Assembly: GCA_018671895.1 (NCBI GenBank) | Contig: JABHGV010000061.1 | Location: 1-39,073, forward strand | DNA from: Rhodospirillaceae bacterium | GTDB lineage: Bacteria > Pseudomonadota > Alphaproteobacteria > Rhodospirillales > JABHCV01 | Direction of reading: 5' to 3' | DNA length: 39,073 nt | In this document: in pieces, positions 1-39,073 of the stretch | How positions within the stretch are numbered: position 1 is the first letter of the stretch | How the letters are laid out: every line of letters begins with the position of its first letter | The notes under the pieces: model-generated | The model's database searches: none | Told to the model about the DNA's origin: nothing | What the model saw: only the letters and a program-made list of their open reading frames with translations | Position numbers and translations under genes: made by a program

Positions 1-1005
1 AACGGCGAACGCACATGGCCGAGAAACCTGACAAAACCCTGGACGTTCCGGGGATCGAACGACCCAAAAGATATTTTCGCCCGCGTTTCGACAGGTATTC
101 CCGGAACCCAGATGCCGGCGTTCGCCAACCCGAAGAGTCTGGTCAAGCTTTCCATTGAAGAACGCTGGCACGTAGCCAATTACGTCCAGTCACTGGTCAA
201 GACCGATAGAACGGTGCGCGCCGAAAATACCGTGATCAAAGCTAATCGAGTCGAAGGTGAGGTTCCGTCCGACCCGAACGATCCGGTCTGGGATGCTGCC
301 GAGTTGACCTCGTTCATGCTTGTACCGCAGATTTTCGAGAAAGATCGTGTATTTACATATTCCAACGACACCATAACACTCGGAGCCTTTTACAACGAAA
401 GTGAACTGGCCCTGTTGCTGGAATGGGATGACCGCACCAAGAGCATTCCGGGTGACCCCAACATCGACAAGGTTGCCGACAAAAATCCTTTCGAGGATAT
501 GGTTACTGTTCAACTGCCCGTGAAAATTCCGGAAGGCACCCAAAAGCCGTATTTCATTAACGGCGACACCTCTAACCCGGTCAATCTGCTTTCCTGGCGA
601 AGCGGCAGCGTCAAGACACAGGAAACGGCATTCGCCGCCAACGCCACCGGCTCGGAAAATATTGTGCAGAGAGATGCTGCAGATATCGGTTTGACCACCA
701 TGAGCAGCTATAAGGACGGAACCTGGCGTGTGGTCATGAAAAGACCGCTGACGACCTCGGATGTGGAAAACGACCTGCAACTGGAAGAGGGTCGCTTTAT
801 CCCCATCGCATTCGCCAACTGGGACGGCTCCAACAGTGAAACCGGAAGCAAACACACGCGCACGACATGGTACTGGCTGCTCTTGAAACCTGCTGACAGT
901 GCCAAGCCCTATATTTTTGCGTTGCTCGTTGCCGCTATCATCTTTGGCGGTCTTATCTGGTGGGCACGCAGCGCGGGACATCGCGAGGATAATGGAACGG
1001 CATGA
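1..1005 (+). CDS. cytochrome c / ethylbenzene-dehydrogenase-like haem subunit, 5' partial
   Basis: The reading frame is open from base 1, so the start and the CXXCH haem site lie upstream of the window. The first ~60 visible residues look like the end of a class I cytochrome c, with a GTQMPAF motif that could supply the axial Met and an ERWHVANYVQSL terminal helix. The following ~200 residues resemble the EB_dh haem-b-binding domain of type II DMSO-reductase-family gamma subunits (ethylbenzene dehydrogenase, selenate/chlorate reductase, nitrite oxidoreductase). One transmembrane helix (IFALLVAAIIFGGLIWW) near the C-terminus anchors the protein with its haem domains in the periplasm. The stop overlaps the next start as ATGA. 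Inferred role: electron-transfer subunit of a molybdoenzyme encoded upstream; its substrate cannot be read from here. Confidence 0.82.
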   Translation, partial: NGERTWPRNLTKPWTFRGSNDPKDIFARVSTGIPGTQMPAFANPKSLVKLSIEERWHVANYVQSLVKTDRTVRAENTVIKANRVEGEVPSDPNDPVWDAAELTSFMLVPQIFEKDRVFTYSNDTITLGAFYNESELALLLEWDDRTKSIPGDPNIDKVADKNPFEDMVTVQLPVKIPEGTQKPYFINGDTSNPVNLLSWRSGSVKTQETAFAANATGSENIVQRDAADIGLTTMSSYKDGTWRVVMKRPLTTSDVENDLQLEEGRFIPIAFANWDGSNSETGSKHTRTTWYWLLLKPADSAKPYIFALLVAAIIFGGLIWWARSAGHREDNGTA

Positions 1006-1220
1006 CTGATAATTCCTCGCCAAAAGGTGTGAAGTCCAAGCTGTTCGGCGTATCCCTGATCATTCTGGCGTCACTTAATCTGATGGTTTCCTGGCGCGGA
1101 AGTCTGGACGTCAGTTTATGGCAAGTACTGATATTGGGAATCGGCATCGCCGTATTCGCATTCGGTGCCGTAAAACAGAGTGACAAGCCTCGTGACAAAA
1201 ATTTGAATATTAATTTGTAA
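1002..1220 (+). CDS. small two-helix membrane protein, unknown function
   Basis: This 72-residue ORF starts inside the stop of the haem-subunit gene (ATGA overlap), so it is probably translationally coupled to it. It has two hydrophobic segments, around residues 15-29 and 40-58, and short charged ends, consistent with a hairpin membrane protein. I recognise no domain. Its place between a membrane-anchored haem subunit and cofactor genes suggests an accessory or assembly role in the same respiratory complex, but that is inference from position only. Confidence 0.6.
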   Translation: MTDNSSPKGVKSKLFGVSLIILASLNLMVSWRGSLDVSLWQVLILGIGIAVFAFGAVKQSDKPRDKNLNINL

Positions 1221-1260
1221 ATTGTCGACATAAGCCCACCAAAACACAGGATTACACAAC

Positions 1261-2964
1261 ATGAGCATGCCATCGATTGGAAAACAGACGACGCAAATCA
1301 ATGTTGAAGCTGAAGGAGGCGCCGTCTCTCTGGCACGAATTCTGGTTGCCCTGGATGCGTCAGAATATTCCGATCGGGCGCTGGAAGAAGCCGTCAGGTT
1401 ATCCAATACCGCCGATGGCGAAATCACCGGCATTCACGCCTATGCGGCCCTTTTACACGATCGCCGATTTAAACAGATGGAAGGTGGACTGCCTGAGCGG
1501 TATCTCGAAGAAGAAGAGATGATGTATCAGCGCGATGTCCACGACGATTTGATTGGCCGCGGTCTGAATATCATTTCCGACAGTTATCACGACGTCGCAG
1601 CCGTCGTCTGCGAAAAATCCAAACGCCCATACCATCGCCTGAGCCCGGAAGGTAAAAATTACGCACGTCTTGTCGAAGCGACCGAGACCGACGATTTTGA
1701 TGTTCTGGTCCTGGGTGCATTGGGACTGGGCGCCGTGCCGGGAAGCCAGATCGGCACCGTGTGCGAACGTGTCGTCCGGCGCAGTCCTATCGACACGCTG
1801 GTCATCAAGGATACAAAGCGAGCTATCGGTGATGGCCCTATCGTCGTTGGAATCGATGGTTCGGAAATTTCAAACGGAGCGCTGATGACGGCTTTGGACA
1901 TTGGCCAGCGTTTGGGGGTGGAGGTCCATGCGGTTGCCGCCTATGACCCTTATTACCACTACGTCGCCTTCAACAAGATTGCCGGCGTCCTGAGTGAGGA
2001 AGCGGGCAAGGTGTTCCGCTTCAAGGAACAGGAACAACTGCACGAGGAGTTGATAGACGACGGTATCGCCAAGATTTATCAGTCACATCTGGAAATCGCC
2101 GAGCGCACGGCATCCGATGCAGGCGTCAAGATCACAACAAAGCTGCTGGACGGCAAGGCGTTCAAGGCCGTGCTGTCATATTTGAATGACGTCAATGCAA
2201 GCTTGTTGGTCATTGGCAAGACCGGCGTCCATGCCGACAAAGGCCTGGATATAGGAGGCAACGCCGAAAACCTGATGCGCCAGTCGCCCTGTCATGTCTG
2301 GTTGGGACAGACTGTCTACACGCCGCCTATCGAAGTGATTGCCGAGGAAACCATTTCGTGGAGCAACGAAGCCCATGAATATCTTTCCAAAGCCCCGGAA
2401 TTCGCCCGCGGCATGGCCCGCAAGGCGGTTATCCGCCACGCCCAGAAAAATGGGCACACCTTCATAACCAGGGATATTGTCGAGGAAGTCGCCCAGCAAT
2501 TAATGCCGGGCGGTTGTCCGTCGAAACGCGCCAAGCTGAACGACGAGGAACCCCTGGCATGGACGGATGCAGCGATGAAGCTGGTTAATGATCTGGGCAA
2601 CACCACTATCGCCAGCGGCATCATGCTGAGGTCGGAGAAAAAAGCCCGCCGCGACGGGGCGAAGATAATCGATGTTGAACATGTTCAACCCTTCCTCGAT
2701 AGCGATGCCGCCGGTGGTTACGGACAAGCACAAGCGTCGTCGGATACACCTGAACTGAATTGGGGCGCATCGGCACTGGCACGTATTTCTCAGGTGCCGG
2801 AAATGATGCGGGATGCGACCCGCGACCGCATTGAAGCCGTCGCCATCGAGAGGGGTGAAACAGAAATTACTATGGATATCGTTGAGGCTGGACTTGAAAA
2901 ATCCCGCCAAGCCATGCAGGAGGCAATGCATGACGGCGGCCACAAGAACCCCGGAGAGGATTGA
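1261..2964 (+). CDS. tandem universal stress protein with three C-terminal PCP_red-like repeats
   Basis: The 567-residue protein begins with two UspA domains, about residues 20-185 and 195-355. Both have the hydrophobic strand followed by aspartate (ILVALDAS, IVVGIDGS) and a glycine-rich nucleotide-binding segment (VLGALGLGAVPGSQIG; VIGKTGVHADKG). The last ~200 residues hold three copies of a ~45-residue motif starting with Trp and running W..A...(L/I)..(x)P...R......A...G...IT..iv, at about 365-415, 430-480 and 500-550. This resembles PCP_red, the C-terminal domain of the ChlB/BchB protochlorophyllide reductase subunit; the middle copy is the weakest. No cysteine cluster or signal peptide is apparent, so it is probably cytoplasmic. 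It lies 40 bp after the membrane-protein gene and overlaps the radical SAM gene. The role of this fusion is unknown to me. Confidence 0.85.
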   Translation: MSMPSIGKQTTQINVEAEGGAVSLARILVALDASEYSDRALEEAVRLSNTADGEITGIHAYAALLHDRRFKQMEGGLPERYLEEEEMMYQRDVHDDLIGRGLNIISDSYHDVAAVVCEKSKRPYHRLSPEGKNYARLVEATETDDFDVLVLGALGLGAVPGSQIGTVCERVVRRSPIDTLVIKDTKRAIGDGPIVVGIDGSEISNGALMTALDIGQRLGVEVHAVAAYDPYYHYVAFNKIAGVLSEEAGKVFRFKEQEQLHEELIDDGIAKIYQSHLEIAERTASDAGVKITTKLLDGKAFKAVLSYLNDVNASLLVIGKTGVHADKGLDIGGNAENLMRQSPCHVWLGQTVYTPPIEVIAEETISWSNEAHEYLSKAPEFARGMARKAVIRHAQKNGHTFITRDIVEEVAQQLMPGGCPSKRAKLNDEEPLAWTDAAMKLVNDLGNTTIASGIMLRSEKKARRDGAKIIDVEHVQPFLDSDAAGGYGQAQASSDTPELNWGASALARISQVPEMMRDATRDRIEAVAIERGETEITMDIVEAGLEKSRQAMQEAMHDGGHKNPGED

Positions 2965-4274
2965 AAAAGGTGACGACAGTTGAAGCCCCGTTCCTGGTCG
3001 CGTTAAACCTGACACGGCGCTGCAATCTCAGATGTTCCCATTGTTATCTGGATGCCGGAATGCGCCGGGACGGGGATGGTAGCGAGTTGTCGACCGACGA
3101 GGTCAAGAAAACCATCGACGATATTGCAGCTTTAAGCGACGAAACCATGATCGTATTAACCGGCGGCGAACCTTTGTTGCGCCGCGATCTGGATGAACTG
3201 GCATCATACGTCACCGGTTTGGGACTGATGGCGGTTGTCGGCACGAACGCAACGACTCTCGACGACAAGCGCGCCAAACGCCTGAAAGATGCGGGGGTGC
3301 AGGGGGTTGGTATTAGCATCGATTCTCTTGATCCCGGATATCATGACAATTTCAGGGGGATGCCAGGCGCATGGGAAAAGGCTATGCGGGGCATTGATGC
3401 CTGCCGCAACAACGATCTTCGCTTCCAGATTCATTTTTCCGTTACTGATGACAACGCCCATGAACTTGATGACGTAATTGCCTTTGCAAGGGCATCAAAG
3501 GCGTTCGTACTTAACATCTTCTTTTTGGTCTGCACGGGGCGTGGTGAAAAGGTAACTAACATTTCCGTCAAGACCTATGAGCAGGTTCTGGAAAAAATTA
3601 CCCTGGCCGCTCGTCAAGAGGACGGCTTGATCATCCGCGCCAAATGCGCACCACATTTCAAGCGCATGGCGCTGGAACTGGATTCATCATGGCCAGTGAC
3701 TTCAGCACATGGATATGAGGCCGGAGGATGCCTGGCCGGAACCCGCTATGCCCGGGTCACGCCGGACGGCGACGTAACGCCATGTCCATACATGGAAACA
3801 TCTGTCGGCAACATACGAGATACATCTTTCGCCGAGTTATGGACCGATGCCCCGGTATTCAAACAACTGCGAGCCCCCGTGCTGGAGGGACGTTGCGGGG
3901 CGTGTGAATATTCCAAACTGTGTGGCGGGTGTCGGGCGCGTCCTCTGGCCCGCGATGACAACATGATGGGCGAGGATTTCCTCTGCGATTACCAGCCCGG
4001 CGGTGGTGCAGTAATCGAGCCGCTGGGTATTGAAGAAAGCACGATGACATGGACGCCAGGGGCGGAAGAATGGCTTGGGCGAATTCCGTCATTTGTTCGC
4101 CGCTTCGTAAGGGTCCGGGCCGAAAAATTCGTCCGCGATCAAGGTGGCAATGAAGTTACGGCTGAAGTTATGGGCATGCTGGCGCGGAAAAAATTCAAAG
4201 GCCGCGGTAAACCGCCATCATTTCCCTCCAAGCCCCCCCAGGATTCTGCAAAGAACCGGTTGGGGATCAAGTAA
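2961..4274 (+). CDS. SPASM radical SAM protein with C-terminal PCP_red domain, haem-biosynthesis type
   Basis: The 437-residue protein carries the radical SAM cluster motif CNLRCSHC (C-x3-C-x2-C) near residue 21 in an NLTRRCNLRCSHCYLD context, as in NirJ/AhbC/AhbD and PqqE relatives. GGEP follows near residue 68. A cysteine-rich SPASM region spans about residues 255-350 (GGCLAG, CPYM, CGACEYSKLCGGC, LCDY) and would bind one or two auxiliary [4Fe-4S] clusters. The last ~60 residues (WTPGAEEWL, IPSFVRRFVR, VTAEVM) match PCP_red, as in the preceding UspA protein. The chosen start is TTG, overlapping the upstream stop and preceded by GGAGAGG; a GTG nine bases later is also possible. Its porphyrinogen-oxidase neighbour suggests tetrapyrrole or haem maturation; the substrate is not determined. 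Confidence 0.87.
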   Translation: MKKVTTVEAPFLVALNLTRRCNLRCSHCYLDAGMRRDGDGSELSTDEVKKTIDDIAALSDETMIVLTGGEPLLRRDLDELASYVTGLGLMAVVGTNATTLDDKRAKRLKDAGVQGVGISIDSLDPGYHDNFRGMPGAWEKAMRGIDACRNNDLRFQIHFSVTDDNAHELDDVIAFARASKAFVLNIFFLVCTGRGEKVTNISVKTYEQVLEKITLAARQEDGLIIRAKCAPHFKRMALELDSSWPVTSAHGYEAGGCLAGTRYARVTPDGDVTPCPYMETSVGNIRDTSFAELWTDAPVFKQLRAPVLEGRCGACEYSKLCGGCRARPLARDDNMMGEDFLCDYQPGGGAVIEPLGIEESTMTWTPGAEEWLGRIPSFVRRFVRVRAEKFVRDQGGNEVTAEVMGMLARKKFKGRGKPPSFPSKPPQDSAKNRLGIK

Positions 4275-5686
4275 TGACATTTGATGTTGCTATCATCGGC
4301 AGTGGTGTTTCCGGTCTCAGTGCTGCCTATGAATTAACCGGCATGGGCTACAAGGTTGTCGTTCTTGAACGCCAGGTAAACCCCGGCGGAAATGCAGTAT
4401 CGGAACGTATCGACGGCTTTTTGATGGAACATGGCCCCAGTTCGGTCAATGCGCAGGCGATGGAGGCTGTTGGTCTGTCTGAAGACCTTGGACTCGATTG
4501 TGTGCGCACGGAACTGGGGGAAGACGTAAAATCGCGCTATCTGGTCGGTGATGGCCGCTTGCAGGGAATCTCGACCCATCCTTTGGGATTCTTGATGTCA
4601 GGCTACCTGTCGCCCATGGCGCGGCTTCGATTAGTATCGGAAATGGCCGTACCACGGTGTCAAAAGACCGGGGAAGAAAGCGTCGCCGAATTCTGGTCTC
4701 GACGTTTCGGACGTGAATTTACTGAAAAGGTTATAGATCCGTTGGTTGCCGGCCTGTATGCGGGCAAGGCAGAAAATCTGTCTGTCGATGCCGTCTTTCC
4801 GGCCATCGTTGAAATGGAACACAAGTACGGTTCAATTTCACGGGCAATCCTGAGCAAACGCTTTGCCAATGGCAAAATGCCGGGGCGACGATTGTTCTCG
4901 TGGGCTGATGGCATCGGAACCCTGTCGTCATCACTTGCCGAACAGCTTGGAAGTACCATCAGGACAGGCGTTACGGTTACTTCTCTGAATCACAATGCCA
5001 ATGGATTTACCGTTAAAACCGCCAATTCAGGGAACCTGAACGCGCGCGCCGTCATAATAGCAACCCAGCCACATGTCTCGTCGGCTCTGCTGGAGACGAT
5101 AGATGCCAAGGCGGCCGAAGCGATTTCGGAAATAGTCGCGCCACCAATAGCCGTCGCCTATCTGGGCTATCGGCGCGATCAGGTCGATCATCCACTTGAT
5201 GGAGTAGGGTATCTTTCCCCGGCGAATGAAAAACGCATGCTGAGTGGTGCCCTGTTTCCCTCGACAATGTTTAAGGGGCGGGCGCCCGAAGGCCATGTTG
5301 CGCTGTCAGGCTACATTGGTGGAGCCCGAGCGCCCGATAGGGCGAAGATGAGCGCAGATGATATTATCGCCATGGCCCAAGACGAATTTCGTGATCTTCT
5401 GGGTACCAGGGGTGATCCGGTCATTTCGCGCGTGCGCCATTGGCCACAAGGGTTGCCACAGCTTACAAAGGGTCATTCGGAACGATTGAAGCAAATTCAT
5501 ATTGCCGAACGGAACTATCCCGGCTTGTTCGTGACTGGAAACTATTTTACAGGCCCTGCGATTGCCAGTTGTCTGAAGCAGTCGTTCGAGACATGCACAC
5601 GAATTGACAAGTATTTTGACAGCCAGCACGGAAGCGGAAAAACTGAGCAGACAGAGATGCAGGAAGCGTCATACACTTGTGCCTGA
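4274..5686 (+). CDS. hemG: protoporphyrinogen/coproporphyrinogen oxidase, HemG/HemY type
   Basis: The protein is a 470-residue flavoprotein. It begins with an FAD-binding Rossmann motif (IIGSGVSGLSAAYEL) and has a second glycine-rich motif after VVLERQ. The EHGPSS segment near residue 53 and the C-terminal FAD-contacting segment (GLFVTGNYFTGPAIASC) are typical of oxygen-dependent protoporphyrinogen IX oxidase or coproporphyrinogen III oxidase. It oxidises a porphyrinogen to the porphyrin late in haem synthesis. The start codon overlaps the radical SAM stop (TAATG), indicating coupled translation. Its position among respiratory haem-protein and SCO genes suggests a dedicated haem supply for this operon. 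The choice between protoporphyrinogen and coproporphyrinogen as substrate cannot be made from sequence alone. Confidence 0.9.
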   Translation: MTFDVAIIGSGVSGLSAAYELTGMGYKVVVLERQVNPGGNAVSERIDGFLMEHGPSSVNAQAMEAVGLSEDLGLDCVRTELGEDVKSRYLVGDGRLQGISTHPLGFLMSGYLSPMARLRLVSEMAVPRCQKTGEESVAEFWSRRFGREFTEKVIDPLVAGLYAGKAENLSVDAVFPAIVEMEHKYGSISRAILSKRFANGKMPGRRLFSWADGIGTLSSSLAEQLGSTIRTGVTVTSLNHNANGFTVKTANSGNLNARAVIIATQPHVSSALLETIDAKAAEAISEIVAPPIAVAYLGYRRDQVDHPLDGVGYLSPANEKRMLSGALFPSTMFKGRAPEGHVALSGYIGGARAPDRAKMSADDIIAMAQDEFRDLLGTRGDPVISRVRHWPQGLPQLTKGHSERLKQIHIAERNYPGLFVTGNYFTGPAIASCLKQSFETCTRIDKYFDSQHGSGKTEQTEMQEASYTCA

Positions 5687-5688
5687 AA

Positions 5689-6360
5689 ATGAAAAAATCT
5701 CCTTTATTGATAATCTGTTTCGTCGTCGTGGTTGCCATTTCAATGATGACCCCGGCTTATTCGAGCGGCGACGAAGATTCAAAACTGGCTCTTTATGGTC
5801 AATATGGTGGGCCATTCAGCCTTGTTGACCATCATGGAAAGACCGTCACCGACCGGGATTTCCTCGGTCAGTATGTCTTGATGTTTTTTGGTTACACCTA
5901 TTGCCCGGATGTCTGTCCAACTTCCATGCAAGTGATCAGTGACGTTCTTGATATTCTCGGCGAGGAGGGCAAGAACATCCAGCCAGTCTTCATCAGCGTC
6001 GATCCGGACCGTGATACGCCAGAGGCGTTGGGCAGCTTTATCAGCAACTTCCATCCCCGCATGATTGCCCTGACCGGACCGAAAGAACAGATTGTTCCCG
6101 TTGCCGATGATTTCGGCGTAACCTACTTCAAGGTATTCACCCCTCCGTCCATTGGCGAGTCAGGCGATAGCGATGACGACACAGATCAAACCGCTAACGA
6201 TGATTACCTAATCAGTCACTCGGCTGCTGCTTATTTGATGGGGACAGATGGAAAATTTATCACCATTTTTCCGTTCGGAATGCCGCCTGAAATCATCGCA
6301 TCGGGGATTAGAAGTATCTTCAGCGCAAGTATCAAGGCGACTGGAAAAAGCGGGTCATGA
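5689..6360 (+). CDS. SCO1/SenC family copper chaperone / thiol-disulfide protein
   Basis: The protein has an N-terminal signal sequence or anchor (KKSPLLIICFVVVVAISMM) followed by a thioredoxin-like SCO domain. The copper-binding CPDVC motif is in GYTYCPDVCPTSM, the third ligand histidine is in LISHSAAAYL, and VDPDRDTPEAL is the usual SCO motif. SCO proteins deliver copper to, or reduce cysteines of, the CuA site of cytochrome oxidase and related periplasmic enzymes. An acidic insert (GDSDDDTDQTANDD) precedes the His. I chose the ATG three bases after the hemG stop; a TTG at 5677 overlapping hemG is an alternative with a better-placed AGGA. The 3' end overlaps the convergent membrane-protein gene by 29 bp. 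Confidence 0.9.
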   Translation: MKKSPLLIICFVVVVAISMMTPAYSSGDEDSKLALYGQYGGPFSLVDHHGKTVTDRDFLGQYVLMFFGYTYCPDVCPTSMQVISDVLDILGEEGKNIQPVFISVDPDRDTPEALGSFISNFHPRMIALTGPKEQIVPVADDFGVTYFKVFTPPSIGESGDSDDDTDQTANDDYLISHSAAAYLMGTDGKFITIFPFGMPPEIIASGIRSIFSASIKATGKSGS

Positions 6361-6823
6361 AAGATGCCGAACGGCCCAAGTAATATCCGCAGATAATACC
6401 GGTCGAAACAAGAATCCAGGTTATAAACCCTTCGTCGGCGCGCAATTCAGGAGAGACTGACAGCTGCCGACCGATATAGAAGCGGGTGGCAATAAAAACC
6501 AGAATTATTGCCAGTGTGATCCATGTTCCCGGCAATTCGATCATTCCCGTTTCCCGTTTGATTTGGATTGGTGTCTTTTCCGCCATTCGCCAACTGGCAA
6601 CACCGGCCACAATGGTCGCTGCTATCCATGACAACAGGGCGGCGGTACTGAACGCATATGCACTGAATAACTGGTTTGCAGAAACGGCCAGAAAGACACT
6701 CGGCAGGATATAAAGTTGCCGGTAGCGAATAGCTCTTGGTTTGATGGCCCTTACGCCAATCCAGATAAGGAATAAAATCAGGATATTCGCCAGAAGTGGC
6801 CTGTCTATAATGGCATCAAACAT
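6332..6823 (-). CDS. four- to five-helix inner membrane protein, DUF6622-like
   Basis: The protein is a 163-residue hydrophobic polypeptide with helices at about residues 9-24, 37-55, 60-77, 102-118 and 133-150. The first part (LILFLIWIGVRAIKPRAI, then YILPSVFLAVS) resembles the DUF6622-type membrane family, in which a helix, a KPR-containing loop and a second helix are repeated; I make this match from memory and hold it loosely. No enzymatic motif is visible. It is convergent with the SCO gene and overlaps its 3' end by 29 bp, so it belongs to a different transcript. Function unknown. Confidence 0.68.
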   Translation of the reverse strand: MFDAIIDRPLLANILILFLIWIGVRAIKPRAIRYRQLYILPSVFLAVSANQLFSAYAFSTAALLSWIAATIVAGVASWRMAEKTPIQIKRETGMIELPGTWITLAIILVFIATRFYIGRQLSVSPELRADEGFITWILVSTGIICGYYLGRSASFMTRFFQSP

Positions 6824-7100
6824 TGATCTGTGGCGGTCCTGAAGAAGTTAAATACTACAATAAATACAGTTGGTTAGGTGCTGGTAGCATTGTTTCCTGC
6901 TCAACACAATAATCAGCTTCGACATTATTGGTAACGGTTTTTCTTCAGGCTGTTTATGACGCTTGGCACCTGCAATGCCAATGCACAGCAAAGCAAAGCG
7001 TGCTGCAGTGTTTCAAAATTGTCCCAAGGCATGTGAGGAGGGGCCGCGATTTACACCTCAGTCCGTGCCGGAAAGCAGGGCAACGCCAGACCTGCAGACA
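6824..7100. other. intergenic region between a membrane-protein gene and the molybdoenzyme operon end
   Basis: No convincing gene is seen; the short frames here lack ribosome sites and recognisable content. It carries one copy of the dispersed CAAAATTGTCCCAAGGC repeat near 7014-7040. It also has a chance sigma-54-like sequence at 6964-6978 that points toward no + strand gene. It should contain the promoter of the leftward membrane-protein gene and the end of the leftward molybdoenzyme transcript, but I can place neither. Confidence 0.5.
7014..7040. repeat. dispersed repeat CAAAATTGTCCCAAGGC, third copy
   Basis: Bases 7014-7040 match the block at 30190-30216 (CAAAATTGTCCCAAGGCA, one mismatch, GTGAGGAG). 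The core is shared with the copy at 17834-17849. The upstream half seen in the other two copies (CAGGTTTCAGTGTCC) is degenerate here (CAGTGTTT). It is intergenic, in the same orientation as the other copies. Confidence 0.6.
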
Positions 7101-7703
7101 TCATTTGATGTCACCCGCATTACGCATTTGCTTTTCTTGGTCTGGCGTCATTCCCAGGGTTCGCCCTTCAGCAATAGAATAGTCGAGTGACCCACCCATG
7201 GAGATCCTGTATGCCGCCCACATCCCCCCTAGCAGGGCGGGTGTCGGTGCGTATACCAAGGATGGTTTGGCACTGAAGGACACGATCACATCGCCGAACA
7301 AAGCCGTCTGTTCGGGTGTCGGCATGTAGTCCTTTATGGGAATGTTAAAATACGCCATTCCCGCAGCTTCCGTTTCCTGACGGTGGTCATCCAATGCGTG
7401 AGGGGGGGGGCCGAGATCAATAACCGCGTCAAATCCGAATGGCACTAAATCTTTGATGCGGGAGATCGGTCGGCCATGGGTCATGGTCATGTAAGGTGCC
7501 GCCCGGCCGGGGTCGGGAACGGCGATTCCATAGCCGCGGTTATCCGGTAGTCTGGCCATGTTAGGGGTATAGGAATGGGCGGCGGCGCCAAAATCTCTTT
7601 TCTGGTCCCGGTTCATTTCGCCATCGCCCCACCAGCCGCATGCGTTTGCGCTGGCCGCTGGCAATAACAATGAGAAAAGCAGAAAATTCCGGATAGCAAC
7701 CAT
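7101..7703 (-). CDS. exported DUF442/PTP-like protein lacking the catalytic Cys and Arg (pseudo-phosphatase)
   Basis: The 200-residue protein has an N-terminal signal sequence (NFLLFSLLLPAASANA). It then follows the DUF442/beta-lactamase-hydrolase-like fold of the PTP superfamily: FGFDAVIDLGPP, a helix with ETEAAGMAYFNIPIKDY, and a C-terminal LVY...GGMWAAYR segment. In active members the last segment carries HCxxGxxR; here the same place reads YAPTPAL, so the nucleophilic Cys, the preceding His and the Arg are all absent. It lies 26 bp after the TorD-like gene, as the last gene of the leftward molybdoenzyme operon. It is probably periplasmic and may bind a ligand or partner rather than catalyse; that is inference. 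A run of nine C residues lies inside its coding strand. Confidence 0.72.
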   Translation of the reverse strand: MVAIRNFLLFSLLLPAASANACGWWGDGEMNRDQKRDFGAAAHSYTPNMARLPDNRGYGIAVPDPGRAAPYMTMTHGRPISRIKDLVPFGFDAVIDLGPPPHALDDHRQETEAAGMAYFNIPIKDYMPTPEQTALFGDVIVSFSAKPSLVYAPTPALLGGMWAAYRISMGGSLDYSIAEGRTLGMTPDQEKQMRNAGDIK

Positions 7704-7729
7704 GGAATTTTATCACAGTCTGAGAGAAT

Positions 7730-8413
7730 TCAAGCGGAAAGCCGGTCTCTTTCTTCCACTTCGGTGATGAGGGTTTGCAGGGTCTCTTTTTCGAAGTCCA
7801 TGAACCCCTTGGTGACCTCGGAAAATTGCCGATAAAAAATATGACTGGCCAATTCCGCAACAGTGTCACAGAAATCTGACACCCAGTGCGACAGGTGTTC
7901 ATCATAAAATTTATTTTCTATATTCAAAATATTGCGGCCCAGATCGTCCTGTTCATTGATCCACGCATTGGCTTCTTTAAGCAGCAACTGTTGCATGAAT
8001 TCAAACTCGGCGCTGATGTGATCGGGCATGCCGCCGAAGGAATCATCGACTTCAAGTCCGACCGTCTGCATAAATTTTTTCACTTCAACTGTTCGATCAC
8101 CCCAAAGGGCTTTCTTCTCTCCAAACCGGGCTTCTGTATGCATGGATTCATGTGGAGAAATATGATTGGTTGGCCCGATGAACAGTCTTGTAAATTCAAC
8201 GGCAAGGTCATCAACAAGCTGTACGTAAGGTGTGTTTTCAAACATCTCGTCCAGAGATAGATTGAGGGCGTGGAAGGAGCCGGAAAATTCCGGCTCCCCA
8301 AGATTGATCAGGAAAGCCTCTGATGGCTCCTCCCGGAAAACATCGGCCAAAAGACCATATACATTGGCTCGCGCCATTGCCATTTCGGCCATGTTGTTCC
8401 GGGATTCCACCAT
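7730..8413 (-). CDS. TorD/DmsD-family molybdoenzyme maturation chaperone
   Basis: The 227-residue all-helical protein begins MVESRNNMAEMAMARANVYGLLADVFREEP, where the NVYGLLADVFREEPSE segment is the usual first helix of TorD-family chaperones. The family binds the twin-arginine leader of a molybdenum enzyme and holds the apoenzyme until cofactor insertion. I chose the ATG at 8413 because AAGGAGAGA lies just upstream; longer in-frame starts would run back into the catalytic-subunit gene. It follows the catalytic subunit by 28 bp in the same operon, so that subunit is the likely client. Confidence 0.85.
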   Translation of the reverse strand: MVESRNNMAEMAMARANVYGLLADVFREEPSEAFLINLGEPEFSGSFHALNLSLDEMFENTPYVQLVDDLAVEFTRLFIGPTNHISPHESMHTEARFGEKKALWGDRTVEVKKFMQTVGLEVDDSFGGMPDHISAEFEFMQQLLLKEANAWINEQDDLGRNILNIENKFYDEHLSHWVSDFCDTVAELASHIFYRQFSEVTKGFMDFEKETLQTLITEVEERDRLSA

Positions 8414-8441
8414 TATCTTCTCTCCTTGCGGTTTAAGCCTG

Positions 8442-10964
8442 TTAGGCTTTCGATACTTTGACAACCGTATCCATCCAGCGCTGGGTTCCGCTAATCGGAT
8501 CAGAACTGTTCGGAATAACGGCATTCGGATGAACACCATGCGTCTTCCACGTCATGTTCTTGACGTCAGGATCGGACGATCCACCGGCATTCATCGGGTT
8601 ATTTTTCCCCGATCCATAGATGCCGGAAAACTTCCTGCCAAAGTGATGCGATATGGCGATGATACCGGGGACGATGCCTTCTGTGACGTAGGCCGTCGTC
8701 GTGATTTCACCGACATCACTCTTCACTTTGATCTTGTCACCATCCTTGATGCCACGTTCTGTAGCGGTCTTGGTGTTGATCCAGCCCGGGTTGTCGTGCT
8801 TGATCTCGGACAGCCATTTGCATTGGGTGGTCCGGGAATGCGTGTGCACGGCGACCTTGTAGGTGGTCAGGATGATATCGTCCTTGCCCATGGCCTCATG
8901 CTCAGGCGTCGGTGTATAAGTCGGGAACGCCGGTAGACCTTTCTTGACAAAGTTGTCGGAGTAGAAATCCAACAGACCTGATTTGACGAACTTCGTGTTC
9001 GGCGGATATGCCTTACGCGGCGTTCCCTCGATGTCCTGGGCGACATAAGCGCTTTTGGCACCACTGACCCCCAGATAGCCTTTGCTCTTGGCTTCGGCGG
9101 CACTGACACCAGCCTTTTTATGGTTCCAGTAAACGCCAGTCTTTTTGTCCAGGATCACACCATCACCTGAAACATCGACTTTCGCTTCATAGAAGCCATA
9201 GTTGGGCTTGGCGTTCTTGTCGTGCCAGACGCCGTGTTTGACCATGTAATCAAAACCACCGGCTTCCTTGACGCCAGGCGTCATGTCGCAGGTCTGTTTG
9301 ACGAAGTCCTTCTTGCTCGAATAAACGAGATCGAAGCCAAGTCTCTTCGCCAGTTCCGGCCATACATCACCCTGGCATCTCGATTCGCCCAGGGGCTTGA
9401 CCAGCGGTTGACGAATGTAGTTTTCGCCAATTTGACTGGCATCGACCATATCTTCCCAATCCCAACGTTCCAGATAGGTAACGTCTGGCAGGATGATGTC
9501 CGCATACTGTGATGACTCGTCGTATGCGATGGTCGTGGTGATCAGGAACGGGAAGATGGTCTCGTCCTGGAAGGCCTTGGCGGCCTCTTTGTTGTTGCCG
9601 TTGATGTAAGTCGGATTGTAACAGCTCCACCAGTAGACGCTTGGCCGACCGTGACTGCCATCAATGATCATCGGAATGATCGATTGGCTGACATGGTGGG
9701 TCGGATAGGCTGCTTCGCCAGGGAAACCGTCCTTGATGTGCAACCCTTTGCTTACCTTCGCCGGTTTTGACGAAGGAGCATTCCAGCTGCCGCCGACACC
9801 CATGACACGACCACCGGCGGTATCAAGGTTGTTGGTAATAGCAGCAAGCAACATCGCGGCCCGTTCTTGATCGGCACCGTGGTAGTGCATGACGGTTCCA
9901 CGATAGGTCACCAGACAGGCCGACTTGGCCTTGGCAAATCCACGCGCAATCTCCTTGATCTTGGAGGCTGGAACACCGCTTTTCTTGGCGGCGAATTCAG
10001 GTGTGAACTTGGCCACCTGTTTCTTGACCGCCGCGATTTTCTGGGCCGTTGTCGCATGATGATCGGGTGTAACCCGCATGTACTTGAAGTGGTCCTTGCG
10101 GAACAGTCCTTCGTTCATAATGACGTTGATCATCGACAACATTACCAATCCATCATAACCAGGATTGATAGGAACCCACTCAGTCGACTTCGCCGCAGTA
10201 TTCGAAAGCCTGACATCGAACGTGTAAAGCGGCACCCCACGATCGACCACGGCCCGGATCAAACGCTGTGACGTCGGGATATGGTTGGTATGGGTCTCGA
10301 AGTTGTTGGAACCGAAATTGACCACGAAGTCGGTTTTATCGTAGTCCCAATTGTCATACATACCACCCCACAGGCTTTCCTGACCAACCCACTTGGCGGC
10401 TTCACACACGGAGGTGTGGTTACCGATGGTCTTGGTGCCGTAGGCCGCAAGAAAATCACCGGTGACGGCCCATTGGGAAGCTTTGTGACGACCGTAGGCA
10501 TACATGAACTGTTCAGGCGTACCTGCATCACGAAGCGGTTTCAGCTTGCTGGCAATGATATCCAGGGCTTCGTCCCAGGAAATCCTTTTCCACTTATGCT
10601 CACCGCGTTTGCCGACGCGCTGTAACGGGTAAAGAATGCGATCCGGGAAGTAGACCTGATTAATTCCGGCCTGACCCTTGGCGCACAATTTGCCGAGGGT
10701 ACGGATCGATTCTGGGTGCCCCTCCAGCTTTTTCAGCCTGCCGTCTTCGACGTAACCGATCATTGAGTCACGGGTCACACATCCCCAACACGCGGTTGGA
10801 ATGGCTTTACGTTCCTTGCCGGTTATTGGCGAGAAGTCACGGCCACCGTTTTTAAATGTAACGGTTCCGGCCAGGGCTTTCCTGGGCTTGCCGACGCCTG
10901 CCGCAATAGCGGCACCACTGGCACCAGCAAGTGTCATGAAGTTTCGACGATTTAACTTTTTCAT
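8442..10964 (-). CDS. molybdopterin oxidoreductase catalytic subunit (PsrA/TtrA/ArrA-like CISM enzyme)
   Basis: The 840-residue DMSO-reductase-family enzyme starts with a twin-arginine leader (NRRNFMTLAGASGAA), so it is exported folded. The N-terminal Fe-S motif is C59-x2-C62-x3-D66-x27-C94 (ACWGCVTRDSM, then GKLCAKGQAG): Asp stands where the third Cys is expected. Cys187 in GNHTSVCEAAKW is the probable Mo ligand. A bis-MGD dinucleotide-binding C-terminal domain (about residues 690-840) ends at WMDTVVKVSKA. Length and motifs suit the sulfur/arsenic oxyanion clade (polysulfide, tetrathionate, arsenate). I cannot assign the substrate or direction. The second of two close ATGs is used because AAGGA then sits eight bases upstream. 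Partners are the Fe-S and multihaem genes upstream. Confidence 0.92.
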   Translation of the reverse strand: MKKLNRRNFMTLAGASGAAIAAGVGKPRKALAGTVTFKNGGRDFSPITGKERKAIPTACWGCVTRDSMIGYVEDGRLKKLEGHPESIRTLGKLCAKGQAGINQVYFPDRILYPLQRVGKRGEHKWKRISWDEALDIIASKLKPLRDAGTPEQFMYAYGRHKASQWAVTGDFLAAYGTKTIGNHTSVCEAAKWVGQESLWGGMYDNWDYDKTDFVVNFGSNNFETHTNHIPTSQRLIRAVVDRGVPLYTFDVRLSNTAAKSTEWVPINPGYDGLVMLSMINVIMNEGLFRKDHFKYMRVTPDHHATTAQKIAAVKKQVAKFTPEFAAKKSGVPASKIKEIARGFAKAKSACLVTYRGTVMHYHGADQERAAMLLAAITNNLDTAGGRVMGVGGSWNAPSSKPAKVSKGLHIKDGFPGEAAYPTHHVSQSIIPMIIDGSHGRPSVYWWSCYNPTYINGNNKEAAKAFQDETIFPFLITTTIAYDESSQYADIILPDVTYLERWDWEDMVDASQIGENYIRQPLVKPLGESRCQGDVWPELAKRLGFDLVYSSKKDFVKQTCDMTPGVKEAGGFDYMVKHGVWHDKNAKPNYGFYEAKVDVSGDGVILDKKTGVYWNHKKAGVSAAEAKSKGYLGVSGAKSAYVAQDIEGTPRKAYPPNTKFVKSGLLDFYSDNFVKKGLPAFPTYTPTPEHEAMGKDDIILTTYKVAVHTHSRTTQCKWLSEIKHDNPGWINTKTATERGIKDGDKIKVKSDVGEITTTAYVTEGIVPGIIAISHHFGRKFSGIYGSGKNNPMNAGGSSDPDVKNMTWKTHGVHPNAVIPNSSDPISGTQRWMDTVVKVSKA

Positions 10965-10992
10965 TTTCATCTTCCTTATCTGGTTGCTGGGC

Positions 10993-11835
10993 CTAAGGGA
11001 TCAGGTCCACGTAGTGGTCCAATTTGCCTTTTTCACGCTTCTTGTAGAGTTCCGCCAACATGTTATCGGGGTCGATATAGAAAACATGCGGATCGGTCCC
11101 TTCCTTCGGAAGCAGGACGTTTTTGGCAAGATCGTGTTCCTTGACCAGTTTTGCGACTTCGCTGTTCGAGTCGTTGAGATCGCCAAAGATGCGGGCACGA
11201 CCCTGACAAGTATTGACACAAGACGGGTCAATACCATTGGCAACCCTTTCCTTGCACATGTCGCACTTGTCGGCGGCTTGCTTTTCAGGTTTCTTGCCGG
11301 CCTTGACGAACGGGTTGAATGAACGAACGCCATAGGGGCAGGCGTCGATGCACTTGCCGCAACCGATACACAGTTCAGAATCAATCAACACCAAACCATC
11401 GGGGCGTTTGTAGGTGGCACCACCGCGATAGCGGATCTTGGAACCATCCGGCGTGACGAAGGTCATGCGCTTGCCTGGGTATTCCGGACATTCCTTGACG
11501 CATGGCGGGACACCATCTTTTTTGTTGCCCTCGCAATGGTTACACATGATTGGCAGGAAGCCTTTTTTGACTTTCGGGAAAGTGCCATAAGTCTTTTCCT
11601 GCACAACAGTTCTAAAACGCCCAAGCGAGACATCGTTTTCAGCTTTGCACGCAACCGTGCAGGCCCTGCAGCCGATACATTTGCGCAGGTCCATAACCAT
11701 GACCCAACGCGGGGCCTTGGCCGCAGCTTCTGCTCTGGTGACGGGCGTCGTCATTGCCGCCGCCCCGGCGACTGTTACACCGGCGCTCTTGAGAACATCG
11801 CGTCTGCCAATGTCCGGTTTGTCGATTTTATTCAT
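10993..11835 (-). CDS. four-cluster ferredoxin-like electron-transfer subunit (PsrB/TtrB/NrfC type)
   Basis: The 280-residue protein has a twin-arginine leader (GRRDVLKSAGVTVAGAAAM) and sixteen cysteines in four groups. These are CIGCRACTVAC, CNHC..CVKEC, CIGCGKC..AC and CDMC..CVNTC, the arrangement of DmsB/PsrB/TtrB subunits that carry four [4Fe-4S] clusters. It should pass electrons between the catalytic subunit and the multihaem cytochrome on the periplasmic side. The ATG at 11835 is preferred: GGGAG lies eight bases upstream, and the longer frame would need TTG. The gene is 28 bp upstream of the catalytic gene and 78 bp after the cytochrome gene. Confidence 0.93.
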   Translation of the reverse strand: MNKIDKPDIGRRDVLKSAGVTVAGAAAMTTPVTRAEAAAKAPRWVMVMDLRKCIGCRACTVACKAENDVSLGRFRTVVQEKTYGTFPKVKKGFLPIMCNHCEGNKKDGVPPCVKECPEYPGKRMTFVTPDGSKIRYRGGATYKRPDGLVLIDSELCIGCGKCIDACPYGVRSFNPFVKAGKKPEKQAADKCDMCKERVANGIDPSCVNTCQGRARIFGDLNDSNSEVAKLVKEHDLAKNVLLPKEGTDPHVFYIDPDNMLAELYKKREKGKLDHYVDLIP

Positions 11836-11913
11836 GTCCAAATCTCCCTATTGTCATTTTGACCTCCTAAATTTCCACATAATCCAAACACGGGGTGTTG
11901 ACCCTCTGTTCGT

Positions 11914-13464
11914 TCATCCGCCCTCGGCAAGCAAGTCGATGGCGTCTTCTAAATATCCGTAGACTTCGTCGATAATGGTGATTGCGTATTTCTTGTTGTG
12001 AACGCCGTTGCCGATACGCACGACATCCAGCAATTCGATGCCCGAGGTGATCATTTGATCAACCTTGGAAAGGGTCTCTGCATTGACGCCCGCCAGTTTG
12101 GCATTCGCTCTGGCCTGCTGGGCTTCAAGCAATACTTCCTCGGCGCCGGTGATTTCCGTGCCGACTTGTTTGCGCCAGTCGGACAGCATTTTCTTGTGTT
12201 CCGGCGTATGGCATGCGGCGCAGGTTTCCGGTGCGCCGGTCCTAACGGTATGGCCTTTGCTCAATGATTTTTTGAGGTGACAGCCCATGCAATTCGTATT
12301 GACACTGAACATCAGATGCGGCGTCGCGCGAATACCCTCAGTGACAGGAATGCCGGCGAGCAGGTACTTCTGATATTTGTGCTGATCCTGATGACAGAGC
12401 GTGCAGTCTTCGCGCACGAAGTCGAGATGATCGGTACGGTTCTTGTGCTCGATAACACCATGACAGTCGAAGCAGTCGGCGCGGGGCTTGGCGATGTGCT
12501 CGTCGTGCATCAATTTGCCGTTCGCAGCAGTCGACAACAGTTCGTCGCTGCGGTTGTGGCATTTCAAGCAGCCGTTAGAGACGACATTGCCGGTGTTGAT
12601 TTCGCCATGTCCCTTGACGACCTCGAAATGGCAGCCTTCGCACGCCACGCCTGCTTCCTTTATGGACTGGTGGGTGATTGCCTTGACCTTGGAGTCATCC
12701 GCGCTCAGTTGCCCTTGCAGGGATTTTGTCGGAATGATGTGACAGATGTCGCACTTGGATGCGCCCTGATTGAAGTCGATTGTCGGCCGTTGCCGGAAGC
12801 TGATTTCTTCGACGGATTTTTCACCGATGGTTACCTTTTCAACCTCGGCAACTTCCAGCGTCTGTTTGCCGAGTTTCAGGTGGCACAGGAAGCAGACATC
12901 CTTGGGCACTTCAAAATGTTTGTCTTCCGTGACCTTGAAATGGCAGGTATCGCAGGTCAGCTTCTGGCCTTTCAGGGCCTTGTCGCCAAAATGCGGCTTG
13001 TGTTTGAAGCGCACCTTCTCGGTGAATTTCAGTTCCTTGTCCTGAAGTTTTTCGACCGAATGGCAGCCCGATTGCAAACAAGCCCCGTCTTTGATGACAG
13101 GACGAATTGGCAGTGGCGCTTCCGGGTCGTACAGATAGGCGGCGAGATGCCGCAGCCCTTCCATTTTGGCTTTGAATCCGTGTTTCTCGCCGGGCAGGAA
13201 GTGACAGTCGACGCATTCAGCCTGCGTTCCCTCGGCGCTTTTCGAAGCGTGGTGCTTGCTGCTTTTCCATCCTTCGTACTGTTCGGTCATGGTGTGGCAT
13301 GAACCACCACAGAAAGACGATTGCGAGGTATAGGCCTCTTGGGCGAACCAGGCACCGGACAACAAAACGACGCCAACAACGGTTGCCACCGCTGCCGAGG
13401 TCCATGTCAATGTAAACCGAAGACTCAAGTCGTCTCCCCCAACCCTGTCTTTTTTCGTCGCCAT
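11914..13464 (-). CDS. membrane-anchored twelve-haem c-type cytochrome (NapC/NirT-like N-terminus)
   Basis: After a short N-terminus, one transmembrane helix (SAAVATVVGVVLLSGAWF) is followed by a NapC/NrfH-like segment. I count twelve haem-binding motifs: ten CXXCH (CVDCH, CDTCH, CFLCH, CDICH, CEGCH, CLKCH, CFDCH, CTLCH, CMGCH, CAACH), one CX3CH (CGGSCHTM, with the Met two residues after His as in NapC/NrfH haem 1) and one CX4CH (CLQSGCH). The last ~90 residues are haem-free and helical. It probably oxidises or reduces the quinone pool and serves as membrane partner for the Fe-S and molybdenum subunits, since no NrfD/PsrC gene is present. The start at 13464 is preferred because the predicted sigma-54 transcript begins near 13510; an in-frame ATG at 13500 would leave almost no leader. 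Confidence 0.88.
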   Translation of the reverse strand: MATKKDRVGGDDLSLRFTLTWTSAAVATVVGVVLLSGAWFAQEAYTSQSSFCGGSCHTMTEQYEGWKSSKHHASKSAEGTQAECVDCHFLPGEKHGFKAKMEGLRHLAAYLYDPEAPLPIRPVIKDGACLQSGCHSVEKLQDKELKFTEKVRFKHKPHFGDKALKGQKLTCDTCHFKVTEDKHFEVPKDVCFLCHLKLGKQTLEVAEVEKVTIGEKSVEEISFRQRPTIDFNQGASKCDICHIIPTKSLQGQLSADDSKVKAITHQSIKEAGVACEGCHFEVVKGHGEINTGNVVSNGCLKCHNRSDELLSTAANGKLMHDEHIAKPRADCFDCHGVIEHKNRTDHLDFVREDCTLCHQDQHKYQKYLLAGIPVTEGIRATPHLMFSVNTNCMGCHLKKSLSKGHTVRTGAPETCAACHTPEHKKMLSDWRKQVGTEITGAEEVLLEAQQARANAKLAGVNAETLSKVDQMITSGIELLDVVRIGNGVHNKKYAITIIDEVYGYLEDAIDLLAEGG

Positions 13465-13520
13465 CGACTGGTCTGTAAATAAAACCAGGCATATGACCAT
13501 CTTTTTTATAGGGAATTAAA

Positions 13521-13536
13521 AGCATATTCCGTGCCA
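13521..13536 (-). promoter_or_regulatory. sigma-54 (-24/-12) promoter for the multihaem/molybdoenzyme operon
   Basis: Read on the minus strand the sequence is TGGCAC-GGAAT-ATGCT: a perfect -24 TGGCAC element and a -12 ATGC with exactly ten bases between the invariant GG and GC. Transcription would start near 13510 and run leftward into the cytochrome gene. An NtrC-family activator is encoded next door, and two paired inverted repeats lie about 110 and 203 bp upstream of the start, the usual range for sigma-54 enhancers. Confidence 0.8.
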
Positions 13537-13613
13537 GACTCCTTAACCATCTGTACTTGCAGGAAGTTTTGACCGTCCGTGGGGGGCGTCCTGTGGATAA
13601 CTAGCCGTTGGTG

Positions 13614-13627
13614 TTACCAATCGGTAA
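13614..13627. promoter_or_regulatory. putative activator-binding site 1 (TTACC-AATC-GGTAA)
   Basis: This is an inverted repeat with five-base arms and a four-base centre, about 110 bp upstream of the predicted leftward sigma-54 start. It shares arms and spacing with the longer palindrome 93 bp further away. It is likely an enhancer for the adjacent NtrC-family regulator; the regulator's real target motif is not known to me. Confidence 0.6.
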
Positions 13628-13703
13628 TGCCGGGGCCAGCAAGGTAACGAAGACGGTATTTGCAAACGGATACATGAGGTTGGTGGTGTTTTTAGGGAAT
13701 TGG

Positions 13704-13723
13704 ATGTTACCCGAGGGTAACAT
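13704..13723. promoter_or_regulatory. putative activator-binding site 2, perfect palindrome containing TTACC-CGAG-GGTAA
   Basis: The nine-base arms ATGTTACCC and GGGTAACAT are exact complements around a GA centre. The core has the same TTACC-N4-GGTAA form as site 1. The two centres are 93 bp apart, close to nine helical turns, so both sites would face the same side of the DNA. Confidence 0.7.
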
Positions 13724-13940
13724 CTTGCCGTCGACACGACCGTCAGCAACCCGAGCGAAAGACGATGCGAAGACATCAGGGGTTTGCGAAAATCTATTTT
13801 AGGGCGGATAATTCTCTGGTCGTTGAAACATAAAAGTGAATAACAGAATGTTCGACGCCATGTGACGCGATGGGAAGACACGGGGAGTGAGGCTAGGAGC
13901 CTCTTCAAAAACAACACGATCCTTCCGTAAGGAGGAACAT

Positions 13941-14876
13941 GTGGGTAAACGCTGGGCCGCAAATCTGTTTTTGGTCGTTTTTTTGTATTTCGGCGGCGCC
14001 ACCCATGGGCGCGCCGATCATGTGGAAATAGCGCAGTCTGCCGAGCCCATTCGTTTTGGCCTGACCGCCGTGGTCGTTCGCGAGAACCTTCGCTTCCTGG
14101 ACCGGTGGGCCCACTACCTGAGCGAAAAAATGGGGCAGCCCGTTAAGTTCATTCGCCGCCGGTCATACCGCGAAGTGATGGATATGCTAGAGACAGGCAG
14201 TCTGGATTTTGCCTGGATTTGTGGATTTCCATATGTCCAGAAACGCGATCCGGAATTCATCAAGTTGCTTTCCGTACCAGTCTATAAAGGTAAACCGCTT
14301 TATCAGTCCTTCATCATCGTCCACAAGGACAGCCCCTATAAGTCCCTGGAAGACCTGAAGGGAAAAACCTTTGCGTTCTCTGATCCGGAATCCAATTCCG
14401 GCTATTTGTATCCGCAATATCTTCTGTTCGATAAAGGGACCAACAAGGAAGCTTTCTTCCGCCAGACCTTTTTTACCTACAACCATGCAGAAACCATTGA
14501 AGCCGTTGCCGAACAGTTCGCCAATGGTGGCGCCGTCGATTCTTATATCTGGGATTACCTGAAAGAATTCAGCCCCGAACTGGCAAACAAGACCCGGGTT
14601 ATCAAGAAGTCCCCGGAATTCGGTTTCCCCCCCATCGTCGCCCGCGTTGGTGTCGACCTTGAAGTCGTCTGGCGAATGAAAAAAGCCATGAAGGAAATGG
14701 AAGCCGACCCACGCGGGCGCAAGTTTCTGGATGGCCTGAAGCTGGATAGTTTCGGCGATTTCCCGGCCAGCCTTTTTGAAAACATTCGTGAAATGGTTCT
14801 GAAAACACGGACCCTTCAACCAGAGGCAAGGTCTGCGACACCCGGTGAAAGTGTCAGCATGGTTCGTATGGAATGA
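13941..14876 (+). CDS. periplasmic PhnD-like oxyanion-binding protein (AioX/ArxX-type sensor component)
   Basis: The 311-residue protein has a signal peptide (AANLFLVVFLYFGGATHGRA) and then a phosphate/phosphonate-binding (PhnD/DUF3365-like PBP2) fold. Recognisable segments are RFGLTAVVVRENL, a helix with LDRWAHYLSEKMGQPV, DFAWICGFPYV, and KGKTFAFSDPESNSGY. There are no ABC transporter genes beside it; instead it overlaps a sensor kinase by ATGA. That is the layout of AioX-AioS-AioR and ArxX-ArxS-ArxR, where a PhnD-like protein presents its ligand to the kinase. Cys94 in WICGFPYV is the only cysteine I see in the mature protein. I chose GTG at 13941 because AAGGAGG lies five bases upstream; an ATG two bases earlier is out of frame. 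Confidence 0.86.
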   Translation: MGKRWAANLFLVVFLYFGGATHGRADHVEIAQSAEPIRFGLTAVVVRENLRFLDRWAHYLSEKMGQPVKFIRRRSYREVMDMLETGSLDFAWICGFPYVQKRDPEFIKLLSVPVYKGKPLYQSFIIVHKDSPYKSLEDLKGKTFAFSDPESNSGYLYPQYLLFDKGTNKEAFFRQTFFTYNHAETIEAVAEQFANGGAVDSYIWDYLKEFSPELANKTRVIKKSPEFGFPPIVARVGVDLEVVWRMKKAMKEMEADPRGRKFLDGLKLDSFGDFPASLFENIREMVLKTRTLQPEARSATPGESVSMVRME

Positions 14877-16345
14877 CGAAGCTGAACTTTTTCCATAAAG
14901 GTCTGTCCTTTAAATTCGCCCTGACCATTACAGCCGTCGTTGCAGGCGTGGCATTTACCATTGGCGCGGTCATCGTGACGATGGACTGGAAACGTTTTCA
15001 GCGTGAACTGGAAGACAGAGCCCTGCTGCTGGCTCATTCCATTGCCGTGACAGCGCCTGAAGACATCCTGCGAAGCGATTACTGGTCGCTCTACAAAAGT
15101 CTTAAGAACATGGCCAATCAGGCCCCCGGGGGAATGCGCGATACGCGGATTCTGACGGGCATGGTGCTTGACCCTGGCGGCGCAATTCTTGCCCACCTAA
15201 GACCCAATGAAAACCCCTTGGGATTGCGCCCGAAACATTCCGGGGAACTGGAAACACGCATGTTTAATTCGGCAATATCCGCCAGCGTACCGACCATCAT
15301 AAGAGGCGGCATCGGCGAGGACGGATTTCTGGAAGGGGTCGTGCCGATTTATTCCGATGAAAAGCTGCTTGGTGTTGTCCGCATCAGGCTGTCGTACAAC
15401 GAACTCTACCTAAAAGCCCAACGTTCCGCATTTGTCATTATCGGACTGACGCTTGCTCTTGTCTTTCTTGGCAGCCTGCTCGGTGCCTTAATCTCCAGGC
15501 GCATCACCAAGCCCCTGACCGCCATGACAGAAGGCATGGAAGCGGTTAGCCGCGGCGATCTGATCAACATCTCCCATGTTCCGGCAACGAACGATGATGA
15601 ACTCGGCAGGTTGGCCACGACCTTCAACAAAATGGCTGTCGAACTTTCCGACAAGAAGATGCTTGAAGAGCAAATGGCAGTCAGTGAAAAGTTGGTGGCG
15701 CTTGGCCGTATCACCGCCGGCGTCGCCCACGAGGTTAATACGCCGCTGGCCGGCATGATGAACTGTGTCGACACCCTGAAGAAACACCCTGATGACCATC
15801 AATTGCTGGAACGATACCTGCCGTTGCTTGACAAGGGGCTTCACCGCATCCGCTTGATTGTCAAAAGCCTGTTGGTCGAGCTGCGCGTCGAAGATGCCAC
15901 CGAGACTTGCGACCCGTCATGCCTTGACGAGGTGAAAGAACTGGTCGAGGCCGAAATCAATGGCAAAGGAATCAATTTCATCTGGGAAAACCATCTGGAT
16001 GGAGATTTGCAAGTCAGCAGCAATCAGATTCAACAAATCGTCCATAACCTGTTGCGTAACGCCGTTCAGGTGCTGCCCGAAGGGGGAACCGTCAGCTTCC
16101 GTTCCTTTAAGGATGACAACTGCATGGTTTTCGAGATCGATGATGATGGGCCGGGCATACCGGCCGATCATAAAAATCAGTTGTTTGACCCTTTCTTCAC
16201 GACCCGCTTGAACGGTACCGGTTTGGGCCTTTGGATCGTTTACAGGCTTGTTGAAAGCATGCGCGGCATGATCGACGTTGAAAGTGAAGTCGGTCACGGC
16301 ACCCGTTTTCAGGTCACCTTGCCGGCAACCGATGGAAGCGCATAA
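14873..16345 (+). CDS. membrane sensor histidine kinase (AioS/ArxS/NtrB-like)
   Basis: The 490-residue kinase has one helix at about residues 13-35 and a second at about 178-200, enclosing a ~140-residue periplasmic domain. A HAMP segment follows (RRITKPLTAMTEGMEAV), then a HisKA domain with the phosphorylated His in GVAHEVNTPLAG near residue 286, and a HATPase domain with N box (NLLRNAVQ), DDDGPGIP and GTGLGLWIV. It overlaps the binding-protein gene by four bases and is three bases before the response regulator. The inferred job is to read ligand occupancy of the adjacent periplasmic protein and phosphorylate the NtrC-type activator. Confidence 0.93.
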   Translation: MTKLNFFHKGLSFKFALTITAVVAGVAFTIGAVIVTMDWKRFQRELEDRALLLAHSIAVTAPEDILRSDYWSLYKSLKNMANQAPGGMRDTRILTGMVLDPGGAILAHLRPNENPLGLRPKHSGELETRMFNSAISASVPTIIRGGIGEDGFLEGVVPIYSDEKLLGVVRIRLSYNELYLKAQRSAFVIIGLTLALVFLGSLLGALISRRITKPLTAMTEGMEAVSRGDLINISHVPATNDDELGRLATTFNKMAVELSDKKMLEEQMAVSEKLVALGRITAGVAHEVNTPLAGMMNCVDTLKKHPDDHQLLERYLPLLDKGLHRIRLIVKSLLVELRVEDATETCDPSCLDEVKELVEAEINGKGINFIWENHLDGDLQVSSNQIQQIVHNLLRNAVQVLPEGGTVSFRSFKDDNCMVFEIDDDGPGIPADHKNQLFDPFFTTRLNGTGLGLWIVYRLVESMRGMIDVESEVGHGTRFQVTLPATDGSA

Positions 16346-16348
16346 GGA

Positions 16349-17749
16349 ATGAAACAGCCCATATCATCAGCGGCCGATCCTCAAGATTATTCCGGCCTGT
16401 GCGTACTTATTGTCGAAGATGACGAGATCATTCGCCTGTCGCTCGAGGACCGCCTGCGGCTCGAAGGTATCCCCGTCAGATCCGCACAGGACGTCGCCGA
16501 AGCCAGTCAACAATTGCAAAAAGGCGATGTCGATCTGGTCATTTCCGACATCCGTCTTCCCGACGGCTCTGGTGCAGATTTATTCGATGATATATCGCAA
16601 CACTATCCAGGAACGCCTGTGATCTTGATGACGGCCTATGGAGAGATCACGGATGCCGTAAACTTGGTGAAGGCCGGTGCCGCAGATTACCTGACCAAGC
16701 CCTTCAAAATGGATGACTTTGTTGAAAAAATTCATCGTCATTTATCGCGACTTAACGACACATATCTTTCGGCCGGGTTTCTGCGCAGCGACGATGAATC
16801 CTTTCGCCCGGGCAGCGGCGTCCTCGGAAGAAGCTCTTCCATGCGCCGCATCGAGCGCCTTGTTGGCCGCCTGTCTGATGCTGATAGTTCGGTCTTGATT
16901 TCGGGCGAGTCCGGTGTTGGCAAGGAAGTCGTTGCGACATTAATTCACCACAACAGCCCCCGGGTGTCCGGTCCTTTGATAACGGTGAATTGCGCCGCTT
17001 TGCCGCCCAATCTTATTGAAAGCGAACTGTTCGGACATGAAAAGGGAGCTTTCACCGGGGCCACCAATCGCCGCATCGGTCGCTTCGAGCAGGCCCAGAA
17101 GGGAACTATTTTTCTCGATGAGATCGCTGAGATTCCTACCGAAATACAAGTCAAGCTACTGCGTGTTATTCAGGAGCGTGAAATCGAAAGAGTTGGGGGT
17201 GAAAAGTCCATTCCCCTCGACGTGCGCATCATTGCCGCAACCCAGGTCGACCTGGATGAAGCTGTTAAGGTCGGGACTTTCCGAACAGACCTATACTGGC
17301 GACTGAATGTCATTCGCATTCATATTCCATCGCTTCGCGATCGACAGGAAGATGTGCTTTATCTGTCGCGCCTGTTCGTCGAGGAGCAGGCATTGAAATT
17401 CGGTGTGCCGGTTAACGGTCTTAGCGCCGATGCAGAAGCCCGTCTGATGTCGATGACATTTCCCGGAAACGTCCGCGAGCTGAAAAACATCCTGGAACGG
17501 GCCGTCGTGCTTTGCGATGGCCCCCGCGTGACGGAACACGACTTGCTGCCATTGGATGACGATCTTATGGACGATGCGGCCAAGCATAATACGTTGAAGG
17601 AATCCATTGCTTCGGCGGAACGTCAGGCCATTTTCCACGCGCTGGTCGAAAGTGGGTGGGTGATCGGCGAAGCGGCCCAGTTGCTGGGTATTTCGCGAAA
17701 GAACCTGTGGGAAAAAATGAAGCGATATGGGATCGAGAAAGAAAATTGA
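16349..17749 (+). CDS. sigma-54-dependent NtrC-family response regulator
   Basis: The 466-residue protein has a receiver domain (IVEDDE; phospho-acceptor Asp67 in [10 protein letters not shown]; Lys in LTKPF). Next is a complete AAA+ sigma-54 interaction domain with Walker A GESGVGKE, the sigma-54-contacting GAFTGA loop and FLDEI Walker B. It ends in a Fis-type helix-turn-helix ([23 protein letters not shown]). It is co-transcribed with the sensor kinase and binding protein. The sigma-54 promoter and paired inverted repeats beside this operon are its likely targets, which would place the divergent molybdoenzyme operon under its control. Confidence 0.95.
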
Positions 17750-17753
17750 GCTG

Positions 17754-17781
17754 TGTGGGCAGGGGAGGCTGAGTGCCCACA
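17754..17781 (+). terminator. stem-loop after the response-regulator gene (no T-tract)
   Basis: TGTGGGCA and TGCCCACA form an exact eight-base stem with a twelve-base loop, five bases after the regulator stop. No run of T follows, so it may be a 3' stabilising hairpin or a factor-dependent end rather than a true intrinsic terminator. Confidence 0.4.
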
Positions 17782-17814
17782 AGGCCAATGCACCCAAGTT
17801 CACACAAATGCATG

Positions 17815-17849
17815 GCAAATCAGGTTTCAGTGTCCCAAAATTGTCCCAA
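17815..17849. repeat. direct repeat DR, left copy
   Basis: 35 bp, GCAAAT followed by a 29-bp block (CAGGTTTCAGTGTCCCAAAA continuing to TTGTCCCAA), identical to 30169-30203 except for one base. It contains a doubled TGTCCCA. It lies just outside the amiC-to-urea-transporter module. Confidence 0.8.
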
Positions 17850-17877
17850 AGAGGGGTGAAATAGAGGGTGCTTTGAA

Positions 17878-17952
17878 ATGTCTGCTTTGCATCGCAAACC
17901 AGTCGTCATTCTAAAGCTACATATATGTCCGCTATTAGCCAAAAACAGACAT
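17878..17952. repeat. palindromic REP-like element with ATGTCTG/CAGACAT ends
   Basis: The ends ATGTCTG and CAGACAT are exact complements. The inside contains TCCGCTATTAGCCAAAAA, similar in layout to the elements at 30104-30170 and 36099-36169. It is intergenic and non-coding. Confidence 0.5.
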
Positions 17953-18179
17953 CCGCATCTACAGGTGTCAAATTTGAGACAATTTGAATTTTAAAGAAGT
18001 TTCCGTAATGTTTTCTTGGAGATAACGCCAAGGGTTAGCGATATTGTTACTCTCTGTTGTGTATAATAGTATTCTGCGTAATTTGACTCCTCCCCCTGTG
18101 TCTCCCTAAACTACATAATTAGCTAATTTATAGTCTTCAAATATACTGGTTAGGAATAAAGTTATCAGCAGGGGGTAGC

Positions 18180-19322
18180 TTGTTGGTTAAAGAGGCCAAA
18201 ACTGAAGAGCCATGGCGCGTTGGCGTCCTTTTTTCTCATAGCGGCTTTATGGCCGTTATTGAGGATACACAGTTGCGTGGAACCCTTACGGCAATTGATG
18301 AAATTAATGATAACGGTGGCATCAATGGTCGCCCGATAGAACCCGTCATTTATGATCCTGGCTCTGAAACGGCAGCCTTTGGTCGCCACGCCAACCGGAT
18401 GATGGTTGAAGATGGCATTTCAACCATTTTTGGCTGCTATACCTCTTCAAGTAGAAAATCGGTCTTGCCTGTCGTTGAGCGCTTAAATGGTCTTTTGTGG
18501 TATCCAACTCTTTATGAAGGCTTCGAGTTCTCTCCGAACATCATTTATACGGGCGCGGGGCCGAACCAGAATAGTGTCGAGTTGTGCAGATACTTGATGG
18601 AGCATTACGGTAAACGGTTCTATTTTATCGGCTCTGACTATGTTTATCCCAGAATGTCCAACAAGATAATGTGGGAATTCGTTCGCACAAACGGTGGTGA
18701 GGTTGTTGGCGAGCAGTACCTGAACCTGAGAGCCAAGCCGAAAGACTTTATCCCGGTAATGAAGGACATCAAGGAAACTCAACCGGACGTTATTTTCTCA
18801 ACTGTTGTCGGTGAGGCAACCTCAACACTCTATCAAGCGTACATGGACTGTGGGTTTGACCCAAAAGTTATGCCAATTGCCAGCCTGACAACGACGGAAG
18901 CCGAAATTAGTGACATGGGCTTTGATGTTGGCGAGGGGCACATAACGGCGGCTCCGTATTTTGATGGCCTTGAAAGTGAGGCCAACTCCACCTTTTCTGC
19001 ACGTTATAAAAAACGCTATGGCGCAGACGAGCCAACGAACATGTGTCTGGAAGCGGCTTATTTTCAGGTTCATATGTTTGCCAAGGCGTTGGAAGAAACA
19101 AATTCTCTTGATACCGACCTTCTTCGCCCAACGATTCTTGGTTCGGAATTCGAGGCGCCCCAGGGGAAAATTTCAATTAATCAGGGCTGCTCACATGCGG
19201 ATCTATGGACTCGCATCGGCAAGGTTAATCGTGGTGGGCGCTTTGATATTATGTACGAATCCAAATCAAGGGTTTCCGCAGATCCATATTTGATTGGTTA
19301 TAGTCGTAGCATCGCATTCTAA
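18180..19322 (+). CDS. amiC: cytoplasmic amide-sensing protein, AmiC homologue
   Basis: The 380-residue protein has the type I periplasmic-binding fold of the AmiC/FmdD/UrtA family: VGVLFSHSGFMAVIEDTQLRG, EINDNGGINGRPI, YTSSSRKSVLPV, LLWYPTLYEG, FSTVVGEATSTLYQAY. It has no signal peptide; the mature-type fold begins within ~15 residues of the start. In Pseudomonas, cytoplasmic AmiC binds the antiterminator AmiR and releases it when acetamide binds. The next gene here is an AmiR homologue, which supports that role over transport. The start is TTG with AGGGGG just upstream. It is clearly a paralogue of the exported binding protein at 20110. Confidence 0.88.
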   Translation: MLVKEAKTEEPWRVGVLFSHSGFMAVIEDTQLRGTLTAIDEINDNGGINGRPIEPVIYDPGSETAAFGRHANRMMVEDGISTIFGCYTSSSRKSVLPVVERLNGLLWYPTLYEGFEFSPNIIYTGAGPNQNSVELCRYLMEHYGKRFYFIGSDYVYPRMSNKIMWEFVRTNGGEVVGEQYLNLRAKPKDFIPVMKDIKETQPDVIFSTVVGEATSTLYQAYMDCGFDPKVMPIASLTTTEAEISDMGFDVGEGHITAAPYFDGLESEANSTFSARYKKRYGADEPTNMCLEAAYFQVHMFAKALEETNSLDTDLLRPTILGSEFEAPQGKISINQGCSHADLWTRIGKVNRGGRFDIMYESKSRVSADPYLIGYSRSIAF

Positions 19323-19339
19323 CGGGGCTTTTTAATTTA

Positions 19340-19957
19340 ATGTCAGAACACAAAAACACAGCCCCTGGTTCTAAATCAGTGGGCGGCAGTCCTAAAAAAT
19401 TTCACGATTTATCTGTCGCGGTTATCACAAAGCGCGATGATCATGGCGAGAACTTAATTCGCGAGATCCAGAAAACTCGCGCAAAAGTTCAACATATTTG
19501 GCCCATTCCCGAAGAAATCCCGACGGACTTTGATATCGTTTTTTGTGAATTGGTTGATGACCTTCCGTCCCGCTTCAAGGGTGTTCCGGGAAGTGCTCAT
19601 GTTACCTTTATCGTTGTTATCCCAGCCAATGGAACGATGAACCAGAAAGTCCTGGAAAACAGTGTGCCGCATGCAGTAATCCACCTTCCTTGCATAGCTG
19701 ATGAGGTGCTTTCAGCCATGATTGTGGCGCGCAGCCATTTCCAATATGAAAGGCGCTTGCGACAGCGAATTGAGAAACTGGATGATAATTTACGTTCAAT
19801 GAAAACGATTGAACGCGCCAAGGTTATAATGATGCAGACCAAGAACCTTAATGAAGAAGAAGCTTACAAGCAGTTGCGCCGCCGAGCTATGCAACGCAGG
19901 GTTACAATTGGTGCTTTGGCGTCATCAATCGTTGACTCACAGGAACTTCTTGGGTAG
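19340..19957 (+). CDS. amiR: ANTAR-domain transcription antiterminator, AmiR homologue
   Basis: The 205-residue protein has an N-terminal pseudo-receiver domain lacking the usual acidic pocket. A coiled-coil helix follows (FQYERRLRQRIEKLDDNLRS), then a C-terminal ANTAR RNA-binding domain (TIERAKVIMMQ, LNEEEAYKQLRRRAMQRR). ANTAR proteins bind paired hexaloop hairpins in nascent RNA and block terminator formation. It lies 17 bp after the amiC homologue. The leader that follows has two such hairpins and a terminator, so autoregulated control of the transporter-amidase genes is likely. Confidence 0.92.
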   Translation: MSEHKNTAPGSKSVGGSPKKFHDLSVAVITKRDDHGENLIREIQKTRAKVQHIWPIPEEIPTDFDIVFCELVDDLPSRFKGVPGSAHVTFIVVIPANGTMNQKVLENSVPHAVIHLPCIADEVLSAMIVARSHFQYERRLRQRIEKLDDNLRSMKTIERAKVIMMQTKNLNEEEAYKQLRRRAMQRRVTIGALASSIVDSQELLG

Positions 19958-19973
19958 CGTTTTGCATGCTCTA

Positions 19974-19989
19974 TCTTAAGAGCTTGAGA
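19974..19989 (+). promoter_or_regulatory. ANTAR-binding hairpin P1 (hexaloop AGAGCT)
   Basis: Stem TCTTA/TGAGA (five pairs, one G-U) closes the hexaloop AGAGCT, which has A at position 1 and G at position 4 as required by the ANTAR target motif. It lies 17 bases after the amiR stop. An alternative GCTCT/AGAGC stem overlaps it. Confidence 0.6.
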
Positions 19990-20002
19990 CAAGATTGACG
20001 AC

Positions 20003-20020
20003 AGCGGCAATGGTGCCGCT
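20003..20020 (+). promoter_or_regulatory. ANTAR-binding hairpin P2 (hexaloop AATGGT)
   Basis: Perfect six-base stem AGCGGC/GCCGCT closing the hexaloop AATGGT, again A1 and G4. Thirteen bases separate it from P1, giving the two-hairpin layout of ANTAR leaders. The terminator begins 25 bases downstream. Confidence 0.7.
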
Positions 20021-20044
20021 TAAAATTAAATCCAGGCAATGTTG

Positions 20045-20087
20045 CCCGTAAATGATCGTATTCGTGCGATGTTTTGCGGGTTTTTTT
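20045..20087 (+). terminator. leader terminator (attenuator) upstream of the amide transporter operon
   Basis: CCCGTAAA pairs with TTTGCGGG (one G-T pair), an inner ATCG/CGAT extends the stem, and seven T residues follow directly. It ends 22 bases before the start of the binding-protein gene. A small GGCA-ATGT-TGCC hairpin at 20035-20046 overlaps its 5' arm and could compete with it. Confidence 0.78.
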
Positions 20088-20109
20088 GTGCCTAAATTGG
20101 GAGGGCAGG

Positions 20110-21354
20110 ATGAAGATAAATAGAAGGTCATTTGTTAAGGGGTCGATTGCTGCTGGTGCTTTTACAGCCGGATTTCCCCATATTTGGATAAAAGATTCCT
20201 CGCTTGCATATGCTGCAGGCGGCGAAATCAAAGTTGGTGTTCTTTTCTCGTTAACGGGTACGACGGGTATTATTGAAGAATCTCTCAACAAAGCCACGAT
20301 CATGGCTATCGAAGAAGTAAATGCGGCAGGTGGCATTAACGGGATGAAGATTGTTCCTGTTGTTGAAGATCCAGCATCTGACCCAGCCACTTTCGCTGAA
20401 AAAGCTCGTAAACTGGTGCTTGGTGATAAGTGTGTCAGTGTCTTTGGCTCCTACACATCGGCCAGTCGTAAAGCGGTTCTGCCAGTGTTTGAAAAACGCA
20501 ATAACCTTTACTGGTATCCGACCCTTTATGAAGGTCGCGAATGCTCTAAAAACGTTATCTATACGGGTGCCGTTCCCAACCAGCAGCAGGATGAATTTGT
20601 GCCGTGGCTGGTCAAGAAATTTGGTAAGCGCTGGTCTTTGATCGGCTCGAACTACATCTATCCCAAGGAAGAAAACAACTACTGCAAAAAACTTCTGGCC
20701 GGTCTTGGCTGTGAAGTTATTCGGGAAGAATATGTACCGCTTGGCCATTCCGAATTTTCTTCGGTGGTGAACAAGTTCCGCAGTGAAAAACCTGACGTAA
20801 TCTTCTCAACGGTTGTTGGTGACTCAGTTGTCGCCCTGCATCGCCAGTATCGCGCTGCCGGACTTAATCCTGATACAATGCCGATGGCCAGTCTGACGAC
20901 CTCGGAAAATGAAGTTGCCGCCATGGGTGGTGACGCCGCTGCCGGTCACTTTACGTCAGCACCGTACTTCCAAGTTTGGGACTCTCCTGAAAACCATAAG
21001 TTCGTTGATGCGTATCGTAGTCGTTGGGGAGCTGACAAGGTGACTCACTTTGTTTCCGAGCCTTGTTACTTCCAGGTCAAGATGTTTGCCGAAGCCTGCT
21101 CCAAGCTGGCAGCAAGCGACATCAATCCGAATAACATTCGCGAAGCGGTCAAGGGCGTTGAAATGATGGCTCCTCAGGGCAAGGTTCGCCTGGATGGACC
21201 CACCCTTCACACCTACTTGTGGCCAAAAATCGGCGTATGTAAATCGGATGGTCAGTTTGAAATTCTCAAGCAGTCTCCGACCTGGTTGGCACCTGTCCCT
21301 TATAAGGCTTATGAAAACCAGATCTGCACAGAGCAAGGCTTACAGGAAAGCTGA
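20110..21354 (+). CDS. TAT-exported amide/urea ABC transporter substrate-binding protein (FmdD/UrtA-like)
   Basis: The 414-residue protein begins with a twin-arginine leader (NRRSFVKGSIAAGAFTAG). A branched-chain-amino-acid/urea-type binding fold follows: EIKVGVLFSLTGTTGI, EVNAAGGINGMKI, GSYTSASRKAVLPVF, LYWYPTLYEG, FSTVVGDSVVAL. Linkage to AmiE and AmiC/AmiR suggests that the ligand is a short aliphatic amide, with urea possible. I chose the ATG at 20110 because GGAGGG lies upstream and the leader follows at once. A ten-pair hairpin separates it from the permease genes. Confidence 0.9.
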   Translation: MKINRRSFVKGSIAAGAFTAGFPHIWIKDSSLAYAAGGEIKVGVLFSLTGTTGIIEESLNKATIMAIEEVNAAGGINGMKIVPVVEDPASDPATFAEKARKLVLGDKCVSVFGSYTSASRKAVLPVFEKRNNLYWYPTLYEGRECSKNVIYTGAVPNQQQDEFVPWLVKKFGKRWSLIGSNYIYPKEENNYCKKLLAGLGCEVIREEYVPLGHSEFSSVVNKFRSEKPDVIFSTVVGDSVVALHRQYRAAGLNPDTMPMASLTTSENEVAAMGGDAAAGHFTSAPYFQVWDSPENHKFVDAYRSRWGADKVTHFVSEPCYFQVKMFAEACSKLAASDINPNNIREAVKGVEMMAPQGKVRLDGPTLHTYLWPKIGVCKSDGQFEILKQSPTWLAPVPYKAYENQICTEQGLQES

Positions 21355-21391
21355 GCTTTATATAAAGCAAGAACTAAGTACGAAATGTTGT

Positions 21392-21415
21392 GGTGGGGGG
21401 CAAATGCCTCCCACC
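21392..21415 (+). promoter_or_regulatory. intercistronic stem-loop between binding-protein and permease genes
   Basis: GGTGGGGGGC and GCCTCCCACC form a ten-pair stem (one G-T pair) with loop AAAT. No T-run follows. Such hairpins after a binding-protein gene commonly protect its mRNA and lower downstream expression; this use is inferred. Confidence 0.5.
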
Positions 21416-21444
21416 CTTCATGTCGACGAAAGGCCTTTTCAGGC

Positions 21445-22317
21445 ATGAGTGAAATTATTATTTCACAGGTAATTACCGGATTGAGCATTGGCTCAATCCT
21501 TCTTCTGGTCGCCCTTGGCCTAGCCATCATTTATGGCACGACTGGCGTTATCAATCTGGCGCACGGGGAGTTTGTTATGCTTGGGGCTTATAGCGCCTGG
21601 GCGTTACAAAAATATCTAAACGTCGGGTTGTTCGAGGGATTAATTTTAATTTTTATTATTGTGGCATTCATTGGATTCATTGTTGAACGAGTGGTCATTC
21701 GACATTTATATGACAGACCCTTGGATACTATTTTGGCGACTTGGGGCGTCGGCATCATGGCGCAGCAGATTATCCGCCTAACTGCCGGTGGTGAATTGCG
21801 TTACGTCCAAATGCCACCATCGCTTGGCAGCAGTATATCTGTTCTTGGAGTTGAAACATCGGCCTTCAGGATGTTTGTCCTAGTCGTTACCGCTGCCTTG
21901 TTCGGGGTGACGTGGTATTTGATGTACAGAACAAATATCGGCATGAAACTGCGGGCCATTACCCAGAATCGGGAAATGGCCAGCAGCTTCGGCATTAACA
22001 GTAATAAAATTTATTCACTGACATTCGCCTATGGCTGTGGTCTCGCAGGCTTGGCCGGCGCGTTGGTTTCACCATTAAAAAGCGTTTCACCGGAAATGGG
22101 CACCACCTATGTGGTTGACGCCTTCATGGTTGTTGTCCTGGGTGGGGTGGAAAGTCTTTTAGGCACCGTTGCCAGTTCGATTATTCTGGGTGAATTGAAT
22201 GGCTTTCTGGCTTTCTTCAGCAATGACACCATGGCCAAGGCAATTGTTTTCCTAGCCATCGTTGTGCTGATCAGGTTCCGACCGCAAGGGCTGTTTTCGT
22301 CGAAAATTAGAGGTTGA
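21445..22317 (+). CDS. branched-chain/urea-type ABC permease (UrtB/FmdE-like)
   Basis: The 290-residue membrane protein belongs to the LivH/UrtB family. It has a first helix (SIGSILLLVALGLAIIYG), the GVINLAHGEFVMLGAY motif typical of the family, and GGVESLLGTVASSIILGELNG near the C-terminus. It forms one half of the membrane channel. The chosen start gives the normal family length; a longer in-frame ATG at 21385 would add a 20-residue Cys-, Arg- and Trp-containing tail overlapping the stem-loop. It is followed 50 bp later by the second permease. Confidence 0.9.
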   Translation: MSEIIISQVITGLSIGSILLLVALGLAIIYGTTGVINLAHGEFVMLGAYSAWALQKYLNVGLFEGLILIFIIVAFIGFIVERVVIRHLYDRPLDTILATWGVGIMAQQIIRLTAGGELRYVQMPPSLGSSISVLGVETSAFRMFVLVVTAALFGVTWYLMYRTNIGMKLRAITQNREMASSFGINSNKIYSLTFAYGCGLAGLAGALVSPLKSVSPEMGTTYVVDAFMVVVLGGVESLLGTVASSIILGELNGFLAFFSNDTMAKAIVFLAIVVLIRFRPQGLFSSKIRG

Positions 22318-22367
22318 CCAAGCCAGGCTAAGAAACTGGTGCTTGCCATTAAGGAGGCCAAGAAAAC

Positions 22368-23471
22368 GTGACAAGAAAAACGGCCATGCAAATCGGGACC
22401 TACGGGGCGGTGTGCGTTGCGATATTGCTGGTTCCAAGCTTCATGGACGATGCCTTTATCCTGAACAAGTACGCCCGCTATCTTGTGTTGGGAATCCTGG
22501 CTATGTCTTTAAGCCTGTCCTGGGGGTACACGGGTATCCTTAACCTGGGCCAGGCTGTCAGCTTTGGCCTTGGTTCCTATTGCATGGCGATGTCATTAAA
22601 ACTAAAAACCGTGCCGGTTCATACAGGTAAAGCGGGGCTTCCTGACTTTATGGTCTGGAATAATGTGACGGAACTTCCGTTGCTTTGGCAGCCGTTTCAT
22701 TCCCTGACGTTTGGAATAATAGCCGGCATAATGGTTCCGGCGTTGCTTGCCGCCTTTCTTGGCTGGTTTATGTTCAAGGGCCGTATCACCGGCGTGTACG
22801 TAGCGATAATTACCCTGGCCTGGCTGGTTGTCGTCAACCTGTTGATTATCGATCAGCAGATGTATACCGGTGGATTCAACGGCATTACTGATCTCGCCCA
22901 GCTGGAAATTCTTGGTTTCACTTTTGATGCCTATGACAGTTCGCTTTATTACCTGATTGGAATTTGCCTTACCGTCAGTTTATTTATCGCCCTGGCTATA
23001 ACTAAAAGTAAGACTGGGTTAATCCTTCAGGCCATTCGCGACCATGAAGACCGGGTTCGCTATTTTGGCTACGACGTCGCCTATTTCAAAATTTTTGCCT
23101 ACTGTGTTTCAGCTGGCATCGCCGGGCTGGCCGGGATGCTTTACACGATCGTTATGGAATTCGCATCACCGACCTTCCTCGGCGTACCGCTGAGTCTTGG
23201 TATCGTCATCTGGTGCGCCGTCGGCGGACGCTCAAGCCTTCTGGGGGCAATGTTGGGCGCGATACTAGTCACGGGGATGCAGGGCGCCTTGTCTGAATCC
23301 GAATTATTCCTTGAGACATGGACCCTGATTATGGGGTTCCTTTTTGTTGTTATCGTCCTGTTCATGCCAAAGGGACTGGCGGGAGCAGCGGAGCAACTGA
23401 TGGGGCGTTTTTATTCATCAGGAAACGAAAAAACGGTCAACCATGGCTCTCGAAAAGAGGAGACTGGTTGA
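22368..23471 (+). CDS. branched-chain/urea-type ABC permease (UrtC/FmdF-like)
   Basis: The 367-residue LivM/UrtC-type permease has about ten hydrophobic segments. The WGYTGILNLGQAVSFGLGSY motif and the cytoplasmic EAA-like loop ILQAIRDHEDRVRYFGYDV are diagnostic of the family. It pairs with the preceding permease. The start is GTG, preceded by a strong AAGGAGG. The stop lies two bases before the ATG of the first ATPase, so the genes are tightly coupled. Confidence 0.92.
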   Translation: MTRKTAMQIGTYGAVCVAILLVPSFMDDAFILNKYARYLVLGILAMSLSLSWGYTGILNLGQAVSFGLGSYCMAMSLKLKTVPVHTGKAGLPDFMVWNNVTELPLLWQPFHSLTFGIIAGIMVPALLAAFLGWFMFKGRITGVYVAIITLAWLVVVNLLIIDQQMYTGGFNGITDLAQLEILGFTFDAYDSSLYYLIGICLTVSLFIALAITKSKTGLILQAIRDHEDRVRYFGYDVAYFKIFAYCVSAGIAGLAGMLYTIVMEFASPTFLGVPLSLGIVIWCAVGGRSSLLGAMLGAILVTGMQGALSESELFLETWTLIMGFLFVVIVLFMPKGLAGAAEQLMGRFYSSGNEKTVNHGSRKEETG

Positions 23472-23473
23472 TT

Positions 23474-24235
23474 ATGAAAAAAGATAAAGGCCATCTCGAG
23501 TTAAAAGATGTCGTTGTTGAATTCAACGGTTTCAAGGCAATCGATGACTTTAGTTTCTCCGTCAAAAAAGGCGAACTCAGGTGCCTGATTGGTCCTAACG
23601 GTGCTGGAAAAACAACAGCGCTTGATCTTATTTGCGGAAAGATCAGGCCCAAGTCCGGTGAGGTCACGTTCGAAGGTTTATGGATTGACGACATGGAAGA
23701 GCATGAAATCGCATGGGCGGGAATCGGCAGAAAATTTCAGATCCCCAGCGTCTTCCAGGAATTAACGGTTCGCGAAAATCTTGAAGTGGCGCACAGCAAA
23801 AATAATGGTGTGCTGGCCAATGTTTTACAATTCGGTCGCGGTGAGGAAACCGATGGCCTGGAAAAACTTGTCGAACTTGTCGGACTTCAGGATGAACTGA
23901 AAACAACAGCCGGGCATCTATCGCACGGCCAGACCCAATGGCTCGAAATTTCCCTGCTTTTGGCCCAGGCCCCCCAACTTATCTTGATGGATGAACCAAC
24001 AGCGGGGATGACCGTTCAGGAAACCAAAAAAACGGCCGAGTTATTTAACAGGCTTAAAGGGCGCCATACTCTCGTTGTCGCTGAGCATGACATGGGATTT
24101 GTTAAAGAAATCGGGGAAGATATTTCGGTCATGCACCAAGGAACGATGCTGGCTGAAGGCTCGGTAAATGAGATTGAACAAAACCAGGCTGTCAGAGACG
24201 CCTACCTAGGATCGGGAGGGATTTCCGGTGCTTGA
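23474..24235 (+). CDS. ABC transporter ATP-binding protein (UrtD-like)
   Basis: The 253-residue ATPase has Walker A GPNGAGKTT near residue 38 and the signature LSHGQTQWLEISLLLAQ, whose LSHGQ form is typical of UrtD rather than LivG. Walker B is LILMDEPTAGM and the switch His is in VVAEHDMGF. It powers the two permeases from the cytoplasm. GAGGAG lies upstream of the ATG chosen. Its end overlaps the next ATPase gene by eight bases. Confidence 0.94.
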   Translation: MKKDKGHLELKDVVVEFNGFKAIDDFSFSVKKGELRCLIGPNGAGKTTALDLICGKIRPKSGEVTFEGLWIDDMEEHEIAWAGIGRKFQIPSVFQELTVRENLEVAHSKNNGVLANVLQFGRGEETDGLEKLVELVGLQDELKTTAGHLSHGQTQWLEISLLLAQAPQLILMDEPTAGMTVQETKKTAELFNRLKGRHTLVVAEHDMGFVKEIGEDISVMHQGTMLAEGSVNEIEQNQAVRDAYLGSGGISGA

Positions 24236-24923
24236 AATGAAAAACGTCAATGCCTACTACGGCAACTCTCACAGCCTGCAAGATGTTTCCATGCGGGTTG
24301 AAACAGGTGATTTTGTTAGTGTTCTTGGCCGAAACGGTGTTGGCAAGACAACGCTCATGCGGACGATCATGGGTTTGATGGATCGCTCGAGCGGAAGCAT
24401 CACCCTTGATGATATGGAAATTAACAACAAGAGACCTGATGAAAGAGCGATTGCCGGCATTGGCTACGTTCCGCAAGGTCGGGGAATTCTTCCTAAATTT
24501 ACAGTTCGGGAAAACCTCAAGCTGGGCACGTTTGCCAACAATGCAGGACACACCGATATCAACGAATGGATTTTTGAACTTTTCCCCATTCTCAAGGAAT
24601 TTCTTGATCGTGAAGGCGGAAATCTTTCAGGCGGCCAGCAACAACAACTGGCTATTGGTCGGGCCCTTCTTACAAATCCAAAAATCATTCTTCTTGATGA
24701 ACCGACAGAGGGCATCCAGCCTAATATTGTCGAGCAGATCGAGAAAGTCCTTATAGACCTCAATGAAAAGCACGGCATGACAGTCGTGCTTGTCGAACAG
24801 AATGTAGAATTTGCCAGGCGTGCCTCGCAGCACTTTGTTGTGCTGGACAGAGGTAGCGTTGCGGCGAATGGGTCAGTCGAAGAACTGACGGAAGAACTCG
24901 TTCATCAACATATGACGGTATAG
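24228..24923 (+). CDS. ABC transporter ATP-binding protein (UrtE-like)
   Basis: The 231-residue ATPase has Walker A GRNGVGKTT, signature LSGGQQQQLAIGRALL, Walker B IILLDEPTEGIQP and switch His region VVLVEQNVEF (Gln in place of His, as is usual for LivF/UrtE). It is the second nucleotide-binding subunit of the amide/urea importer. The start is GTG with GGGAGGG seven bases upstream, inside the end of the preceding gene. Confidence 0.94.
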   Translation: MLEMKNVNAYYGNSHSLQDVSMRVETGDFVSVLGRNGVGKTTLMRTIMGLMDRSSGSITLDDMEINNKRPDERAIAGIGYVPQGRGILPKFTVRENLKLGTFANNAGHTDINEWIFELFPILKEFLDREGGNLSGGQQQQLAIGRALLTNPKIILLDEPTEGIQPNIVEQIEKVLIDLNEKHGMTVVLVEQNVEFARRASQHFVVLDRGSVAANGSVEELTEELVHQHMTV

Positions 24924-24974
24924 TTGAGCGGGCTGGACGCCGAAGAACAGTTAATCAACGATTGGGAGGAAACA

Positions 24975-26015
24975 ATGTTTCACGGAGATATATCTAGCAG
25001 TAACGACACAGCCGGTGTGGCAGTCGTCAACTACAAAATGCCTCGGATGCACACCAAAGAAGAAGTTTTGGAAAATTGCCATAAAATTGCCGAAATGATC
25101 AAAGGCATGAAGGTTGGCCTGCCGGGAATGGACCTTGTTATTTTTCCCGAGTATAGCACCCACGGCATTATGTACGACGAAAAGGAAATGTATGAAACTG
25201 CCTCGGAATGTCCCGGCGCGGAAACTGAAATCTTTGCCGAAGCCTGTCGTGAAGCTGGTGTCTGGGGTGTTTTCTCGTTGACCGGGGAACGTCATGAGGA
25301 ACATCCAAACAAGGCACCTTATAACACCTTGATTCTGATGAACGATAAGGGTGAAATTGTTCAGAAATATCGCAAGATCATGCCTTGGGTTCCCATTGAA
25401 GGCTGGTATCCGGGCAACTGCACATACGTTGCCGAAGGTCCAAAGGGATTGAAGGTCAGCCTGATCATTTGTGATGATGGTAACTATCCTGAAATCTGGC
25501 GAGATTGTGCCATGAAGGGTGCCGAATTGATTGTTCGTTGCCAAGGTTACATGTACCCGGCCAAGGAACAGCAGGTCACTATGGCTAAAGCTATGGCATG
25601 GTCAAACAACTGTTATGTTGCGGTTGCCAATGCAACAGGCTTTGACGGGGTTTATTCTTACTTCGGTTATTCTGCAATTATCGGTTTCGATGGCAGAACA
25701 CTAGGGTCATGCGCCGAAGAAGAAATGGGTATTCAGTACGCTCAGCTTTCAGTTTCGGCCATTCGCGATGCCCGTAAAAATGGTCAGTCGCAGAACCATT
25801 TGTTCAAACTTCTGCATCGTGGCTACACAGGTAAAATCAATTCCGGTGAAGGTGATATTGGCGTTGCCGAGTGTCCGTTCGATTTCTACAAGAAATGGGT
25901 CACCGATCCAGAAGGTACCCGCAAGGAAGTCGAAGCGATTACCCGTGAAACTGTTGGCACGGAAGAGTGCCCGATGGAAGGTATCCCGAACGAGAAGACG
26001 GGTTCTCACCGCTAA
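24975..26015 (+). CDS. amiE: aliphatic amidase (acylamide amidohydrolase)
   Basis: The 346-residue nitrilase-superfamily amidase is close to Pseudomonas AmiE over its whole length and has the same length. It begins [12 protein letters not shown]. The catalytic triad is visible as Glu59 in IFPEYS, Lys134 in YRKIMPW and Cys166 in [13 protein letters not shown]. It hydrolyses short amides such as acetamide and propionamide to the acid and ammonia in the cytoplasm. The ATG at 24975 follows GGGAGG; an upstream TTG would add 17 unrelated residues. It closes the transporter operon, and a strong terminator follows, so amide uptake and hydrolysis share the AmiR-controlled transcript. Confidence 0.97.
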
Positions 26016-26032
26016 TCCCTGGTGGCTGGTGA

Positions 26033-26074
26033 AGAGAGGAGGGGATTTCCCTCCTCTCTGCTGGCCTTTTTTTT
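26033..26074 (+). terminator. strong intrinsic terminator after amiE
   Basis: An exact eleven-base stem (AGAGAGGAGGG / CCCTCCTCTCT) with loop GATTT is followed, after seven bases, by eight T residues. It separates the transporter-amidase transcript from the NorQ/NorD-type genes, so those need read-through or a promoter of their own. Confidence 0.88.
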
Positions 26075-26099
26075 GTGCTTGTAATTGGTTTATTTCGTG

Positions 26100-26897
26100 A
26101 TGCCACTTAGTGATTATTTGATTGACGATGAACCCTACTATCATGCTGTTGGTAAGGAAGTAGGGCATTTTGAAGCCGCTTATGCGGATCGCATGCCGAT
26201 CATGCTTAAAGGCCCGACCGGTTGTGGCAAAACCCGTTTTGTCGAACATATGGCATGGAAGTTGAAAAAACCGTTGGTTACGGTTTCCTGCCACGAAGAT
26301 ATGACGGCATCAGATCTGGTTGGGCGCTTTCTATTAGATGCCGAAGGTACTGTTTGGCATGACGGTCCCTTGACGTTGGCAGTCCGCCACGGAGCGATTT
26401 GTTACCTGGACGAAATTGTCGAAGCCCGACAGGACACAACCGTTGTTATCCATTCCCTGACCGATGACAGGCGTATTTTGCCACTGGAGAAAAAGAACGA
26501 GGTGTTGAGCGCGCATCCCGATTTCCAACTTGTTATTTCCTATAACCCCGGATACCAGAGTGTCCTCAAGGATTTAAAAGAATCGACGAAACAGCGCTTC
26601 GGTGCGATTGATTTCAACTACCCATCTGCCGATGTTGAAGCCGAAATTATCGCCCATGAATCCGGTGTCGATGGTGAAATTGCCGCGACACTGGTCAAGA
26701 TCGCAGAACGCTCTCGCAATCTTAAAGGCCACGGACTGGAAGAAGGGGCATCAACGCGTATGCTTATTCATGTTGGCCAATTAATCAATCGGGGGCTTCC
26801 CTTGGGCGAGGCTTGTGAGATCGCTTTGGTTCTGCCGATTACAGATGACCCTGATATTCGCAGTGCGCTGGGATCAGCCATAGCGGCGTGCGCATAG
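26100..26897 (+). CDS. MoxR-type AAA+ ATPase, NorQ/CbbQ family
   Basis: The 265-residue ATPase has Walker A GPTGCGKT at residues 38-45, the NorQ/CbbQ signature [17 protein letters not shown], Walker [14 protein letters not shown] and sensor motif ISYNPGYQ. These hexameric ATPases work with a VWA-domain partner to insert metals into, or remodel, enzymes such as nitric oxide reductase (NorQ/NorD) or Rubisco (CbbQ/CbbO). The partner is the next gene, but neither NOR nor Rubisco is in the window. The client may be the amidase, the transporter or something elsewhere. The start is taken at ATG 26100; no clear ribosome site is visible. Confidence 0.92.
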
Positions 26898-26921
26898 CAC
26901 CAGCAAGGGGATGGGCAAATT

Positions 26922-29213
26922 ATGACAGGCCCCGGCATAAAGGATTTCCTGAAAGTCATTTCTGATAATGGCGTGCGAAGCGATGACAGCTATTTGACAG
27001 AAGCTGCCATGGAAATTTTTCCAGACACATATGCGCCACGATGGCTCAGGGCCTGTAGAAAGCTTGAAAATGCTGGCTATGGCGCCCCTGTGTTGAATGC
27101 CTACGTGCGCTATTCTTTGGATGTTGCACAATTGGTTGGCCCAGACAGGGCCATTGCCCTGGCTGATGTTGTTTCATCAGTCGCCATTAAAGCCGGACGC
27201 GCAGCTGCCGAGAGTTTATCTTTTGCAGCACTTAAAGCAGCAGAGCGGCTTGATAAGGATCAGCAACGGTTTCGTTCCTGGATGGGCCTGATGGAGCGCT
27301 TTGCTGACTTGGCACCTGAATCTGTCGGCTTGGTTCTCGACAAAATGGACGAGCTTCTTACCAAGCTTAATGTATCGCGACTTGAAGCCTGGATACTAGC
27401 AGGGGTACGTTCTGCCGGAACGGATGCGGAAAGACGGCTGGCGTTTTTTTCGTTCGAGGATACCGAGGCTGACCGTTGGTTAGACCATGAAGCCGGCGCA
27501 GTTGTTCTTTCGGAAATGAGTCGTGAATTAAAGGCCTACATGGGCGCCTTGTGGAATATTCGTATTCCTTTACGCGAACCGGCAGCAAATGCCCCTGACC
27601 ATGGGCGGCGCAGGGCAAGTTTCGGCCCTGGAATTGTCCGTGTGCCTTCCGCATTCCCAGGCTTCAGGGGCCAGCAGGCAGAAGACCTGTTTCGAGCCGT
27701 CGTCGCCCATATTGGCGCGCACATGTTGTATTCTGGCCCGCAGTTCCCCGTTGCCGAGCTCAAACCCGTACAAGTGGTCTTGATTTCTCTTATTGAAGAC
27801 GCACGGGTTGAACAATTGGCCATGCGTGATTTCCCCGGACTTCGCCGCTTATGGGTGCCCTTTCATATTGCACAGGCGACAGGATCAATGACGGCGCCAA
27901 GCCTGATGGCCAGGTTATCCCGTGCCCTGATTGATCCGGATTTCAAAGATGTTGATGGCTGGATCACAAGAGCCCGTAAAATGTTTTACGAGCGCAAGGA
28001 TGAGTGGGAAGACCCTTTGATCAGTCGACAAATCGGTGGTCTGATCGGTAACGACATGGGGCAGATGCGCGTTCAGTTCAACGCAAAATCCTACGTCATA
28101 GAACCGCCATATCGCGACGATAATTTGGGCCTTTGGGATTTTGGCGAACAGGAATCACCAGAGACACAGGAAGCAGAACAGCTTTTTGATTCAGTCAACA
28201 TTGAAGAGCAACAAGATGATGACGACGCCCCGCCGGACAGAGAGCGCGATGAACTTGAAGAAAACGAGGAAGATGATACCAACAGAATGAACATCGATTT
28301 TGTTGAAGAAGATGGTGTACCAGTTGCCCGTTATCCGGAATATGACTACGTCACCGGACGTTCAAGACCGGAATGGACGACCATCGTCGAATATGCGCCA
28401 ACGCCCGGCCCGGCCCATATGATCGACGATATCCTCGAAGAACAGGCTTATGTAGTGAACCGCATCAAGTCTTTGATTACGCAGGCAAAAGTAAGCCAGC
28501 CCCAGAAAATTCAACGGCAGGCTGAAGGCGATTTTCTCGATCTCAATGCCAGCATTGAAGCCATGATTAGCCGCCGCGTGGGAGAAGAGCCCGATCCAAA
28601 CGTATATGGGCGATCCGAACGGCGGAACCGTGATTTATCCGTTCATGTTCTGCTCGATATATCTGAATCAACCAAGGACAAGGTTGTGGGTTCAAACAAC
28701 AGTGTTCTGGACCTTGAGCGTCAAGCAACGGCACTCCTGGCGCATGCGATGTCGGGCCTGGGAGATCCCTTCGCCATCGCTGCTTTCAGTTCCAACCGGC
28801 GCGAAGAAGTTCGTTACCACAGGATTAAAGATTTTGGCTCCCCGTATGGGGCCGTATCAAAATCCTGGCTTGCCGGATTACAAGGTGGGTTTTCAACCCG
28901 TCTTGGTGCAGCCATGCGTCATGCATCCGAAGATTTAAAGAAACAACTGACCCACCGAAAGCTTCTTCTTGTTGTTACTGACGGCGAACCCTCGGATGTT
29001 GATGTATCCGATAAGAATTATCTAGTCGAGGATGCCCGTCACGTTATCCATGATCTGGCTATGGACGGTGTTGACGTATTTTGCGTCGGCTTGGATTCTG
29101 GCGGGGACAGTTATTTGACGCGAATTTTTGGGCGGCGCAATGTGGTTCAGATTGACAGGCTTGAACGACTTCCCGAAAGGCTCCCCATGCTATACTTCAG
29201 ATTGACCGCCTGA
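26922..29213 (+). CDS. VWA-domain protein, NorD/CbbO family
   Basis: The 763-residue protein has a helical N-terminal half and a highly acidic linker around residues 425-450 (EEQQDDDDAPP, then ELEENEEDD). A C-terminal von Willebrand A domain holds the metal-ion-dependent adhesion motif DISEST in HVLLDISEST near residue 576 and VVTDGEPSD near 685. It is the standard partner of the preceding NorQ/CbbQ ATPase and recognises the target protein. It starts 24 bp after the ATPase stop. Which enzyme the pair serves in this amide cluster is an open question. Confidence 0.92.
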   Translation: MTGPGIKDFLKVISDNGVRSDDSYLTEAAMEIFPDTYAPRWLRACRKLENAGYGAPVLNAYVRYSLDVAQLVGPDRAIALADVVSSVAIKAGRAAAESLSFAALKAAERLDKDQQRFRSWMGLMERFADLAPESVGLVLDKMDELLTKLNVSRLEAWILAGVRSAGTDAERRLAFFSFEDTEADRWLDHEAGAVVLSEMSRELKAYMGALWNIRIPLREPAANAPDHGRRRASFGPGIVRVPSAFPGFRGQQAEDLFRAVVAHIGAHMLYSGPQFPVAELKPVQVVLISLIEDARVEQLAMRDFPGLRRLWVPFHIAQATGSMTAPSLMARLSRALIDPDFKDVDGWITRARKMFYERKDEWEDPLISRQIGGLIGNDMGQMRVQFNAKSYVIEPPYRDDNLGLWDFGEQESPETQEAEQLFDSVNIEEQQDDDDAPPDRERDELEENEEDDTNRMNIDFVEEDGVPVARYPEYDYVTGRSRPEWTTIVEYAPTPGPAHMIDDILEEQAYVVNRIKSLITQAKVSQPQKIQRQAEGDFLDLNASIEAMISRRVGEEPDPNVYGRSERRNRDLSVHVLLDISESTKDKVVGSNNSVLDLERQATALLAHAMSGLGDPFAIAAFSSNRREEVRYHRIKDFGSPYGAVSKSWLAGLQGGFSTRLGAAMRHASEDLKKQLTHRKLLLVVTDGEPSDVDVSDKNYLVEDARHVIHDLAMDGVDVFCVGLDSGGDSYLTRIFGRRNVVQIDRLERLPERLPMLYFRLTA

Positions 29214-29224
29214 CGGACTGTTTG

Positions 29225-30085
29225 ATGAATAGCCCTGCCAATTCCCTGACCCAGATCCCCCGCGATGTGCTCACCGGAATTGCGCAGATCATGCTGCAAC
29301 CGTCCCCTCTTGTCGGGTTGGCCTTTCTGATAGGATCCTTTCTCAATTCACCCATGCTTGCGCTTTTTGGCGTCGTGGGGTGCCTAGCCAGCACCATGAT
29401 GGCGTGGCTCTGCAAGTTTCCCTCTGAAGAACGCTCTCAAGGCCTGTATGGCTTTAACGGGGGACTTATTGGACTGGGCGTCGGCTATTTTTACGCTGTT
29501 TCTCTGCCGCTTCTTGTTCCTGTGGTTCTGGGCGCCATGGTTTCATCACTCGTTATGTACAAGATGATGCAAATTGGCTTACGTCCCTTTACCTTTCCTT
29601 TTGTCATCGTAACCTGGGTCATCATGTTGATCCTATCAGTGACTGGATTGGCATCCATAAGTGGCTGGTCCACACCTAATCCAACCTCTATCGATGTGCT
29701 GGAAAGCCTTTCCAGGGGATATGGACAGGTATTATTTCAGGAAAATATTTTAACAGGCCTGATCTTTATCGGCGCGATCCTGATACGGGATTGGGTGCAA
29801 GGTCTGTATGCTTCCATGGCAACGGTTATGGGGCTGCTTTGTGGCTATTTGGCCGGCTTTCCCATTGATGCGGTCAACCTTGGATTGTTCGGATACAGCG
29901 CAGTGCTTTGCGGAATTCTTTTTGCGGGGCGTACAGGAAGGGATTTCATCAATGCCGTGATAGCAATCCTTCTTTCCATTGCAATCGTACGCCTATTTCA
30001 CATGGCTGGCATTCCACCCTTTACCTTTCCATTCGTGCTTGCATCGTGGGTGGTTCTATGGGGCTGCTCTAAATTTCAATCATAG
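29225..30085 (+). CDS. UT-family urea transporter
   Basis: The 286-residue membrane protein has the internal duplication of the UT family (PF03253). Each half starts with an LxQxxF-like helix and contains a hydrophobic FxxPFVxxxW segment: RPFTFPFVIVTWVIM and IPPFTFPFVLASWVVLW. GFNGGLIGLGVGYF and GYSAVLCGILFAG are the matching channel helices. UT proteins are selective channels for urea and small amides. It starts 11 bases after the VWA gene, so the three genes form one unit. No urease is present, so export or import of an amide or urea-like solute is a guess. Confidence 0.86.
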   Translation: MNSPANSLTQIPRDVLTGIAQIMLQPSPLVGLAFLIGSFLNSPMLALFGVVGCLASTMMAWLCKFPSEERSQGLYGFNGGLIGLGVGYFYAVSLPLLVPVVLGAMVSSLVMYKMMQIGLRPFTFPFVIVTWVIMLILSVTGLASISGWSTPNPTSIDVLESLSRGYGQVLFQENILTGLIFIGAILIRDWVQGLYASMATVMGLLCGYLAGFPIDAVNLGLFGYSAVLCGILFAGRTGRDFINAVIAILLSIAIVRLFHMAGIPPFTFPFVLASWVVLWGCSKFQS

Positions 30086-30103
30086 ATTTTTTATTCTTCT
30101 TCA

Positions 30104-30170
30104 ATGTCCGCTTTGGGGCAGAAGCGGAAGTCAGTAACAGCTTGTACAGATCCGCTAGCCGATGCAAAGC
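30104..30170. repeat. 67-bp palindromic repeat, copy A1 (right end lost)
   Basis: Identical to 36099-36165 except for one base. It contains a TCCGCTT-TGGGGCAG-AAGCGGA hairpin. Copy A2 continues into AAAGCGGAC, completing an inverted repeat with its GTCCGCTTT start; here that end is replaced by the direct-repeat block. It starts 18 bases after the urea-transporter stop. Confidence 0.82.
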
Positions 30171-30203
30171 AAACCAGGTTTCAGTGTCCCAAAATTGTCC
30201 CAA
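30169..30203. repeat. direct repeat DR, right copy
   Basis: 35 bp matching 17815-17849 with one mismatch, in the same orientation. It abuts and replaces the end of palindromic repeat A1. With the left copy it brackets about 12.3 kb carrying exactly the amide/urea module. Confidence 0.8.
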
Positions 30204-30451
30204 GGCAGGTGAGGAGTGGGTGTAGGAAGGTCTGCTTACAGTCTTAAACAGAACCTCTTGGTATGCTGTGTAAGACTTCAGCTAATAGCCAAGAAGAGAC
30301 ATTAGGGCGCCTGATCTGAGTCAAGTCATTTGAACATACCAATATATATATTAATATTGCTGGTTCACTGAATTTGGCACTTTAATCATCAATAGATCTG
30401 AAGCTGTGAGTGCGTGTGTTGCCCCGGGAAATTGACCGCGAGACACAAACG

Positions 30452-30854
30452 ATGAGAAAAGTTTGTCTGGATGAGGAATCATCCGGTAAGACGCTAATTC
30501 TCATGCGTGTCTTCTGTTTATTTACCTTGTTGATGGCTGGAATTTTGACCCAGTTTAACGCATTGGCGGCGCCCCCCCCTCACGTATTACCGTTACATAT
30601 TGTGAAGAATGTGTTCCGTTCCAATTCACCAATGCGGATGGAAAAGCCGATGGCCAGATCATTGATTACTGGAAACTGTGGTCGAAGAAAACAGGCGTTG
30701 CCGTCCAGTTCGTGCCAGCAACCTGGAACCAAACATTAACAAACGTCCGTGACGGCAAAGTGGACGCCCACGCTGGCCTGTTTTTCAGTGACGAGCGGAA
30801 CACATATCTAGACTACGGATCGACGCTATCCGGGTCGGCGAAGCCGACATCCAT
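30452..30854 (+). pseudogene. broken 5' end of the large sensor kinase gene (signal peptide and first SBP domain in other frames)
   Basis: A signal peptide (MRVFCLFTLLMAGILTQF, ATG at 30503) is in one frame up to a run of eight C at 30572-30579. The next frame then reads ITVTYCEECVPFQF, then IDYWKLWSKKTGVAVQFV and DGKVDAHAGLFFSDERNTYL, a clear start of an SBP_bac_3 domain. Near 30815 the coding sense shifts again into the frame of the long kinase, reading RVGEADIHMGMF. One missing C would explain the first break. The second break also skips most of a domain, so it looks like a deletion with a frame change. Sequencing error at the C-run is possible. Confidence 0.65.
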
Positions 30855-33800
30855 ATGGGAATGTTCAAGACCGAAGACCGGGAAAAGTGGCTGGCTTTCT
30901 CCAACCCCATACAAGTCATCAAGACGGGCCTGTTTTTAAAATCGGATTCAACCGAAGGCGATTCCATGGTCGCGCTGAAAGGAAAGCGCGTGGCTGCCGT
31001 CGCCGGGAGCTATCAGGCGCGCTATATCGAAGATAAATATCCCGAGGTCAGCCTTCACGCCGTTGCCGATCGTACGGAGTACCTGATGGCCATGATGCGG
31101 GGCGACGTTGTCGCGATTGTCGAGGAGGTCCCGACAATTAATGCCGCGCTAGCCAAGTTCGGGCTGACAGGCATGGTTTCCCGCAGGGCTGAGCTGTTTG
31201 AAAACCAAATCTTTGCCAGTGTGCGCAAGGACAACACAGCCATGCTTGAACTTGTGAAGTCAGGCTTGGCCAGTATTCCACGGGAACGTCTGGCCGAAAT
31301 CGAAGCGCGCTGGGTCATCAACCCCGAGGATCGATTTTTCAGTGATACCCAAGGCGTCGCCCGCCTGAACAACGCCGAGAAGCAATGGATCGCGCAACGT
31401 CCGTTGTTGCGATTCGCTGTCACCGATTTCATTCGCCCCATCGATATCGTCGACAAAGAGGGAAACTACACCGGGCTAAATGCCGACCTTATCGCGTTGC
31501 TGAACAAGAAACTGGGCACCAACATCGTGCCCGAGTTTTTCAAATCATGGAGCGCCGTGGTCAAAGCAGCGACGGATGGAAAGGTGGACGGCGCCTTCAG
31601 CGTCTCGCGTACGCCCGAACGGCAACGCTCGCTGAACTTCACGCAGCCCTACGCCTATGACCCGATTATTGTCGTGGCTCGAGACGACGAAAAAAACGTC
31701 ACCAACTGGGATTCCCTTAAAGGGCAAAAAGTGGTGGCGATCGAAAAGACCGCAATTATTGACGAATTGCGCGCCCAGGTCGCCGACGGGATGCTGATCG
31801 AATCCGGGAGCGATGCCGAAGCCATCAAACTTCTCGCCGATGGAAGTGTTGATGCCTACGTCGGTTCTTTGATCACCTTTGGCAACGCGCAAAAGAAGAA
31901 CTACGTACCCGGTTTGAGCATTGTCGAAAAACGCAACATCGAGAGCGGCTCCCTGCGTATTGGCATGCACAAAAACCAACCCGTGCTGGCGTCGATCATG
32001 ACCAAGGGCGTCAATGCGCTGACCCGGGAAGAACTGGCGAGGCTGCACGAACGCTGGCTGGCGGCCAAGCCCCCGTCCAGTCTGGTGGGCAGCCTGCGCG
32101 CCAGTCTTACACGCGAGCAGCGGGTCTGGCTGGACGCCCATCCGAAGTTACGGCTGGGTGACGACTTCGCATGGCCGCCTTTCAGCTTTATGGACAAGAA
32201 CGATGCTTTCTCCGGCATCGCCTCGGGCTATGCCGAGGCCTTGGGCAAGAGGCTGGGGATCGAGTTACTGCCGGTTCTGGGCCTGTCGTGGCCCGAGGTT
32301 ATAAAACGCATTAAATTGGGAAAGGTCGATGTTCTGCCCGCCGTGTCCCGCACGCCCGAGCGTGAGCAATTCCTGAACTTCACAAAGCCCTATATTTCCT
32401 TTCCCGTCGTCATCGCCACCCGCAAGGACGCACCCTTCGTCGATGACCTGGGAAACCTTGGCGACCTGAAGGTGGGCGTTGTCGAAGACTACGTCACCGA
32501 TGAACTGCTGACGAAAAGTTACCCGCAACTGGATATCGTTCGGGTCAAGAACGTCAGTAACGGTCTTCGTGACCTGGAAAACGGGGATATTCAGGCGTTC
32601 GTCGATAATCTGGCCGTCATCACCTATGAAATCAAACGATCCGAGCTTCAAAACGTCAAAATCGCCGCCCCTACTGAGCACCGTTTCGAATTATCATTCG
32701 GCGTACGCAAGGACTGGCCCGGTTTGATCGCGCTTCTGGACAAGGCACTAGACACCATCGATGAAAAGGAGCGGAACTCCATCAAGAACACCTGGATGGC
32801 CGTTGAGGTTAAGTTCGGTCTGGATCTGAGAACCATCCTGATCTGGGCGGTTCCAATCGGCGGTAGCGCCCTTTTGGTCATTGCCTTTATCGTTGTGTGG
32901 AACCGCAAGCTGGGCGTGGAAATCGAGCAACGAAAAAAGGCGGAAGCAGAGATCCGGACTAGCGAAGTGCGAACACGTGCGATTATCGACAATGCGAACG
33001 ATGGGATCATCGTTATAGGCTCGGATGGCATTGTCCAAGACTTTAGCCCTGCTGCGGAAAATATTTTCGGTCACACGTCAGCCGAAGTTATCGGCAGGAA
33101 CGTAAGCATGCTGATGCCTGAACCGATGCGTAGTCAACACGACGCCGAATTAAAACACTACCTGGATGGTGCCGAGGCACGAGTGGTTGGAATTACACGC
33201 GAGGTTATTGGTCTTCGCAAAAACGGAACTACCTTTCCCATGGATCTCTCGGTTGGAGAGGCAAATCTGGGTGATGAGGTTATTTTTACCGGCACGGTTC
33301 GCGATATCACCGAACGAAAAGAAGCGGAACGTGTGTTAGCGCATAAAGAAGCCCAGCTTCGTTTGGCGATGGATAACATGCCCGGCGGCATGCTCTTGAT
33401 TGATAGTGAACAAAATTTCTTACTCTTTAATCGCCAGTATTCGGAACTGTTCGATTTCCCGGATGATCTCATTGCGGAAGATAGGCCGGCGCTTGATATG
33501 ATTAGTTTCCAGGCTCAGCGAGGGGACTATGGAAGTGGTCGATATGTCAAAATCGTCAACGAAATGATGAGCACCCTTAGAAGTGAAGAACACCAGCAAT
33601 ATGAACGAACCCTCACAAATGGTCGCACACTGGAGGTAAGCCTTGCTCCAACGCCGGATGGTGGTGCCGTTATCGTTGCTACCAACATCACCGAACGCAA
33701 AATAGCTGAGGAAAAACTTTCCTTCACCCAATATGCGGTCGACAACACAGTAGACCCCGTATTCTGGGTTAACCCGGTCGACGCCAGTCTGGAATATGTC

Positions 33801-36092
33801 AACGATTCAGCCTGTGAGATGTTGGGGTATTCCCGCGAAGAGCTTTTGAAAATGCACTTGCCGGATGTAGACAAGAACTTCTCCAAGCAAAAAATTGAGG
33901 AGATCGGCGCTGCGTTGCAAGTTCAGAGTTCCATGAGCTTCGAAACTAGCCAGCAAACAATGGACGGTCACGACGTCAATGTATTGGTGTCGGTTTATTT
34001 AGCCAACTATCTTGGCCGAAAGTTGCTGATTGCCAATGTCAAAGACATTAGCGAACTTAAGCAGGCCCAAGAGGAATTGCGTATCGCCCGAGACCTGGCG
34101 GAAGAAGCCACTAAGGCCAAGGCAACATTCCTGGCTACCATGAGCCACGAGATCCGCACCCCTATGGGGGGTGTCATCGGCATGGTCGATCTTCTGCAGC
34201 ATTCAAAAATGACGGACGATCAGCGGCAAATGATTAATACGGTGGGCCAATCAGCCCAATCGTTGCTGACCATCATCAACGATATTCTGGATTTCTCGAA
34301 AATCGAGGCCGGTAAACTGGATCTTGAGGAAATCCCCATCTCCATCCGCGATGTTGTCGAGGGTGCGGGCGAGGCATTGGCAATCAGCGCCAGAAATAAA
34401 AACCTTGGACTCAGTGTTTATGTCGATCCCAGTATTCCCGATGCTCTCGTCGGCGATCAGGTGCGTCTGCGGCAGGTTCTCTTCAACTTCGGCACCAACG
34501 CCATCAAGTTCACCGAGAAGGGAAAGGTCTTCCTGCGCGCCGACAGGGTTGCGTCCAAGGGCAAGGGAAAGACCACGGTACGTTTCCAGGTGATCGACGA
34601 AGGCATCGGTATCCCTGAGGAAGCCCAGGCGAAGCTCTTTCAGGCTTTCTCCCAGGTTGATGCCTCGACGACGCGCAAGTTCGGCGGAACCGGACTGGGG
34701 CTGACCATTTGCCAGCGCCTGATAGAAATCATGAAAGGCGAGGTCGGCGTCGAAAGCGTAGAAGGGGAAGGCTCTACCTTCAGTGCCACGGTGACGTTCC
34801 CTGTTGCCGAAGAGCACACCATCAAAAGCGACGGCCATGACTTGGCCGGATTGAACATCCTGCTGGCCCACCAAGACGATGAAATGCGGGCGCTGGATTC
34901 TCGTTATCTCGAGCACTGGAAGGCAGCCGTGGCCGCCACTGGGGAAATCGACACGGTGAAATCATTGGCCTTGGATGCCACCGAAGATGGGAGACCCTTC
35001 GATGTTATCTGCCTGGGTTCCAGCTGGACAATCGACGAACAGGTTGATGCCGTTCGCTCCCTGCAGGCGGAGAAGGCGCTATCTTCAACCGGCTATGTCG
35101 TCGCCTGCCGTGGCCGTGTCAGGGCAGACCGGCCCGAGATCGACAACACGGTCTATGTGGATGCCGGCCCGCTAAGAAGAACGGCTTTCATCAAGAGCGT
35201 CGCCGTCGCCGCCGGACGCGCCAGTCCCGAGGTGGACGACGATGACAGCGAGACGACCCTCGCAACCGGAAAGGCACCAACCGTAGAAGAAGCCGAGGCT
35301 GCGGGGCAATTGATCCTTCTGGCCGAGGACAACGCCACCAATCAGGATGTCATTCGCCGCCAGTTGAACATGCTTGGGTACGCACTGGAGATCGCCAACG
35401 ACGGCAAGGAAGCTCTCGAACTACTGAAATCCAGAAATTTCGCGATCCTGTTGACCGACTGCCACATGCCCAACATGGACGGGTTTGAACTAACCGAAAC
35501 CATCAGGAAGTCAGAGAAAGGGGAGGACGGGCGCTTCCCGATCATTGCGGTTACGGCGAGCGTCATGAAGGAGGAGATCGATCAGTGTTTCGCCGCCGGC
35601 ATGGATGATTTCCTTGCCAAGCCGATGGAGATGAAAAAGCTCAAGGAAATGCTGCACAAGTGGATGCCTGTTGCGGACGATGTTGCCGTTGATGAGGCGG
35701 CTCAACCCGTTGCTGGGGACACAGCTGTCGAGGCGGAAACAAATGACGACCCTGATAACAACGATGGCGTCGTCGATGAACGGGCGTTGAAGGATATTTT
35801 CGGCGACGACGACGATACGTTTAAGGAAATCCTCGGTGACTTTATCGATCCGTCGAAAGCGATCGTTGAGGAAATTAATGACGCTTATGAAGCCCATGAC
35901 GCCAAGGCTATCGGCGCTGCCGGTCATAAACTGAAATCGGCGTCGCGTTCCATCGGCGCCAACGAATTGGCAGATCTGTGTCAGGGTCTCGAATCAGCCG
36001 GCAATGATGAAGACTGGGATGAAATTGACAAGGCAGCACCGCGTCTCGCGAGCACCTTCCAAAAGGTCGTCGAATATATCGACAACCTGTGA
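30855..36092 (+). CDS. giant BvgS/EvgS-like hybrid sensor histidine kinase
   Basis: The intact frame encodes 1745 residues. In order: the rest of one SBP_bac_3 domain (1-165), two complete SBP_bac_3 domains (about 180-410 and 425-650), one transmembrane helix (658-680), three PAS domains (about 700-825, 830-950, 957-1080), HisKA with His near 1098 (MSHEIRTPMGG), HATPase to about 1320, and a degenerate receiver domain without phospho-acceptor motif (1330-1455). A true receiver (Asp near 1534 in LLTDCHMPNMDG) and an HPt domain with His near 1690 (AAGHKLKSASRS) follow. This is the unorthodox phosphorelay layout of BvgS/EvgS/TorS. No partner regulator is adjacent. The in-frame ATG at 30855 is unlikely to be the native start, since signal peptide and first SBP domain lie upstream in other frames. 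Confidence 0.88.
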   Translation: MGMFKTEDREKWLAFSNPIQVIKTGLFLKSDSTEGDSMVALKGKRVAAVAGSYQARYIEDKYPEVSLHAVADRTEYLMAMMRGDVVAIVEEVPTINAALAKFGLTGMVSRRAELFENQIFASVRKDNTAMLELVKSGLASIPRERLAEIEARWVINPEDRFFSDTQGVARLNNAEKQWIAQRPLLRFAVTDFIRPIDIVDKEGNYTGLNADLIALLNKKLGTNIVPEFFKSWSAVVKAATDGKVDGAFSVSRTPERQRSLNFTQPYAYDPIIVVARDDEKNVTNWDSLKGQKVVAIEKTAIIDELRAQVADGMLIESGSDAEAIKLLADGSVDAYVGSLITFGNAQKKNYVPGLSIVEKRNIESGSLRIGMHKNQPVLASIMTKGVNALTREELARLHERWLAAKPPSSLVGSLRASLTREQRVWLDAHPKLRLGDDFAWPPFSFMDKNDAFSGIASGYAEALGKRLGIELLPVLGLSWPEVIKRIKLGKVDVLPAVSRTPEREQFLNFTKPYISFPVVIATRKDAPFVDDLGNLGDLKVGVVEDYVTDELLTKSYPQLDIVRVKNVSNGLRDLENGDIQAFVDNLAVITYEIKRSELQNVKIAAPTEHRFELSFGVRKDWPGLIALLDKALDTIDEKERNSIKNTWMAVEVKFGLDLRTILIWAVPIGGSALLVIAFIVVWNRKLGVEIEQRKKAEAEIRTSEVRTRAIIDNANDGIIVIGSDGIVQDFSPAAENIFGHTSAEVIGRNVSMLMPEPMRSQHDAELKHYLDGAEARVVGITREVIGLRKNGTTFPMDLSVGEANLGDEVIFTGTVRDITERKEAERVLAHKEAQLRLAMDNMPGGMLLIDSEQNFLLFNRQYSELFDFPDDLIAEDRPALDMISFQAQRGDYGSGRYVKIVNEMMSTLRSEEHQQYERTLTNGRTLEVSLAPTPDGGAVIVATNITERKIAEEKLSFTQYAVDNTVDPVFWVNPVDASLEYVNDSACEMLGYSREELLKMHLPDVDKNFSKQKIEEIGAALQVQSSMSFETSQQTMDGHDVNVLVSVYLANYLGRKLLIANVKDISELKQAQEELRIARDLAEEATKAKATFLATMSHEIRTPMGGVIGMVDLLQHSKMTDDQRQMINTVGQSAQSLLTIINDILDFSKIEAGKLDLEEIPISIRDVVEGAGEALAISARNKNLGLSVYVDPSIPDALVGDQVRLRQVLFNFGTNAIKFTEKGKVFLRADRVASKGKGKTTVRFQVIDEGIGIPEEAQAKLFQAFSQVDASTTRKFGGTGLGLTICQRLIEIMKGEVGVESVEGEGSTFSATVTFPVAEEHTIKSDGHDLAGLNILLAHQDDEMRALDSRYLEHWKAAVAATGEIDTVKSLALDATEDGRPFDVICLGSSWTIDEQVDAVRSLQAEKALSSTGYVVACRGRVRADRPEIDNTVYVDAGPLRRTAFIKSVAVAAGRASPEVDDDDSETTLATGKAPTVEEAEAAGQLILLAEDNATNQDVIRRQLNMLGYALEIANDGKEALELLKSRNFAILLTDCHMPNMDGFELTETIRKSEKGEDGRFPIIAVTASVMKEEIDQCFAAGMDDFLAKPMEMKKLKEMLHKWMPVADDVAVDEAAQPVAGDTAVEAETNDDPDNNDGVVDERALKDIFGDDDDTFKEILGDFIDPSKAIVEEINDAYEAHDAKAIGAAGHKLKSASRSIGANELADLCQGLESAGNDEDWDEIDKAAPRLASTFQKVVEYIDNL

Positions 36093-36098
36093 TCCCTC

Positions 36099-36169
36099 AT
36101 GTCCGCTTTGGGGCAGAAGCGGAAGTCAGTAACAGCTTGTACATATCCGCTAGCCGATGCAAAGCGGAC
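36099..36169. repeat. palindromic repeat, copy A2 (complete, GTCCGCTTT/AAAGCGGAC ends)
   Basis: GTCCGCTTT at the left pairs with AAAGCGGAC at the right, and each half can also fold locally (TCCGCTT/AAGCGGA on the left; TCCGCT/AGCGGA on the right). It starts seven bases after the kinase stop, so it may serve as a 3' end structure. It matches 30104-30170 with one difference. Confidence 0.82.
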
Positions 36170-36202
36170 GTGAACACCTGGAACGTTCTTTGAAATAAGT
36201 TA

Positions 36203-36292
36203 TGGCGGATGGGGTGGGATTCGAACCCACGAAGAGCTTTCACCCTTGCTGGTTTTCAAGACCAGTGCCTTCAACCACTCGGCCACCCATCC
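36203..36292 (-). tRNA. tRNA-Ser (anticodon UGA)
   Basis: Read on the minus strand, the 90-base sequence starts GGATGGGTGGCCGAGTGG and ends in an encoded CCA. The anticodon stem CTGGT/ACCAG closes the loop CTTGAAA, giving anticodon TGA. A long variable arm, expected for class II tRNA-Ser, and a GGTTCGAAT T-loop are visible. The acceptor stem GGATGGG pairs with CCCATCC. Confidence 0.97.
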
Positions 36293-36365
36293 GTTGGCGA
36301 TGGTTTACCCCAATCACACGCATCGTGAAAGAGGATTAAGCGAACAGGGACGGGCGCGGTGTGAT

Positions 36366-36485
36366 TTAACGAAAAGCGTTCGGCGGAAACCGGACAATAA
36401 CTTCGGCCGGATGATCGACGCGATAGCCGAAAGTACGAGCCAATGAACGCGAAAAACGGGACAGAGCCATGGTAAGTGCAGTCAT
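36366..36485 (-). CDS. possible 39-residue basic small protein
   Basis: A minus-strand ORF starting ATG at 36485 encodes a 39-residue, Arg-rich product (MTALTMALSRFSRSLARTFG, then VDHPAEVIVRFPPNAFR). AAAGGGA lies seven to eight bases before the ATG, a good ribosome site, and TAA ends it. It lies 73 bases upstream of the tRNA-Ser gene on the same strand. The N-terminal half could form an amphipathic helix. I recognise no family, and an ORF this short could be chance. Confidence 0.35.
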   Translation of the reverse strand: MTALTMALSRFSRSLARTFGYRVDHPAEVIVRFPPNAFR

Positions 36486-36591
36486 GATGTTTCCCTTTCT
36501 AGGTCATCTTCAACATGTTGCGTGTCGGCCCAAGTTCTCCGGGCACTGATTCACGCAACATATAATTTGAGTCAAATAGGTTAAGAAAGCC

Positions 36592-37485
36592 TCAACGGCG
36601 TGACCGTCGCATGCCAAGCCATGAATTGAATCCGACCGCAACGATAACAACGGCGCCCCCGATCAAAGACAGCGTTGCCGGTTCTTCACCGACGCCGATC
36701 CATGCCCAAAGCGGCCCCAACACGGTTTCGATCAATGCTAAAAGACCGACTTCTGCGGCCGGAGCATGTCGAGCACCGTTCAAGAACAACCCCAATGCCA
36801 GCGGTGCAATGACCAGACCGAGTATGGACAAGACCGCAAGGTCATGGCCGGTGATGGTCAGTGGTTCAGCCATCGGCAAGACAACCAGTCCGGCGAGAAA
36901 CCCCGATAGGCAGAGTGCAGGCAACAGAATATCGCGTTCCTTTGCCTTGCGAATAACGACCAGGTTCAAGCCTTGCAGAAATGCCGTTCCGGCGGCCAGC
37001 AAGTCGCCGACCCAATAGCCGCCGCCAATTGATCCGGAAAAGATAATGCCGATACCGACAATGGCGCACAGAATGGAAACCCACGTGCGCGGAGTGACCG
37101 CTTCGCCGATGATAAACCAGCCAAGGACAGCGCCAAACAGGGGTAATGTCGCCAGAATGACCAGCACATTGGCGACCGAGGTGTTGAAAATAGCCCCGAC
37201 AAACCCCAGGTTCGCCGTCGCCAGCAGGATCATCGACAAAACCCCGGCGCGCCCCATGTGCCTGAAATATTGCACCAGCTTGCTGCGATGCAGGAATGCC
37301 AGATAAAGGCAAAGGGACAGCCCCATAAACGTCGTTCGATAGAAGATGACCGTCCATATGCTGGCGTCTTCGACCAGGCGCAGCAACAATCCGTCCGGGC
37401 TCAGGATGACCATCCCCAGAGCTGCGATAAGAATGCCTCGCTTGTATGATTCGACGTGTGCCATGGCGCTAGGGTTCAGACTCAT
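36592..37485 (-). CDS. EamA/DMT-superfamily transporter
   Basis: The 297-residue protein has ten hydrophobic helices in two five-helix halves, the drug/metabolite transporter layout. Family-like segments include IFYRTTFMGLSLCLYL in helix 2 and NVLVILATLPLFGAVLGWFIIGEAVTPRTW in the first half, mirrored by EVGLLALIETVLGPLWAWIGVGEEP in the second. The terminal WLGMRRSRR is cytoplasmic. These proteins export amino acids, nucleosides or other metabolites; substrate unknown. It stands alone on the minus strand. A second ATG seven codons in (MAHVESYKRG) is a possible start. Confidence 0.88.
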   Translation of the reverse strand: MSLNPSAMAHVESYKRGILIAALGMVILSPDGLLLRLVEDASIWTVIFYRTTFMGLSLCLYLAFLHRSKLVQYFRHMGRAGVLSMILLATANLGFVGAIFNTSVANVLVILATLPLFGAVLGWFIIGEAVTPRTWVSILCAIVGIGIIFSGSIGGGYWVGDLLAAGTAFLQGLNLVVIRKAKERDILLPALCLSGFLAGLVVLPMAEPLTITGHDLAVLSILGLVIAPLALGLFLNGARHAPAAEVGLLALIETVLGPLWAWIGVGEEPATLSLIGGAVVIVAVGFNSWLGMRRSRR

Positions 37486-37804
37486 TTATTTCATGGCTAT
37501 CACTAAGAGCCATTTCTTTGTCGGACCAGACGCGAGGACCGATGTGATGCCGTCATCACAAGAGACTCGCGATGACGTCAGGCGAAAAAAAGAGCCCCAT
37601 TCAGATATGGATTTGGCATATATATCGCGAGATGTCGTCATTTTATCCTTGAATATGTTCTACATGTCCTTCGGCCACATTCCTAATCTCGTGTTATTTT
37701 TACTCAAACCAAAGCTCATATAATAAGTGAGTCTGGACCCTGGCTTATTCACCATCTGTGTCGTTGCAATTGATTGTTTGTCGCAGTGGCCATATTATTG
37801 CGTG
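37486..37804. other. intergenic region between divergent eamA-type and ankyrin genes
   Basis: It should hold two divergent promoters. A TATAAT hexamer at 37719-37724 faces the ankyrin gene, with a weak T-rich -35 candidate. A 76-codon open frame at 37493-37723 (+) has no ribosome site and no recognisable content, and I do not call it a gene. Confidence 0.4.
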
Positions 37805-38290
37805 ATGAATAATCGAATTCAGCATGGAACCTCGGTATTTGCGGCCACAATGCTGTTGTTTTGCGCGGTTTCCCTCCTCTCCATCGTCGATGCCAAGGCC
37901 CACGACCCGGCCCAATCCATGTGCTCGGACGTCCATGCCGCCGCCTATCTGGACGAACCGGGTGAGATGAAAGCGCTGATCGAGCAGGGTGCCAACCTGA
38001 ATTGCCTCGATTCGTTGAATCAAACACCGCTGATTACGGCCACCGACGGAGCCAGCCTTGATATCGTCGTCATGTTATTGGCCCAAGGTGTTGACCTGAA
38101 CCGTCGTGACGAAATTGGGGAAACGGCTTTGATTAAGGCACAACGCAAGGAAAGCTCGTTTCAGGGGCAGGGCGGACAAACCTATCGGGATATATTCGCG
38201 CGTATCAGCAGTATGCTCCTGAAGGCTGGTGCCATCGAATATGCCGAAATTAAAAATTCGAAACCCGCTGGCGCTCCTTCAAAGCCTTAA
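37805..38290 (+). CDS. exported ankyrin-repeat protein
   Basis: The 161-residue protein has a signal peptide (SVFAATMLLFCAVSLLSIVDAKA) and then two to three ankyrin repeats: HAAAYLDEPGEMKALIEQGANLN, NQTPLITATDGASLDIVVMLL, GVDLNRRDEIGETALIKA. It is probably periplasmic, binding another protein; some exported ankyrin proteins (AnkB-like) work with catalase or in envelope stress. Two Cys (SMCSDVH, LNCLD) could form a disulfide. The start at 37805 puts the signal peptide at the N-terminus. The stop overlaps the next start (TAATG). Confidence 0.8.
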   Translation: MNNRIQHGTSVFAATMLLFCAVSLLSIVDAKAHDPAQSMCSDVHAAAYLDEPGEMKALIEQGANLNCLDSLNQTPLITATDGASLDIVVMLLAQGVDLNRRDEIGETALIKAQRKESSFQGQGGQTYRDIFARISSMLLKAGAIEYAEIKNSKPAGAPSKP

Positions 38291-39073
38291 TGTTCTTTTA
38301 TCTGTCCAAAATTCTGTGGTTTTTGGCTGATCCCGGCAATCTGCTGTTGATTGCCATAAGTCTGGCAACACTGCTGTTGTATGCAGGGCGCGGGGACCGA
38401 TTGTCCCGCTGGCCGCGGTTGGGCAGGGGGTTACTTACCACAACAACCATTATTGCCCTTGGTATTTCCATCCTGCCCATCGGCAAGGCCATGTCGCTGG
38501 TACTCGAAGACCGTTTTCCCGTTGTTCATACACCGCCGCAAAAGGTCGATGGGGTGATTGTACTTGGTGGCATCGTTAACGAGGTTATTACTCAATCGCG
38601 GGGAAAAATCTCCATCGGTGGCGGCGTTGAAAGACTCACCGAACTGGCCTTGCTTTCAAAACGATATCCCCAAGCAAAGTTAGTATTTACAGGTGGTTCT
38701 GGAAAACTACTGACTCAAAACATCAAGGAGGCTGATGTGGTCGGCCCGCTTCTCGAAAGCCTAGGGATTTCGTCGGAACGGATGATTTACGAAAATCGTT
38801 CCCGCAATACCTATGAAAATGCCGTTTACAGCCGCGAATTGGTAGAGCCGAAACCCGGAGAAACGTGGATTCTGATCACGTCTGCCTTTCATACGCCGCG
38901 TGCGGTGGGAAGTTTCCGCAAGGCTGGATGGCCCGTCGTCCCCTGGCCTGTGGATTTCAACATGACAGCGGACGAATCCCTGCGTCTGGGATTCTCTCTC
39001 AGGGGTGGTTTTGGCAGCCTTTCATCGGGCCTACACGAGTGGCTAGGGCTGATTTTTTACCGTCTAACATTAA
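38290..39073 (+). CDS. YdcF/ElyC-family (DUF218) membrane protein, 3' partial
   Basis: The open frame from ATG 38290 runs to the window end without a stop (261 codons). It has two N-terminal membrane segments (ILWFLADPGNLLLIAISLA; LLTTTTIIALGISILPIG). A DUF218 domain follows, with the conserved DGVIVLGG start, LVFTGGSG, E in NIKEADV, ENRSRNTYENA and ITSAFHTPRAV. ElyC-type members act in envelope polysaccharide metabolism. It is coupled to the ankyrin gene by a TAATG overlap. Most of the protein is probably present; only the last residues are missing. Confidence 0.9.
   Translation, partial: MFFYLSKILWFLADPGNLLLIAISLATLLLYAGRGDRLSRWPRLGRGLLTTTTIIALGISILPIGKAMSLVLEDRFPVVHTPPQKVDGVIVLGGIVNEVITQSRGKISIGGGVERLTELALLSKRYPQAKLVFTGGSGKLLTQNIKEADVVGPLLESLGISSERMIYENRSRNTYENAVYSRELVEPKPGETWILITSAFHTPRAVGSFRKAGWPVVPWPVDFNMTADESLRLGFSLRGGFGSLSSGLHEWLGLIFYRLTL

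Follow-up and report, generated by a model that had tools for sequence, protein, structure and literature searches.

A shared control region of the AioXSR/ArxXSR type with widely spaced operators at a candidate arsenic molybdoenzyme operon of a Rhodospirillaceae bacterium

The window analysed here is a stretch of 39,073 nucleotides from a Rhodospirillaceae bacterium (contig JABHGV010000061.1), in which two operons diverge from one intergenic region (Table 1). The leftward operon encodes a multihaem cytochrome, an iron-sulfur (FeS) subunit, a molybdoenzyme designated MoA, and a chaperone. The rightward operon encodes a periplasmic binding protein, a histidine kinase, and a response regulator, which we call X, S, and R, or XSR when taken together.

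Table 1. Genes and control elements of the locus (window positions)
Feature	Position	Strand	Remarks
200-aa protein, no named family	7101..7703	minus	homologues adjoin several orthologous operons
TorD/NarJ-type chaperone	7730..8539	minus	true start probably internal
MoA, DMSO-reductase-family catalytic subunit	8442..10970	minus	twin-arginine signal (by reading); Cys189 likely Mo ligand
TtrB/DsrO-like 4Fe-4S electron-transfer subunit	10993..11841	minus
NapC/NrfH-type cytochrome with further c3/c7-like haem domains	11914..13464	minus	start 13464 inferred
Sigma-54 -24/-12 element TGGCACGGAATATGCT	13521..13536	minus	expected start near 13510 (predicted)
Proximal operator ATTACCGATTGGTAAC	13613..13628	minus	TTACC-N4-GGTAA core TTACCAATCGGTAA at 13614-13627, exact
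GTTACC half-site	13643..13648	minus	20 bp upstream of proximal operator
Distal operator GTTACCCTCGGGTAAC	13706..13721	minus	TTACC-N4-GGTAA core TTACCCGAGGGTAA at 13707-13720, exact
Sigma-70-like promoter of regulator operon, TTGCGA-N17-GATAAT	13784..13812	plus
X, AioX/ArxX-type periplasmic binding protein	13941..14876	plus	likely arsenite sensor; GTG start inferred
S, membrane histidine kinase with HAMP, HisKA, HATPase	14873..16345	plus
R, NtrC-family response regulator: receiver, AAA+ with GAFTGA, Fis-type HTH	16349..17749	plus

The most likely start of X is GTG 13941, which is preceded by AAGGAGG. The cytochrome, with its 12 CXnCH haem motifs (10 CX2CH, one CX3CH, and one CX4CH), can hardly start at the listed ATG 13500, because the transcript is expected to begin near 13510. 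The ATG at 13464 fits, and alignments to 15 orthologues start at residues 15-35; two of seven alignments from a separate BLAST search of the cytochrome start earlier, at residues 2 and 7. A Pfam search with the 200-aa protein gave no match even at E 10. Homologues of this protein, 36-49% identical, lie in either orientation beside several orthologous operons. Positions 112-6360 of the window are occupied by a cluster of ethylbenzene-dehydrogenase-type haem protein, Usp/PCP_red, radical SAM/SPASM, amine oxidase-like flavoprotein, and SCO1 genes.

An earlier note on this DNA had described a leftward -24/-12 element at 13521-13536 and two TTACC-N4-GGTAA repeats 93 bp apart, with centres about 110 and 203 bp from the predicted transcript start. 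Both observations hold. The promoter element is one mismatch from TGGCAC-N5-TTGCW. Its looser form TGGCAC-N5-WTGCW has a single match in the window, with 0.13 expected and at least one match in 12 of 100 shuffles, so that the element alone is weak evidence. It is unremarkable by itself, but its position is conserved and the genome contains rpoN. The features of a sigma-54 promoter are present: GG and GC 10 bp apart, and paired sites 100-200 bp upstream. The two repeats are exact, centred at 13620.5 and 13713.5 (110 and 203 bp from the start near 13510). The distal operator is the 16-mer GTTACC-N4-GGTAAC, and the proximal one has one outer base changed. The expected number of exact TTACC-N4-GGTAA matches is 0.02 per window, and two were found in none of 100 shuffles. 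In the whole genome (2.5 Mb) the exact pattern occurs only at these two positions; a reversed control pattern has three matches. The unusual feature is the presence of both copies at one place, 93 bp apart.

A GTTAC[CT] half-site at 20-21 bp, like that of the window, occurs in 10 of 15 loci and is missing in five. TTGCGA-N17-GATAAT is likely a housekeeping promoter for the regulator genes; TTGCRA-N17-GATAAT stands 78 bp beyond the distal operator in five of 13 divergent loci, the window included, and eight are without it. We also noted a DnaA-box-like word [TC]TATCCACA at window positions 13592-13600 (minus strand TTATCCACA). Counted from the start of the proximal operator, it begins exactly 28 bp further on in seven of eight inner-clade loci (the window, L012, L013, L014, L153, L154, and L156; the exception is L149) and in none of the five outer loci checked (L015, L016, L146, L148, and L155).

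Conservation among orthologous loci had been proposed in the earlier note as a check on the palindromes. The pair is kept at 91-95 bp in all 15 loci that have both the cytochrome operon and XSR (the window, L012, L013, L015, L016, L018, L032, L033, L146, L148, L149, and L153-L156) and is absent from both orthologous operons without XSR (L147 and L017; Fisher p 0.007). Pairs were searched at 85-100 bp, and an unrestricted scan finds the same sites. In L032 and L033, XSR lies downstream on the same strand, and L155 is cut inside S. Three duplicate records (L034, L045, and L057) were excluded, and L014, whose contig starts 198 bp before the cytochrome match and shows the proximal site only, was set aside. 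Within 200 bp, the highest-scoring -24/-12 match (13 or 14 of 15 points) is 88-92 bp from the proximal palindrome, or 102 bp in L016.

Among 317 genomes of the order, a strict form of the pair (gap of 74-84 bp; 88-98 bp apart) was found in 18, compared with two for the reversed control. In 11 of these the pair adjoins X, together with S and R unless a contig end cuts them. The 18 genomes comprise nine with the cytochrome operon, one with XSR and no MoA (L150), one with arx and XSR (L151), and seven of one genus. The cytochrome itself is present in 16 genomes at 1e-60, seven of which give no strict match: G005 is cut, G012 and G189 have no adjoining XSR, and G013, G017, G065, and G097 have one arm base changed. 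In L150 (8910-10222), XSR and both palindromes are intact and the stretch contains no molybdoenzyme; the next gene is a hydantoinase-like ORF that appears truncated at the N-terminus, suggestive of a lost operon. The single genus, g31, has TTTACC-like palindrome pairs 98 bp apart in seven of 29 searched species (L152 9859; L157 9633-9697); in L157 an additional copy lies between the two, at 49 bp. The two g31 loci that were read, L152 and L157, contain no homologue of the operon, XSR, or MoA.

The divergent operon was already known from the earlier note to encode an NtrC-family activator with GAFTGA, and the motif is indeed found in R; the arsenic-sensing type of the operon went unrecognised there. 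It is an AioXSR/ArxXSR-type module. The HAMP kinase and the AtoC-type sigma-54 regulator with GAFTGA adjoin the sensor, and the molybdoenzyme operon is preceded by an RpoN promoter with a 16-bp GTT...AAC operator upstream of it.

The operator of AioR is a 16-bp palindrome GT[TC][AC][CG]...AAC, of which GTTCGGATTTCCGAAC was footprinted in Agrobacterium GW4 (PMC5335332). The operator was compared with the recognition helix of R, which is SRKNLW in the window, in 45 loci that contain X and in which the tail of R can be read. For regulators with SRK[NST]LW, the site GTTAC-N6-GTAAC (9 or 10 of 10 matches) is present in 35 of 36 control regions, with 0.65 expected from shuffles; the only miss is L076, which has no operator at 9 of 10. 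None of these 36 loci has the GTTCG operator. The reverse is true for SRTTLW regulators, with GTTCG-N6-CGAAC in four of four loci and GTTAC in none, although these loci (NT-26 aio, M14 aio, ORIO arx, and one XSR of L087) are few and partly related. Desulfobacterota-type loci with an SRST helix have GTTAC in one of four cases, and one other locus (L044) has neither operator. Fisher tests of the association give 5e-5 and 1e-5, values that are weakened by shared ancestry. The GTTAC form is also found at beta-proteobacterial aio (Caballeronia, L171) and arx (Sulfuricella, L169).

Spacings approximate whole helical turns across the loci with two sites. They amount to 33 bp in NT-26, M14, ORIO, L065, L067, and L071; 40-44 bp in, e.g., L042, L051, L066, L072, L073, L097, L162, and L171; 90-95 bp in the window clade and L151; and 113 bp in L087. 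At the same threshold a single site is seen in, e.g., L063, L064, and L075. The long spacing of 90-95 bp marks the lineage of the window. That R binds the window palindromes, as the earlier note had supposed for the divergent activator, appears very probable, because the pair tracks XSR, sites of the same class are present at aio and arx promoters, and the operator co-varies with the recognition helix.

The motif had also been suggested as a means to find the rest of the regulon, and this proved true for some relatives and not for the genome of the window. Here GTTAC-N6-GTAAC at up to one mismatch has 17 sites compared with 91 for the reversed control, and no wider regulon emerges. The three exact sites are the distal operator, one at hda/perM, and one between hemE and a PPDK-regulator gene (names by ORF reading); the 14 one-mismatch sites are the proximal operator, two inside window ORFs (9467 and 32147), and 11 elsewhere. 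The genome has no second operator pair at either spacing searched, and short-spaced pairs in the order are at background level (4 of 317 genomes versus 4 for the control). Extra candidate targets were seen in relatives: in L042, operators precede moaA as well as a second MoA operon, and in L093 they lie between modA and a porin gene (names by ORF reading in both). Their location by moaA and modA would fit a regulator that helps to supply the molybdenum cofactor for its own enzyme. Gammaproteobacterial L042 has four operator pairs at 41-44 bp (578-634, 4135-4192, 5806-5865, and 13658-13715), placed ahead of moaA and two MoA operons and close to an unseen gene at the edge of the locus; it is likely a local regulon.

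The best PDB match of X is AioX (1.7e-64), ahead of ArrX (2.3e-38) and PhnD (2.7e-16). The pocket of AioX is given as Y88, C106, Y131, S161, S163, H192, and D210 in PMC5908839. Of the 55 X rows aligned, three of them duplicate records, 50 have all seven residues, and the window X is one of these 50. Thr replaces Ser163 in five rows (L035, L038, L040, L051, and L054). The AioX loop that closes over arsenite has a hydrophobic, AioX/ArxX-like counterpart in the window X, LTAVVVREN. Of ten oxyanions, AioX and ArxX bound arsenite alone (PMC5908839). ArrX shares the pocket yet binds arsenate (same source), so the pocket alone does not fix the ligand.

In a quick tree of X, the sensors of aio and arx systems are scattered among those of MoA-family loci. 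L051 X is sister to Sulfuricella ArxX (99), L063, L064, and L075 group with NT-26 and M14 AioX and ORIO ArxX (92), and the L151 arx sensor is placed close to the window group, where the tree is poorly resolved. A branch of its own (100) holds the Desulfobacterota/Firmicutes-type sensors, and L040 X is ArrX-like (ArrX 4.3e-52; AioX 3.4e-39). Since aio and arx sensors interleave with MoA-linked sensors and the pocket is kept, arsenite is the simplest guess for the ligand, and the signal is probably an arsenic oxyanion.

Scored against curated models, MoA reaches 312 bits for PhsA (cut-off 694), 153 for ArrA (1600), and 37 for AioA (arsenite_ox_L, 359); the true ArxA of L151 is likewise below the ArrA cut-off (464 of 1600 bits). 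The best PDB match is a PsrA-type enzyme deposited as a thiosulfate reductase. A 107-row tree, which is quick and unrooted, with some long branches and no ArrA row, separates 103 MoA relatives from three ArxA and one PhsA at 99. With all scores below cut-offs and this split from the ArxA and PhsA rows, MoA was not assigned to ArxA, ArrA, AioA, or PhsA. The As(III)-induced Soe-like enzyme of Thioalkalivibrio was also considered as a member of the family and set aside: it is without a Tat signal according to the description in PMC6620896, and MoA has one.

X is linked to 49 of the 103 MoA rows; the other 54 show no X in the DNA examined. The X-linked enzymes belong mainly to alphaproteobacterial cytochrome-type operons and to FeS-NrfD-MoA operons of Beta- and Gammaproteobacteria. 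The nearest sister clade of MoA paralogues is mostly without X (17 of 19), contig ends inflating the X-less counts. Four residues are conserved in the 103 rows, Arg161 in 98, His185 in 90, Thr186 in 90, and Cys189 in 96, and in the alignment they match the Arg and His-Ser-Ser-x-Cys that ArrA and the three ArxA have in common. In ArrA the aligned residues hold arsenate. The PhsA compared, a single sequence, has Ala in place of Arg and of Ser/Thr. One paralogous MoA clade, which is present in the window's own family (L027, L028, L029, and L061), departs from this pattern in all four rows: Arg161 is replaced by Trp, His185 by Gln, and the likely Mo ligand Cys189 by Ser, Gln, or Gly.

Arsenic resistance genes (ars) are near nine of 80 named loci, six of 40 with X versus three of 40 without X, which shows no clear link to X; one of the six X-linked cases (L079) is an ArsR-like HTH match alone. 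In Azoarcus KH32C an XSR/FeS/NrfD/MoA/TorD cluster is one hypothetical gene away from arsC-arsD-arsA-ACR3. ACR3 is encoded, along with rpoN, in the genome of the window, where no ArxA was found at 1e-60. There is one match to the AioA model, at 415 bits (cut-off 359) and 29% identical to NT-26 AioA. This AioA-like protein (L176, 1001-6598; G000 contig C13) is encoded behind two dihaem-peroxidase-like genes and a Rieske-like protein, a layout that we take to be that of iodate reductase, idrABP1P2; the end of a sigma-54 activator is just upstream of the cluster. As no ArxA was found at that threshold and the AioA-model match resembles an iodate reductase cluster, the principal candidate for an arsenic molybdoenzyme here is the MoA operon. 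Aromatoleum buckelii U120, A. toluclasticum MF63, and Hydrogenophaga taeniospiralis have MoA with XSR and neither ArxA at 1e-60 nor AioA over the cut-off; Herbaspirillum ST 5-3 has MoA-XSR, ArxA, and AioA.

With reasonable confidence we regard positions 13464-13941 as the control region that both operons share in a dedicated circuit of the AioXSR/ArxXSR type, and MoA as an arsenic oxidoreductase of a clade distinct from Aio, Arx, and Arr. Read from the DNA are the elements, how they are conserved and linked to XSR, and the match of operator and recognition helix; we infer binding, looping, signal, substrate, and direction. X, S, and R would be made from the sigma-70-type promoter. In the periplasm X would bind an arsenic oxyanion, most likely arsenite, and would activate the kinase S. 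Phosphorylated R would bind both GTTAC-N6-GTAAC operators, which are separated by about nine helical turns, possibly with help from the intervening half-site, and would loop to the sigma-54 RNA polymerase at TGGCAC-N5-ATGC, turning on the cytochrome-FeS-MoA-TorD operon. The enzyme would then act on arsenic, most likely as an arsenite oxidase in this organism. Action on arsenic is moderately likely. We propose tentatively that MoA and its relatives constitute a class of respiratory arsenic molybdoenzymes that has no name so far and is additional to Aio, Arx, and Arr, distributed in Alpha-, Beta-, and Gammaproteobacteria and Desulfobacterota, with arsenite oxidases accompanied by AioX-like sensors and arsenate reductases by ArrX-like ones. 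The oxidase assignment of MoA itself is slightly more tentative still.

A NapC-type cytochrome usually passes electrons to a reductase, which speaks against the oxidase direction, and the N-terminus of the cytochrome is of NapC/NrfH type. The circuit might operate as described with MoA as a reductase of arsenate, of a thioarsenate, or of a similar oxyanion, electrons passing from quinol through the NapC-type cytochrome and the FeS subunit to MoA, and X reporting exposure to arsenic and not the electron donor. In Desulfobacterota the same enzyme type (57% identity) is linked to the ArrX-like sensor of L040, which suggests an arsenate-reducing use there. The window X, however, is AioX/ArxX-like and not ArrX-like, and AioX and ArxX are reported in PMC5908839 to have bound only arsenite among the oxyanions compared. 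We consider a reductase unlikely in this organism.

About equally unlikely is a change of ligand, with X sensing an oxyanion of sulfur, selenium, antimony, or phosphorus, and MoA being a polysulfide/thiosulfate-type or antimonate-type (AnrA) enzyme. The PhsA and PsrA-type best matches of MoA are in line with this, as is the occurrence of homologues in the sulfur bacteria Allochromatium and Sedimenticola. Yet Cys106 and the six other pocket residues of X are unchanged, whereas PhnD is without the pocket Cys (PMC5908839). Moreover, MoA relatives are split from PhsA as well as from ArxA in the unrooted tree, PhsA has no active-site Arg, and the sensors of known arsenite systems are interleaved with MoA-linked ones. 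It is very improbable that a different DNA-binding protein uses the palindromes, or that they are a chance repeat, with R acting elsewhere: the conserved [TC]TATCCACA box nearby suggests that other proteins may act here, but the pair follows XSR (15/15 versus 0/2), including XSR without the enzyme (L150) and XSR with arx (L151), and the operator type tracks the R recognition helix.

Arsenic metabolisers are usually sought via aioA, arxA, and arrA. If so widespread a molybdoenzyme is indeed under an arsenite-type switch, a part of the arsenic cycle would be overlooked. MoA relatives under the same switch are found in many proteobacteria, a few of them near ars genes, and MoA is a good candidate for a novel form of arsenic metabolism. 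The idea is directly testable in the three cultured strains that have MoA and XSR without ArxA or AioA over the cut-off. In addition, the operator code, which pairs an SRK helix with GTTAC and an SRT helix with GTTCG, would make the targets of such systems readable from sequence.

Among the matches listed, we found no description in open-licence literature of XSR-linked molybdoenzymes beyond Aio, Arx, and Arr. Compared with the known systems, the circuit is, on the sequence evidence, real, conserved, and of a known kind; its target is new, and its operator spacing is long. It resembles AioXSR-aioBA of NT-26 and Agrobacterium GW4 in the PhnD-like arsenite sensor with a kept pocket, the HAMP kinase, the sigma-54-type regulator, the RpoN promoter (NT-26 TGGCACAACGATTGCA), and the 16-bp GTT...AAC operator. 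Unlike NT-26 aio, the window has GTTAC and not GTTCG operators, spaced by 93 and not 33 bp, and the target is a cytochrome-FeS-MoA operon instead of Rieske-AioA. With ArrXSR-arrAB it shares the sensor family and pocket, and MoA keeps the Arg, His-[ST], and Cys of ArrA; the differences are the AioX-like X and the low ArrA score of MoA. According to PMC5908839, the ArrR regulators in Chrysiogenetes and Firmicutes do not belong to the sigma-54 type. The similarity to PhsA/PsrA is confined to the best curated model, the best PDB match, and the Cys ligand, whereas MoA is under the PhsA cut-off and the active-site Arg is missing in the one PhsA compared. For arx, a putative ArxR-binding site has been named (PMC5908839), and control of arxAB by ArxXSR had not been demonstrated according to PMC6549141. 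The operon order and parts of arx differ from those of the window, which has the multihaem cytochrome and no NrfD-type ORF seen in its operon, and MoA is only about 27% identical to L151 ArxA and outside the three-row ArxA clade. The window nevertheless has the divergent XSR of ArxXSR-arxB2ABCD, its X is 53% identical to L151 ArxX with a nearly identical loop, and this arx operon of the same order has operators of the same kind at 90 bp.
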